A stretch of DNA of 46,195 nucleotides from contig JAADFN010000124.1 of assembly GCA_013152895.1 (NCBI GenBank), forward strand, positions 1-46,195, read 5' to 3'. Both the position numbers and the translations under genes were made by a program. Position 1 is the stretch's first letter; each line of letters begins with the position of its first letter. Below the pieces are notes generated by a model. That model had not been told where the DNA came from. It did no database searches and saw nothing but the letters and a program-made list of their open reading frames with translations. Positions 1-46,195 of the stretch are shown here, in pieces. Origin of the DNA: Acidobacteriota bacterium. GTDB lineage: Bacteria; Acidobacteriota; Thermoanaerobaculia; Thermoanaerobaculales; Sulfomarinibacteraceae.

Positions 1-88
1 CTCAGCGTCGCCTCGCTGGGACTGCGCGCCGTACCTCGGCTGACGCCTCGGCGTCGGCTTGCACGGATTGAAGGTGGCTGCGCCGTGC

Positions 89-105
89 CCCGGCCTGCAG
101 CCGGG
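89..105. repeat. GC-rich REP-like palindrome
   Basis: Six-base arms CCCGGC and GCCGGG enclose CTGCA. It resembles the GC-rich palindromes at 3515-3545 and 46132-46195, which also consist of GGCC-type arms around a short centre. The rest of 1-224 shows no gene I can support. Confidence 0.4.
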
Positions 106-224
106 CCGTCGGCTTGCAGCGATATTGAGTTGTTGCATCATCCTGATCCTTGATAGGGGTGGGCGTCTCGCCTGAACGGCAATAGCCTGGCGGGCGTGTC
201 CACGGTCCCGGCAGGACGTGCGGG

Positions 225-2138
225 CTACAAACTCGACGCGAGCTCGTAAGCACTCTCGACCGCGCCGATGACCTGGTTGGGTTGATCCGCGTCGCCAACG
301 GTATGAACCTCAAATCCGCGAGCTCGCAGCTCCTGGGCGAGCGTATTGACCGGCCGCGTTCCCACCGCGAGGATCACGGCGTCGACCGGATCCAGGCGCT
401 TCTCGCCCCCGTCCTCTGCCCTGACGTGAACGCCGTCCCGGCTGACCGCGGTCAGCGTCGTCCCGGTCAGGATGGTGACGGGCAGCGTTTCCAGGCGCTT
501 CATCAGGAGCTTGCGGGTGACCGGCTCCATGTCCCGTGCAACGTCGGCGAGCATCTCGACGACCGTCACCTCGCTGCCACGCGAGGCCAGGACCTCCGCG
601 GCCTCCATCCCGATCATGCCGCCGCCGACGATGAGAACGCGCCGGCCGAGCTCGGGCTCCGCCTCGAAGAACTCCGTCCCGGTCAGGGTGGTTACGGTGT
701 CCAGCCCCGGGATCTGCAGATGGATCGGCTCGGCGCCCGTCGCGATGATGACGACGTCCGGGTGCTCCTGCTCGACGAGTCCGGGAGTCACCTCGTGCCC
801 GGTCGTCACCTTGACCTCGACGTGTTCGAGCCGCCTGAGCAACGATTCGAGCGGCAGGCGCATCCGGGATTTCCCGGGCGCCCTGGGCGCAAGCGAAAAC
901 TGTCCGCCCAGCGAGTGATTCCGCTCGAAGAGCCGGACCGTGTGCCCGCGCCGGGCCAGCGTCACCGCCGCCTCGATCCCGGCAGGTCCCCCTCCGATCA
1001 CCATGATCGACTTCGGCGTCTCGGCGGGCCGGAGGTCCTCGTGGCGGCCGACGGCCGGGTTGACGATGCACGAGATCGGCTTGCCCTGCTTGACCCGCAC
1101 GAGGCACCCCTGCAGGCACGAGCCGCAGAGGGTGATTTCGCCGATTCGGCCCTCGACGACCTTGCGCGGCAGGTCCGGATCGGCAACGAGCGGGCGGCCG
1201 AGGGCGACCAGGTCGGCGGGCCCCGCCAGCAGCCGTTCCATCCGCTCCGGCTCTCCCACGCGTCCTGCGACGATAATCGGCAGCCTGGTGAGCGTGCGAA
1301 TCTTCGCCACAGCGGCTTCCTGCGGCTCGAACCCGAGCGCCATGTGGGCGTAGTACCACGGCGGCGTCTCGCACGCCGAGCCCATGCCCACATGAATCGC
1401 AACGACGCCCATCTCTTCGGCCATCGCGAGCAACGGCGCGAGCTCGTCCGGCCCCAGGCCATCCTCGGTCATTTCGCTCCCGGAAACCCGGATGATCACC
1501 GGAAGTTCGGCGTTCATCCCCCGTTCGACCGCCGTCAACACCTCCCGGGCGAAGCGCAGCCGGTTCTGGAGGCTGCCCCCGTATGCGTCCGTTCTCCGGT
1601 TGGTCTTTGGCGAGAGGAACTGCGCGGCGAGGTACCCGTGGCCGAGCTGCACCTCGATGGCGTCATACCCGGACCACCACGCCCGCTCAGCGGCGTCCTC
1701 GAAACCGCGCACGATCTCCGCGATCTCGCCGATCGAGAGCTCGCGCGCCTCGTTCCCGTTCGCGGGACAGATCGTGGTCGACGGGGCAACCGGGCGCTCG
1801 CCAGTCGCCTTGGGATTGGCGGCACGTCCGGCATGGTTGAGGTGGCAGCACGCGAGCGTCGAGCGCTTGTGGATTTCGGCAACGAGCTGCTTGAGACCAT
1901 CGAGAAACGCGTCGTCGTGAATCGCGAGCTGCTTCGGATGCTCACGCCCAGCTGGATGGGCCGCCATCGGCTCGGTTGTCACCATCGCGATGCCGCCCTC
2001 GGCAACGCGGGCGTAGAACTCCAGCGTCCGCGGTGTTGCGGCCCCGCCCGGCTCGGCCATCGCCGTCTTGAACGGTGCCATCACCATCCGGTTCTTCAAA
2101 CGCAGGCTTCCAATGACCAACGGATCGCTCACGTGCAT
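225..2138 (-). CDS. NADH:flavin oxidoreductase, 2,4-dienoyl-CoA reductase (FadH/OYE) family
   Basis: Predicted cytoplasmic NAD(P)H-dependent reductase of conjugated C=C bonds. Residues 1-330 form the old-yellow-enzyme FMN barrel. C338-x2-C341-x3-C345-x11-C357 has the [4Fe-4S] ligand spacing of E. coli FadH. Two Rossmann motifs follow: VIGGGPAGIEAA near 380 for FAD and VGGGMIGMEAA near 505 for NAD(P)H. The 637-residue length fits the family. The ATG was chosen because AAGGAGG lies just upstream. Relatives act on dienoyl-CoA, bile-acid intermediates or trimethylamine, so the substrate is open. It stands about 200 bases from its neighbour and is probably transcribed alone. The family assignment is firm; the substrate is not. 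Confidence 0.93.
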   Translation of the reverse strand: MHVSDPLVIGSLRLKNRMVMAPFKTAMAEPGGAATPRTLEFYARVAEGGIAMVTTEPMAAHPAGREHPKQLAIHDDAFLDGLKQLVAEIHKRSTLACCHLNHAGRAANPKATGERPVAPSTTICPANGNEARELSIGEIAEIVRGFEDAAERAWWSGYDAIEVQLGHGYLAAQFLSPKTNRRTDAYGGSLQNRLRFAREVLTAVERGMNAELPVIIRVSGSEMTEDGLGPDELAPLLAMAEEMGVVAIHVGMGSACETPPWYYAHMALGFEPQEAAVAKIRTLTRLPIIVAGRVGEPERMERLLAGPADLVALGRPLVADPDLPRKVVEGRIGEITLCGSCLQGCLVRVKQGKPISCIVNPAVGRHEDLRPAETPKSIMVIGGGPAGIEAAVTLARRGHTVRLFERNHSLGGQFSLAPRAPGKSRMRLPLESLLRRLEHVEVKVTTGHEVTPGLVEQEHPDVVIIATGAEPIHLQIPGLDTVTTLTGTEFFEAEPELGRRVLIVGGGMIGMEAAEVLASRGSEVTVVEMLADVARDMEPVTRKLLMKRLETLPVTILTGTTLTAVSRDGVHVRAEDGGEKRLDPVDAVILAVGTRPVNTLAQELRARGFEVHTVGDADQPNQVIGAVESAYELASSL

Positions 2139-2282
2139 GGTGCCCTCCTTTCGAGGCTCCAGCCGCTGGGCACGGCCCCGGGTCCTTCGCCCGCCAGAAG
2201 TGTACCAAAGGTCTGTATCATCAACAGTTGAGCAATCCCGCCATCGAAAACCAGGCCCGGTCGGAGGGTGTCACAAAGACGA

Positions 2283-2306
2283 ACGGAAGGGCCGAAGCCC
2301 TTCCGT
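2283..2306 (-). terminator. Hairpin terminator after the Spy/CpxP-like gene
   Basis: A perfect 10-bp stem (ACGGAAGGGC with GCCCTTCCGT) closes a four-base loop that reads TTCG on the minus strand. It starts 30 bases after the stop codon of the gene at 2336-2812. The sequence after the stem on the minus strand (TCGTCTTTGTG) is only moderately T-rich, so termination may be partial. Confidence 0.7.
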
Positions 2307-2335
2307 CCATGGGAGTACGTTGCGGGGGTATCCGA

Positions 2336-2812
2336 TTACTGCGCCTGCCCCCCCGGACCCGGCGCCTGATCCCGCGCCACCAGCCCGAAGAGCCGGAACG
2401 CCGGGAGCACCCGGGCAGCCTTGTTGGCCGCGCGCAGAAACTTCAGCTTTTTCGCCTGCTGGTCGTTCAGGAGGCCCTCGAAGCCATCGATGTAATCCTG
2501 GTTCGCCGCCGCGATCTGGGTCCGCAGATCGCGAGCCTGGATGACGAGCGTCCCAACGGCCGCAGGATCCGGGTTGTCCTCGGCCAGCAATGTCTTGAGC
2601 TGGCCCAGAATGTCCTGCAGGTTCTCCCGGATCGGCTCGACCGTGGCCTTGCGCGTGGCGAGCAACGCGTCCCACTGCGTCACCTGATCGGCCGTGAGCT
2701 GGAGAACGTTGACAACCGTATCGTGGGCATGATCGGCGATCGACGTCTCCTGCGCAGCCGCGGGAAGCACCAACGCCAGGACCGCTACAACTCCAATAAC
2801 TCTCTTCAACAT
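2336..2812 (-). CDS. Secreted Spy/CpxP-like (LTXXQ) helical protein
   Basis: 158 residues. Residues 1-20 are a typical signal peptide (MLKRVIGVVAVLALVLPAAA, cleavage after AQ). The mature part is predicted almost wholly helical, with an LTADQ motif near residue 40 followed by a long amphipathic helix and a second LNDQQ segment near 117. Both resemble the LTxxQ repeats of Spy/CpxP periplasmic chaperones and metal-resistance proteins. The likely role is periplasmic protein protection or envelope-stress buffering. AAGGAGG precedes the ATG by about six bases. No two-component regulator is beside it. Similarity is by motif and architecture only, so the function is tentative. Confidence 0.7.
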   Translation of the reverse strand: MLKRVIGVVAVLALVLPAAAQETSIADHAHDTVVNVLQLTADQVTQWDALLATRKATVEPIRENLQDILGQLKTLLAEDNPDPAAVGTLVIQARDLRTQIAAANQDYIDGFEGLLNDQQAKKLKFLRAANKAARVLPAFRLFGLVARDQAPGPGGQAQ

Positions 2813-3102
2813 GATCCGACCTCCTTGGTGGTGTCGCGCCGTCTCCGGCGCACTCGGCGATACGACGTCACCACGTGACGAAGGTTGACCAGCGGCGACG
2901 ACGGGCGTGATCCTCGCGATCCCATCCCCACAAAACGAAGCGTCCTCTCAGCACTCTGGCACGTCGGCACGGCCAAGGGCCGGGGCACGGCGCGCAGCCG
3001 CTCCGCCCACAGCATCCCCACCGCCCACGCCCCACACTCCCATCGACAGGTTCTGCGGGTTGCGCGGGACCGGCCCGCGACCGCAAGGAGGGATTGACTA
3101 CG

Positions 3103-3277
3103 CCCACGTGATGCATCGTCCATCTACTGCAGGGCGGGATGCACCGCCCCTGGCGGCGCCTTCTCGATGTGCTCGCTCAACGTGCCGCAAGCACGCCTGC
3201 GCTCCCACATCTTCCGAGAGCACCACCAGCCACGGTACCTCCCGCCCTTCGCGACGATGTCCGCTCCATCACGTGGG
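3103..3277. repeat. Long imperfect inverted-repeat (hairpin) element
   Basis: The ends CCCACGTGATG (3103-3113) and CATCACGTGGG (3267-3277) are perfect 11-bp inverted copies. Moving inward, CATCGTC pairs with GACGATG, GGGCGGGA with TCCCGCCC, GATGTG with CACATC, and CGTGC with GCACG around a CGCAA apex. About 175 bp could therefore fold into one long interrupted hairpin. The architecture matches the 160-bp elements at 15497 and 19928, but the sequence differs. Confidence 0.6.
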
Positions 3278-3514
3278 CTGTGGTCATCCCGACACAGCGG
3301 CCGTGCGGCGACGCCCCCAGAGGGCGATCCTCGCGATCCCCTCCCCTCAAAGAGAGGATGCAGCCTGCCCCAACGAAGCGATAAGCCCGGGGCGGGGCGC
3401 CAGCCCCGGCGGGATTGAGCGCGAGACGGGCTGCACGCTCGCGTGCAGAACGGCTCGGGATCAAGACCGCGGGCAGGGCCCTCCCGGGCGTGGGCCGGAT
3501 CGAGGCGAATGACG

Positions 3515-3545
3515 CGGGCCGGCCAAAGGCCGGGCCTCCCGGGCG
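3515..3545. repeat. REP-like palindrome, inverted copy at 46165-46195
   Basis: Contains GGCCGGCC-AAA-GGCCGGGCC, a GC-rich stem with a small loop, followed by TCCCGGGCG. All 31 bases recur, reverse-complemented and without mismatch, at 46165-46195. It begins 26 bases downstream of the stop of the CaiB-family gene and could act as a transcript-end hairpin. It lacks a T-run. Confidence 0.65.
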
Positions 3546-3570
3546 CATTCCCACTCGATGAGCGGGCCCG

Positions 3571-4701
3571 TTACGCGTCAAATTCGCGGAGGATCGCCCG
3601 GGTGTGTTCACCAAGGGCTGGCGCGGGACGATCGGGAGTCACGCCGGATGCGAGCGCCGGGCCGGGCGCCTCCACGGTCTCGCCGCCCGGGGTCCGGATC
3701 GTCTCCAGGATGCCCGGCTCGCTGTAGAACGGATCCTCCCTGGCCTCTTCAAGTGTGTGAACCGCGCTGACGGGCAGCCCGAGCTCGCGGGCTCGCTCGA
3801 GCCAATACGCGCGCGGCTGGGTGGCGAGAACCCGCTCGATCTCGGCGGCGGCCCGGCGGCCGTCCTCCCCCGGATCCATGCCGTGCCGTGCAAGGCCGTC
3901 CAGGCCGAGCATCCCGACGAAGCCGGTCCAGAACTTCGGCTCCAGGGCGCCCACGGCGATTTCTCCATCCTCGCCACAGCGGTAGAGCCGGTAGCAGGGC
4001 AGACGCCCTCCAAGCAGGAGCTGCATGCCACTGAGACCGCCGGCGGCCGCATCCGCCCACGGCCACCCGAGCCACGCGAGCGGCGCCGTGGCCAGCGGCT
4101 GCTCGATCCAACCTCCCCGTCCCGTGGAGGCGCGCGTGAGCAGCGCCGCCACGATGCTGGAGACGGCCAGCAGGCCCGCGGTGAAATCGGCGATCTGGAT
4201 GCGGGCAACACCGTGTCCGGGGAGCAACGACAACAACCCGCACGATGCGACGAAGTTGAGGTCGTGGCCCACGCGATCGGCGGCCACGCCTGCGCTCGGA
4301 AACGCCGGCAGCGAGCAGACGACCAGCCGCGGGTTGGCGCCGATGAGCTTCGCCGGTGCCAGTCCCCACCGTTCGAGCGTTCCCGGCCGGAAGCTCTCGA
4401 CAACGACATCCACCCGCCCCGCGAGCCGGGCGACCCGGGCCTGGTCCTCCTCGCGCCTGAGGTCGAGGCACACCGACTCCGCCCCCCGGAAGAAGACGGC
4501 GAACCCGGTCCCCACGCCGCCGACCACCGGCGGGACGAGGCGCATCGGGTCGCCGGCGGCCGGCTCTTCCACCTTGACGACGCGCGCGCCGAGGTCGAGG
4601 AGCTGGCGCGCCAGGACTGCGCCGGGCAACATCCGCGACAGGTCGAGCACGACGATACCATCCAGGGGCCTTTCGATCAGCGGCGTTCCAGTCTGCTTCA
4701 T
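3571..4701 (-). CDS. CaiB/BaiF family III CoA-transferase or alpha-methylacyl-CoA racemase
   Basis: 376 residues of the family III CoA-transferase fold, acting on acyl-CoA thioesters in the cytoplasm. The N-terminal segment (VVLDLSRMLPGAVLARQLLD and VVKVEEP) is the CoA-binding signature. His146 in GHDLN and Asp172 in IADFTAG match the His/Asp pair used by alpha-methylacyl-CoA racemases. Family III transferases need only the Asp. This leans toward racemase chemistry, but transferase activity is possible. The ATG at 4701 is preferred over one four codons upstream because TGGAG lies six bases before it. The upstream CAP-domain gene ends 13 bases away, so the two are probably co-transcribed. Confidence 0.85.
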   Translation of the reverse strand: MKQTGTPLIERPLDGIVVLDLSRMLPGAVLARQLLDLGARVVKVEEPAAGDPMRLVPPVVGGVGTGFAVFFRGAESVCLDLRREEDQARVARLAGRVDVVVESFRPGTLERWGLAPAKLIGANPRLVVCSLPAFPSAGVAADRVGHDLNFVASCGLLSLLPGHGVARIQIADFTAGLLAVSSIVAALLTRASTGRGGWIEQPLATAPLAWLGWPWADAAAGGLSGMQLLLGGRLPCYRLYRCGEDGEIAVGALEPKFWTGFVGMLGLDGLARHGMDPGEDGRRAAAEIERVLATQPRAYWLERARELGLPVSAVHTLEEAREDPFYSEPGILETIRTPGGETVEAPGPALASGVTPDRPAPALGEHTRAILREFDA

Positions 4702-4714
4702 GCACGTCTCCATT

Positions 4715-6320
4715 TCAACGCGTGTCCAGTGTCACGATCAAGACGACGATCGTCAAGGGGCTCGGCGCCGACCGGTTAACCCCGATCCCGATGCCATTGA
4801 CGCCGCGATCGAAGAGGAAACCGGGGAGCTTCATGCCGTCCGGGCCCGGCACGCGGTAGGTCACGACTTCAAGACGGCGAAACGTGATCCCGGCCTGGCG
4901 CAAACGAGTGGCAACGGCCGGCGCGCGCCCGGCCCCGCTCACCCGTCCAGTGGCAACCCGCGCCGCCATCTCCCCCGCGATCCCGTCCAGGGCGTCCGAG
5001 GCTGGGATCACCGGCAATCCCCGTGCGCCTCGGCGCGCCGCGATCAATCGCCGGACGGCCGACCGGAAGCCGGCCCGGGGCAACGTCCCCACCGGCCGCG
5101 CAAACTCCTGCGTGATCAGCCAGCGCACCCCCCTTCCAGCCGTCCGCCCAACAATTCCAATCCCGAGATGCGTCGCTTTCATCGCGAGGATATTGGCGCG
5201 GTGCCCCGGGCTCCGCATCAGGTCGGCCTCGGCTCCGGCGATCGAATCCGCCTCGGCGATGTTCTCACCGCACCACGTCGCAGTGTAGCCGGCCGCGTGT
5301 AACCGCTGGGCGAGCCCGCCCTCACGCGGCGACGTGTGGCCGAAGTAGCCGTGCGCGGCCATGTCCCTGCTGTGGGCCCGTGCGATCCGGGCCAGCAGGG
5401 CATCCGGCTCCAGGGGTGCGAGCCCGAAGCGGCTCCGGTCCGCGTTGACGAGCCGCGTCATCAACGTTTCGGCCTGGGCTGCGGTGTGGACCCAGCTCTC
5501 GTCCGGCGGTGCGAACCCGGTCCACGCACGCGGCGGCGTCTCGCCAACGAAAACCGGGAAGTTGGCCGCGACCTCCGGACCCAGGGGACCATGCCCGACG
5601 ATCTCGACCCACAGGGCGCCCCGCCTGGGCCCGAGGGGAATCGTGGCGACGGCGAACGCCCGGCCGCGGCCGGAGCGGCCCACGGGGAGGCGCCGGACAC
5701 GCCCCCCTGGAGGCAGCACCCAGACTTCGGGCGCGTCCAGCTTCCCGAGGAGGCGAAACTGCAGCGGCAACGTCGCGCCCGCCGGCCCGTGCGACGGAAA
5801 GCCGGGGAGCCGGATCGAGCGGTGTACCGCGAGGATGCCCCATCGCCACCGGTAGGGCCGGCCGTCGGCCGGAACCCTCGCCACGCCGATGTGGGTGATG
5901 TCCTTCATGTCCCGTTGGGCCAGCAAGCGCCGCACGGCCCGGACGGCCTCCGTCAGCAGTCGTGTAGAACACCGTCGCCGCCGCGGAAGGATCCGGGCAT
6001 CCGGCCCAGTGGATCAGGAACTCCAGGAACGCGATCGGCGGCTGATGTTTGGCATCGTGGGGCAAGACACGTGCATAGGCTGCGGCCGCCCGGCTCAGCG
6101 CCCTGCTCAGGACGATCCGTGGGAATGCCCTTGCGAGCGAGCGAGCGGCCGGGCCTCGCAGTGGGAGCTCGCGCGTCGTATAGCGAGAAGCTGCGGGGCC
6201 GTTCATCTCCAATCGCAGGAGCGCTCCGTGGACCGGACCCGACCCCGCCTGCGAAGAGGCATCGGTCCACCCAGGACCAATGATGAGCATCCCCAGCCCG
6301 GCAATCGCGCCACGCTTCAC
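4715..6320 (-). pseudogene. CAP/SCP-domain secreted protein, apparently split by a frameshift
   Basis: The intact downstream frame (5935 to 4715, about 406 residues) contains a CAP/PR-1 (YkwD-like) domain. Its signatures are LVNADRSRFGLAPLE, a YFGHTSP segment, GENIAEA and SPGHRANIL, carrying the conserved His and Glu residues. Its first start codon gives no signal peptide. The neighbouring frame from GTG 6320 begins with a signal-peptide-like stretch (MKRGAIAGLGMLIIG) and runs into FLIHWAGCPDPSAA and VFYTTADG. After about 5950-5965 it becomes arginine/glycine-rich nonsense, while the CAP frame carries the sensible continuation TEAVRAVRRLLAQRDMKD. I infer one secreted protein with a one-base disruption there. 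CAP proteins are extracytoplasmic and their role here is unknown. It lies just upstream of the CaiB-family gene. Confidence 0.7.
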
Positions 6321-6476
6321 GACGGCAGCGTACCATCCCCCGAACCTCCCGGTGCTGGAAACGGGATCCGTTCACGGGCAAGGATAAAGCCACCTGAGCC
6401 ACGGGGAACGCGGGCCCGGGGGCCTTCCCTGGCCCGCGCGGCAGTCCCTCGTTCGAGGAGCGTTCCCGCCGTGCTC

Positions 6477-7612
6477 CTACGCCAGGTGCCGGCGCAGGAC
6501 GGTGACGGCGATGGCCGCGGTGACCAGTGAGAAGGCGGCCATGTAGGCGACGTATCCGCCCAGGGCCAGGGGAGAATCGCCCCAGACCATGAGGCGTACC
6601 AGGGCGTGCATCGTCTGACCGCTGGGGAGGCTCATGGCGAGAAGCTTCATGCCGCGGGGCAGGATCTCCAGGGGCCACCAGCTTCCCCCCAGCGCGGCCA
6701 GGCCGAGGGTGATGAACAGCCCGACCGCCGCGGCCTGCTTCGCCGACCGCAGCGTGGCTCCGAGGATGACGCCAACCCCCGATACGGCAGCGACGAGCAG
6801 GACCAGCACGCCGAGCACGGCCACCGGATGCGGTCCGGGGGACTGGCCGAAGAGCAGCCAGCCCATGAGAAGGAAGTACGCCGCCTCGGCCAGGCCAAGC
6901 AGCCCCAGGGAAACGAACTGGGAGGCAACGATGGTCGACGGCGCGACCGGCGAGGCCATCATCCGTTGCAGGTGGCCCGCCTCGCGGTCGGCGAGCAGGC
7001 GGATCGCGCCGGTCATCAACACGGCCATCATGACGAACATGATCATGTTGCCGGGAATCACCTGTTTGAAGCCCGTGGGAACCTCCCGGCGCTTCCCCCA
7101 GTCGGACGCGACAACAGCAATGGGCACGACAGCGGCGCCAGGGCGGCTACCGTCAGCGGTTCGCCACGCGCCAGGCGTGCGATCCCTTCAGCGCGTAACC
7201 CGAGCACGGCCTGACGCACGACCGCGTCGAGCCGCGTCGCGTCGAGATCTCCGGCGTGGCTCCACACGCTGATCTTTCCGGTCCCACCGCCGAGCAACAC
7301 GGCGCCGGGCCGGGGGGGTAGATCGACCCGGAAGCCCGTTTTTGGCAACGGCTTCGGGGCGGTCCATTCTCGAACGACCGTGATGGCGTACCCCGCCTTC
7401 TCGAGCGCCGCGACGATCCGCCGTGATCCCGCGTCCGGCGCCGGCGCGACGACCGTCACGCGAATCTTCTCCTTTGGCGAGGCGTGAAACGCCATGGCGA
7501 AGAAGTAGGTATAGGGCAGCGGCATGAGCAGGAGCCAAACGAGGGTGTCCCTACGCCGCAGCATCCGCTTGAAATCGGTCCAGGCGATGGCGATGAGCTG
7601 GCGCCAGCTCAT
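6477..7612 (-). pseudogene. ABC-2 type exporter permease (second subunit), split by a frameshift
   Basis: The first part begins at ATG 7612 (MSWRQLIAIAWTDFKRMLRR) with one membrane segment and a periplasmic-type domain, reading to about 7130. The rest is in another frame, from about 7127 to 6477. It has five or so membrane helices and the ABC-2 core (FKQVIPGNMIMFVMMAVLM, then GHLQRMMASPV). The two halves join well near GCGCCGCTG at about 7130-7140 if one base is added. Together they give a permease of about 378 residues. The ATG overlaps the TGA of the preceding permease gene. It is either an assembly indel or a disrupted gene; without it the exporter would lack one half of its channel. Confidence 0.8.
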
Positions 7613-8859
7613 CCGAGCATCGCCTTTCGCCGGATCAGCCATCCCGCGGCGGCCAGACTGACGATGGCCGTTAGGAGAAGCGCCACGATCCGGGGCCAGA
7701 TGGAACCGAGATCGCCGGCCCATGTCGCCCCTTCCAGGATCAGGAATCCCTGGACGGCCCACCCGGTCGGGATGACGTTCGCCACGCTTCTCAGGAACGG
7801 TGGCAGGAAGATCACTGGCACGAAACACCCGCCAAGGAAACCGAGACCGACCATGACGCCGGACGCGGCCGCCCCCCCGGCCTCGGGGTTCTTCGTCAGG
7901 GAGCGAAGCAACAGCGCAAGCCCCGAGAAAGCCGCCGCCACGGCGCCGATGTGCACGATCAAGAGCAGCACGTGGCCAACGCGCCACCCGAAAACGCCCG
8001 ACAGCGCCAGCACCAGCAGGGCCGCGCTCACCGATGCGGTCACGACCAGGGCGGCAGTCTTGGCGCCGAGGGCGATCCACGGACGGCTTGGAAACGTCCA
8101 CGCGCGCGCCAGGCGACCGCTGATCAGATCTTCCTGGATCTCCTGGGTCTGTCCGGTGCTCAGGAACAGCAACGCCATGGCGACGATCCCCGGGGCAAAC
8201 CAGCCGATGACTTCTGAGCGTGAAACACCCTTCTTCTCCGGGTGGCGATCGACCACCTTTAGCGCATCCCCGCGCAGCAAACGCCCGGCGGCCGGGTTGT
8301 CCAGAATCGTGTAGATGCGAGCCGACAGCGCCTTCACGCGGGCGAGCGTTGGCTTGGTGTCGCCGCTAAAATCGATAACCCCCTTCGTCAGGGGAAGCAG
8401 CGCTGAACGCAACGCGCTTCCCGCATCGGTGAGAAAGCCGATGACGTCCGTGCCGATTTTCGGCAGGATGCTCTCCTGCGGGTTCCGGAAGACCCGGACC
8501 TTCAACGGGCGGTTGCTGAAAAAGCCCTCGCTGAACCCCTTGGGGATCACGACCATCAATGAAGCTTTCCCCCCGTCCATGATCCTCCGGGCATCCTGCT
8601 CGTCCACGATCGTGACGTCGAGAGAGGCGGCCAGCTCCTGGCTCGTAAGCGCGGATGTCAGGAGGCGCGATACCAGTCCCTGGTCGTGATCGACCACCAC
8701 CATCGTGACCTTCGGCAAGGAGCCCTGTCCTCTGGGCCCGAAGACGGCCGCCATCAACCCGACCATGAAGAACGGGATGACCATCCAGACGACCATCGAG
8801 ACGGGATCGCGGAGCTTCCGCCGCAGCTCGAGCTTGAGGAGCACAGCCACGCGGCGCAT
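7609..8859 (-). CDS. ABC-2 type exporter permease (first subunit)
   Basis: 416-residue inner-membrane protein of the ABC-2 export family (YbhS/NatB/DrrB-like). A membrane anchor near residues 20-42 is followed by a large extracytoplasmic domain of about 180 residues. Five or six hydrophobic helices follow from about 225 to the end, with GRLARAWTFPSRPW as the coupling-helix region. The gene shares its first base region with the stop codon of the ATPase gene (TAATG) and its own stop overlaps the start of the second permease. The three genes are thus translationally coupled. The substrate cannot be read from the sequence; such exporters carry drugs, lipids or Na+. Confidence 0.88.
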   Translation of the reverse strand: MRRVAVLLKLELRRKLRDPVSMVVWMVIPFFMVGLMAAVFGPRGQGSLPKVTMVVVDHDQGLVSRLLTSALTSQELAASLDVTIVDEQDARRIMDGGKASLMVVIPKGFSEGFFSNRPLKVRVFRNPQESILPKIGTDVIGFLTDAGSALRSALLPLTKGVIDFSGDTKPTLARVKALSARIYTILDNPAAGRLLRGDALKVVDRHPEKKGVSRSEVIGWFAPGIVAMALLFLSTGQTQEIQEDLISGRLARAWTFPSRPWIALGAKTAALVVTASVSAALLVLALSGVFGWRVGHVLLLIVHIGAVAAAFSGLALLLRSLTKNPEAGGAAASGVMVGLGFLGGCFVPVIFLPPFLRSVANVIPTGWAVQGFLILEGATWAGDLGSIWPRIVALLLTAIVSLAAAGWLIRRKAMLG

Positions 8860-9785
8860 TAGTCGCGCAACTCCCGGCCGGTGAGCTTGAGGAACAACAT
8901 CTCCAGGCTCGGCCGCTCCAGGACCACGCGATCGACCTGCGCTCCGGCGGCCTCGACCGCCGCCAGCACCCGCGGCAAGGCCTCGGGCCCGTGGGATACG
9001 GCAACCACCAGCTCGTCGCCGGAACGGGACAGGATTTCTACCCCTTCATCGAGCCGCGGGGGCTCGTCGCCGAAGACCCCCGTCACGCGCACCACGTCCC
9101 GTTCGCCGAGGCTCGCCTGGAGCTCTGACACCGTGCCTTCGGCGAGCAGCTTCCCCTGATCGAGGATACCGACCCGGTTCGAGAGCCGCTCGGCGTCATC
9201 CATGTCGTGGGTGGTCAGCAACACCGCGTGGCCCTCCGCGGCCAGCCGTTCGATGACGCCGATCAGGTAGGCGCGGGCCTGTGGATCGATGCCGACGAGG
9301 GGCTCGTCCAGGAGCAGCACGTCGGGGTTGTGCACGAGGGCGACCGCCAGGTGGAGGCGCCGCTTCATCCCTCCTGAGAACTTCGAGACGCGCTCGTGCG
9401 ACCGGTCGGCCAACCCGATCATCTCGAGAAGGAAGCTGGTGCGTTCGCGCGCCTTCGCACCGGGGACCCGCGCGAGCGCACACGCGAACCGCACGTTTTC
9501 CTCCGCGCTCAGGTCTTCGTACAGCGAGGTCTCCTGCCCGACCCAGCCCAGGTGCGCCTTGGCTTCGAGGGGTCTCACGTACGGATCGAGGCCCGCCACG
9601 AGAACCGTCCCGGACGATGGGCGGAGTAACCCCGTGATGACCTTGACCGTCGTTGTCTTGCCGGCGCCGTTGGGTCCGAGCAGACCGTAGATCTCTCCGG
9701 CAGCGACCTCGAAGGAGAGCCCGTCCACCGCGGTGCGAGAGCCGTATCGTTTCACCAGCCGATCGACGGCCAGCAGTTTTCCCAT
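8859..9785 (-). CDS. ABC exporter ATP-binding protein
   Basis: 308-residue ABC ATPase of the CcmA/NatA group. It has a Walker A at GPNGAGKTT near residue 40, a Q-loop in WVGQETSLYE, the signature FSGGMKRRL, Walker B VLLLDEPLVGIDP and the switch His in LLTTHDMDDAE. The C-terminal 80 residues form the accessory domain common in two-permease drug exporters. It powers the two permeases encoded directly downstream. The start at ATG 9785 was chosen because GGGGGAG lies five bases upstream; a GTG one codon earlier is possible. An upstream terminator separates it from the pyruvate:ferredoxin oxidoreductase gene, so the exporter must have its own promoter in the short gap. Confidence 0.95.
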   Translation of the reverse strand: MGKLLAVDRLVKRYGSRTAVDGLSFEVAAGEIYGLLGPNGAGKTTTVKVITGLLRPSSGTVLVAGLDPYVRPLEAKAHLGWVGQETSLYEDLSAEENVRFACALARVPGAKARERTSFLLEMIGLADRSHERVSKFSGGMKRRLHLAVALVHNPDVLLLDEPLVGIDPQARAYLIGVIERLAAEGHAVLLTTHDMDDAERLSNRVGILDQGKLLAEGTVSELQASLGERDVVRVTGVFGDEPPRLDEGVEILSRSGDELVVAVSHGPEALPRVLAAVEAAGAQVDRVVLERPSLEMLFLKLTGRELRD

Positions 9786-9870
9786 CACATCTCCCCCTTC
9801 CGGACACGCGGCCTTGGCAGTATTCTACCGGTACTACGAAACGGAGTGGCGAAAGGTTCAGGACCGGGGC

Positions 9871-9899
9871 AAAAAAACGGGGCGGCCGAAGCCGCCCCG
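9871..9899 (-). terminator. Rho-independent terminator of the pyruvate:ferredoxin oxidoreductase gene
   Basis: On the minus strand, a perfect 9-bp stem (CGGGGCGGC with GCCGCCCCG) with a TTCG tetraloop is followed directly by seven T residues. It lies 29 bases after the stop codon at 9928. This is the clearest intrinsic terminator in the window. Confidence 0.93.
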
Positions 9900-9927
9900 C
9901 CGTGATCGTGCTTTCGCGCCGGACGGC

Positions 9928-12900
9928 TCACGCTTCCGGCGTCGTGTGAAGCACCAGCTTGGCAAGCTGCTGGTAGACGTCGAAACGCGCGTTGACCGCC
10001 CTTTGCGCCTTCTTCGCCAGCTCCGCGGCGCGTTCCGGGTGGCTCTTCGTGAGCATGCGGAACCTGGTCTCGGTCATCGCGTACTGCTCGAACGGAACCT
10101 TCGGGGGCCGCGAATCCAGCTTGAGCGGGGGTTCGCCGGCTGCCGCCCGCCTCGGATCGAACCGGTACAGCGGCCAGTACCCCGAATCCACCGCGAGCTT
10201 CTGGTGATCGAGCCCGTCCTCCATACCGTAGCCGTGCGCGATGCAGTGGGAGTACGCGATGATCAGCGAGGCGCCGCGGTACGACTCGGCCTCGGTGAAG
10301 GCCCTGACGGTCTGGGTATCCTTCGCCCCGAAGGCGACCCGGGCAACGTAGACGTGGCCGTAGGCCATCGCCATCATGCCGAGATCCTTGCCCTCGATCT
10401 CCTTGCCCGCCATGGCGAACTTCGCGGTCGCCGAAAGCGGCGTCGCCTTGGACGCCTGGCCGCCGGTGTTGGAGTACACGGCCGTATCGAGCACGAGCAC
10501 GTTGACATCCCGGTTCATGGCCAGGACGTGATCGAGCCCGCCATAGCCGATGTCGTACGCCCATCCGTCGCCCCCGATGATCCAGACGCTCTTGCGAACC
10601 AGGTAATCTTTCACGACTTCCAGGCGCCGGGCGTCCGGGTCATCGATCGTCGAGAGCTTGGTCGCCAGCGCCGCGACCCGCTCGCGCTGGGCCACGAGGT
10701 CCGCCTCCGTATCCTGCGGCGCCTCGAGGATCTCGCTGACGAGAGTGTCACCGACCTTGGCTGCAAGCCGTTCGAGGAGCATGCGCGCAAAGGCGGAGTT
10801 CTGGTCCACCGCGAGCCGGAAACCCAGCCCGAACTCGGCGTTGTCCTCGAACAGCGAGTTCGACCACGCCGGACCACGGCCGTCCACGTTGAAGGTGTAC
10901 GGGGCCGTCGGCAGGTTTCCGCCGTAGATCGACGAGCACCCCGTCGCGTTGGCGATCAGCGCACGGTCCCCGAACAGCTGCGTCATCAGCTTGATGTACG
11001 GTGTCTCGCCACATCCAGCGCACGCGCCGGAGAACTCGAACAGCGGGTGAAGGAACTGGGTGCCCTTGACGTCGAGCTTGATCTTCGTGCGATCGGGATC
11101 GGGGATATCGAGGAAGAACGCGAAGTTCTCGCGCTCGGACTCGCGCAACGGCATCTGCGGGTGCATGTCAAGCGCCTTGTGCGAGGGATTCGACTTGTCC
11201 TTGGCCGGGCACACGCGTGCGCACAGGGTGCAGCCCGTGCAGTCCTCCGGCGCCACCTGGATCGTGTACGTGTACCCCTTGAAGTCGGCCGCCTTGTACG
11301 CCACGGACTTGAAGGTCGCCGGGGCGTCGTTGAGCCGATCCGCGGTGTACACCTTGGCGCGGATCGCCGCGTGGGGACACACCAGGACGCACTTGTTGCA
11401 CTGGATACAGAGCTCCTCGTCCCACACGGGGATCTCGAGGGCGATGTTGCGCTTCTCCCACTGGGTCGTGCCGGAGGGCCAGGTTCCATCCGGCGGGAAG
11501 GCGCTGACCGGCAGGAGATCGCCCTTGCCGGCGATCATCATCGCCGTCACTTTCTTGACGAAGTCCGGGGCCTCCTCCGGAACGATCGGGGGACGATGCC
11601 TGGTCGCCGTGATCTTGGCCGGCACCTTCACCTCGTGGAGGTTGGCCAATGTCTGGTCGACGGCGTTGAAGTTGAGCTGCACGACCTCGTCGCCCTTGTT
11701 GCCGTACGTTTTCTTGATCGCGTCCTTGATCTTCGCAATCGCCTCCTCGCGTGGAAGGATCCCCGAGATGGCGAAGAAGCAGGTCTGCATGATCGTATTG
11801 ATTCGCGCGCCCATCTTCGCCTCGCGGGCCACCGAGTAGGCGTCGATGACGAAGAGCTTGAGCTGCTTTTCAACGATCTGCTCCTGCACCTCGACGGGGA
11901 GCTGGTCCCAGACCTCGTCCGGGCCGAAGGGGGAATTGACGAGCAGCGTTCCGCCGGGAACGAGATGCTCGGCGATCTCGTAGGTGTCGAGGAACACCCA
12001 CTGGTGACACCCGGCGAAGTTGGCTTTCCTGATCAGGTACGTGGAACGGATCGGCTTCGGCCCGAAGCGCAGGTGGGAGACCGTGACCGATCCCGCCTTG
12101 CGGGAGTCGTACACGAAATAGCCCTGGGCGTAGTTGTCGGTCTCCGAGCCGATGATCTTGATCGAGTTCTTGTTCGCCCCGACGGTCCCGTCGGCACCGA
12201 GGCCGAAGAAAATGCCGCGGAAGACGTTATCGGGCTCGATGTCGAACTCGTCGTCGACCGGCAGCGAGGTGAACGTCACATCGTCGACGATCCCCACGGT
12301 GAAGTGGTTCTTCGGTTTGTCCGCAGCCAGGTTGTCGTACACCGCCTTGACCATCGCGGCGTTGAACTCCTTCGAGGACAGCCCGTACCGCCCGCCGACC
12401 ACCTGCGGCTGGGCCGCAAAGCTCGACAGCCCCTCGTGTTGCGCCTCGACCAGGCTGGTGAGGATATCGAGGTACAGAGGCTCACCGGCCGATCCCGGCT
12501 CCTTCGAACGGTCCAGCACGGCAATCCTGGCGACGGTCTTTGGCAGCGCCTTGATCAGCTGCTCCTTGCAGAACGGCCGGAAAAGCCTCACCTTGATCAG
12601 GCCGATCTTCTCGCCGCGGTCGACCGCCCAGTCCACGTACTCATGAGCGGCCTCCGCGCCGGAGCCCATGATGACCAGCACGCGGTCGGCCTCGGGATGC
12701 CCGACGTAGTCGAAGAGATGATAGGAGCGCCCGGTCAGGGACGCGAACTGGTCCATGACATCCTGGACGATGCCGGGGCACACGTCGTAGAACCGGTTGA
12801 TCGCCTCGCGCGACTGGAAGAAGGTATCTGGATTCTGGGCGGTCCCGCGAATGAACGGACGATCGGGAAGCAAGGCGCGCTTCTTGTGGGCCTGGACCAT

Positions 12901-13500
12901 CTCCTCGTCGACCATGAACCGCAGGTCGTCGTCGCTCAGCTCCTCGATCTTCGAGACCTCGTGAGAGGTCCTGAACCCGTCGAAGAAATGGAGGAAGGGT
13001 ATCCGGCTCTTCAGCGATGCGGCCTGCGCGATGCAGGCAAAATCGTGGGCCTCCTGCACGGAGCCGGAGGGCATCATGGCAAAGCCGGTGGCCCGGCAAT
13101 CGTAGACGTCCGAGTGGTCGCCGAAGATCGAGAGCGCATGGGTTGCAACCGTCCGGGCTGCAACGTGGAACACGGTCGAGGTCAGCTCGCCCGCAATCTT
13201 GTGCATGTTCGGGATCATCAGGAGGAGGCCCTGCGATGCGGTGAACGTCGACGTCAGCGCACCGGCCTGCAACGACCCGTGCACCGCCCCGGAGGCGCCC
13301 CCCTCGGACTGCATCTCGATCACCTCGGGCACGACGCCCCAGATGTTTGTTTTCCCCTCGGATGACCACAGATCCGCCCATTCCCCCATGGGAGAGGACG
13401 GGGTGATCGGGTAGATGGCACACACCTCGTTCAGACGGTGGGCGGCCGATGCGGCGGCCTCGTTCCCGTCAATCATCACCTGTTTTCTCTTTCCAGACAT
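9928..13500 (-). CDS. nifJ: Pyruvate:ferredoxin (flavodoxin) oxidoreductase, single-chain type
   Basis: 1190-residue cytoplasmic enzyme oxidising pyruvate and CoA to acetyl-CoA, CO2 and reduced ferredoxin. Domains run in the usual order. The N-terminal pyrimidine-binding domain has AIYPITPSSPMGEWAD. The CoA and gamma domains (GIFFGLGADGTVGANKNSIK) come next. A two-cluster ferredoxin insert starts at C698 (CIQCNKCVLVCP) and C754 (CTGCTLCARVCP). The C-terminal TPP domain has GACAGCGETPY, ATGCSSIYGG and NTGGQASKATP. The length is normal for the family. AGGAGG precedes the ATG. The gene stands alone, ended by a strong terminator. Its reduced ferredoxin could feed the benzoyl-CoA reductase encoded 25 kb away, but that link is inference. 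Confidence 0.97.
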   Translation of the reverse strand: MSGKRKQVMIDGNEAAASAAHRLNEVCAIYPITPSSPMGEWADLWSSEGKTNIWGVVPEVIEMQSEGGASGAVHGSLQAGALTSTFTASQGLLLMIPNMHKIAGELTSTVFHVAARTVATHALSIFGDHSDVYDCRATGFAMMPSGSVQEAHDFACIAQAASLKSRIPFLHFFDGFRTSHEVSKIEELSDDDLRFMVDEEMVQAHKKRALLPDRPFIRGTAQNPDTFFQSREAINRFYDVCPGIVQDVMDQFASLTGRSYHLFDYVGHPEADRVLVIMGSGAEAAHEYVDWAVDRGEKIGLIKVRLFRPFCKEQLIKALPKTVARIAVLDRSKEPGSAGEPLYLDILTSLVEAQHEGLSSFAAQPQVVGGRYGLSSKEFNAAMVKAVYDNLAADKPKNHFTVGIVDDVTFTSLPVDDEFDIEPDNVFRGIFFGLGADGTVGANKNSIKIIGSETDNYAQGYFVYDSRKAGSVTVSHLRFGPKPIRSTYLIRKANFAGCHQWVFLDTYEIAEHLVPGGTLLVNSPFGPDEVWDQLPVEVQEQIVEKQLKLFVIDAYSVAREAKMGARINTIMQTCFFAISGILPREEAIAKIKDAIKKTYGNKGDEVVQLNFNAVDQTLANLHEVKVPAKITATRHRPPIVPEEAPDFVKKVTAMMIAGKGDLLPVSAFPPDGTWPSGTTQWEKRNIALEIPVWDEELCIQCNKCVLVCPHAAIRAKVYTADRLNDAPATFKSVAYKAADFKGYTYTIQVAPEDCTGCTLCARVCPAKDKSNPSHKALDMHPQMPLRESERENFAFFLDIPDPDRTKIKLDVKGTQFLHPLFEFSGACAGCGETPYIKLMTQLFGDRALIANATGCSSIYGGNLPTAPYTFNVDGRGPAWSNSLFEDNAEFGLGFRLAVDQNSAFARMLLERLAAKVGDTLVSEILEAPQDTEADLVAQRERVAALATKLSTIDDPDARRLEVVKDYLVRKSVWIIGGDGWAYDIGYGGLDHVLAMNRDVNVLVLDTAVYSNTGGQASKATPLSATAKFAMAGKEIEGKDLGMMAMAYGHVYVARVAFGAKDTQTVRAFTEAESYRGASLIIAYSHCIAHGYGMEDGLDHQKLAVDSGYWPLYRFDPRRAAAGEPPLKLDSRPPKVPFEQYAMTETRFRMLTKSHPERAAELAKKAQRAVNARFDVYQQLAKLVLHTTPEA

Positions 13501-13870
13501 GAATACCTCCTCATGGTGGTTCCACGACGGACCCAGCAGTTGTTGGAACAGAAAGACGTCGAAGCCGCCACATCCATGATGAGTGGCTTCTCCCCTGTAG
13601 CATAGGTTCCGGGCGCTCCGATGGCAAGGGCCAGTTTCTCGTCGAAGGCGGCGCTTTCGCTCAGAATAGAATACACTTGGGTGTGATTGTGGATGCGCAT
13701 GCAGAACCGGCATTGCCGGCCGATTGGTTGTAACTGGTGAACCGCCGGGATGAGGAGCTCCATCATGAGACCCAGCTTTCCATCGCGGGTCACGTCGAAG
13801 AACCCTGGCCAGGCGCAGGTCCAAGGCGCGCGCCCTCGAAGGGGGGCGGGCGCCGCCTTCAGGGTGACCG
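13501..13870. other. 370-bp divergent intergenic region
   Basis: Separates the minus-strand pyruvate:ferredoxin oxidoreductase gene from the plus-strand CheR gene and should hold promoters for both. Apart from the ribosome-binding site at the nifJ end and a short palindrome CCGGC-ATT-GCCGG at 13707-13719, I see no convincing -35/-10 pair or operator. The AT-rich patch around 13665-13690 is the likeliest core promoter area. Confidence 0.4.
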
Positions 13871-15442
13871 ATGGCGGAATCATCGCCCGCTTCGCGGCCG
13901 GTTCGCCGGATGCCCGGATGGCCGCGCTTCACTATGAATCGCGCGCTTGATCCCTCGGTGATTCGCCGCGCCTCGGAGCTACTGTTGCGACGAACCGGTT
14001 TCCTTCTCGATGAACGGTTCACGCAACGTCTCATACGTGCCCTCGAGCTTGAGCTCGCAACCGGCCGGCACGATTCGGCAAAGGCGCTTGTGCGCGAGCT
14101 CGATACGACCCCGCTGGATGGCGCCCTGTGGCGGAGGGTCATCTCCCACGTCGCCATCGGCGAGACCTATTTTTTTCGTGACGCGGCCCAGATGGCGGCA
14201 TTGCGCAAGCACGTGCTCCCCAAACTGATCGCCGCACATGCCAGCGACCGCCAGCTCGCACTCTGGAGCATCGGGTGCGCCAGCGGCGAAGAACCGTACT
14301 CCATCGCCATCCTCCTGGCTGAGGTGCTCGACCATCCTGCCGCGTGGAACATCGAAATCATCGGCAGTGACCTCGACCAGGCGGCCCTTCAACGCGCCCG
14401 GCGTGGGCTCTACCGCCCGTGGTCCTTTCGTCATACGAGCCCAGGGGTTCTGGCACGCTATTTCAAGAAGGAAGGGAACCTCTACCGTCTCGACCCTCGT
14501 ATCCGGAAGATGGTCGGATGGCATTACATCAACCTCGCCAACCCCGCCTTCGAGGCGCCGTTCGCGCAAGGGCGCCAACCGGACCTGATCCTGTGCCGCA
14601 ACGTCCTGATCTACATGGCCCCGGAGATCGCCGATGCCGCAGCCGAGCGCCTCGAAGAGCTCCTGAAACCCGGCGGCTGGCTTCTCGTCGCGGCCGTCGA
14701 GCTCGGCGCCGCCCGTTTTGGAAGGTTTGAAGCGGTCCGCCTCCAGGGTGTAACGGCCTACCGCAAGCCTTGCAAGGCCCTCCCCGGGGCCGCGCACCAA
14801 CCTCGGGTCCCGAACGAAAAGGCGCCCCGCCGCGGCCGTGGCGGCTCGGAATCGCCCTCTCCCTCCCGTGCCCAGTGGGTGCCTGATGCGTTTGGGGCAT
14901 TCGAAGACATGGCTCGCACCCCGCGCGCCCCGGCCCGCCCGCCGAACGCGCGGCCGGTATCCGAGGTCGCTCACGCGATCGCCCTTCTTCGAGCCGGCCA
15001 CCGGGACGAGGCGCTCGGTTTGCTCGCTGCCCGTTCCGACGGCGGCCCCGAGGCGGCCGCAGCAACGGCCGTGCTCGCGGAGATCGCCACAGACGCCGAC
15101 GAGCTCGAAGACGCGGCCAGACTCGCGCATCGGGCGATCGAGCTCGATCCATTCCAGCCAGCCCCGTACTACGTACTTGGAACGATTGCGCTCAACGATG
15201 GCGCTCTCGACGAGGCCGTTCTCAACCTTCGGCGAACGCTTTACCTCGACCCCGGGTTCGTCTCCGCGCATTTCGGCTTGGCCGCGGTCGCCGAGAAGAT
15301 CGGCCATCCCCGTACGGCACACCGTCACCGCCACATGGCCCGCGAGCTCCTCCTGAAAATGGCACCGAACGAGCCCGTTCCGGGTCATCCCGGTCTCTCC
15401 GCCGGCGAGATGTTGGCAACCATGGAGGCAGATTCCCGGTAG
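13871..15442 (+). CDS. CheR-type SAM methyltransferase with C-terminal TPR-like region
   Basis: 523 residues. The first 290 match the CheR fold: an N-terminal helical domain, then the SAM-binding motif SIGCASGEEPYS (G135-Y143) and the late motif ILCRNVLIYM. CheR proteins methylate glutamates of chemoreceptors or, in alternative systems, other signalling proteins. A low-complexity linker of about 80 residues leads to TPR-like helical repeats (residues 390-490), typical of non-flagellar CheR proteins. No chemoreceptor, CheA or CheB is next to it, so it is an orphan here. The start is uncertain: ATG 13871 has a weak AGGGTG upstream, while homology begins near ATG 13934. Confidence 0.85.
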   Translation: MAESSPASRPVRRMPGWPRFTMNRALDPSVIRRASELLLRRTGFLLDERFTQRLIRALELELATGRHDSAKALVRELDTTPLDGALWRRVISHVAIGETYFFRDAAQMAALRKHVLPKLIAAHASDRQLALWSIGCASGEEPYSIAILLAEVLDHPAAWNIEIIGSDLDQAALQRARRGLYRPWSFRHTSPGVLARYFKKEGNLYRLDPRIRKMVGWHYINLANPAFEAPFAQGRQPDLILCRNVLIYMAPEIADAAAERLEELLKPGGWLLVAAVELGAARFGRFEAVRLQGVTAYRKPCKALPGAAHQPRVPNEKAPRRGRGGSESPSPSRAQWVPDAFGAFEDMARTPRAPARPPNARPVSEVAHAIALLRAGHRDEALGLLAARSDGGPEAAAATAVLAEIATDADELEDAARLAHRAIELDPFQPAPYYVLGTIALNDGALDEAVLNLRRTLYLDPGFVSAHFGLAAVAEKIGHPRTAHRHRHMARELLLKMAPNEPVPGHPGLSAGEMLATMEADSR

Positions 15443-15846
15443 CCCCCCGGCCGTGGCTCGCGCCACGGCCCGTAGGCCGCCACCTCCCAACTTCAACCCA
15501 AGATGAGTGATTCTCACCGGCGATCTGCACCACTCTCTCGCGCTCTGGACACGTGCGACGATGCTCGACATACCTCCGGGTATGCCTCCGCTCGTCGCAC
15601 GCACCAGAGCATCACGACCGTGGCACACCTCATCCGGCAGAATCGCTCATCTTGGGTGTCACTGTCATCGCACGTCGTGGTGCGGCCGCACCTCCCTTGT
15701 TCGTCCGCAGACGTGGCGCCACTCCCGGGACATGACGGTGCTCAGGATGACAGGAGGGAACGGGCTTTCGGCTGGTCAGGGGGCGCAGTGCGCCGGATGC
15801 CGCCGGTCTTGCGGCGTCCGCAACGATTCGGCGTTCCCGTGCGGGC
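15443..15846. other. 404-bp intergenic region holding a 160-bp repeat
   Basis: Lies between the convergent ends of the CheR and the cyclic-nucleotide-binding genes. It holds the first copy of the 160-bp element (15497-15656). The remaining 190 bases have no recognisable gene or T-run terminator. Confidence 0.6.
15497..15656. repeat. 160-bp self-complementary dispersed repeat, copy 1
   Basis: The ends are inverted copies: CCCAAGATGAG at the left, CTCATCTTGGG at the right. Inside, GCTCTGG (15542) pairs with CCAGAGC (15604), GTGCGACGA (15553) with TCGTCGCAC (15592), and CATACC with GGTATG around the apex. The whole unit can fold into one long interrupted hairpin. The second copy at 19928-20087 has exactly the same length and about 11 mismatches by eye; bases 15541-15614 are identical. 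There is no coding capacity. Confidence 0.85.
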
Positions 15847-17568
15847 CTACTGGTGGGCGGCCATGACCCTCCAGGCGACGAGGCGGTCGTTCATCGCGCG
15901 CAGGCGGCGGCAGAGAATCCGGCAGAGCAGCGTCAGGAACTGTACCGAGGCGTCGGGATCCATGGCCAGCGCATCGTGGAGCGCAGAGCGGCTGATCGAA
16001 AAGATCGTGCATCCCTCGGAGTGCGCCCGGGCGTCCGCGGAGCGCGGTTGACCGTCGACGAGGGCCATCTCGCCGAAGATATCCCCCCGGTGGAGGATCG
16101 TCAGGCATTCCTCTCCAACGCCGGGGACGAGCCGGGAGATCCGCACGGCGCCGTCGACGACGATGTAGAGGCTGTCGCCGCGCTCCCCCTCGGTGAAGAT
16201 CACCGACTCCGGCTGGAACCGCCGCTCGTGGGCGAACGATGCCAGCAGGCGAAGCTCCTGGCCGCTGAGCCCCTGGCTGCGCAGCAGGTCCAGCTTCTCC
16301 TCGGTATCGATACTCACGGGCTCCCCGGGCTCGTGACGCGTCTCGCGTTCCTGGTCCTCGATCCCCGACTCCCACATCTCGCCCATCTCGAGGTTGGCGG
16401 CCCGTACCTTCCCGGTCAGGGCCTTCCAGAAGGCCCACAGCAGGCTGACCGCGAGCTCCCGGTCGGATTCGATGGCGGCCTCGAGCTCGCCGGCCAGGAT
16501 CATGAACAGCGAGCCTTCGCCCGTTCCGATCGCCGTCGCCGAACGGGGCTCTTCATCGAGGAAGGCGACCTCTCCGAACACCGAGCCCGGGCCGAGCGCC
16601 GCCAGGATCTGCGTTCCCGCCGCCGTGCGCCGCGTCATGTGGACCGCGCCCTCGCGGACCAGGTACAGGTCCCGCCCCTCGAGATCCTCGCGGAAGATGA
16701 CCTGGGCCTCGTCGAACTTCGCAGGATGAACGAGGCGCGCCAGCGCGATGAGCTGATCGTCGTTGAAGTGCCCGAGAAGCGCCATCTGCCTGAGCTCGGC
16801 GGCGCGCACGATGAGATCTTCGCGTTCGACCGGTTCCCGGCTCATCACCTTGCGCCGGCGCGTGACGTGCCGCGCCGAGAAGATCCTGGCCTGGCTCAAC
16901 GCCACGTGATCGCACGCCTTCTGCAACGCCTTCGCCCGTTCGGCGATGAGCGCATCGATCCCGGCATCGTTCGTTTCGCTCAGGCGCGCGAGGGTCGTCA
17001 CGCGCCGCCGGTCCCGGTGTTGTTCGCGGTCGGTTTCCCACTGGGAAAGCAGCAGCGCATCGATCGCATGCTCCAGGGCGACCTTGTAACTTTCGATCTG
17101 CATGGCCGCGCGGGACGTCTCGATCGCCAGGCGAAGGTCCAGAGGGTTGAGCCTCCGGGCCTGGGAAAACTCGCGAAGCGCCTCGGCCGGGTTGTCGTTG
17201 CGGAGGTGGAGAAAGCCTGCCGCCGCGTAGCCCAGGTAGTTGTACCGGGTCCGCAGCTTGGCAAAATCGAACATCTCCATCGCCCGGTCGAGGTCCCCGC
17301 GCGTCTGGAAGATGTGTCCCATGCCGATCGCGTGGGACGATTCAAGGTTGCGGCGCCTGAGCTCGCGCTCGAAATCCTCTTCCTCCGGTTGCTCCCGGAG
17401 CTTCTCGGCCTCGTCGAGCAGGTGGGCGCCCTGGGGGGACAGGACGGCCGCAATCTCGAGAAGGTCGGCCGCCTCCCGCGGCCGCCGCAGCTCCACCATC
17501 CGGCGCGCAATGGCCACGAGCCGTTCCAGCAACGCTGGGTGAAGCCGGACCGTATCCGATTCAGTCAT
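15847..17568 (-). CDS. Protein with TPR-like N-terminus and two cyclic-nucleotide-binding domains
   Basis: 573 residues. Residues 10-200 are helical and TPR-like (AEALREFSQARRLNPLDLRL). Two Crp-type cNMP-binding domains follow, at about 265-385 (FGEVAFLDEEPRSATAIG) and 435-555 (FGEMALVDGQPRSADARA). Both carry the glycine-rich FGE turn and the Arg-Ser pair of the phosphate-binding cassette. There is no helix-turn-helix at the C-terminus, so it is not a Crp-type transcription factor. It is more likely a soluble cAMP/cGMP-responsive scaffold or regulator. GGAGG precedes the ATG at short spacing. No partner enzyme is adjacent and the output is unknown. Confidence 0.85.
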   Translation of the reverse strand: MTESDTVRLHPALLERLVAIARRMVELRRPREAADLLEIAAVLSPQGAHLLDEAEKLREQPEEEDFERELRRRNLESSHAIGMGHIFQTRGDLDRAMEMFDFAKLRTRYNYLGYAAAGFLHLRNDNPAEALREFSQARRLNPLDLRLAIETSRAAMQIESYKVALEHAIDALLLSQWETDREQHRDRRRVTTLARLSETNDAGIDALIAERAKALQKACDHVALSQARIFSARHVTRRRKVMSREPVEREDLIVRAAELRQMALLGHFNDDQLIALARLVHPAKFDEAQVIFREDLEGRDLYLVREGAVHMTRRTAAGTQILAALGPGSVFGEVAFLDEEPRSATAIGTGEGSLFMILAGELEAAIESDRELAVSLLWAFWKALTGKVRAANLEMGEMWESGIEDQERETRHEPGEPVSIDTEEKLDLLRSQGLSGQELRLLASFAHERRFQPESVIFTEGERGDSLYIVVDGAVRISRLVPGVGEECLTILHRGDIFGEMALVDGQPRSADARAHSEGCTIFSISRSALHDALAMDPDASVQFLTLLCRILCRRLRAMNDRLVAWRVMAAHQ

Positions 17569-18131
17569 CGACCTCCGATCATATCCGTCATCCCCCCGTT
17601 CGTCAAAACCGCGGCGGAACCCGCAAGCCGGGTGGCGCCAGTGCTATTGTCAAACGACAGCGCACGCTGTGGGAGGCGAACGAGGCTTCACCGGATGTCA
17701 TCATGCAGGGCCGAGGCGTGGCGCCGGTCGAACCGGCCCAGATGTTTGGCCGAGGCCCGCAACGGAACGCGTCTGACATCGGGCTCGCCATCGACGCCGT
17801 CGAAATCGCGGCCGGGGCATTCCCTCCGACAGGGCCCTCGTAAAACCAGGTCGTCCCCTGGAAGGCTCCTCCCTTCGTCGAGCGGGCAAGCTCGAGGGGT
17901 TGCAAAGAAACACGGTTGTGTTTGAGATGGCACGCAATAGAAACACGAGGGTGTTTCGTACGGAAGCGATGCCATGTACCAGCCCAGGGAGATTGATGAC
18001 GTGCTCATCGCGTGGCCCCGGCGCCGGCATGGCACGCCTCATGCCCACCTCCGCGCTGAGAAAGGCCGCGAACCTTGACGGCGTCGCCTTACGACTCCGT
18101 TGTGCTAGAGTGGTTTCGTAAGGAGGACTTC
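17569..18131. other. 563-bp intergenic region with paired palindromes
   Basis: Lies upstream of vapB. Open frames on both strands have no recognisable domain. The notable content is the two AAACAC/GTGTTT palindromes at 17908-17957. A ribosome-binding site AAGGAGG just before 18132 belongs to vapB. Part of the region could be a decayed gene, but nothing identifies it. Confidence 0.5.
17908..17957. promoter_or_regulatory. Two similar palindromes, candidate tandem operator
   Basis: AAACAC-GGTT-GTGTTT (17908-17923) and GAAACAC-GAGG-GTGTTTC (17940-17957) share the same half-site. Their centres are 33 bp apart, about three helical turns. Such spacing suits a dimer pair binding one DNA face. The nearest downstream gene is vapB, 175 bases away, so VapBC autoregulation is one possibility. 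The site is inferred from symmetry only. Confidence 0.45.
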
Positions 18132-18392
18132 ATGGCCAGCGCGAAGCTGACTTCCAAGGGGCAGATCACAATTCCACGGGACATTCGACAACGGCTGGGT
18201 CTGCGGCAAGGGGACAGACTGGAGTTTGTCCTTGACGAGAGCGGGCGTCTGGTGGTGCAGGTGCTGCGTTCTGAGGGGAGCCCGTTCGGCATCTTGCGGG
18301 ATTTCGCACCCGACAAGCCGGTCTCCGTGGCCGCGATGCGCCGCGCCGTCCGGCGCCGTGCTGCCTCCAAGGCCGGCAGAGGAGCGGCATGA
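18132..18392 (+). CDS. vapB: AbrB/SpoVT-family antitoxin of a VapBC pair
   Basis: 86 residues. The N-terminal 45 form an AbrB-type swapped-hairpin DNA-binding domain (KLTSKGQITIPRDIRQRLGL). The basic C-terminal tail would wrap the toxin and block its active site. AAGGAGG lies six bases before the ATG. The stop overlaps the toxin start as ATGA, giving translational coupling and the antitoxin-first order usual in toxin-antitoxin operons. Such antitoxins repress their own promoter, possibly through the palindromes upstream. Confidence 0.93.
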   Translation: MASAKLTSKGQITIPRDIRQRLGLRQGDRLEFVLDESGRLVVQVLRSEGSPFGILRDFAPDKPVSVAAMRRAVRRRAASKAGRGAA

Positions 18393-18784
18393 TTGCACTG
18401 GATACCAACGTTCTCGTCCGGATCCTGATCGAGGACAATCCGAAGCAGGTTGCTGCGGCAGCCGAGGCTGTGGAAGGCGCGGTGGAACGCGGCGAGAAGA
18501 TCCTCATTGGCGATATTGTCCTGGCCGAGCTGGAGTGGGTCCTCGACAGCGCATACGGGGTTCCACGGGAGCGGATTCACGGGGCGATGCTGGCGCTGCT
18601 GGAGGATGAACGTTTCGTGTTTGAAGACCGGCGGCGGGTCGTGTCCGCGCTCGACCGGTACCGGTTTGGACGGGGGGATCTTTCAGACTTCCTTCTCGGT
18701 TTCTCGGCCCGAGATCATGGAGCTTCGGCCGTTCTGACCTTTGACAAGGCGCTCCGAAAAGAGGTCCCATTTCTGCTGCTCTGA
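18389..18784 (+). CDS. vapC: PIN-domain ribonuclease toxin of a VapBC pair
   Basis: 131-residue PIN-domain protein, a Mg2+-dependent RNase that typically cuts tRNA or rRNA to halt translation when the antitoxin is lost. The acidic active-site residues are present: D5 (ALDTN), E47 (VLAELEW), D97 and D100 (GDLSD) and D119 (LTFDKAL). The length is typical. It starts inside the last codon of vapB. All catalytic residues look intact, so the toxin should be functional. Confidence 0.94.
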   Translation: MIALDTNVLVRILIEDNPKQVAAAAEAVEGAVERGEKILIGDIVLAELEWVLDSAYGVPRERIHGAMLALLEDERFVFEDRRRVVSALDRYRFGRGDLSDFLLGFSARDHGASAVLTFDKALRKEVPFLLL

Positions 18785-19282
18785 GGTCGCATCCATCGCG
18801 TCGGTGCTAGGCATACGAAGGGATTCCAGGAATCGGGGAGTGACTACGGTAATGGCAGCGCAAGCCAGCGCGCGGCCGCGGAAGCGCCACGCCCTGCGTG
18901 AGCAAGCCCATTCCTACAGCGCGAAAACCGGCCCGTACAGACCCACCCTGATGGTCCCAACGTACCCATTTCCCGTCATCCCCGGAAATCCCCTTCAAGA
19001 CCCATTGACGGCAAGGGTCACCAGGAGCGCTCTCGAAGTAGGAAAGACCATTCAAGGCATGTGATTCCGTGAAACGGAACCGTGACTTGGGGTCGGGGTG
19101 GAGGCGTGCACGGGCACGAGGGGATGGTCCCACGTGCCGGAAACTTGCCCGGGAATCTCTTCAGCGCTCGGGAAGAACTGACGGCGGGCGGCCAGTCATG
19201 GCGCCGGCAGTTTCTCCACGGGTCGATTCGGGTTTCGTTGATAAAACCCATTCGAGGTTTGGATTCCCGTTGAACGGCTGCT
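18785..19282. other. 498-bp intergenic region, no gene seen
   Basis: Lies between the convergent vapC and kinase-like genes. Frames are open by composition only. Short symmetric features are TTCCGT-GAA-ACGGAA at 19065-19079 and GGGTTT/AAACCC at 19230-19249. The second lies 34 bases past the stop of the minus-strand kinase gene and might help end its transcript. Neither is strong. Confidence 0.45.
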
Positions 19283-19858
19283 TTACCGCCTCTGCTCGTT
19301 GAGCATGTCGTCGACCAGCTCGGCGGCAGCGTCCGGGTCCAGGCCGGCGATGTTGGCGTGGAGATCGGCGCAGCGGTACGACTGCTTGAAGTACGTGATG
19401 TCTGCCTTGATCTCCTTCAGGTACAGGCGCCGTTCTTCGTCCGTGAGGTCCTTTTCGATGGGCTTGGAGTCGATGTCGTAGAAGGTGATCCGTTCGAGAA
19501 TGTTCTCCGGCTTGTCTTCAAGGACGACGGTCACGCACGGGAGCTTCCGCATGACGGCCAGGTAGGCGTCGCGGAGACTACTGGGCACACCGGCGACCAC
19601 GCACCGCCGGTTCCTGGTCAGGATCCTTTGCAACACCACCGAGCATTCTTTGCGGTAGGAATAGTCGGTGAGGAAACGGGCCCGGAGGCGCTCGATCGAT
19701 GTGCCGAAGTGTTTTTCGATCTCGTGATCGAGATCGAAAAACGGGAAGCCGAGCCGGCGGGCAAGGGCGGCGCCGATGGTTGTTTTCCCGACGCAACCGA
19801 CGCCGGTCAGCAGGATTCGCCTGGTCGTCTGCGGATCGACGTGTGGCGCATCGTTCAC
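19283..19858 (-). CDS. Shikimate-kinase-like P-loop protein
   Basis: 191 residues. A Walker A GVGCVGKTT at residues 19-27 and the following DLDHEIE near 42-48 match the shikimate kinase/AAA_18 nucleoside-kinase group, which transfers a phosphate from ATP to a small metabolite. The shikimate-binding segments later in the chain are not clear, and no aromatic-synthesis genes are nearby. A regulatory or different small-molecule kinase role is therefore as likely as AroK. The start is GTG 19858 with GGAGG eight bases upstream. The second 160-bp repeat begins 70 bases upstream of this start. Confidence 0.75.
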   Translation of the reverse strand: MNDAPHVDPQTTRRILLTGVGCVGKTTIGAALARRLGFPFFDLDHEIEKHFGTSIERLRARFLTDYSYRKECSVVLQRILTRNRRCVVAGVPSSLRDAYLAVMRKLPCVTVVLEDKPENILERITFYDIDSKPIEKDLTDEERRLYLKEIKADITYFKQSYRCADLHANIAGLDPDAAAELVDDMLNEQRR

Positions 19859-19927
19859 GTGTCATCCCTCCAAGGGCGGTGTAGGAGCTCCCACCCCATC
19901 ATCCAACCGACGGCGGCGTTCCTGCAA

Positions 19928-20087
19928 CCCAAGATGAGCGATTCTCACCGGCGATCTGCACCAATCTTTTGCGCTCTGGACACGTGCGACGATGCTCGAC
20001 ATACCTCCGGGTATGCCTCCGCTCGTCGCACGCACCAGAGCATCAAGACCTCGGCACATCTCGTCCGGCAGAATAACTCATCTTGGG
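19928..20087. repeat. 160-bp self-complementary dispersed repeat, copy 2
   Basis: Same orientation and length as the copy at 15497-15656. The terminal inverted repeats CCCAAGATGAG/CTCATCTTGGG and the whole central hairpin are conserved. The 11 or so differences by eye cluster in the two outer flanks of the stem. It lies just upstream of the large catabolic block and of the kinase-like gene, between divergent starts. Confidence 0.85.
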
Positions 20088-20292
20088 TGCGATAAACCCG
20101 GCTTGTCGGACGCCAGGATACAGCACCTGGATCACCAAGACGAAGCGTGGGCTCCAAGGCGGCGGAGCCGCAAGCAAAGCGTGCGGGCGCGCTCCAGAAA
20201 GGGTACAGCGCAACAACCTCTCTTTGCATTTGACTTGACCCTTTGGTAGATTCGTGAGGGTTACTAGGTTCCAGCCAACCGGGGGAGGATGT
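20088..20292 (+). promoter_or_regulatory. Leader/promoter region of the catabolic gene block
   Basis: About 205 bases before the first gene of the block. The last 70 bases are the least GC-rich part and contain overlapping TTGACT/TTGACC hexamers at 20230-20240, followed by TTACTA at 20261. The spacing of 20 or more is too wide for a confident sigma-70 promoter. I see no sigma-54 signature. The block must start here or depend on several internal promoters. Confidence 0.35.
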
Positions 20293-21246
20293 ATGCGGTT
20301 CGGTATTGTGGGTGCGGGTCCCGTAGGTTCCATCTTGGCCCTCCACCTCGTGGAAGCGGGGCAGGAAGTTTACCTGGTAGATACCTGGAAGGAACACCTC
20401 GAAGCCATTCTCAAGAACGGTATCGAGCTCGAAGGGTTCAGGCAAGGCCGCCAGAAAGTCACGGGAGGTTTCTCGAGCATCGCGGAGCTCGGCCCCGTTA
20501 AACCGGACTATCTCATACTCTCCGTCAAGGCCTGCGTGCTGAGAGCCATCCTCAAGGAAGTGGAAACGATCCTGGGCCCCGATACGGTAGTCATCAGCCT
20601 TCAAAACGGTTTGGACACGGAAGAGCTCATCGCCCACGGTTTCTCCGGAAACAGGATTTTCCGCGTCGTCGTGAACTACGCGGGGAACGTGACGGCGCCG
20701 GGAAAGGTGGCCATGAGCTTCTTCAATAAACCCAATCATATCGGATGCAACTGCAGGAAGGAAAACTGCGGTCACGCGGATGAACTGGCCAATATCCTGA
20801 ACGGCGTGTACTTGGATACCAAGCCCGAGAACGATATCAAGCGCTACGTCTGGGAAAAAACCATCCTGAACGCGTCGTTGAGCCCCGTTTCCGCGGTGAC
20901 CGGGTTCACCATGCGGGAGGTCATGGACTCCAGCGAAACCTACCGCATCGTGGAGATGCTTCTCAAGGAATGCATCATGGTGGCGGCGCGGGCGGGCTAC
21001 GACTTCGGGCCGGGATTCTTTAACTATTGCACGGCCTACCTTGACAAGGGCGGCCCCCACAAGCCGAGCATGCTCGTGGATATCGAGAACAAGCGGGAAA
21101 CGGAAATCGATTTCATCAACGGCCGCATCGCCTTCTACGGATCGCTCAACAACGTGCCGACTCCCGTCAATGACACCTTCACGCGCCTCGTGAAGGCGGT
21201 GGAGAACACCTACCTCCACCCGGAGAAGAAGCGGTCTGTGGCGTGA
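20293..21246 (+). CDS. Ketopantoate-reductase-like (ApbA/PanE family) dehydrogenase
   Basis: 317 residues. The N-terminal Rossmann motif GIVGAGPVGSILALHLVEAG binds NAD(P)H; the C-terminal helical domain is of the ApbA_C type. Family members reduce 2-keto acids such as ketopantoate. Here it is the first gene of an aromatic-degradation block with no pantothenate genes. It may instead oxidise or reduce a hydroxy/keto acid from the substrate; this is inference. A cysteine-rich insert GCNCRKENCGHA near residue 153 is unusual and could bind metal. ATG 20293 was chosen over GTG 20254 because GGGGGAGG lies just upstream and the Rossmann strand starts there. Base composition is visibly less GC-rich than its neighbours. 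Confidence 0.85.
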   Translation: MRFGIVGAGPVGSILALHLVEAGQEVYLVDTWKEHLEAILKNGIELEGFRQGRQKVTGGFSSIAELGPVKPDYLILSVKACVLRAILKEVETILGPDTVVISLQNGLDTEELIAHGFSGNRIFRVVVNYAGNVTAPGKVAMSFFNKPNHIGCNCRKENCGHADELANILNGVYLDTKPENDIKRYVWEKTILNASLSPVSAVTGFTMREVMDSSETYRIVEMLLKECIMVAARAGYDFGPGFFNYCTAYLDKGGPHKPSMLVDIENKRETEIDFINGRIAFYGSLNNVPTPVNDTFTRLVKAVENTYLHPEKKRSVA

Positions 21247-21338
21247 CGGTCCCCCGTTTCATTCGGCTGGTTGGACAAGGGAATCACCGCCGGGCTTGAT
21301 GTGTCGCCGAAAACCCGCGGATTGCAGGAGGGACAGCG

Positions 21339-22604
21339 ATGGCTAGTGCACAGGGGTTTGTAGGACGGGAAGGCGGGTTCGGGGCCCGGTACGAGGGGAT
21401 CGTGATCGTGGGGGCCAAGCGTACGGCCTTCGGCGACTACATGGGGAGCCTGGCCAGGGTGTCGCCCACGGACATGGGTATCGTGGCCGCGAGGGCCGCC
21501 CTGGCTCAGAGCGGCCTCTCCGGTGAGGACGTGGACCAGGTGATCTTTGCCTCGGTGGCCCAGAGCGGGCCGGACGCCTTCTACCTTCCGAGACACGTGG
21601 GGCTCTACGCGGGCGTTCCCGTTTCGAGGCCGGCGCTTCTCGTGCAGCGGATATGCGGCAGCGGATTCGAGGCGATCATCGCCGGGGCGGAGCAAATCAG
21701 CCTGGGCAAGGCCCGGGTCGTGCTCTGCGGGGGGTGCGAAAGCATGACTCGAAACCCCATCGCTTCCTACGGCGCCAGGTTGGGCATGCCGATGGGCCGG
21801 CCCGACTTCGTCGATACGCTCACCGCCGAGCTGCTTGACCCCGCCAGCGACACGACCATGGGTCAGACGGCGGAAAACCTCGCCAAGAGGTACGGACTGG
21901 GGCGCGAAGAGGTGGATGCGGTTGCCCTCCGGAGCCAGCAGCGCGCGTGGGAGGCGGAGGAGAGCGGCAAGCTGTCGGAGGTTCGGACGCCCTTGCGCGC
22001 CGGGTTGTTGGAGGGAGAGGGTCTCCGTCCGCGCCGGATCAAGCTCCCCAGGGGCGTGGAGGTCTTCGATCGCGATGAGCACCCCCGGCGGACCTCCGCG
22101 GACAAGCTCGCCGCCCTGAAACCCGTCTTCGCCAAGGACGGCGTGCAGACGGCGGGAAACTCCTCGGGTATCGTGGACGGTGCGGCCGCCGTGGTCCTGT
22201 GCGACGAACGAACGGCACAGGAGCACAACCTCCGCCCGATGGCCAGGGTCCAGGCATCCGCCTCGATCGGCGTGGAGCCCTCGATCATGGGCATCGCCCC
22301 CGCGCCGGCCATCCGGCTGCTCCTGGAACACTGCTCCCTGAGCCTCGACGACCTGGACCTTGTGGAGGTCAACGAGGCGTTCGGCGCCCAGTACCTGGCG
22401 GTGGAGAGGGAGCTGGGGCTGGACCCGGCGAAGACGAACGTAAACGGCGGCGCCATCGCCCTCGGACATCCCCTGGCCGCCACGGGTACCCGGCTGGTGT
22501 CGTCCCTGATCTATGAGCTGGGGCGCAGGGGGCTGAAGCTGGGGATGGCCTCCGCGTGCATCGGAGGCGGTCAGGGCACCGCCGTCCTCCTGGAACGGGG
22601 GTGA
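21339..22604 (+). CDS. Thiolase (acetyl-CoA C-acyltransferase family)
   Basis: 421 residues with the complete thiolase catalytic set: nucleophile C106 (RICGSGF), H377 (GGAIALGHPLA) and C407 (ASACIGGGQG). It cleaves 3-ketoacyl-CoA with CoA to release acetyl-CoA, or runs the reverse condensation. It sits four bases before the hydroxyacyl-CoA dehydrogenase/hydratase fusion, so the two probably form one beta-oxidation module for the dicarboxylic acyl-CoA left after ring cleavage. AGGAGG precedes the ATG. An N-terminal extension of about 18 residues before the first strand is slightly longer than usual. A second thiolase lies at 30397, and their split of substrates is unknown. Confidence 0.95.
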   Translation: MASAQGFVGREGGFGARYEGIVIVGAKRTAFGDYMGSLARVSPTDMGIVAARAALAQSGLSGEDVDQVIFASVAQSGPDAFYLPRHVGLYAGVPVSRPALLVQRICGSGFEAIIAGAEQISLGKARVVLCGGCESMTRNPIASYGARLGMPMGRPDFVDTLTAELLDPASDTTMGQTAENLAKRYGLGREEVDAVALRSQQRAWEAEESGKLSEVRTPLRAGLLEGEGLRPRRIKLPRGVEVFDRDEHPRRTSADKLAALKPVFAKDGVQTAGNSSGIVDGAAAVVLCDERTAQEHNLRPMARVQASASIGVEPSIMGIAPAPAIRLLLEHCSLSLDDLDLVEVNEAFGAQYLAVERELGLDPAKTNVNGGAIALGHPLAATGTRLVSSLIYELGRRGLKLGMASACIGGGQGTAVLLERG

Positions 22605-22608
22605 GATC

Positions 22609-24630
22609 ATGACCGGGACGTACCCGAAGGTGGGAGTCGTTGGTGCGGGCACCATGGGCGGAGGCATCGCCCAGAAGCTGGCCATGTCCGGCTTCAACGT
22701 GGTTCTCTGCGACCTGGGGAATGCCCAACTGGAAAGGGGGCTGGCCAACATTCGCGCGATTCTGGACGAAGGCGTCGAGAGAAAGGCCCTGAGCCCGGAG
22801 AAGCGGGAGTCGACCCTGGGCCGGCTGGAGTGCACGACGGACCTCGGTCGCCTCTCGGGGTGCCGCCTGGTGATCGAGGCCGTCTTCGAAGATCTCGGGG
22901 TCAAGAAAGACCTCTTCGAAAAGCTCGAAACGGTGTGTGAACCGGGGGCCATCCTCGCAACCAATACCTCTTCTCTCCTGGTAGGCGATATCGCCTCCGA
23001 TCTGGCCCACCCCGAACGGGTGGTCGGCCTGCACTTCTTCTTCCACCCCGTGAAGAACCGGCTCGTGGAGGTGATTGCCGGGCCCCGGTCGGATCCCGAC
23101 CTCGTCGACCAGGCGTGGAGCCTCATGAGGGCCTCCGGCAAGACGCCCATCGCCTCGAAGGACGCGCCCGGGTTCTGTGTGAACCGGTACTTCGTGCCGT
23201 GGCTGAACGAGGCCGTTCGAATGGTGGACGAGGGGATGGCTTCCATCCCGGCCGTGGAGGCCGCGGCCAAGGAGCTCTTCAAGATCGGCATGGGTCCGTT
23301 CGAGCTCATGAACGTCACCGGGGTACCCATCGCGTACCACGCCGCCAGGAGCCTCGGCTTGGCCCTGGGCCCGTTCTACGAGCCCGCGGACGGCCTGAGG
23401 GCACGGGTGGAGGCCGGAGCTCCCTGGGATCTCTCCGGCGCCGTGACGGGGGCGCCGGCGGAGAAGATCGCCGACCGTCTGTTCGCCGTGGTCTGGGCGG
23501 TGGCGGGTCAGCTCCTCGACGAGGGGGTGGCCAGCCTCGAGGACGTGGACCGGGGCGCTCAGATCGGGCTTCGATGGAACCGGGGCCCCTTCCGGTGGAT
23601 GAACGCCAGGGGCGTGAAGGAGGCCGTGTCCCTCGTCGAGGCCTTCGCCGAAACGAATCCGGCACTGGCCGTTTCGCCCCGCCTCAGAAGCCAGGCGGCC
23701 GCGGGAGAGCCCTGGCGCTTCAGTCTCGTGGACGAGAAAGTGAAAGATGGTATCGCCCAGCTGATCATCAACCGTCCCGAAGCGCTCAACGCTCTCAACG
23801 ACGACGTGATCGACCAGCTCGAAGCCCTCTTCGACGGGGCCGCCGCGGACCCGTCAATTCGGGCCATCGTGCTGCGCGGCGCGGGCAAGACGTTCGTCGC
23901 AGGCGGGGACGTGCGGTTCTTCGTCCGGGCCATCCGGGATGGCGACATCAAGAGGATCGTCCGCTTCACCGCGAGAACACAGGCGTTCTTCCGTCGCATC
24001 GCGGCATGCCCCAAGCCGGTGACGGCCGTGCTGGAAGGCCTGGCGCTGGGTGGCGGCGCGGAGCTGGCCCTGACCGCCCATCGAGTCATCGCGACGTCGA
24101 ACGCCTCGATCGGCTTCCCCGAGACGGGCATCGGCATCTACCCGGGCCTGGGAGGGACCTTCAGGGCCACGCGACGCGCGGGCATCGAGCTGGCCCGGTA
24201 CCTCCTGCTCACCGGAAGAACCGTATCCGCCCGGCAGGCGTTCGACATGGGGCTCGTGGACGAGCTCGTCCCGGCGCTGGAGGTGGACCGCGCGATCGCC
24301 GAGATCGCACCCTTGCCCGTGGGTCCTCCCCCGGGCCCGAGGGAGGGGTTCGAAGAGCTCAGGGCGGCCTTCTCGGGTCACCCTCCCGCCGTGCTCGAAG
24401 AGGGGTTCCAGGGCTCGCCCGAAATGGAGGCGTTGCGGCGGACGATCCGGCGCAAGGCGCCCATCGCGGTTCGGGCCGCCCTGGACCTCCTGGATGCCAA
24501 TGCCAACGCTTCCGACGAAGAGGCCTACGCCAACGAGCTGGCGGGCATCGAATCCATCTTTGCCACGGAGGATGCCCTGACCGGGCTCACCTCCCTCGGA
24601 AGGGGCAGGCCGGTCTTCAAGGGAACGTAG
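22609..24630 (+). CDS. Fused 3-hydroxyacyl-CoA dehydrogenase / enoyl-CoA hydratase
   Basis: 673-residue bifunctional beta-oxidation enzyme. Residues 1-375 hold the NAD-binding domain (VGVVGAGTMGGGIAQ at 8-22) and hydroxyacyl-CoA dehydrogenase C-terminal domains with HFFFHPVKNRLVEVI. From about 378 to 673 is a crotonase domain with both catalytic glutamates, E485 (GGGAELAL) and E505 (FPETGIGI), 20 residues apart as in classical hydratases. The order is the reverse of FadB, where the hydratase is N-terminal. It would hydrate an enoyl-CoA and oxidise the 3-hydroxyacyl-CoA with NAD+. It starts four bases after the thiolase stop. Confidence 0.93.
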   Translation: MTGTYPKVGVVGAGTMGGGIAQKLAMSGFNVVLCDLGNAQLERGLANIRAILDEGVERKALSPEKRESTLGRLECTTDLGRLSGCRLVIEAVFEDLGVKKDLFEKLETVCEPGAILATNTSSLLVGDIASDLAHPERVVGLHFFFHPVKNRLVEVIAGPRSDPDLVDQAWSLMRASGKTPIASKDAPGFCVNRYFVPWLNEAVRMVDEGMASIPAVEAAAKELFKIGMGPFELMNVTGVPIAYHAARSLGLALGPFYEPADGLRARVEAGAPWDLSGAVTGAPAEKIADRLFAVVWAVAGQLLDEGVASLEDVDRGAQIGLRWNRGPFRWMNARGVKEAVSLVEAFAETNPALAVSPRLRSQAAAGEPWRFSLVDEKVKDGIAQLIINRPEALNALNDDVIDQLEALFDGAAADPSIRAIVLRGAGKTFVAGGDVRFFVRAIRDGDIKRIVRFTARTQAFFRRIAACPKPVTAVLEGLALGGGAELALTAHRVIATSNASIGFPETGIGIYPGLGGTFRATRRAGIELARYLLLTGRTVSARQAFDMGLVDELVPALEVDRAIAEIAPLPVGPPPGPREGFEELRAAFSGHPPAVLEEGFQGSPEMEALRRTIRRKAPIAVRAALDLLDANANASDEEAYANELAGIESIFATEDALTGLTSLGRGRPVFKGT

Positions 24631-24652
24631 CGGGCGGCCCGGGGAGGTGCGC

Positions 24653-25894
24653 ATGGCAAGACGGCCGGGGATCCGGCTTCGCGCCAAGGATCAGCTGACA
24701 GAGATCATGGCATCCTACTTCTCGGGCCTGGGGCAGGCCGACCGGGAGGGCAGGCCCGTGGCCTGGTGTACCAGCGTGGGTCCCGCCGAGCTCCTGAGGG
24801 CCATGGGCTTCGAGGTGTACTTCCCGGAAAACCACGGCGCCATGCTCGGCGCGACCCGAACGGCGGAACATGTCATGCCCCTGGCCCACTCCCAGGGCTT
24901 CTCGCCGGACATCTGCTCCTACCTGACGAGTGATATCGGCGCCTTTCTCGCGGGGATGACCCCCCTCACGAAATCCCACGGACTTGCCCACGTTCCCATG
25001 CCCGCAGTCCTGGTCTTCAATACGAACCAGTGCCGGGAGGTCAAGGACTGGTTCACGTGGTACGGCCGGAAGCTGGGTGTTCCCGTCCTCGGCATCCATT
25101 CTCCCCGGGGCCTGGATGCGATCGACGCCGAGCTCGTGGCATACGTCGCCGGCCAGCTCCGCGTTCTCAAGGATGACCTCGCCCCCATCGCTCCGGTTCC
25201 CTTCCATCTCCAGGCCCTGCAGAGGACCATGGCTCTCAGCAAGCAAGCCAGCGTGCTCTGGCGGGAGTGCCTGGAAACGACCGCGGCCTCTCCCGCCCCC
25301 TGGACCTTCTTCGACCACACGATCCACATGGCGCCCATCGTGGTATTGAGGGGAACCGAAACGGCGGTGAGTTACTACAGGAGTCTGCTCGAGGAGCTCC
25401 GGGCTCTCGCTTCCACGGGACAGGGAGCGGTGCCCGGCGAGAGGTTCCGGATCTACTGGGAGGGGATGCCCATCTGGGGTCGCCTGCGTGCGCTCTCGGA
25501 GCTCTTTTCAGAGCGCGGTGTGGCCCTCGTGGCTTCCACCTACTGCAATTCGTGGATCCTGGAGGGCCAGGACCCTCAGGACCCGTGGACCAGCATGGCG
25601 GAGACCTATCTCTCCATTTTCATCTGCCGCTCGGAAGCGTTCAAACAGGCCTACATCATCGAGAAAGCACGGGAGCTCACGGCAGGGGGGTTCGTTTTTC
25701 ACGACTCCAAGACCTGTCCCCACAACACGAACTCGCGCTTCGGCATGCCCCAGAGGATTTGCAAGGCCACGGGCCTCCCGGTCCTGGTCCTCGAAGGGGA
25801 CCTGAACGATCCCAGGTGCTTTTCCCTGGAGGAGGCCCGGGTTCGCATCGAGGTTCTCCTGGAGCAGATGGAAGAACAGGAAGGCGCGCCGTGA
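24653..25894 (+). CDS. BcrB/HgdB-like 2-hydroxyacyl-CoA dehydratase/benzoyl-CoA reductase family protein (second system)
   Basis: 413 residues of the BcrC/BadD/HgdB family, whose members hold an iron-sulfur cluster that receives low-potential electrons from an ATP-driven activator. C39 (AWCTS), C88 (DICSYL) and C355 (DSKTCPHN) are the likely cluster ligands; six other cysteines are present. It resembles the BcrB of this window (40788-42077) in length and in segments such as RGTE...YYRSL and VALVASTY. It is encoded singly with one activator, as in E. coli YjiM/YjiL or double-cubane-cluster proteins, rather than as two unequal subunits. It may be a reductase or dehydratase for a related aromatic or hydroxyacyl-CoA. 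GGGGAGG before ATG 24653 sets the start. The next gene overlaps its stop. Confidence 0.88.
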   Translation: MARRPGIRLRAKDQLTEIMASYFSGLGQADREGRPVAWCTSVGPAELLRAMGFEVYFPENHGAMLGATRTAEHVMPLAHSQGFSPDICSYLTSDIGAFLAGMTPLTKSHGLAHVPMPAVLVFNTNQCREVKDWFTWYGRKLGVPVLGIHSPRGLDAIDAELVAYVAGQLRVLKDDLAPIAPVPFHLQALQRTMALSKQASVLWRECLETTAASPAPWTFFDHTIHMAPIVVLRGTETAVSYYRSLLEELRALASTGQGAVPGERFRIYWEGMPIWGRLRALSELFSERGVALVASTYCNSWILEGQDPQDPWTSMAETYLSIFICRSEAFKQAYIIEKARELTAGGFVFHDSKTCPHNTNSRFGMPQRICKATGLPVLVLEGDLNDPRCFSLEEARVRIEVLLEQMEEQEGAP

Positions 25895-26683
25895 CGGTGG
25901 CGTGCTACGGGGGAGTGGACGTGGGGAGCGCCTACACCAAGGCCGTTGTGACCAGCGGCAGGGGCGAGGTGCTGGCTTTCGCCGTTCTTCCGACGGGCTT
26001 GGACATGGGTGGTGCGGGCACCCGGGCCCTCGCGGAGGCTTGTGAGAAGGCGGGCATCACGGTGCAGGAGCTCCACGGCCTCGTGAGCACGGGCTACGGC
26101 AGGGACGATGTGGCCGAAAGCGACTGGACCCGAAGCGAGATCCTCTGCCTTACCAAGGGAGCGTTCGCGCTGATGGGACGCGCCATGACGGTGGTGGATA
26201 TCGGGGGGCAGGACAGCAAGATCGTCTTTCTGGACGAGCGGGGCGCCCGTACGGACTACAGGATGAACCGGAAGTGCGCGGCGGGTACGGGTGCTTTCCT
26301 GGAGATCATCGCCATGCGGCTTGGAGTGCCGTTGAACGAGCTGTGCGAGCTTGCCGAACGGACCGAGGAATGGGCGCCGCTCGGTTCTTTCTGCTCGGTC
26401 TTTGCGGCCACGGAGGTGCTGGATCTCCTGCGCCGGGGCTACGGCCTGGAGGCCATCGCCCGGGGGGTCTACCGTTCCGTGGCCCATGATCGACATGGGT
26501 GCGAGAGGTCCCATTTTGGCCATGGCTGGCGGCGTGGTCGAGCACCATTCCGTCTTGGTGGAGGTCGTTCGGGAGATGATACAGTGTGAAGTGGTGAAGC
26601 TTCCTCACCCTCAGTACGCCGTTGCACTGGGCGCGGCCGTCTTGGCGAAGGAAAAGGAATCCGCCAGGACGATCGAGTCTTGA
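25891..26683 (+). pseudogene. BcrD/HgdC-like activator ATPase of the second system, split by a frameshift
   Basis: ASKHA-fold ATPase that would reduce the preceding protein at the cost of ATP. GGVDVGSAYTKAVV is the phosphate-1 motif and VDIGGQDSK the phosphate-2 motif. The bridging [4Fe-4S] cysteines C129 (KCAAGTG) and C168 (GSFCSVF) are 39 apart, the same spacing as in BcrA and BcrD here. The frame is normal from GTG 25891, which overlaps the previous stop as GTGA, to about 26480 (GVYRSVAH). The rest (IDMGARGPILAMAGGV to the end at 26683) is one frame over. Restoring the frame gives a normal protein of about 263 residues. I see no slippery site. It is either an assembly indel or an inactivating mutation. 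Confidence 0.85.
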
Positions 26684-26702
26684 CCCAGCGCGGAGGAGGT
26701 CC

Positions 26703-28466
26703 ATGAAGGGGACGTACTTAAATGCCAGGCTCCCCCTGGGGAAGGTGGAGTCCACCATCGGCTCCATGCTCAAGAGGAGGGCGTCGAGGTACCGTCGAAG
26801 AATCGTCTTCAAGGAGAGGAAGGTCGACGGAGAGTACTCCGGCTTGCGGTGGATAAGTTTCTACGCCCGCATCCGGAGCGTTGGATCATCCCTCCTTGCC
26901 AGGGGAATCCGCAAGGGGGACAGGGTTGCGGTCTACTCGCCCAACAACGAAGAGATGCTCATCTGGGAGCTGGCCATCATGAGCATCGGGGCCATCTCGG
27001 TTCCCATCTTCTCCGGGTACTACCCCCCCCAGCTGGATTACATCCTGGACCACAGCGAAGCCAGGACGATCCTGGTCGGCGGGAACGAGCAACTGGAGCG
27101 CCTGCTCAGCACGGACTACCAACCGAACCTGGATCACATCTTCGTCATCTATCCCCCTGAAAAGGGCGTGGAAGACCCGAGGTTGTCGCCCTTCGATGAC
27201 CTGCTGAATTCGCCCGACGCCACCGCGTTTGAGAGGGCCGTCGCCGGGGTGAGGGCGAAGGACCCCTGCCTCACCATGTACACCTCCGGTACCACGGGCG
27301 TCCCGAAGGGAGTGGTCCTCGCCCACAGCAACATCCTCTCCCAGCAAAAGGCCCTGGAGGTTCTCTGGGATGTAGGCCCGGGAGACGTCTTTCTTTCTTA
27401 CCTGCCATGGCACCACTCGTTCGGGGGGCTCTTCGAGCGGTTCACGGCCCTGGCCTCGGGCGCCACTCTCTGCATCGACGACGGGCACGGCAAGGACTTG
27501 GCCCGTCTCATCCAGAACTGGAAAGAGATCAAGCCTACACTCTTCTTCAGCGTTCCAAAGGTTTTCCAAGCCTTGGTGACCGAGGCGCGTCTCGACTCGG
27601 AGGCGGACCTGGCTATCTTTCACCCGAAATTGAGGTTCGTCTTCACCGCGGCCGCCCCGCTCCCCGCAGACTGCTCCGACTACTTTGCCAAGAAGGGGAT
27701 CCCCGTGCTGGAGGGTTGGGGGCTCACGGAGACCTCCCCGTGCGTGACGCTCACGTCACCCGACATGGAGCGGGTCCCCTCCATCGTGGGGTTGCCTATT
27801 CCCGGCGTGGAGATCCTGGTGGCAGAAGACCGGGAAATCCTCGTGCGTGGACCCAACGTGATGAAGGGGTACTACAAGGATGCGGAACGGACACGGCAAG
27901 CCCTGGATGACTTCGGGTGGTTCCACACTGGAGATCTTGGCGAGATCACGCCCCTGGGACTGAGGATCATCTGCCGCGTGGACGGTCTGTTCAAGCTCAA
28001 CAACGGGGAGAAGGTCTCGTCCATGCAGGTGGAAAACAACCTGACGGCCACCAGCCGGTTCATCGAGCAGGCGGTCGCCGTGGGCAAGGGCCGGGATTTC
28101 ATCGCCACCCTCCTCTTCCCCAACATGCGGAATCTCGCCTCGTGGAGCAAGCAGCATGGGTGGGAGGGCCGAACCGACGGAGATTTCTTCCGCCGGCCCG
28201 AGGTCCGGGATCTCTTTCGCAAGGAGGTGGAAGAACGGAATGCGAGCGTTGGAGCTCGCTATCTCCGGGTGAAGGCGTTCAGCATCCTGCCCCGGGAGCT
28301 CTCCCTGGAGAACGGTGAGCTCACTCCCTCGATGAAGGTCGTCCGGCGCAGGGTTTTGGAGCAGCACAGGGGGATCATCAAGGCGATCTACCAGGAAAAC
28401 GGTTACGATACGGCGCTCGAGGAGGACATCGTGAGACTCTCCGTGGGAGAAGCGTCCGAAACCTGA
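26703..28466 (+). CDS. AMP-forming acyl/aryl-CoA ligase
   Basis: 587-residue adenylate-forming enzyme making an acyl- or aryl-CoA from the acid, ATP and CoA, the entry step of the pathway. The ATP-binding motif YTSGTTGVPKG is at 193-203, with GWGLTETSP, the GWFHTGDLGEI hinge and the C-terminal lysine K545 (TPSMKVVRR). Overall length and the KLNNGEKVSS segment are closer to long-chain acyl-CoA synthetases than to the 520-530-residue benzoate-CoA ligases, so the true substrate is uncertain. By context it should activate the aromatic acid degraded by this block. ATG 26703 follows GGAGG. Confidence 0.92.
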   Translation: MKGTYLNARLPLGKVESTIGSMLKRRASRYRRRIVFKERKVDGEYSGLRWISFYARIRSVGSSLLARGIRKGDRVAVYSPNNEEMLIWELAIMSIGAISVPIFSGYYPPQLDYILDHSEARTILVGGNEQLERLLSTDYQPNLDHIFVIYPPEKGVEDPRLSPFDDLLNSPDATAFERAVAGVRAKDPCLTMYTSGTTGVPKGVVLAHSNILSQQKALEVLWDVGPGDVFLSYLPWHHSFGGLFERFTALASGATLCIDDGHGKDLARLIQNWKEIKPTLFFSVPKVFQALVTEARLDSEADLAIFHPKLRFVFTAAAPLPADCSDYFAKKGIPVLEGWGLTETSPCVTLTSPDMERVPSIVGLPIPGVEILVAEDREILVRGPNVMKGYYKDAERTRQALDDFGWFHTGDLGEITPLGLRIICRVDGLFKLNNGEKVSSMQVENNLTATSRFIEQAVAVGKGRDFIATLLFPNMRNLASWSKQHGWEGRTDGDFFRRPEVRDLFRKEVEERNASVGARYLRVKAFSILPRELSLENGELTPSMKVVRRRVLEQHRGIIKAIYQENGYDTALEEDIVRLSVGEASET

Positions 28467-28511
28467 CCCCGGGCATTACGGCTCCCGGCCCAGGCGGGCT
28501 TGGGGGTCAGG
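28462..28511 (+). other. Intergenic stem-loop at the end of the ligase gene
   Basis: A perfect 9-bp stem (CCTGACCCC at 28462-28470 with GGGGTCAGG at 28503-28511) encloses 32 GC-rich bases able to pair further. The ligase stop codon lies inside the left arm. No T-run follows, so it is not a classical terminator. It could protect or attenuate the message before oah. Confidence 0.5.
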
Positions 28512-28570
28512 GCGACACGGGGAAACGCGCTCGAAGCGTGATCCCGTCAAGAGAAATGGAGGTAGTTGGA

Positions 28571-29614
28571 ATGGCCATGTTTGAATCGCGACCGGCGGAA
28601 AGTTTTGGCTTCCAGGAAGTGGGGTACGAGAAGAAGGATTTCGTGGCCAGGATTACGATCCGCAGGCCGCATAATTACAACGCATACTCCACGCCCGCCC
28701 TCAAGGAGCTGGCGACCGCCTTCACCGACGCGTCCGAAGACGACCGTGTGGCCGTCGTCGTATTCACGGGGGAGGGCGACCGGGCCTTCTGCACCGGCGG
28801 AGACGTGAAGGAGTACGAGCGTGAGTACACCTCCAGGCCCAGGGATTACTGGAAGTACATGGGCCTGTTCAAGGCGTACATCGAGAGCATCATGAACAAC
28901 GGGAAACCCACCATCGCGAGGATCAACGGTATGGCCGTGGGCGGTGGCAACGAGTCGCTCATGGCCTGTGACCTCGCGGTGATGGCCGAGCACGCCATCA
29001 TCAGCCAGGTGGGAACCAGCGTGGGGTCGGTGGCGTGCGGCGGAGGGACCCAGTGGCTCCCCCTCCTCGTTGGGGACAAGCGTGCACGGGAGATCCTCTT
29101 CTTAAACGAGCGGATCTCGGCGGCAAAGGCGCTCGAATGGGGGCTCGTGAACTGGGTCGTTCCCTCCGTCACCAAGGACGGTGAGTTCATCGAGGGAGCC
29201 TCCCAGGAACAGATCGCCCTCGCCCGCAAGGGCGCCGACGGATACGCCATTGACCTGACCATGCTGGACAAAAAGGTGGACGCTATCTGTGCCAAGATCA
29301 TCGACAAGTTCCCGGAGTGCGTCAGGTATACCAAGCAGCAGGTGAACTTCTGGAAGGACCTGGCATGGCACAACACGATCGGTCACGCCCGTGACTGGCT
29401 CTCCATCCACTACTGCTCGTGGGAGCCCATCGAAGGCATGGGCGCCTTCGTGGAGAAGCGCAAGCCAAGCTACCGGATGCTGAGAGAGCGGGCGGCCGAG
29501 GGGAAATCGAGCGAGTTTCCCTGGGGCGCTCCCAAGGCCTCCTGTCCCTCCTGCGGCGCCAAGAACCTGCCCGAGGATTTCACCTACTGCGGCGCCTGCG
29601 GAGCGAAGCGATGA
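28571..29614 (+). CDS. oah: 6-oxocyclohex-1-ene-1-carbonyl-CoA hydrolase (ring-cleaving) with C-terminal zinc ribbon
   Basis: 347-residue crotonase-family enzyme that hydrates and cleaves 6-oxocyclohex-1-ene-1-carbonyl-CoA to 3-hydroxypimelyl-CoA, opening the ring. The stretch INGMAVGGGNESLMACDL, then GTSVGSVACGGGTQWLP and LEWGLVNWVVP, is the signature used to recognise Oah/BamA. After residue 315 the chain continues into C325-x2-C328...C340-x2-C343, a zinc-ribbon knuckle pair. I do not know this addition from the characterised enzymes. ATG 28571 was chosen because GGAGGT lies seven bases upstream. The stop overlaps the next start as ATGA, coupling it to the SDR. Confidence 0.93.
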   Translation: MAMFESRPAESFGFQEVGYEKKDFVARITIRRPHNYNAYSTPALKELATAFTDASEDDRVAVVVFTGEGDRAFCTGGDVKEYEREYTSRPRDYWKYMGLFKAYIESIMNNGKPTIARINGMAVGGGNESLMACDLAVMAEHAIISQVGTSVGSVACGGGTQWLPLLVGDKRAREILFLNERISAAKALEWGLVNWVVPSVTKDGEFIEGASQEQIALARKGADGYAIDLTMLDKKVDAICAKIIDKFPECVRYTKQQVNFWKDLAWHNTIGHARDWLSIHYCSWEPIEGMGAFVEKRKPSYRMLRERAAEGKSSEFPWGAPKASCPSCGAKNLPEDFTYCGACGAKR

Positions 29615-30360
29615 GCCGGCTCCTGGAGGGGAAGAAAGCTCTCATCACCGGCGGCAGCTCGGGCATCGGCCGGGCCACTGTAGAGGTCATGGCCAGGGAG
29701 GGCGCCTCGGTGGTCTTCACCTTCAGACACAACCAGAGCGGGGCGGATGCCGTCCTCGCCGGTCTCCGGGACCTCGGTGGAACCGGGTTGGCCATCCAGG
29801 CGGACGTGGCCGATTCCGGCAGGGCGCAGGCCGTGGTTGATGAAGCCATCGAGGCCATGGGCGGGCTGGACATTCTCGTGAACAACGCGGGGACGAACCG
29901 GGACGCCGTCGTCTGGAAGATGACCGAGGAGGCGTGGGACGAGGTCATCGCCGCTGACCTGAAGGGCGTGTTCAACTACGTCCGTGCGGCCGTCCCCCTC
30001 TTTCGCAAGCAGAAACATGGCAAGATCGTGACGGTGGCCTCCATCAACGGCCTCAGGGGCAAGTTTGGTCAGGCAAATTACTCCGCAGCCAAGGCCGGCG
30101 TCATCGGGTTCTCCAAGAGCGTCGCCCGCGAGCTTGGCCGGTCGAACGTCAACGTCAACGTGGTGTGTCCGGGAATCATCGGCACCGAAATGGTCAGGAA
30201 GATGCCCGAAGAGGCCCTCCAGAAGTCCATCTCGGAAGTGATCCTCGGACGGCTCGGCGAGCCGGAGGACGTGGCGGAGCTCATCACCTTCCTCGCGAGC
30301 GATCGGGCGCGGCACATCACGGGCGAAGTCATCAAGGTCGACGGTGGGCAGTACATCTGA
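29611..30360 (+). CDS. SDR-family 3-hydroxyacyl-CoA dehydrogenase / 3-oxoacyl reductase (FabG-like)
   Basis: 249-residue short-chain dehydrogenase. The nucleotide motif is TGGSSGIGRA, with the structural NNAG motif (ILVNNAGTN), and the catalytic Ser in VTVASINGLRG plus Tyr/Lys in NYSAAKAG. It has classical length and a C-terminal VDGGQYI. In this block it may oxidise 3-hydroxypimelyl-CoA after Oah cleaves the ring, or serve as an alternative to the zinc dehydrogenase. A FabG role in lipid synthesis is less likely given its translational coupling to oah. Confidence 0.92.
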   Translation: MSRLLEGKKALITGGSSGIGRATVEVMAREGASVVFTFRHNQSGADAVLAGLRDLGGTGLAIQADVADSGRAQAVVDEAIEAMGGLDILVNNAGTNRDAVVWKMTEEAWDEVIAADLKGVFNYVRAAVPLFRKQKHGKIVTVASINGLRGKFGQANYSAAKAGVIGFSKSVARELGRSNVNVNVVCPGIIGTEMVRKMPEEALQKSISEVILGRLGEPEDVAELITFLASDRARHITGEVIKVDGGQYI

Positions 30361-30396
30361 ATCCGCCCGTGCAGCGGAAAGAGCTGGAGGAAAGAC

Positions 30397-31599
30397 ATGA
30401 CCGTTCATGAGCTTAGTAAAGACGTGGTGGCGGTGGGCGCGGTGCGCACGCCCATGGGCCGCTTCGGGGGGAGCCTCAAGAACGTGGCTGCCTTCGATCT
30501 CGGGGCCGGTGCGATCAGGGCGGTCCTCGACCGGGCCGGGATCGAGGGAAGGGACGTGGACGACGTCATCTTCGGGTCGTGCCGCCAGGCTGGCAACGGC
30601 CCCAACCCCGCTCGAACAGCCGCGGTGCGAGGCGGCATTGCGCTTTCGGTGCCCGTCGTCACGGTCAACATGGCGTGCCCCTCGGGTATGCGGTGTGCTG
30701 CCCTGGCGGCCCAGGCCATTCGCCTGGGCGAGGCTTCGGTTGTCGTGGCCGGTGGCATGGACAGCATGAGCACGATCCCGTACCTGCTGAAGGATGCGCG
30801 GTGGGAGGGGTTCAAGATGGGAGACAAGGCGCTGCTGGATGGATGGTCCGACAGCATCGACCCCCTCATAGGCCAGGGCATGGGACAAACGGCCGAAAAC
30901 CTTGCGGAGAAGCACGGCATCTCCAGAGAGGACCAGGATGAATTCGCCGCCGCGTCTCACATGAAAGCGGCGGCCGCGTGGGATGCGGGGGCGTTCGCGG
31001 AAGAGGTTGTGCCGGTTACCGTGCCGGCGCGCCGGAGGGAGCCGGAGATGGTCTTCGATCGGGACGAGACCATCCGGCGCGAGGTGGACCGGGCCAAGAT
31101 GGCCAAGCTCAGACCGGTTTTCAGGAAGGAGGGAACCGTCACCGCGGGAAACGCGTGCAGCATGTCCGACGGAGCGGCGGCCCTCGTCCTGACCTCCCGG
31201 GAAGAAGCCGGCCGCCGGGGGCTCACCCCGCTCTTCTCCATCGTGTCCTACGCGCAAACGGCCGTGAGCCCGGAAACCATGGGGGAAGGACCCGCCGAGG
31301 TCATTCCCCTCGCCTTGAATCGGGCGGGCATGAGCCTGGGGGACATGGACCTCATCGAGGTGAACGAGGCGTTCGCCGTGCAGGTCCTGGCCAACGGCCG
31401 GGTGCTCGGATGGGACTGGGACCGTCTCAACGTCCACGGCGGCGCCATCGCCCTGGGTCATCCAACGGGTATGAGCGGCGCCCGGATCCTGGTCACCCTG
31501 CAAAACGCCCTGCGGGTCAGGGATAAAGAGCTGGGCGTTGCGGCCATCTGCGGCGGCGGCGGCGTCACCACGGCCATGGTCATCCGCCGGGAATCCTGA
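30397..31599 (+). CDS. Thiolase (acetyl-CoA C-acyltransferase family)
   Basis: 400 residues. The nucleophile Cys is in NMACPSGMRC near residue 91, the His in GGAIALGHPTGMSG and the second Cys in AAICGGGGV. It should cleave a 3-ketoacyl-CoA, presumably 3-oxopimelyl-CoA to glutaryl-CoA plus acetyl-CoA, given the neighbours. It differs clearly from the thiolase at 21339 and looks closer to acetyl-CoA acetyltransferases. A strong GGAGG lies just before the ATG. The 36-base gap to the SDR gene implies one transcript. Confidence 0.94.
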   Translation: MTVHELSKDVVAVGAVRTPMGRFGGSLKNVAAFDLGAGAIRAVLDRAGIEGRDVDDVIFGSCRQAGNGPNPARTAAVRGGIALSVPVVTVNMACPSGMRCAALAAQAIRLGEASVVVAGGMDSMSTIPYLLKDARWEGFKMGDKALLDGWSDSIDPLIGQGMGQTAENLAEKHGISREDQDEFAAASHMKAAAAWDAGAFAEEVVPVTVPARRREPEMVFDRDETIRREVDRAKMAKLRPVFRKEGTVTAGNACSMSDGAAALVLTSREEAGRRGLTPLFSIVSYAQTAVSPETMGEGPAEVIPLALNRAGMSLGDMDLIEVNEAFAVQVLANGRVLGWDWDRLNVHGGAIALGHPTGMSGARILVTLQNALRVRDKELGVAAICGGGGVTTAMVIRRES

Positions 31600-31667
31600 C
31601 GGGCAGGTGGGCTGGAAGAACCCTGGAGGGAACCGACGGGATCATCACGTCGAAGGAGAACGAAGCG

Positions 31668-32438
31668 ATGTCGGAATACGAATTTGTCCGCACGGAGGCC
31701 AGCGACGGGCTCTTGGAGATCACCATGGCCCGGCCACCGTTGAACATCCTGAACGCGCCCATGATGGCGGAGCTCACGGGCGCCTTCGAAGCCGCCGAGA
31801 GGGACCGGGATGCCAGGGTTCTTCTCCTGCGGGCGGAGGGGAAAGTCTTCTCGGCCGGGGCGGATATCGACGAGCACCGTCCCGGCAAGGCAAAGGCCAT
31901 GATCGAAGCCTTTCACGGCATGTTCCGCGCGCTTCACCGCGTCCCCTATCCGACCGTGGCCTACGTCCACGGCGCTGCACTCGGCGGGGGATGCGAGCTG
32001 GCCATGGGGTTCGACATGGTCCTCGCCGGCGAACGGGCCAAGTTCGGTCAACCGGAGATCGGGCTCGGGTTCCTGCCGCCGGTTGCCGCGGCCCTTCTTC
32101 CAGCCATCTCGGGCTGGAGCAGGGCCATGGACCTGTGTTGCTCGGGCAGGCCGTGGACGGCCCGGGAGGCGCTGGCGAACGGCCTGGCGCTCAGGGTATT
32201 CTCCGGCGAAGACGCAGAAGAAAGCCTGAAGGCGTTCCTGGCGCCGTTCCTCAAACGCAGCCCGCTGATCCTGAGGCTCGTAAAGAAGGCCATGCGGGGA
32301 GAAGGAGACGGCGGGTTTTCTTCCCGCCTCGACGCCGCCGAGCGTGTCTTTCTCGAGGAGCTCATGGTCACCAAGGACGTGCTGGAGGGGCTCTCCGCCT
32401 TCGATGAAAAGCGTGATCCCGACTGGAAGAACGAATAA
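31668..32438 (+). CDS. dch: Cyclohexa-1,5-diene-1-carbonyl-CoA hydratase
   Basis: 256-residue crotonase-family hydratase that adds water to the cyclic dienoyl-CoA made by benzoyl-CoA reductase, giving 6-hydroxycyclohex-1-ene-1-carbonyl-CoA. E110 (GGGCELAM) and E130 (GQPEIGLGFLPP) are the catalytic-site glutamates, 20 residues apart. The combination of ADIDEHRPGKAK, a following MIEAFHGMFRALH helix and FLPPVAAALLP is what I associate with Dch rather than general enoyl-CoA hydratases. It lies five bases before the molybdenum-enzyme maturation genes. Gene-family identity is strong; the exact substrate rests on context. Confidence 0.88.
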   Translation: MSEYEFVRTEASDGLLEITMARPPLNILNAPMMAELTGAFEAAERDRDARVLLLRAEGKVFSAGADIDEHRPGKAKAMIEAFHGMFRALHRVPYPTVAYVHGAALGGGCELAMGFDMVLAGERAKFGQPEIGLGFLPPVAAALLPAISGWSRAMDLCCSGRPWTAREALANGLALRVFSGEDAEESLKAFLAPFLKRSPLILRLVKKAMRGEGDGGFSSRLDAAERVFLEELMVTKDVLEGLSAFDEKRDPDWKNE

Positions 32439-32443
32439 CCACC

Positions 32444-33079
32444 ATGGGAAGACACGATTCCGACCGGGGAGACACACCACTGATCGCGGGCATTCTGCTG
32501 GCTGCGGGTCAGTCCAGGAGGATGGGACGCAACAAGCTGCTCCTTCCCTTCGGGGACGTGCCACTTGTCGCGCACGGGTTGGCGGCGCTGGCATCCTCTT
32601 CGGTTCACCCCGTGGTGTGCGTGCTCGGCTGGCAGGCCGGAGCCGTCCGGAAGGCCGTGGAAGGCGTCTTCCCCGACGGCCGCGTGACCTTCGTGGTGAA
32701 CCGACGTTTCGGGGAGGGCAGGTCCACCTCCATTCAAGCCGGGCTCGCCGCACTGCCGGATGGCGCCAAGGCGGCCCTGTTTCTTCCCGCCGATGTGCCC
32801 CTCGTCCGGGCGAAGGACGTGGACGCGGTCGCAGACCGGTACCGGCGGACCGCAGCGACCATCGTGGTCGCGGTCGGGCGATGCGGGGAGCTGAGCCACC
32901 CGGTGCTCTTCGCGAGAGCCTGCTTCCCGGAGCTCATGGCCCTTGTGGGGGACGTGGGGGGCCGGCGCCTGATCCGGGCGCGCTGGGGAGACGTGGAAAA
33001 GGTTTCCCTCCCCGGCCCCGAGCCCTTCGACGTGGACACCCCGGGCGACTATCAAAGACTGTTGGAGCACGGAGCATGA
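32444..33079 (+). CDS. mocA: MocA/YgfJ-type molybdenum cofactor nucleotidyltransferase
   Basis: 211-residue NTP-transferase of the MobA-like fold. LAAGQSRRMGRNKLLLPFG is the nucleotide-binding motif and FLPADVPLV carries the metal-binding Asp. MocA-type proteins attach CMP to molybdopterin to make the cytosine dinucleotide cofactor used by molybdenum hydroxylases; YgfJ homologues accompany selenium-dependent ones. Here it begins a maturation trio (this gene, xdhC, yqeB) followed within 2 kb by the hydroxylase itself. The stop overlaps the xdhC start. Alanine- and valine-rich composition and length are normal. Confidence 0.9.
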   Translation: MGRHDSDRGDTPLIAGILLAAGQSRRMGRNKLLLPFGDVPLVAHGLAALASSSVHPVVCVLGWQAGAVRKAVEGVFPDGRVTFVVNRRFGEGRSTSIQAGLAALPDGAKAALFLPADVPLVRAKDVDAVADRYRRTAATIVVAVGRCGELSHPVLFARACFPELMALVGDVGGRRLIRARWGDVEKVSLPGPEPFDVDTPGDYQRLLEHGA

Positions 33080-33840
33080 CAACACTGTACGAGCGCCTCC
33101 CCCGGTTTCTTGCCGAGCACGGTTCCCTGGTGCTCGCCACCCTGGTCGAAACAAAGGGTTCCGCCCCAAGGCATGTCGGCGCCAAGATGGTCGTCTTCCC
33201 CGATGGAACGGTGGCGGGGTCCCTCGGCGGCGGAGCCCTGGAAAAGGCGGTCATCGAGGACGCCTTGGCGCGTCTTGAGGCGCGAGCTCCGGCCCTTCTC
33301 ACGTACGATCTCACGGAGGGAGGAATCGGCATGAAGTGTGGTGGCAAGGTGCGCGTCTACGTGGAGCCCGTGGTTCCGGCCAGGCGCCTGGTCATCTTCG
33401 GCGCGGGACACGTGGGGAAGGCCCTCGCCGCAATCGCCGTGCGCACCGGGTTCGCCGTGGAGGTCGTGGACGACCGGGCGGACGCCCTGGATCCGGCGTC
33501 ATATGCAGAGGGGATCAGGCTCCTGAAAACGGATGCTGCCTTCGAGGAAGGATACACCCCGCCCGGACCCGCTGACTTCGCCGTGGTGCTCACCCGCGAC
33601 TTCGATACGGACGCAGACATCACCGGGCGGCTGGCCGGGGCGTGCGCATACCTGGGAGTCATGGGCAGCGCCGCCAAGTGGAGGCACATTCGAAAGAACC
33701 TGGCAGAACGAGGCACGCCGGAGGACCTGGTGGCGAAGGTGCACTGTCCCGTGGGACTGGATATCGGGGCGGACACGCCGGAGGAGATCGCCGTGAGCAT
33801 CCTGGCCGAGCTTCTCTCGGTGCGTGCCAAGGCCCGGTGA
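33076..33840 (+). CDS. xdhC: XdhC-family molybdenum hydroxylase maturation protein
   Basis: 254 residues. The N-terminal XdhC/CoxI domain (ATLVETKGSAPRHVGAKM, then GSLGGGALE with the conserved GG) is followed by a C-terminal Rossmann domain with LVIFGAGHVGKAL. XdhC proteins bind molybdenum cofactor, aid its sulfuration and deliver it to xanthine-dehydrogenase-family apoenzymes. The presence of this gene implies the hydroxylase downstream needs a terminal sulfur (or selenium) ligand on Mo. It overlaps mocA by four bases and ends 12 bases before yqeB. Confidence 0.94.
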   Translation: MTTLYERLPRFLAEHGSLVLATLVETKGSAPRHVGAKMVVFPDGTVAGSLGGGALEKAVIEDALARLEARAPALLTYDLTEGGIGMKCGGKVRVYVEPVVPARRLVIFGAGHVGKALAAIAVRTGFAVEVVDDRADALDPASYAEGIRLLKTDAAFEEGYTPPGPADFAVVLTRDFDTDADITGRLAGACAYLGVMGSAAKWRHIRKNLAERGTPEDLVAKVHCPVGLDIGADTPEEIAVSILAELLSVRAKAR

Positions 33841-33852
33841 GCCGATTCACCC

Positions 33853-34692
33853 ATGAGACCCAAGGCAGTGGTGCGGGGAGGTGGAGACCTGGCCACGGCG
33901 GCCGGCCGGCGGCTTCACGTGTGCGGCTTCGACGTGATCCACCTGGAGGCGCCCCGCCCCACGGTCATTCGGAGGGAAGTTTCCTTTGCTTCCGCGGTCT
34001 ATCGCGGAACGATCACCGTGGAGGGCCTCACGGCGCGCCTCGCCGGCGACACCGTGGAGGCCGGGAAAATCCTGGCCGGCGGCGAGGTGGCCGTTCTCGT
34101 GGATCCGGGCGCGACGAGCGTCCCCGTCCTGCGTCCCATCGTGGTCGTTGATGCCATCATGGCCAAGGGACGATGGCAGCTGGAGAACCCAACCAGGATG
34201 GGCTGGGCCGAGTGCGTGGTGGCGCTCGGCCCCGGTTTCGAGGCCGGTGTGGATGTCCACTACGTCGTGGAGACCTGCAGGGGTCACTTCCTGGGTAAGG
34301 TATATACTGAAGGCGAAGCTCTCCCCTTCACGGGTGTACCGGGAAGCGTTCTTGGTGTCTCCCTGGAACGGATTCTCAGGGCTCCCAACGAGGGCGTCTT
34401 CGATCCCCTCAAGGATATTGGAGATCTCGTGACGGAGGGCGAAACGGTCGCGCGGGTGAGCGGTGAGCCGGTTCGATCGGCCGTTTCAGGAGTACTGAGG
34501 GGGTTGCTGCATGGAGGGCTCGACGTGATGAAGGGCCAGAAGGTGGGAGACGTGGATCCCCGTTGTGTGAGGGAACACTGCTTCACGATCTCGGACAAGG
34601 CCAACGCGGTTGCCGGAGGGGTGCTCGAGGCGGTTTTCCGCGGTTGTGCTCACCGTTGGGTTCGGGAAGGTTCAGCGGGAGACCGGGGCTGA
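33853..34692 (+). CDS. yqeB: YqeB/EF2563-family selenium-dependent molybdenum hydroxylase maturation protein
   Basis: 279 residues beginning VVRGGGDLATAAGRRLHVCG, then LEAPRPTVIRREVSFASAVY and GTITVEGLTARL, the recognisable core of the YqeB/EF2563 family. Comparative genomics (Haft and Self) ties this family to molybdenum hydroxylases with a labile selenium cofactor. Its biochemical step is not settled, but selenium transfer or insertion is presumed. The C-terminal half contains an RSAVSGVLRGLLHGG segment of the same family. No SelD or YqeC gene is in the window, so the selenium link rests on this gene alone. It is separated from the dehydrogenase that follows by 72 bases. Confidence 0.88.
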   Translation: MRPKAVVRGGGDLATAAGRRLHVCGFDVIHLEAPRPTVIRREVSFASAVYRGTITVEGLTARLAGDTVEAGKILAGGEVAVLVDPGATSVPVLRPIVVVDAIMAKGRWQLENPTRMGWAECVVALGPGFEAGVDVHYVVETCRGHFLGKVYTEGEALPFTGVPGSVLGVSLERILRAPNEGVFDPLKDIGDLVTEGETVARVSGEPVRSAVSGVLRGLLHGGLDVMKGQKVGDVDPRCVREHCFTISDKANAVAGGVLEAVFRGCAHRWVREGSAGDRG

Positions 34693-34764
34693 CAACATCG
34701 CTCCACGCCGTTCAGGCCGCGTGACGGGCCGGGGTGTGAGGGCCATGACTTGCGGAGGATAACG

Positions 34765-35802
34765 ATGAAAGCGGCAGTATTTCACGGATCGGGACGACCC
34801 CTGACCATCGAAGAGATTCCCACTCCGGAGGTGGGACCCGGGGAGATCCTCCTGAAGGTGGCTGCCTGCGGGGTATGCCACACGGACCTCCACTACATCG
34901 ACCACGGCGTGCCGACGGTCAAGGCCCCACCCATGGTCCTGGGGCACGAGCCCTCCGGTATCGTCGCGGCGGTCGGTCCCGGCGTGACCTCCTTCAAGGA
35001 GGGGGACAGGGCTCTCCTCCCCGCCGTCTATTCCTGCGGCGTGTGCAGGGCGTGCCGGGAGGGCCGGGAGAACATCTGCGCCTCCATGGTGATGTTCGGT
35101 AACCACGTGGACGGCGCCTACGCGGAATACGTGAAGGCCCCCGCCAAGGATACCTTTCACCTCCCCGACGAGATTCCGCTCGAGGAAGGATCCATCATCG
35201 CAGACGCAACCTCCACCCCGTTTCACGCGGTGGTCAACCGGGCAAAGGTGCGTCCCGGCCAGTCGGTGGTGGTTTTCGGGTGCGGTGGCGTGGGCATCAA
35301 CGCGGTGCAGATCGCGGCCGCCGTCGGCGGCGCGGTCATCGCCGTGGACCCCGTCCCCGAGAAGCTCGCCCTGGCCAAACGTCTCGGGGCGGTGGCAACG
35401 TTGAACCCCACCGAGGTGGAGAACGTTCCCAAGGCCATCCGAAAGCTCACCGGAGGCGGGGCCGAGATCGCCATCGAGGCGATCGGGAAACCGGCCGTGA
35501 TGAGCCAGGCCTTCAACAGCCTGGTGACGGGCGGCCGCCTGGTGGTTATCGGGTACAGCCCGGACATGCTCACCATCAAGGCCGGCAAGATCATGTTCCA
35601 GGAGCTGGAGATCATCGGTTCCCTGGGGTGCCGGCCGGTGGATTACCCCCGCCTCATCGAAATGGTCCGCCAGGGGAAGATCAAGGTGAAAGAGCTGGTT
35701 ACCGGGCGCTTCCCCCTCGAACAGATCAACGAGGCCTTCGACCTCCTCAGGGAAGGCCGGCCGGACGTGGTGCGCTCCATCATCGTGCCGGCCATGGGCT
35801 AG
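34765..35802 (+). CDS. had: Zinc-dependent alcohol dehydrogenase, probable 6-hydroxycyclohex-1-ene-1-carbonyl-CoA dehydrogenase
   Basis: 345-residue medium-chain dehydrogenase. Catalytic zinc ligands lie in CGVCHTD and LGHEPSG; the structural zinc site is [15 protein letters not shown]; the NAD-binding motif is [13 protein letters not shown]. The segment [19 protein letters not shown] and the following [11 protein letters not shown] resemble Had of Thauera, which oxidises the hydroxy group made by Dch with NAD+. It lies between the Mo maturation genes and the Mo enzyme, so a role with that enzyme's product is an alternative. ATG 34765 was chosen for the GGAGG six bases upstream. The specific substrate is inferred. 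Confidence 0.72.
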
Positions 35803-35812
35803 GGAGATATCG

Positions 35813-36706
35813 ATGGGACTGCCCCAGCTCACCGTTGAGGTTCCCCGTACCTTGGGCGAGGCCCTCGCTCTCTTGCGAGAACGGGGTGAGGGGACCATGC
35901 CCATGGCCGGGGGAACCGACCTCGTGGTGCAACTGAAGCAGGGGACGAAACGCCCGCGGACGATCGTGTGCCTGTCCAAGGTTGCCGAGCTTGCCGGTGT
36001 GCGCGAGACGGAGGATGGATCCATCGCCGTTGGCGGCGGAACCACCATCGCCGCCCTGGAATCCGACACCCTTCTCCTGGAAAGGGCGCCGGGGGTCGTG
36101 GACGCCGCCCGGGGCATGGCCACCGTGCAGGTTCGCAACCGGGCCACCGTGGCCGGCAACCTGGCGACCGCCGCGGCCTGCGCCGACCTCCCACCCATCC
36201 TGACCGCGCTGGGCGGAGTCGTTTCGGTGGCCTCCTCCGGGGGCTCGCGCCGCGTGGCCGTGGAGCGATTCTTCACCGGCGCAAGGACAACGGTCCTCGC
36301 GCCCGGGGAGCTCATCATCGAGGTGATTCTCCCGCCGCGCCAAGCGGGGTCGGGCTCCGCGTACGAGAAACTCGGCTACCGGCGGGGGGCGCAGGTTGCG
36401 GTGGCTTCCGCGGCCGCGAGCCTCGTGCTGGAGGACGGCATCGTCCGCGAGTTGAAGCTCGTGCTGGGCGCCGTGGCGCCCATCCCCCTCGTGGTGCGGG
36501 GGGCGTCGGCACTGGTGGGGCATCCCCCGGAAGGTGACACGCTCGAAGCGGCCTGCTCGGCGGCCGCCCGGGAGTGTCATCCCATCTCCGACATCCGTGG
36601 GAGCGAGGCCTACCGGCGGGCGGTGGTGGCCGTGGCTTCCCGCAGGGCTATCCTGAGGGCGGTTCGCAGGGCGGCGACGGGGACGTCGATGGGAGGCCGC
36701 CCATGA
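35813..36706 (+). CDS. Molybdenum hydroxylase FAD-binding subunit
   Basis: 297-residue FAD subunit of the xanthine-dehydrogenase family, passing electrons between the iron-sulfur clusters and an external carrier. FAD signatures are AGGTDL (32-37) and TVAGNLATAAACADLPP (around 112-128), with the CO_deh_flav_C domain after about 180. In 4-hydroxybenzoyl-CoA reductase this subunit has an insertion holding a four-cysteine [4Fe-4S] cluster beginning near residue 122. Here C123 is present but no insertion or other cysteines follow. The protein thus has the plain hydroxylase form. Its stop overlaps the start of the large subunit (ATGA). Confidence 0.93.
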   Translation: MGLPQLTVEVPRTLGEALALLRERGEGTMPMAGGTDLVVQLKQGTKRPRTIVCLSKVAELAGVRETEDGSIAVGGGTTIAALESDTLLLERAPGVVDAARGMATVQVRNRATVAGNLATAAACADLPPILTALGGVVSVASSGGSRRVAVERFFTGARTTVLAPGELIIEVILPPRQAGSGSAYEKLGYRRGAQVAVASAAASLVLEDGIVRELKLVLGAVAPIPLVVRGASALVGHPPEGDTLEAACSAAARECHPISDIRGSEAYRRAVVAVASRRAILRAVRRAATGTSMGGRP

Positions 36707-39531
36707 GCAAGCGGATGATCACCCTTCGCGTGAACGGAGGAATGGTGGAGGAAGCCGTGGAGGCCAACACCACCCTGCTCTCCTTCCTGCGGGACACGCT
36801 CAACATGACGGGGACCAAGCGGGGCTGCGGCGAAGGAGACTGTGGCGCCTGCACGGTCCTGATGGATGGGGCCCCCGTCAACTCGTGTCTCGTTCTTGCC
36901 GTCGAAGCCGATGGAGCTGCCATCACCACCATCGAGGGGCTGGCCGACAACGGCAAGCTCCATCCCATCCAGCAGGCTTTCGTGGACACCGGCGCCATTC
37001 AATGTGGATTCTGTACGCCGGGAATGATCCTGTCGGCCAAGGCGCTCCTCGACGCCAATCCCGATCCCTCCGACGAAGAGATCCAGCGGGGACTGGCGGG
37101 CAACCTCTGCCGCTGCACGGGCTACGTGCGCATTATCGAGGCGGTCAGGCGGGCGGCTCACCCCGATCGGCCGACCAAGGTCGAAGCCGGGGAAGGCAAC
37201 GGCGACTTCTCCGTTGTTGGCCGGAGCCTGCCCAAGAAGGACGCCCCCGCGAAAGCGTCGGGAAGAGCCGTCTACACGGCCGACATCCGGTTGCCGGGGA
37301 TGCTTCGTGGCAAGATCCTGGGGAGCCCCCATCCCCACGCACGGGTGCTTTCCGTGGATGCTTCCGAGGCCGAGGCTCTTCCCGGCGTGGTCGCCGTCGT
37401 GACGGCCGAGGACTTTCCGGACACGCCCTACGGAGTCAGCCCGGCACGCTACGACGAGCAGGTGCTGGCCCGGGACCGCGTTCGCCATATCGGTGACGAA
37501 ATCGCCGCGGTGGCCGCGGTGGACGAGGAGACCGCCGAGCGGGCCCTGTCCCTGATCAAGGTTGAATACGAGGTGCTCCCCGCCGTCTTCACGGTGGAGG
37601 AGGCCATGGCGGAAGGGGCGCCCAGGCTCCACGACAAGTACCCCGGTAACGTGAACACGGAGATCCACCAGGATTTCGGAGACGTGGAGGCCGCCTTCCG
37701 GGAAGCGTACCTGGTCCGGGAAGACGTGTTCCAGGGTCAGCGGACCATGCAGAACCCCATGGAGCCACACGTCTCCTTGGCGCAGGAAGAACCGGATGGC
37801 CGCATCACGTTGTGGACGGCAAACCAGTCTCCCCACCAGGTGCAGCACCAGATTGCCCGCGTGTTGAAGATGCCGAGGAGCTCCATCCGCCTCATCACGC
37901 CGGCCATGGGCGGCGGCTTCGGCGGCAAGGCCGAGACCACCACCCTGGACTTCTGCGCGGTCGCCCTGGCGCGCAAGGCCGCGCGGCCCGTCCTCATGGA
38001 ATACTCCCGCAAGGAGACCTACCTCCACGGGCGCGGCCGCCACGCCCAGACCGTTCGGTTGAAGACGGGCGTCAAGAAGGACGGCACCATCACGGCGGTC
38101 CACGCGGATATCCTCCTTGAAGGGGGCGCCTACACCTCCTACGGGATCATCACCGCCTACTACTCGGGCGTCATGCTCACCACCCCCTATCGCCTCCCCA
38201 ACTTCCGTTTCGACGGGCGGAGGATCTACACGAACCTGCCGGCGTGCGGGGCGATGCGGGGGAACGGAACGCCCCAGCCCAGATTCGCCTTCGAGAGCCA
38301 ACTGGATCTCATCGCGGCGGACCTGGGGATGGACCCCATCGAGCTGCGGCGCCGAAATGCACTCGGCCCCAACGAGGAGACCATCAACGACCTGGCAATC
38401 ACCTCGTGCGAATTCAAGCGCTGCCTCGACCTCGTGGAGGAGGAATCGGGCTGGCGAGCCAAGTGGGGCAAGCTGCCCCCGGGCAAGGGAATCGGCGTGG
38501 CGTGCGGCTGTTTCGTGTCGGGGGCGGGGTATCCCATCTACAGGGGAGACACGCCCCATTCCTCGGTGATCATCCGCTGGGGCGAGGACGGAGAAACCGC
38601 CACGGTCCTCTCGGGGGCCGCCGATATTGGCCAGGGGTCGGATACGGTTCTCTGCCAGATGGCCGCTGAAGAGCTGGGGCTGCCGTACCGCGACGTGACC
38701 ATCATCTCCACGGACTCGGCCGTCACCCCCTCCGACCTCGGCAGCTACGCCTCCCGCGTCACCTACATGGCGGGCAATGCCGCCCGGGATGCCGCGATAG
38801 ACGCGAGGCGGCAGGTCCTGGCAGCCGTTGCCAAAGCCTGGAAGATCCCGAGTGAATCGGTTTCCTTCGTCAACGGCGTCGTCTCCGCCGAGGGGCGCGA
38901 AGAGACCCTCAGCATCAAGGAGGCGGCCGCCCTTGCTTACCACACGGTGGGTCCCATCGTGGGCAGGGGGACCTATTCCCCGCCGAAGCTGGGTGGCAGC
39001 TTCAAGGGCGCGGCCGTCGGAACATCTCCCGCCTACTCCTTCTGCGCCCAGGTGGCCGAGGTGGAGGTCGACATGGAGACGGGCATCGTGCGCGTGACGG
39101 ACTTTTACGATGCCCACGACTCGGGAACGGTCATCAACCCGATGGCCCTGCACGGCCAGGTGGAGGGCAGCCTTGTCATGGGCATGGGCGAGAGCCTCTT
39201 CGAGGAGGTTGTTCATGCGGACGGGCGAATCGTGAATCCGAACCTGCACGATTACCTCGTGCCCACGGCCATGGACGTGCCCAGGGTCCACTCCCTCATC
39301 GCCGAGTCGTACGACCCCGCTGGCCCGTTCGGCGCCAAGGAAGTGGGCGAAGGCTCCGCGCTGCCCGTCATGGGCGCCGTGGCCAATGCCGTCGCGGACG
39401 CCATCGGGGTCCGTATCACGGAGCTTCCCATCACGCCGGAGAGGGTGCTCAAGGCCCTCGGCAAGCTTCCCGACGAGCCCGGCAAGCCGGGAGCTTCGAT
39501 GTGCTGCCAATGTCGCGAGGAGGAACCCTGA
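36703..39531 (+). CDS. Molybdenum hydroxylase, fused [2Fe-2S] and molybdopterin-binding subunits
   Basis: 942 residues combining two normally separate subunits. Residues 1-160 hold two [2Fe-2S] clusters: C42, C47, C50, C62 (plant-ferredoxin type) and C101, C104, C136, C138. From about 175 is the Mo domain: GGGFGGKAE (403-411), R519 in AMRGNG, DIGQGSD, and the catalytic glutamate E883 in AKEVGEG. The stretch VTPSDLGSYASRVTYMAGNA resembles 4-hydroxybenzoyl-CoA reductase alpha subunits, so dehydroxylation of a hydroxybenzoyl-CoA is plausible. The fusion, the partner lacking the extra [4Fe-4S] site, and YqeB nearby point to a distinct type. The C-terminus ends in an odd CCQC cluster. ATG 36703 overlaps the FAD-subunit stop. 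Confidence 0.92.
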   Translation: MSKRMITLRVNGGMVEEAVEANTTLLSFLRDTLNMTGTKRGCGEGDCGACTVLMDGAPVNSCLVLAVEADGAAITTIEGLADNGKLHPIQQAFVDTGAIQCGFCTPGMILSAKALLDANPDPSDEEIQRGLAGNLCRCTGYVRIIEAVRRAAHPDRPTKVEAGEGNGDFSVVGRSLPKKDAPAKASGRAVYTADIRLPGMLRGKILGSPHPHARVLSVDASEAEALPGVVAVVTAEDFPDTPYGVSPARYDEQVLARDRVRHIGDEIAAVAAVDEETAERALSLIKVEYEVLPAVFTVEEAMAEGAPRLHDKYPGNVNTEIHQDFGDVEAAFREAYLVREDVFQGQRTMQNPMEPHVSLAQEEPDGRITLWTANQSPHQVQHQIARVLKMPRSSIRLITPAMGGGFGGKAETTTLDFCAVALARKAARPVLMEYSRKETYLHGRGRHAQTVRLKTGVKKDGTITAVHADILLEGGAYTSYGIITAYYSGVMLTTPYRLPNFRFDGRRIYTNLPACGAMRGNGTPQPRFAFESQLDLIAADLGMDPIELRRRNALGPNEETINDLAITSCEFKRCLDLVEEESGWRAKWGKLPPGKGIGVACGCFVSGAGYPIYRGDTPHSSVIIRWGEDGETATVLSGAADIGQGSDTVLCQMAAEELGLPYRDVTIISTDSAVTPSDLGSYASRVTYMAGNAARDAAIDARRQVLAAVAKAWKIPSESVSFVNGVVSAEGREETLSIKEAAALAYHTVGPIVGRGTYSPPKLGGSFKGAAVGTSPAYSFCAQVAEVEVDMETGIVRVTDFYDAHDSGTVINPMALHGQVEGSLVMGMGESLFEEVVHADGRIVNPNLHDYLVPTAMDVPRVHSLIAESYDPAGPFGAKEVGEGSALPVMGAVANAVADAIGVRITELPITPERVLKALGKLPDEPGKPGASMCCQCREEEP

Positions 39532-39613
39532 AACCGGGCAGGGGAATGAAGGAACCTGAGAATCGTTTGTTAACGGGGGATTATATGCGTGACGAGACCG
39601 GGAGACAGGTGCC

Positions 39614-40777
39614 ATGAAGCACCAGCGTTTGGATGCCCTGGCCAGGGCGGACAGGGTGCTCAACGACCTGTCCTACGGGTACGTGCAGGATTGGTTGGGA
39701 CGAGGGGCCGACAGGCACGCCGTGGGGTACCTGCCCATCTATGCTCCGAGGGAGATCATCGCCGCCGCCGGGATGATCCCGGTGGGTGTATTCGGCGCGG
39801 GTGACGCTCTGGACATCGTGAAGGGCGATGCGTATTTCCAGTCCTACATCTGCCACATCCCCAGAAGCGTCATCGAAATGGCCCTGGACGGGCGGTTCGC
39901 CACCTTCTCAGCGTTCATCTTTCCCGCCATCTGCGACGTGATTCGGAACCTCTCGGGGATGTGGCAGATGAACTTCCCGGACCAGTACGTCAAGTACCTG
40001 GACTATCCCCAGAACTTCGATCCCGAGGTGGGTGGGCGCTTCTACCGCCGGGAGCTGGAAGACTTGCTGGAGAACCTGGTGCGCATCAGCGGGAGGGAGG
40101 TCAGCGATGCGGAGCTGCACGCCGCCACCGCGCGATATAACGAGAATCGGCGCCTGCTGGACCGCCTCTACGATGCGCGCTCCCGAGCCCCCCACAACTT
40201 CCCCATGTCCGAAGTGTACAGGGTGGTTCGAGCCGGTTCCGTCCTCACCGTGGATGACCACAATCGTCTCATCCTGGATTACCTGGCCGCCGCCGAAGCC
40301 GAGCCCCTTCCAGACCAGGATCGCATCCGCGTCTACCTCGTGGGCGCCTTCTGCGAGCAACCGCCCTTGGGGCTCCTGAAAACCCTTGAACAGGCCGGGT
40401 GCGCCCTGGTCGGTGACGACCTTCTCCTGGGCATGCGCTTCATCCGGGGCGACGTTGCCACCGAGGGGGATCCCCTGGATGCGCTCGTTGCGGCCTACCT
40501 CACCAAGTGCGGGTGGTCTTCGGCGGTGTACGACGGGGACAACCCCCGGGAAGACAAGCTGGTGGAAGACGTCCGGGCCTGCAAGGCGGATGGTGTGATC
40601 TTCTGCTGCCCGAGCTTCTGTGACCCGGCCCTCTTGGACAGGCCCATGCTGCAAAAACGCCTGGATGAGGAGCGTGTGCCGTACGCCAGCTTCCAGTACT
40701 CCGAGAACACGGGGCAGTTCCAGGTGATCCGCGAGCAGGCCGGGACCTTTTCCGACTCCATTAAACTCTGGGAATGA
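39614..40777 (+). CDS. bcrC: Class I benzoyl-CoA reductase subunit C
   Basis: 387 residues, the length of Thauera BcrC. With BcrB it forms the catalytic half that takes two electrons into benzoyl-CoA to give cyclohexa-1,5-diene-1-carbonyl-CoA. Recognisable segments are YLPIYAPREIIAAAGMIPVG, GDAYFQSYICHIPRS and FPAICDVIRNLSGMW. C80, C107 and C336 (with C331/C332 beside it) are the likely iron-sulfur ligands. It is the first of four genes in the order C-B-A-D, 82 bases after the Mo enzyme. That gap has a locally AT-rich patch (GGGGGATTATATG) but no clear promoter. Confidence 0.96.
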   Translation: MKHQRLDALARADRVLNDLSYGYVQDWLGRGADRHAVGYLPIYAPREIIAAAGMIPVGVFGAGDALDIVKGDAYFQSYICHIPRSVIEMALDGRFATFSAFIFPAICDVIRNLSGMWQMNFPDQYVKYLDYPQNFDPEVGGRFYRRELEDLLENLVRISGREVSDAELHAATARYNENRRLLDRLYDARSRAPHNFPMSEVYRVVRAGSVLTVDDHNRLILDYLAAAEAEPLPDQDRIRVYLVGAFCEQPPLGLLKTLEQAGCALVGDDLLLGMRFIRGDVATEGDPLDALVAAYLTKCGWSSAVYDGDNPREDKLVEDVRACKADGVIFCCPSFCDPALLDRPMLQKRLDEERVPYASFQYSENTGQFQVIREQAGTFSDSIKLWE

Positions 40778-40787
40778 AGGAAACTCC

Positions 40788-42077
40788 ATGAGTGAAACCC
40801 CACGCATCGTCAAGGAGAAGAGCATGGTGGTCCAGAAGAAGATGCTGGCCGCCTACTACAAGGGCCTCGCTTCGACTGGAGAAACGGGACAGAAGGTCGT
40901 CTACACCTTCGTTCCGGGCAACCTGACCGAGCTCATCCTCTCCTTCGGCGCCCAGCCCGTCTACCCCGAGATCAATGCGCTCCAGTCCGGCATGCGGAAG
41001 AAGTCGATGGAGTTCATCCGGCAGGCCGAGAAGATGGGGCACTCGGAAGACGTTTGCACTTATGTAAAGTGCGATGTTGGCATGATGCTCAAGGGCAACG
41101 TGGGTCCCACGGGCGAGACGATTCCAGCTCCCGACCTCCTACTCTGCTCCTACACGGGGTGTTTCACCTTCATGAAGTGGTTCGAAAACCTGGCCAAGAT
41201 GTACGATTGCCCGGTGGTCATGCTCCACGTGCCCTACCGCTCCGCGGGAGAGGCGAGCCCGGCCATGGTTCAATACGTGGTCGATCAACTCAGGACCCGG
41301 GTCATCCCGGCGTTGGAGAAGGTCACCGGCAGGCCGTACGACGAGGAGCGGCTGCGGACCATGCTGGGCCTGGCGGCCCAGGCGGAAGACGACATGGTCT
41401 ACTGCTTCGAGAGCGCCAAGAACAGGCCATCTCCCATCGACGGGTACTTCGCGGGGGTGTACTACATCGGTCCCATCTTCACGGCATTCAGGGGCACGGA
41501 GGAATGCGTCACCTACTATCGAAGCCTCCGGGAGGACATCGACGAACGCATCGCCAGGGGTCTCGGCCCCATCACCCCGGAGGGTCAGATCGAGAAGGAG
41601 CAATACCGGCTCGTGGTGGAGGGGCCGCCCAACTGGACCAACTTCCGGGAGTTCTGGAAGCTCTTCTACGACCGGGGCGCGGTCGTCGTGGCTTCCACCT
41701 ACACCAACGTGGGGGGCAGCTACGACCTCGGGTTTCGGCACGATCCCGCCCACCCCCTGGAGACGATGGCCAGGTACTGCATGAGCTGTTATACCAACCT
41801 CAGCCTCCCCCAGAGGACAGCCGTGCTCTCGAACTACGTTCGCGACTACCACGCGGACGGTCTGCTGGTGAACTCCATCAAGTCCTGCAACTCCTTTTCC
41901 GCGGGCCAACTGCAGATGCTCCGGCGCGTGGAGGAGGAGACGGGTGTCCCCGTGGGCTTCATCGAGTCGGACCTCGTTGACCCGCGCTATTTTTCCTACG
42001 CCAACCTGAAGAACAGGCTGGACTCCTTCTTCCAGATGCTGGACCAGAAACTCACACCGGGCGAATCGGACGCCTGA
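40788..42077 (+). CDS. bcrB: Class I benzoyl-CoA reductase subunit B
   Basis: 429-residue partner of BcrC. C90 and C95 (DVCTYVKCDVG) and C367 (SIKSCNSFS) are the probable cluster ligands. Other typical segments are LLLCSYTGCFTFMKWFENL and VVVASTYTNVGGSYD. It begins 10 bases after bcrC with AAGGA upstream and belongs to the same transcript. Compared with the single BcrB/HgdB-like protein at 24653, it has the extra cysteines expected of a true heterodimeric benzoyl-CoA reductase and fewer departures at the cluster site. Confidence 0.96.
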   Translation: MSETPRIVKEKSMVVQKKMLAAYYKGLASTGETGQKVVYTFVPGNLTELILSFGAQPVYPEINALQSGMRKKSMEFIRQAEKMGHSEDVCTYVKCDVGMMLKGNVGPTGETIPAPDLLLCSYTGCFTFMKWFENLAKMYDCPVVMLHVPYRSAGEASPAMVQYVVDQLRTRVIPALEKVTGRPYDEERLRTMLGLAAQAEDDMVYCFESAKNRPSPIDGYFAGVYYIGPIFTAFRGTEECVTYYRSLREDIDERIARGLGPITPEGQIEKEQYRLVVEGPPNWTNFREFWKLFYDRGAVVVASTYTNVGGSYDLGFRHDPAHPLETMARYCMSCYTNLSLPQRTAVLSNYVRDYHADGLLVNSIKSCNSFSAGQLQMLRRVEEETGVPVGFIESDLVDPRYFSYANLKNRLDSFFQMLDQKLTPGESDA

Positions 42078-42096
42078 GGGACGGAGGCGAGCAACC

Positions 42097-43491
42097 ATGG
42101 ACCTGTACCTCGGCATCGATCTGGGCTCGACGACCTCCAAGGCGGTGGCCGTGGGGGAGGATGGGAGAATCCTGGGACGGGGAATCACCAACACGCGAAG
42201 CAACTACCGGGTGGCCTCGGATATCGCCCGGGAGGAGGCGCTGCACAACGCCCGTTTCGCCCACCTCGCCCGGGCCATGGAATCACGGGGGTATCCCGCT
42301 TCGCGGCACGAGGCGATCTACTCCGACCTCGCCCTCCACTTCCGTCTGGAGGGCTACCTGAAGAGGCTGGATGCCCTGGCGAGGGAATGCGAGCGGACCA
42401 ACGCCGCACTTTCCCCGGAAGAAGCCGTGCCGGGGGAGTGCCTGGCCGAGGTCTTCGAGATCCTGAGGAGGGAAGCACCGGCTACATTCGATCGCCAGGC
42501 CAGGAACGACAGCTCCAAGTTCTTTCGGGACATCGCCGGTACGGCCTTCGCCGACGCCGCGGAGGAGGTGTCCACCCGGTGGAAGCTCTCCTCGGAGCCG
42601 CTCGTGGCCATCTACGAGCGGTCCATCGTGCCGGCCGAGAACGATCGGATCGAAATGGACTTCGGAAGGAGCCTGACCTCCGCGTGCGCCCGCACCCTGG
42701 AGAACCACCCCGAGGAGCGGGAGAACAGCGGCTTTGTCAAAGCACTTGAAGATGCGACGAAGCAGGCGGTGGCACTGGACCTGGTGACGAAGGACATGGT
42801 GGGGACCGGGTACGGCCGCCAGCTCCTTCCCTTCCCGGAGGAAAGCATCCGGTCCGAGATTCTCTGCCACGGCCTGGGCGCCCACCGGATATTTCCCGAG
42901 ACACGGACGGTACTGGACATCGGGGGACAGGACACGAAGGCTATCCAGGTCAACGGTGAAGGCGTGGTCACCTCGTTTCACATGAACGACCGGTGCGCCG
43001 CGGGGTGTGGCCGGTACCTCGGCTACATCGCCGACGAGCTGGCCATCAGCGTGAAGGACCTGGGTCCCCTGGCCTGCAAGGCCGACAAGACCATCCGTAT
43101 CTCTTCCACCTGCACGGTCTTCGCGGGGGCAGAGCTGAGGGATCTCCTGAACTTGGGCGAAAAGAGGGAGAACATCCTCGCTGGCCTTCACCGGGCCATC
43201 GTTCTCAGGGCCTTTTCGCTGCTCGCACGATCCGGCGGCGTCCACAACGAGTTCACCTTCACCGGGGGAGTCGCCAAGAACGTGGCCGTGGTGCAGTATA
43301 CCCAGGAGATGGTGCGCAGGAACTACGGCGCCATCACCATGAACGTCCACCCGGATTCCATCTACATGGGTGCGCTGGGCGCTGCCCTCTTTGCGCTGAG
43401 GGCGGCTCGAGGAGAATCCCTGCCGGCGGCCGGCGTCGCCGAGCCGGACAGGTCAACCCGGGGAGCCCGCCGCATGGAGATCAAGGCATGA
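42097..43491 (+). CDS. bcrA: Class I benzoyl-CoA reductase ATPase subunit A
   Basis: 464-residue ASKHA ATPase. With BcrD it holds one [4Fe-4S] cluster between subunits and couples hydrolysis of two ATP to electron delivery into BcrCB. Phosphate motifs: GIDLGSTTSKAVAV near the N-terminus and VLDIGGQDTKAIQ near 275. Cluster cysteines: C300 (RCAAGCG) and C339 (SSTCTVF), 39 apart. An insertion of roughly 190 residues between the two phosphate motifs distinguishes the large BcrA-type from the small BcrD-type subunit. The electron donor should be reduced ferredoxin. Its stop overlaps the bcrD start. Confidence 0.96.
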   Translation: MDLYLGIDLGSTTSKAVAVGEDGRILGRGITNTRSNYRVASDIAREEALHNARFAHLARAMESRGYPASRHEAIYSDLALHFRLEGYLKRLDALARECERTNAALSPEEAVPGECLAEVFEILRREAPATFDRQARNDSSKFFRDIAGTAFADAAEEVSTRWKLSSEPLVAIYERSIVPAENDRIEMDFGRSLTSACARTLENHPEERENSGFVKALEDATKQAVALDLVTKDMVGTGYGRQLLPFPEESIRSEILCHGLGAHRIFPETRTVLDIGGQDTKAIQVNGEGVVTSFHMNDRCAAGCGRYLGYIADELAISVKDLGPLACKADKTIRISSTCTVFAGAELRDLLNLGEKRENILAGLHRAIVLRAFSLLARSGGVHNEFTFTGGVAKNVAVVQYTQEMVRRNYGAITMNVHPDSIYMGALGAALFALRAARGESLPAAGVAEPDRSTRGARRMEIKA

Positions 43492-44336
43492 ACCGGACCG
43501 ATGTGTACACCATGGGCGTGGACGTGGGTGCCAGCTCCGTGAAGACCGTGCTCATGAGCTACGGGTCCGGAGAGCACCCGGAGATTCTCTTCAAGGACTG
43601 CCGCAGGATGCGCCGGCGGAACCCCTCGGTCGTCGCTGACGAAAGCATGGAGGACGCCCTCTCCGTGGCGGGCCTCGAGCTCAAGGACATCGCCTACGTG
43701 GCGAGCACGGGCGAGGGGGAGATGGTGAAGCGCAAGCGGGGCCACTTCTACAGCATGACGACCCATGCCAAGGGGGCAGCCTTCCTGGTACCGGCGGCGA
43801 GGGCGGTCCTGGACCTGGGCGCCCTGCACGCGCGGGCGATGAAGATCAACGACGAGGCCCGGGTCCTGTCCTACCGGATGACGGGCCAGTGTGCTTCCGG
43901 CTCGGGGCAGTTCATCGAGAACATCACCCGGTACCTGGGCGTGAGCCTCAGCGAGGTCGGGGCCCTGTCCCTCCAGTCTGATCACCCCGAACGGGCGTCC
44001 TCCATCTGCGCCGTGCTGGCCGAAACGGACGTGATCAACATGGTGTCCCGGGGAGTCTCGACGCCCGACATCATCCGCGGTATCCACGAGTCCATCGCGC
44101 AGCGGTTGGTCAAGCTGCTCTCGGCCCTCAAGGCCGATTCACCCCTGGTGCTCACGGGTGGGCTGTCCCGTGACGCGGGAATGGTCGAGGTGATCCGAAG
44201 AAAGGTTGCGGAGGACGACCTTGGCTTGACGGTTCTCACCCACCCGGACGCCATCTATGCGGGCGCCCTGGGCGCCGCCCTCTGGGCCGGCTGGCGGCAC
44301 TTCAAGCTCCAGGAGAAAGCGTCCGCCGCGTCCTGA
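43488..44336 (+). CDS. bcrD: Class I benzoyl-CoA reductase ATPase subunit D
   Basis: 282 residues, the same length as I recall for Thauera BcrD. Motifs: MGVDVGASSVKTVLM, then AVLDLGALHARAMK at the second phosphate site. The cluster cysteines C135 (QCASGSG) and C174 (SSICAVL) are 39 apart. The second phosphate motif reads DLGALHAR where most activators have DIGGQDxK, as is common in BcrD. The ATG overlaps the bcrA stop (ATGA). It is the last gene of the plus-strand block, with only 14 bases to the convergent small winged-helix gene. Confidence 0.96.
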   Translation: MNRTDVYTMGVDVGASSVKTVLMSYGSGEHPEILFKDCRRMRRRNPSVVADESMEDALSVAGLELKDIAYVASTGEGEMVKRKRGHFYSMTTHAKGAAFLVPAARAVLDLGALHARAMKINDEARVLSYRMTGQCASGSGQFIENITRYLGVSLSEVGALSLQSDHPERASSICAVLAETDVINMVSRGVSTPDIIRGIHESIAQRLVKLLSALKADSPLVLTGGLSRDAGMVEVIRRKVAEDDLGLTVLTHPDAIYAGALGAALWAGWRHFKLQEKASAAS

Positions 44337-44350
44337 CCAGCCTCGCGGGC

Positions 44351-44533
44351 TTAGCCTGCCGGGGCGTAGAAGCAGCGCTTGGGGGAGATGATCTTGCCCT
44401 CGTCCTTGAGCTGCTTGATGACCTTGGAGACCAGCTTGGAGTCGACCTCCAGCGCCTTGGCGATGTCTCCGGGACGGACGGGCTTGCCAGCCTTCTTCAT
44501 CTCGTCGAGCACGGTGTCTTTCAGATCGGCCAC
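44351..44533 (-). CDS. Small winged-helix DNA-binding protein
   Basis: 60-residue protein consisting of one winged-helix fold: VRPGDIAKALEVDSKLVSKV forms the helix-turn-helix, and GKIISPKRCFYAP the wing. Single-domain proteins of this type are MarR/DprA-WH-like regulators of unknown targets. GTG 44533 follows GAGGAGG at five bases. It converges on bcrD with 14 bases between stops, so its messenger may pair with or read into the bcr transcript. It is the only DNA-binding candidate beside the catabolic block; a regulatory link is conjecture. Confidence 0.8.
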   Translation of the reverse strand: MADLKDTVLDEMKKAGKPVRPGDIAKALEVDSKLVSKVIKQLKDEGKIISPKRCFYAPAG

Positions 44534-44772
44534 GGGAACCTCCTCGATCGGCGTTCGTCTGGTGGGAACACGCCGGGGTCCCGTTTCATTTCCCGTCTCC
44601 GGGGAAATCCTTCACGTTACGCGAGATCGCCGAGGGTCTCGATCATCCCGCGGATTCCCGTCTCCGGGCGGCGATCCGCCCGTTGCGCGTTGCCAGCACG
44701 ATCACGATGACCGGCGCCCGCCGCACCGACCGTTACGTCCGGCGCCGCCGGTCCGGCCGGTGAGCCGACGGA
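44534..44772. other. 239-bp intergenic region with a short hairpin
   Basis: Contains a direct repeat TTCCCGTCTCCGGG (about 44584 and 44655) and the perfect hairpin CGGGCGG-CGAT-CCGCCCG at 44665-44682. The hairpin lies about 90 bases after the zinc-ribbon gene's stop and is not followed by T residues. No gene is apparent. Confidence 0.45.
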
Positions 44773-44952
44773 TCATCCCATCCAGAACCCCTTGCGTTGC
44801 GTGACGCCCAGGACCTTCTGGCAGTGGGGACAGACCCATATGTACGCCTTTCCAAACGTGTCTTTCAGGCGTGTGCGGGCGACCCGGTCCAGCGGCTGGT
44901 CGCAGTGCGGGCAGATCGGCGCGACGTTCGTGCGTTCTTCGATAGCTATCAT
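44773..44952 (-). CDS. Small zinc-ribbon protein
   Basis: 59 residues with two CPHC knuckles (ICPHCDQPLD and WVCPHCQKVLGV) 26 residues apart, the pattern of a single zinc ribbon. Such small proteins may bind nucleic acid or protein partners; no function can be named. ATG 44952 is preferred to one four codons upstream because GGAGG lies five bases before it. It lies upstream of the winged-helix gene on the same strand, 239 bases away. Confidence 0.75.
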   Translation of the reverse strand: MIAIEERTNVAPICPHCDQPLDRVARTRLKDTFGKAYIWVCPHCQKVLGVTQRKGFWMG

Positions 44953-45040
44953 GGGAACCTCCACTGTTGGATACGCAGCGGAGGCCCGGGTGTTCCGGGA
45001 CGAGCCCCTCCAGGCCGCTCTTCGCGCCCGGCGGATAGAG

Positions 45041-45979
45041 CTACTTCACCGACAGCATCATGGCGCCGAGACAGATCGGGGGCCACTGGCCGCACTGCGA
45101 AACCTGGTCGCTCCAATCGATCGACGCGAGGTGGAACTCCGAGTCGTTGGTCGCCCCGTCCATCGTCGTGCTGTAGGCGATGAACTCTCCCTGCGTTTCG
45201 CTGAGAACCTCCGGAACGTTTCCACACGGATTCGCCGGGATGTCCGCGGGATCCAGCGTGATGTCGACGCGGCCGCCGCCCGGCAGCGAACTGACGCCGA
45301 GGCTCGTCAGGCTCCACTGGCTCAGCGAGACCGGAGGCACGGTTCTTGTCTTTTGACCGGCCGGATGACCGTCCGCCCCCACGATGGTGACGTGGACCTT
45401 GATCGCGAGCATCGACATGTTCAGTACGCCGATATTCGTCCTGAAGCTGAGGTCCTGCTCCTGCTTGACCCCGGGCAGGATGGCCCGGCCGAGGCCGAAG
45501 ACCGCGTTCACCGTCAGCCCTTCTTCGCCCATCAGCGTGATCGAAGGAACGCCCTGGCCGAACGTTGCGGCGGGGTTGGCGGCGTTGTAGGTCCGCGAGC
45601 TCACGGCGATGACGCCGGTGGCATCCCCGTTTTCATCCTCGGCGAAGAAAACCAAGGCGCCCTTGGTCATTCCGACCTGCGGGAACCACGTTCCGAGCAC
45701 GTCTTCGACCTTCAGGGTTTTTCCTGCCGGAAGTGAAACGGTGTGGGAAGGGGCGTGATCCGGGTCGTTGGCGTGTTCCTCGGGCAGGAAAATCGCCTCG
45801 AGTATGCATGCCTCGGTGCTGACGTTCGAGACGGAGATGTCGGTTTGCCAGTAACTCCCGCTGCTGCCGGCCAGGCGCGCCACCACGGGAACGAGCTGGG
45901 CCGGTCCGGCCACCTGTGCCCACGCTGCCGCTGAGAGCACGAGGCACGAAAACAGTGCCAAAGAAACCTTGTATCGCAT
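45041..45979 (-). CDS. Secreted protein of unknown function
   Basis: 312 residues. A clear signal peptide (MRYKVSLALFSCLVLSAAAW, cleavage after AQ) precedes a beta-rich mature domain. The mature part contains VPVVARLAGSSGSYWQTDIS and LPAGKTLKVEDVLGTWF, with no enzyme motif. Similar surface or exported proteins with this opening occur, as far as I recall, in Acidobacteriota. Six or so cysteines could form disulfides. ATG 45979 was chosen because AAGGAGG lies just upstream and the signal peptide starts there; an in-frame ATG 33 codons earlier would bury the signal peptide. The function is unknown. Confidence 0.82.
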   Translation of the reverse strand: MRYKVSLALFSCLVLSAAAWAQVAGPAQLVPVVARLAGSSGSYWQTDISVSNVSTEACILEAIFLPEEHANDPDHAPSHTVSLPAGKTLKVEDVLGTWFPQVGMTKGALVFFAEDENGDATGVIAVSSRTYNAANPAATFGQGVPSITLMGEEGLTVNAVFGLGRAILPGVKQEQDLSFRTNIGVLNMSMLAIKVHVTIVGADGHPAGQKTRTVPPVSLSQWSLTSLGVSSLPGGGRVDITLDPADIPANPCGNVPEVLSETQGEFIAYSTTMDGATNDSEFHLASIDWSDQVSQCGQWPPICLGAMMLSVK

Positions 45980-46131
45980 CGCTGATCCTCCTTGAAACGA
46001 AATCCTACGGCCTCTTCCAATCCCAGTCAATCCCGGGGGCGTTGCGTTGTTCATACGTACGATGACAGTGACAGACACGAGATTCTCGATTGACTGGCAT
46101 TCGTGTTCGTCGCAAGACCGAGGAAACGCCC

Positions 46132-46195
46132 AGGAGGCCCGGCCTGCGGCCGGCCCGCGGTCAGCGCCCGGGAGGCCCGGCCTTTGGCCGGCCCG
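46132..46195. repeat. Tandem REP-like palindromes at the window end
   Basis: Two similar units lie in tandem: GGAGGCCCGGCC-TGC-GGCCGGCCC and GGAGGCCCGGCC-TTT-GGCCGGCCC. The second (46165-46195) is an exact inverted copy of 3515-3545. The array may continue beyond the window. Confidence 0.7.

Follow-up and report, generated by a model that had tools for sequence, protein, structure and literature searches.

The HGD-D protein encoded at 24653..25894 of the window (hereafter HGDD; the window is the whole 46,195-nucleotide stretch of DNA analysed) belongs to a branch of the radical 2-hydroxyacyl-CoA dehydratases that appears not to have been described before. We consider it reasonably probable that HGDD is a dehydratase of the HadB lineage acting without a HadC-type subunit, probably as a homodimer, that the small ATPase encoded directly behind it is its activator, and that its likeliest substrate is an aryl-lactyl-CoA. 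A sequence-only reading of this DNA had related the protein to BcrB and to the YjiM/double-cubane proteins; tree, profiles and fold all place it beside HadB instead. That reading had also offered dehydration of a 2-hydroxyacyl-CoA as one possible activity, and this option is supported both by the HadB-side descent and by the 2-hydroxyacid genes in the neighbourhood. What the analysis observed is the descent, the predicted fold, the conserved residues, the gene neighbourhoods and the break in the activator frame; the cluster type, the homodimer, the reaction with its direction and the substrate are inferred from these.

The locus and its activator, interrupted in the assembly

The window corresponds to a single contig, C124, in a draft genome of 2.99 Mb, which is 96.9% complete and consists of 221 contigs. 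The whole genome holds 3 HGD-D genes and 3 activators, all of them within the window. The genes around the pair are the following:

20293..21246, + strand: PanE/ApbA-type dehydrogenase, candidate 2-oxoacid to (R)-2-hydroxyacid reductase (PF02558, PF08546; TIGR00745 177 bits, cut-off 141; frame open from 20254)
21339..22604, + strand: thiolase 1 (PF00108/PF02803; BktB-like, yet under BktB-type cut-offs)
22609..24630, + strand: 3-hydroxyacyl-CoA dehydrogenase/enoyl-CoA hydratase fusion (3HCDH_N, 3HCDH, ECH_1)
24653..25894, + strand: HGDD, predicted catalytic subunit of a 2-hydroxyacyl-CoA dehydratase (PF06050; 413 aa; alternative start 24647)
25891..26589, + strand: activator ATPase, 5' part, frame 1 (PF01869/TIGR00241 over aa 9-200)
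26486..26683, + strand: activator C-terminal part, in a frame that differs from the start (PF01869 profile positions 218-271, this frame only)
26703..28466, + strand: AMP-forming acyl-CoA ligase, candidate 2-hydroxyacid or aryl-acid CoA ligase (PF00501)
28538..29614, + strand: divergent Oah-like ring hydrolase with C-terminal zinc ribbon (TIGR03200 220.8 bits, cut-off 464; PF13240/PF24463)
29419..30360, + strand: short-chain dehydrogenase (PF13561/PF00106 from aa 72; ORF limits given, start probably ~29600)
30397..31599, + strand: thiolase 2 (PF00108/PF02803)
31668..32438, + strand: enoyl-CoA hydratase, candidate dienoyl-CoA hydratase (PF00378)
34750..35802, + strand: zinc alcohol dehydrogenase, candidate 6-hydroxycyclohexenecarbonyl-CoA dehydrogenase (PF08240/PF00107)
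35813..36706, + strand: FAD subunit of a molybdenum hydroxylase, candidate 4-hydroxybenzoyl-CoA reductase (PF00941/PF03450)
36703..39531, + strand: fused [2Fe-2S]-MoCo subunit of the molybdenum hydroxylase (PF00111, PF01799, PF01315, PF02738, PF20256)
39614..40777, + strand: bcrC (TIGR02263 463 bits, above the cut-off of 421)
40788..42077, + strand: bcrB (TIGR02260 652 bits, above the cut-off of 487)
42097..43491, + strand: bcrA (TIGR02259 486 bits, below the cut-off of 578)
43488..44336, + strand: bcrD (TIGR02261 330 bits, above the cut-off of 313)

As the sequence-only reading had stated, a one-component HGD-D protein with an activator of its own sits in an aromatic block, 13 kb before true bcrCBAD (12.9 kb from the activator end at 26683 to bcrC at 39614). 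Both members of the pair were recovered by profiles (PF06050 for the first; PF01869 and TIGR00241 for the second), but the activator is frame-broken as assembled, which the sequence-only reading had missed.

Other genes of the window were also recorded. XdhC and probable molybdenum-cofactor genes lie at 32344-34692, just upstream of the hydroxybenzoyl-CoA-reductase-like enzyme, and divergent Oah-like forms resembling the product of 28538-29614 were seen in loci L004, L019, L038 and L039. About 20 kb upstream of the pair, the minus strand encodes an Oxidored_FMN plus Pyr_redox protein of enoate-reductase architecture (225-2138) and a class III CoA-transferase (3571-4713), the same kinds of protein as FldZ and FldA; a pyruvate:ferredoxin oxidoreductase-like protein of 1409 aa (POR_N, POR, EKR, Fer4) is encoded on the same strand at 9928-14157.

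The activator starts with a GTG at 25891, overlapping the HGDD stop, and it is not a single open frame, as frame 1 stops at 26589 with its last ~35 aa being missense. The 5' part matches PF01869 (127 bits over aa 9-200) and TIGR00241 (160 bits, cut-off 125.4), the latter over the first 192 model positions only, the C-terminus being out of frame. Alignment with 12 relatives put the break near 26490: the conserved C-terminal end (GGVVEHH...ALGAAV) is found in a different frame at 26486-26683, and the stretch between identical flanking codons has five bases fewer in the window than in the nearest relative, L004. Among the relatives the activator is an intact ORF of at least 256 aa in 35 of 38; of the other three, L030 is cut by a contig end, L032 has a short N-terminus and L040 is broken. 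In L040 the activator ORF runs for just 55 aa and the N-terminus is missing from the HGDD match, possibly because of sequencing errors in that record.

Programmed frameshifting in the window's activator is unlikely: a protein made by such a shift would be two residues short, one of them a nearly invariant Arg kept by the relatives, and the break therefore looks like a lesion or an assembly error. In this genome, then, the pair could be a decaying remnant with a truly disrupted activator and an inactive system, an explanation compatible with the dehydratase reading of the family and one to which we give serious weight, if slightly less than an even chance. The break itself, the five missing bases, the two lost residues and the absence of the family from the single same-genus genome examined all speak for it. 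On the other side, HGDD is intact with every conserved residue present, as are the genes around it; small errors can occur in a draft assembly of 221 contigs; and BcrA or BcrD might substitute for the activator. As the activator is interrupted in the assembly, the activity of the pair in this genome is uncertain, and our functional statement therefore rests mainly on the family and not on the window copy.

Relatives, gene neighbourhoods and subunits

Relatives of HGDD numbered 41 in one genome scan, with identities of 47-67%, and came from Desulfarculaceae, Desulfobacterales, Lokiarchaeota, Planctomycetota, Spirochaetia, a WOR-3 bacterium and further groups. Within the window's own phylum, a high-scoring member (at least 570 bits) was present in 21 of 297 genomes, and the lack of the family in the same-genus genome fits horizontal gain or loss. 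An activator gene lies within 10 kb of the family gene in nearly all loci. We also noted a Desulfonema limicola MAG (FI88; G060, L024) with 26 HGD-D genes in a 3.7 Mb genome. Separately, a Bzd-type benzoyl-CoA reductase was seen in Asgard archaea, BzdO scoring above cut-off in several Lokiarchaeota genomes with the family (G054, G056-G059, G065, G066 and G076, the genomes of L018, L020-L023, L029, L030 and L040).

A marker of the benzoyl-CoA pathway was found in 32 of the 43 carrier genomes (BcrB in 8, BzdO in 15, otherwise Oah in 9), and in the phylum sample Oah occurred in 8/21 carriers vs 20/276 other genomes (Fisher p = 2e-4). The search for the same pair beside bcr genes elsewhere, proposed along with the first reading, was positive: pair and class I reductase share a contig, ~2-21 kb apart, in 13 genomes counting the window's. 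The L106 block begins with the molybdenum hydroxylase and continues with bcrCBAD, ligase, HGDD, PanE, activator, had, oah, dch, short-chain dehydrogenase and then thiolase. L109 resembles the window in having PanE, HGDD, activator, ligase, short-chain dehydrogenase, thiolase and the fused dehydrogenase/hydratase.

We also looked at genes that could handle 2-hydroxy acids. In 18 of 43 genomes a PanE gene is located no more than ~10 kb from the family gene, against 0.44 expected on the basis of copy number and genome size. As related genomes are among the carriers, the neighbour counts are not fully independent; with the PanE cases counted as only 9 for kinship, the chance is still ~3e-10. Most loci have a ligase close to HGDD, either of the AMP-forming type of 26703..28466 or of the C2 type. 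In several genomes the pair is followed by proteins resembling ADP-forming acyl-CoA ligases, and 8 loci encode GlcD-type FAD dehydrogenase domains. L028 reads HGDD, activator, ligase, class III CoA-transferase, symporter and lactate racemase family protein (LarA), and L110 has a class III CoA-transferase and, besides, a weak LarA match. In L005 we found IorA above cut-off, IorB, a PaaK-like ligase and a GlcD-GlcF fusion; in L037/L118 an aminotransferase adjoins the pair and an EPSP synthase is nearby. These neighbour genes are parts of a predicted route from 2-oxo acid over 2-hydroxy acid and 2-hydroxyacyl-CoA to enoyl-CoA.

The neighbours of HGDD vary among lineages, and genes for aryl-pyruvates are seen in few loci only; that PanE-like enzymes also act on other acids is a point against the aryl-lactate reading. 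HGDD could be a single-subunit dehydratase for a non-aromatic (branched- or short-chain) 2-hydroxyacyl-CoA, its aromatic neighbours being incidental. We regard this as unlikely: it would suit the 11 of 43 carriers that have no ring-reduction marker, the L028 locus with LarA, CoA-transferase and symporter and no ring genes nearby, and the activity of the closest relative, HadB, on 2-hydroxyisocaproyl-CoA, but it leaves aside the markers in the 32 other carriers, the position of the pair inside the ring cluster in L106, L109, L038 and L039, and the IorAB and PaaK-like genes of L005.

Characterised 2-hydroxyacyl-CoA dehydratases are alpha-beta heterodimers (PMC11574389). HadBC follows this plan; HGDD differs in that no HadC-like gene adjoins it in the loci examined. 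Moreover, only one HGD-D gene exists in G038, a genome of 94% completeness and 1% contamination; this gene is of the HGDD family and stands in the order PanE, HGDD, activator, ligase. No second subunit therefore seems to be required, and a homodimer is probably the simplest reading of these gene sets. As no HadC-type subunit was found, we do not claim HGDD as a HadBC-type heterodimeric enzyme. BcrC was considered as a partner and is not needed, since G038 lacks it. Within the open-access literature we found no report of a one-subunit dehydratase or of a PanE-HGD-D fusion.

Such fusions, in which a PanE domain is joined to a second HGD-D domain of the HGDD family, were found in three genomes (G124, G260 and G081; Pfam was run on L105), in each case close to an intact HGDD or adjoining it:

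L105:6818-9085, - strand: PanE-HGD-D fusion (G124)
L107:2548-4821, + strand: PanE-HGD-D fusion (G260)
L114:8302-10587, - strand: PanE-HGD-D fusion (G081)

The second HGD-D copy of G313 is likely the same fusion, judged by reading-frame length. In the fused HGD-D domain C88, C127, C298 and S41 are lost in 3/3 cases and C355 in 2/3, while PENH is kept, which suggests a putative cluster-free partner, possibly forming a heterodimer in that lineage. In G081 the fusion directly adjoins an intact HGDD and activator, and this arrangement of a fusion beside an intact HGDD supports consecutive steps.

Descent, fold and conserved residues

HGDD is a member of the HGD-D superfamily (PF06050, 191 bits vs a curated cut-off of 28.4). 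Against more specific profiles it scored 191.4 bits for HadB (NF052455), 104 for BcrB (TIGR02260), 48 for BzdO and 31 for the double-cubane proteins (NF040772), reaching neither the HadB equivalog cut-off of 750 bits nor those of BcrB (486.55 bits) and double-cubane (350 bits). In a FastTree phylogeny of 100 HGD-D proteins the HGDD family, represented by 40 tips, was monophyletic (support 0.86), and its sister was HadB with two HadB-like proteins (support 1.0), not BcrB; this HadB side consists of only three sequences, FldB, HgdB and LcdB are absent from the tree, and PDB alignments supplied the sequences of HadB and MbdO.

The AlphaFold2 model of HGDD (pLDDT 92.7) found its best Foldseek match in HadB (3o3m_A; TM 0.91/0.95, rmsd 1.7 A), ahead of MbdO (TM 0.88/0.83), BzdO and DCCP (TM 0.78/0.77). 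A check of the cluster ligands on a predicted structure had been suggested by the first reading; by alignment, the cluster cysteines are kept. Counted over 49 family members, C39, C88, C127 and C355 are invariant, C298 occurs in 47, E59 in 49 and S41 in 48. The ligands proposed before, C39, C88 and C355, do lie where they had been placed; the invariant ligand position C127 had been overlooked. C88, C127 and C355 align with HadB C84, C117 and C346, and S41 and E59 with HadB Ser37 and Glu55, two HadB residues that matter in catalysis. The same three cysteines fall at the positions of three BzdO cluster cysteines named in PMC11971306.

HGDD thus resembles HadBC/HadI (PDB 3o3m, 4eht) in fold, at 28% identity, in its three cluster cysteines, in the family of its activator and in the adjacent genes for a 2-hydroxyacid dehydrogenase and CoA activation. 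HadB, however, has Ser35 and Pro291 where HGDD has C39 and C298. Because C298 has no counterpart in HadB, the cluster of HGDD, whose geometry rests on alignment and secondary structure, may differ from that of HadB.

The other activity put forward by the first reading, ATP-dependent reduction of a substituted benzoyl-CoA, found no support, and we consider it very improbable. HGDD does share superfamily, activator family and an MbdO-like fold with BcrBC, MbdNO and BzdNO, and recurs with them in bcr clusters, but it is sister to HadB and not to BcrB, scores 104 vs 487 bits for TIGR02260, has no adjoining BcrC/BzdN-type double-cubane partner and stands alone in G038. Its TSV motif is as in HadB, the aligned Glu lies in PENH/PENQ, common to the HGDD family and HadB-like proteins, where BcrB has PEI, and its PanE, GlcD and CoA-ligase neighbours are persistent. 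A BcrB-like reductase was rejected on the grounds of tree, profile scores and motifs.

Still less credit goes to a double-cubane-cluster reductase like DCCP (6eno) or YjiM. These proteins, too, combine a single gene type with an activator; in the alignment C298 falls on a double-cubane distal ligand, C39 adjoins another such position and the window's HGDD has C325 at the sixth; against this, the sixth position is Cys in just 5 of 49 members, NF040772 gives 31 vs 350 bits, and the separation in the tree is deep. YjiM/double-cubane descent was rejected on the grounds of profile and tree.

Proposed reaction and its meaning

By analogy with HadBC, the activator would hydrolyse ATP and pass one electron to a [4Fe-4S] cluster on C88, C127 and C355, whose open iron would bind the 2-hydroxyacyl-CoA to give a ketyl radical; hydroxide would then depart, the beta proton would be lost and the electron would go back to the cluster, leaving a 2-enoyl-CoA. 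In the dehydratase reading that we favour, the PanE-type dehydrogenase would convert a 2-oxo acid to the (R)-2-hydroxy acid, the ligase would make its CoA ester, HGDD would dehydrate the ester, and the hydratase/dehydrogenase fusion with a thiolase would shorten the enoyl-CoA product. Phenyllactyl-CoA or 4-hydroxyphenyllactyl-CoA would in this way yield cinnamoyl- or coumaroyl-CoA and finally (4-hydroxy)benzoyl-CoA; these two substrates are the likeliest because the aromatic block has 4-hydroxybenzoyl-CoA reductase-like and benzoyl-CoA reductase genes. The pair probably feeds 2-hydroxy acids such as aryl-lactates toward benzoyl-CoA. Least probable of all we rank reductive removal of the alpha-hydroxyl (e.g. 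mandelyl-CoA to arylacetyl-CoA) in place of dehydration, to which the same radical start would apply and for which the known PanE-related D-mandelate dehydrogenases could be counted, since no phenylglyoxylate dehydrogenase genes were recognised beside the pair and the adjoining beta-oxidation genes (hydratase/dehydrogenase fusion, thiolase) suit an enoyl-CoA product.

In its proposed reaction and substrate class HGDD would be like FldBC/FldI, the phenyllactyl-CoA dehydratase of Clostridium sporogenes, and some HGDD loci also contain a CoA-transferase, a dehydrogenase and an aminotransferase. FldBC, however, has two subunits and serves reductive fermentation, whereas the HGDD product would be oxidised to benzoyl-CoA. 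A 2026 study of the benzene-degrading strain BzS1 proposed a phenyllactyl-CoA dehydratase step with the enzyme unassigned, thus placing an alpha-dehydration of this kind in anaerobic benzene degradation, and mentioned a lone gene 30% identical to FldB (PMC13416013). All parts may also be joined into one bolder picture, doubtful as a whole: HGDD would represent a novel kind of radical dehydratase, namely a homodimer that may have a non-standard cluster via C39 and C298, paired in some lineages with the PanE-fused cluster-free HGD-D, and it would make cinnamoyl-CoA in an oxidative route from aryl-lactate to benzoyl-CoA.

If the dehydratase reading is right, a coherent and apparently undescribed branch of the radical dehydratases would connect the benzoyl-CoA pathway with 2-hydroxy acids, which likely stem from aromatic amino acids, and this link would span sulfate reducers, planctomycetes and Lokiarchaeota. 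The PanE fusions to cluster-free HGD-D would be an example, open to testing, of a dehydrogenase tethered to its downstream enzyme, and the two-subunit plan of radical dehydratases would not be obligatory. Moreover, HGDD would provide a candidate family for the phenyllactyl-CoA dehydratase left unassigned in the 2026 benzene study (PMC13416013).

Follow-up and report, generated by a model that had tools for sequence, protein, structure and literature searches.

A predicted two-subunit hydroxybenzoyl-CoA dehydroxylase, possibly matured with selenium, encoded beside benzoyl-CoA reductase genes in an Acidobacteriota bacterium

Locus organization

The window analysed here is the whole 46,195-nucleotide stretch of contig JAADFN010000124.1, from an uncultured bacterium. 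Reading frames and profile models place five genes of a molybdenum hydroxylase module (mocA-like, xdhC-like, yqeB, FAD subunit and fused FeS-Mo subunit) at 32444-39531, all on the + strand. A Dch-like gene lies upstream of the module and bcrC downstream, and the same operon, one for anaerobic degradation of aromatic rings, continues into bcrCBAD, three of whose four genes exceed their model cut-offs (class I benzoyl-CoA reductase). Using re-read starts for xdhC and bcrD, the intergenic gaps from dch to bcrD range from -4 to 82 bases. The features are as follows.

28538..29614, + strand: Oah/crotonase-like (6-oxocyclohex-1-ene-1-carbonyl-CoA hydrolase-like); best model TIGR03200, 220.8 bits, below the cut-off of 464.45
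31668..32438, + strand: Dch-like enoyl-CoA hydratase (dienoyl-CoA hydratase); best model TIGR03189, 159.1 bits, below the cut-off of 292.5
32444..33079, + strand: mocA-like nucleotidyltransferase (molybdenum cofactor cytidylyltransferase); TIGR03310, 137.2 bits, below the cut-off of 186.45; PF12804
33076..33840, + strand: xdhC-like Mo-cofactor insertion chaperone; PF02625, PF13478 (scanned from 33070)
33853..34692, + strand: yqeB, selenium-dependent Mo-cofactor maturation protein family; TIGR03309, 315.7 bits, above the cut-off of 220
34750..35802, + strand: Had-like Zn alcohol dehydrogenase; best model TIGR03201 (Had), 245.6 bits, below the cut-off of 338.65
35813..36706, + strand: FAD subunit without the four-cysteine [4Fe-4S] insert; PF00941, PF03450; best PDB match CutM
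36703..39531, + strand: fused subunit with two [2Fe-2S] motifs and Mo domain, 942 aa; TIGR03194, 979.7 bits; 1rm6_A, 614.6 bits
39614..40777, + strand: bcrC, benzoyl-CoA reductase; TIGR02263, 462.9 bits, above the cut-off of 421.15
40788..42077, + strand: bcrB; TIGR02260, 651.8 bits, above the cut-off of 486.55
42097..43491, + strand: bcrA; TIGR02259, 485.8 bits, below the cut-off of 578
43488..44336, + strand: bcrD; TIGR02261, 329.8 bits, above the cut-off of 312.85 (scanned from 43473; start re-read)

The better start of the xdhC-like gene is the ATG at 33076, which overlaps the mocA stop. A preliminary description of this DNA had placed mocA-xdhC-yqeB, followed by the FAD and fused subunits, between dch and bcrC. 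The genes and flanks are as described, but yqeB does not directly adjoin the FAD gene: the Had-like alcohol dehydrogenase gene separates the two, unlike in the relative L005, where the FAD gene directly follows yqeB. In the left part of the window, CheR and TPR were the only matches among the 10 long + strand frames scanned.

Subunits of the molybdenum enzyme

The proposed fusion of gamma and alpha subunits is borne out by a single 942-aa frame carrying both the [2Fe-2S] and the Mo domains. The best model for this frame, TIGR03194 (HcrA), scores just under its cut-off of 994.55 and leads the next model (586.5 bits) by 393 bits; the HcrA structure 1rm6_A matches the Mo subunit across its full length. 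The [2Fe-2S] cysteines are at positions 42, 47, 50, 62, 101, 104, 136 and 138. Tyr487 and Glu883 correspond to the active-site residues Tyr326 and Glu726 (the latter catalytic) of HcrA, and HcrA Glu723 is also retained. With gaps and X disregarded, 11 positions are common to 17 fused-clade and 18 separate-subunit sequences wherever these are readable, and occur in at most one of 16 outside rows; Tyr326 and Glu723 (HcrA numbering) belong to this set.

The best PDB match of the FAD subunit is the M chain of CO dehydrogenase, and HcrB aligned in two stretches only. The cysteine-bearing insert is missing from this subunit, consistent with the earlier claim that the extra [4Fe-4S] cluster is absent.

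Phylogeny of the Mo domain

The Mo domain falls with HcrA in one clade of fused and separate-subunit rows (support 100/100), set apart from the purine-type XdhA, from XdhD and from the yqeB-linked L098, L099 and L100; no clustering with purine or xanthine enzymes was seen in this tree. This placement agrees with the reported likeness of the large subunit to the reductase alpha subunit. The clade consists of two groups: one with separate subunits and the four-cysteine insert (HcrA and 17 loci), and one that is fused and lacks the insert (17 loci, including the window). Support for the fused group is 100/99, and within it the window, L005 and G239 group at 97/93. Fusion and absence of the insert co-occur wherever both traits are readable; L041 and L152, which have a partial Mo frame, are placed in the fused clade by the tree, the fusion itself being unread. 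The fused, insert-less form is its own lineage rather than a selenium-type feature. The trees omit L014 (same place as L056), and the careful tree also omits L140, L149, L022 and L017. The domains, fusion, missing insert, tree position, conserved residues and operon are all read directly from the sequence.

In eight of the relatives' matches that contain an in-frame stop (seven TGA and one TAG; L043-L050), considered for possible selenocysteine, the stop marks where a separate gamma gene meets the alpha gene. The one other genome searched from the window's genus gave nothing at E <= 1e-100 for the enzyme.

Aromatic-pathway genes near the relatives

Benzoyl-CoA pathway genes are found near 8 of the 17 fused-clade loci: fused relatives adjoin such genes in G149, G189, G423, G313 and G346, and adjoin an Oah gene in G012 and G014. 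BcrC exceeds its cut-off in 8 of 15 other fused-clade genomes versus 1 of 9 separate-subunit genomes, with sub-threshold BcrC-like matches (273-371 bits) in four of the latter nine. The BcrC-like matches of G206 and G239 (weak, at 150 and 153 bits) and G349 (268 bits) are below the cut-off, so that among the fused-clade genomes tested, a set that excludes that of L005, yqeB and an above-cut-off bcrC occur together only in the window's genome. An aryl-CoA function of the predicted Mo enzyme is well supported by its position and residues within the HcrA clade, its place in the operon and the fused relatives near dch, oah and bcr, in agreement with the preliminary proposal of an aryl-CoA enzyme feeding benzoyl-CoA reductase.

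Predicted function

Substrate, direction, electron donor and selenium use are predictions from these sequence features. The reading that we favour, with confidence that is evenly balanced, is a two-subunit hydroxybenzoyl-CoA dehydroxylase, probably selenium-matured in this lineage. The FAD and fused FeS-Mo genes would encode a two-subunit Mo enzyme that dehydroxylates the ring of a hydroxybenzoyl-CoA, with 4-hydroxybenzoyl-CoA as the likeliest substrate; the product benzoyl-CoA would be passed to the ATP-dependent reductase encoded next door. Electrons would travel from FAD through two [2Fe-2S] clusters to Mo; because the [4Fe-4S] insert is absent, NADH seems more likely than ferredoxin to supply them. 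Synthesis of the cytosine-dinucleotide cofactor would fall to MocA and its loading to XdhC, while YqeB, using SelD-derived selenophosphate, would put selenium in place of the exchangeable Mo sulfur.

Slightly more tentatively, we propose a selenium-dependent reductive dehydroxylase with labile selenium on Mo, an aryl-CoA substrate and an NADH-driven two-subunit core without [4Fe-4S], with yqeB marking two branches. Within a widespread lineage of insert-less hydroxybenzoyl-CoA reductases, selenium maturation would then mark the branch of the window, L005 and G239 and, separately, that of G206 and G349, a distribution of yqeB that amounts to three changes on the tree. To our knowledge, this would be the first labile-selenium Mo enzyme that acts reductively on an aryl-CoA.

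Evidence for and against selenium maturation

A genuine yqeB lies next to the enzyme genes in the window, L005 and G206, and only one Mo hydroxylase was found in the window's genome. In the YqeB tree, the window protein clusters with the E. coli protein and with those encoded at Mo-hydroxylase loci, outside a paralog clade. L147, G239 and G349 are not in this tree; L147 and G239 are genuine by score (311.8 and 345.4 bits), and the G349 YqeB, in two contig-end pieces (204.5 and 131.1 bits), is less certainly so. The 26 rows of the paralog clade have scores close to the TIGR03309 cut-off, and the use of any YqeB match as a selenium marker was therefore dropped. The window genome's own paralog has a patatin-like gene as its neighbour and pgsA close by. 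A predicted structure of YqeB, built from two sequences, was unusable (mean pLDDT 34.4).

The main alternative, less probable in our estimation though a serious contender, is that the same two-subunit dehydroxylase carries an ordinary sulfido ligand, YqeB being a general Mo-cofactor maturation factor without a need for selenium. Against this, every genome that contributed a TIGR03309 protein to the first survey also had selD (excerpt of PMC2276186), and a C. difficile yqeB deletion is similar in effect to losing selD (excerpt of PMC11448449). XdhC and MocA are, moreover, already in the operon, and by gene content are enough for the yqeB-less relatives. In favour of the sulfido ligand, E. coli YqeB forms one chain with XdhC and has been discussed as an XdhC-like chaperone (excerpt of PMC2997495), and the five YqeB-like paralogs looked at (L096, L101-L104) have no window-like Mo subunit nearby. 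For 12 of the 17 fused-clade loci, the genome yielded no genuine YqeB, several of these genomes being incomplete, and fused relatives occur in similar operons of genomes without a YqeB match. In G089, whose genome is 75% complete, a genuine YqeB (324.8 bits) is accompanied by no SelD match at E <= 1e-40. YqeC also favours this alternative: TIGR03172, which does detect YqeC in G002, gave no match at E <= 0.001 in the window's 96.9% complete draft genome, and YqeB and YqeC together were the sole accepted signature of the selenium cofactor in one survey (excerpt of PMC5029168).

selD itself is present in the window's genome (361.8 bits). It is also found in 134 of 147 relatives' genomes and was rejected as a discriminating test, being carried by all 22 compared genomes with and without yqeB; because it is near-universal here, selD says little about a selenium cofactor. 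selB was found as well, and SelD serves selenocysteine too. The selenium use proposed in the preliminary description is plausible: yqeB is genuine and selD is present, but the missing YqeC match, the uninformative selD and the many yqeB-less fused relatives count against it.

Labile selenium on Mo is known from enzymes for purines and nicotinate, and the route of selenium insertion is described as unsolved (excerpt of PMC11448449). Among the matches listed, no open-licence title or abstract linked hydroxybenzoyl-CoA reductase, as an enzyme, with selenium or YqeB, and PMC13101534 has no occurrence of molybdenum, xanthine, XdhC, YqeB, hydroxybenzoyl-CoA or selenium.

Substrate and direction

It is unlikely, in our view, that an enzyme of the hydroxybenzoyl-CoA type here has another substrate or direction, such as acting on 3-hydroxybenzoyl-CoA or a different hydroxyaryl-CoA, or hydroxylating the ring of an aryl-CoA. 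The ring position cannot be fixed from sequence, four positions consistently separate the fused from the separate forms, and in G206 the module has an indolepyruvate oxidoreductase-like gene as its neighbour instead of bcr; however, the HcrA-clade-specific residues are retained, and the adjoining genes of the window encode an enzyme whose substrate is benzoyl-CoA. A selenium-dependent xanthine or purine dehydrogenase located in the operon by chance is highly improbable: the mocA-xdhC-yqeB content resembles that of purine loci and TIGR03311 matches the fused subunit at 553.9 bits, but this is below its cut-off of 830.45, TIGR03194 reaches 979.7 bits, and the tree separates the window from the purine-type and yqeB-linked enzymes.

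If the favoured dehydroxylase with selenium maturation is true, labile-selenium Mo chemistry would extend to reductive dehydroxylation, through an enzyme that is linked to yqeB and encoded in a benzoyl-CoA operon; selenium would, if this is proven, have a new use in a hydroxybenzoyl-CoA reductase. The yqeB-bearing and yqeB-less forms of one enzyme would offer a natural comparison of selenium and sulfur at a single active site. Selenium aside, the insert-less two-subunit lineage bears on whether [4Fe-4S] is required for the reaction or only for electrons from ferredoxin.

Comparison with known systems

HcrABC of Thauera aromatica (PDB 1rm6, 1sb3) shares with the window enzyme Tyr326, Glu723 and Glu726, two [2Fe-2S] motifs and an FAD subunit. 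In contrast to the three separate subunits of HcrABC, the gamma and alpha subunits of the window are fused, its FAD subunit is without the [4Fe-4S] insert, mocA-xdhC-yqeB lies alongside, and the enzyme belongs to the sister group of HcrA's group.

Selenium-dependent Mo hydroxylases (purine and nicotinate enzymes; the E. coli xdh/yqeB region) resemble the window in having a xanthine-oxidase-family enzyme, genuine yqeB, mocA and xdhC, and XdhD has the same FeS-Mo fusion. The window differs from them in that its Mo domain is in the HcrA clade, YqeC was not found in its genome and the operon is aromatic rather than purine; selenium is a prediction here.

Ucdh, the urolithin C dehydroxylase of Enterocloster bolteae, is a reductive dehydroxylase of the xanthine oxidase family with FAD, two [2Fe-2S] clusters and NADH as donor, and its closest characterised kin is 4-HBCR at 32.7% identity (excerpt of PMC12771579). 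Likened to the window enzyme by description only, it differs in its three separate subunits and in a substrate that is no CoA thioester. The class I benzoyl-CoA reductase BcrCBAD is the adjoining downstream partner of the window enzyme.

Operon organization

The source genome of the window is a 2.99-Mb draft with a completeness of 96.9%. On the + strand, the genes follow the order oah-like, short-chain dehydrogenase, thiolase, dch-like, mocA, xdhC, yqeB, had-like, FAD subunit, fused FeS-Mo subunit, bcrC, bcrB, bcrA and bcrD, with intergenic gaps of -4 to 82 bases from dch to bcrD (xdhC and bcrD starts re-read). The gene list of the preliminary description holds overall, except that a Had-like alcohol dehydrogenase gene separates yqeB from the FAD gene; in the related locus L005, unlike in the window, no such gene lies between them. 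One further pair of genes is found upstream of the module:

24647-26589, a second D component resembling that of 2-hydroxyacyl-CoA dehydratase/benzoyl-CoA reductase (PF06050), then an activase-like ATPase

Affiliation of the molybdenum enzyme

The Mo part of the fused subunit scores 979.7 bits against the 4-hydroxybenzoyl-CoA reductase alpha model (cut-off 994.55; runner-up model 586.5), and its top solved structure is HcrA of Thauera aromatica (1rm6_A, 614.6 bits), followed by aldehyde oxidoreductase (358.8 bits). Two [2Fe-2S] clusters have their eight cysteines in the N-terminal part. In three trees of the Mo domain (41 rows, 42 rows, and 42 rows with a careful search), the window falls in one clade with HcrA (support 100/100 in the careful tree). 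The placement that the preliminary description had left to such a tree is thus with HcrA and apart from E. coli XdhA and XdhD, which lie outside the clade together with the yqeB-linked L098 and, where included, L099 and L100; among the outside rows, some sit on long branches and the branching order is unsure.

Eleven positions, HcrA Tyr326 and Glu723 among them, are common to all readable rows of the HcrA clade, and each is found in no more than 1 of the 16 rows outside it. All 15 fused-clade rows reaching its column retain the catalytic Glu726; we take Tyr326 and Glu726 to line the active site. At the Glu726 column, 13 separate-subunit HcrA-like proteins carry Gln (L148, L149, L151, L153, L055, L056, L015, L018, L022, L017, L028, L038 and L057) and the other 36 rows reaching it carry Glu. 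The 13 form one subclade on the tree and may be other than ordinary dehydroxylases.

Two architectures

Within the HcrA clade, the fused forms (100/99) part from those with separate subunits, HcrA included (100/97; careful tree), and this split corresponds to one change on the tree. Comparison of 17 fused-clade loci with 18 separate-subunit rows (17 distinct places) shows FeS and Mo parts in a single frame in 15 of the former; in L041 and L152 the frame runs off the contig. In three of the separate rows (L155, L156, L017) the Mo frame lacks the FeS part, and the stretch available around it shows no FeS gene. Both architectures occur in one genome, G128 (L041 and L057).

The best matches of the window's FAD subunit are CO dehydrogenase M chains; it resembles the HcrB chain in two stretches only. 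It lacks the four-cysteine insert of its separate-subunit relatives, which bears out the earlier claim that the extra cluster is absent. The insert is likewise absent from all readable fused-clade FAD subunits (15/15), and every readable separate row has it, with four or more cysteines (17/17; 16 distinct places), L156 being outside this count as no FAD subunit lies within reach.

Gene neighbourhood of relatives

Benzoyl-CoA pathway genes lie near the enzyme in 8 of 17 fused-clade loci, the window included. At least dch adjoins it in L139, L140, L141, L142 and L143, and L142 (G313) has bcrC, bcrB and bcrA on the same stretch. A TIGR03200-type Oah is found nearby in L039 (568.2 bits; cut-off 464.45) and in L040 (397.6 bits, the gene being cut by the contig end). 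L144 has distant bcr-like matches, and L152 shows only a dehydrogenase, xdhC and mocA. With the window's genes as queries, no such neighbours were found in L123, L145, L146, L147 and L154; the short stretches of L005 and L041 limit the view. Of the 15 other fused-clade genomes, 8 have BcrC above its cut-off, as against 1 of 9 separate-subunit genomes; weaker matches (268-371 bits) add one and four genomes, respectively.

In G206, xdhC and yqeB precede the FAD and fused FeS-Mo genes (L147:8062-15783), accompanied by a gene that reads by eye as aminotransferase-like; mocA is also there, on the opposite strand. The stretch further carries, at L147:552-2861, an indolepyruvate oxidoreductase-like fusion and shows no bcr; the Mo enzyme of G206 perhaps has another aryl substrate. 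Among the nearest plasmid-borne relatives (approximately 43% identity) is that of Sinorhizobium meliloti (L114:5138-8798), whose neighbours are amidohydrolase and UbiD/UbiX-family genes.

Selenium markers

Adjacency of yqeB to the enzyme in the window, L005 and G206 counts for selenium. The YqeB proteins of the window and L005 (62-63% identical) group with those of Mo-hydroxylase loci and E. coli, parted from a paralog clade by a branch with support of 100. That of G206, outside the row set of this tree, is genuine by score (311.8 bits). YqeB is encoded elsewhere in the genome of G239, sister to the window and L005 (345.4 bits), and as two pieces at contig ends in G349 (204.5 and 131.1 bits). 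A PF20256 search finds one Mo hydroxylase in the window's genome, and yqeB therefore has no other visible client. In C. difficile, yqeB loss resembles selD loss on xanthine and uric acid, and yqeC loss has no obvious phenotype (PMC11448449).

Other observations weigh against selenium. The preliminary description had named selD and yqeC as genes to look for: SelD was found, which counts for selenium, and YqeC was not found in the 96.9%-complete draft. In a published screen of over 5,200 genomes, only YqeB and YqeC together count as the signature (PMC5029168). SelD adds little to the case, because it is near-universal in relatives (134/147, and 22/22 compared genomes with and without yqeB) and selB indicates a selenocysteine system. 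For 12 of 17 fused-clade loci, the genome yielded no genuine YqeB, and among the fused-clade genomes tested only the window's combines yqeB with BcrC above cut-off. G089 (75% complete) has a genuine YqeB and no SelD match.

The YqeB-like paralog clade (26 rows; family f1, order f2) scores around the TIGR03309 cut-off, and its members would be over-called if used as a selenium marker. The copy in the window's own genome (L096:9545-10420, contig C89) is adjacent to a patatin-like gene, with pgsA nearby. SelD of this genome lies inside an 802-aa frame (L058:336-2744, contig C112) whose N-terminal half is cysteine desulfurase-like by eye, a possible desulfurase-SelD fusion. In G002 (L097:25-3567), an amidohydrolase gene, a MocA-YqeB fusion and YqeC are consecutive, by gene content a putative purine-type selenium cluster.

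Proposed mechanism and relation to known systems

The Mo site would bind hydroxybenzoyl-CoA and receive two electrons via FAD and then two [2Fe-2S] clusters; water would be lost and benzoyl-CoA passed to BcrCBAD. Dch, Had and Oah follow in the pathway. MocA would make the cofactor, to be loaded with the help of XdhC while YqeB puts selenium on Mo. The electron donor is probably NADH; the classical enzyme uses ferredoxin, as against NADH for E. bolteae Ucdh (PMC12771579).

Among the matches listed from titles and abstracts of the open-licence literature, neither the fused form nor the selenium link was found described; benzoyl-CoA genes are already published for the uncultured phylum Krumholzibacteriota (PMC10936416). 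As a selenium-dependent hydroxylase, the window enzyme is a candidate that lacks YqeC. Judged from its sequence, it would work like 4-hydroxybenzoyl-CoA reductase, without separate subunits and without the extra cluster; because it lacks these two of the reductase's defining features, we file it as a sister architecture of the reductase rather than a strict member.
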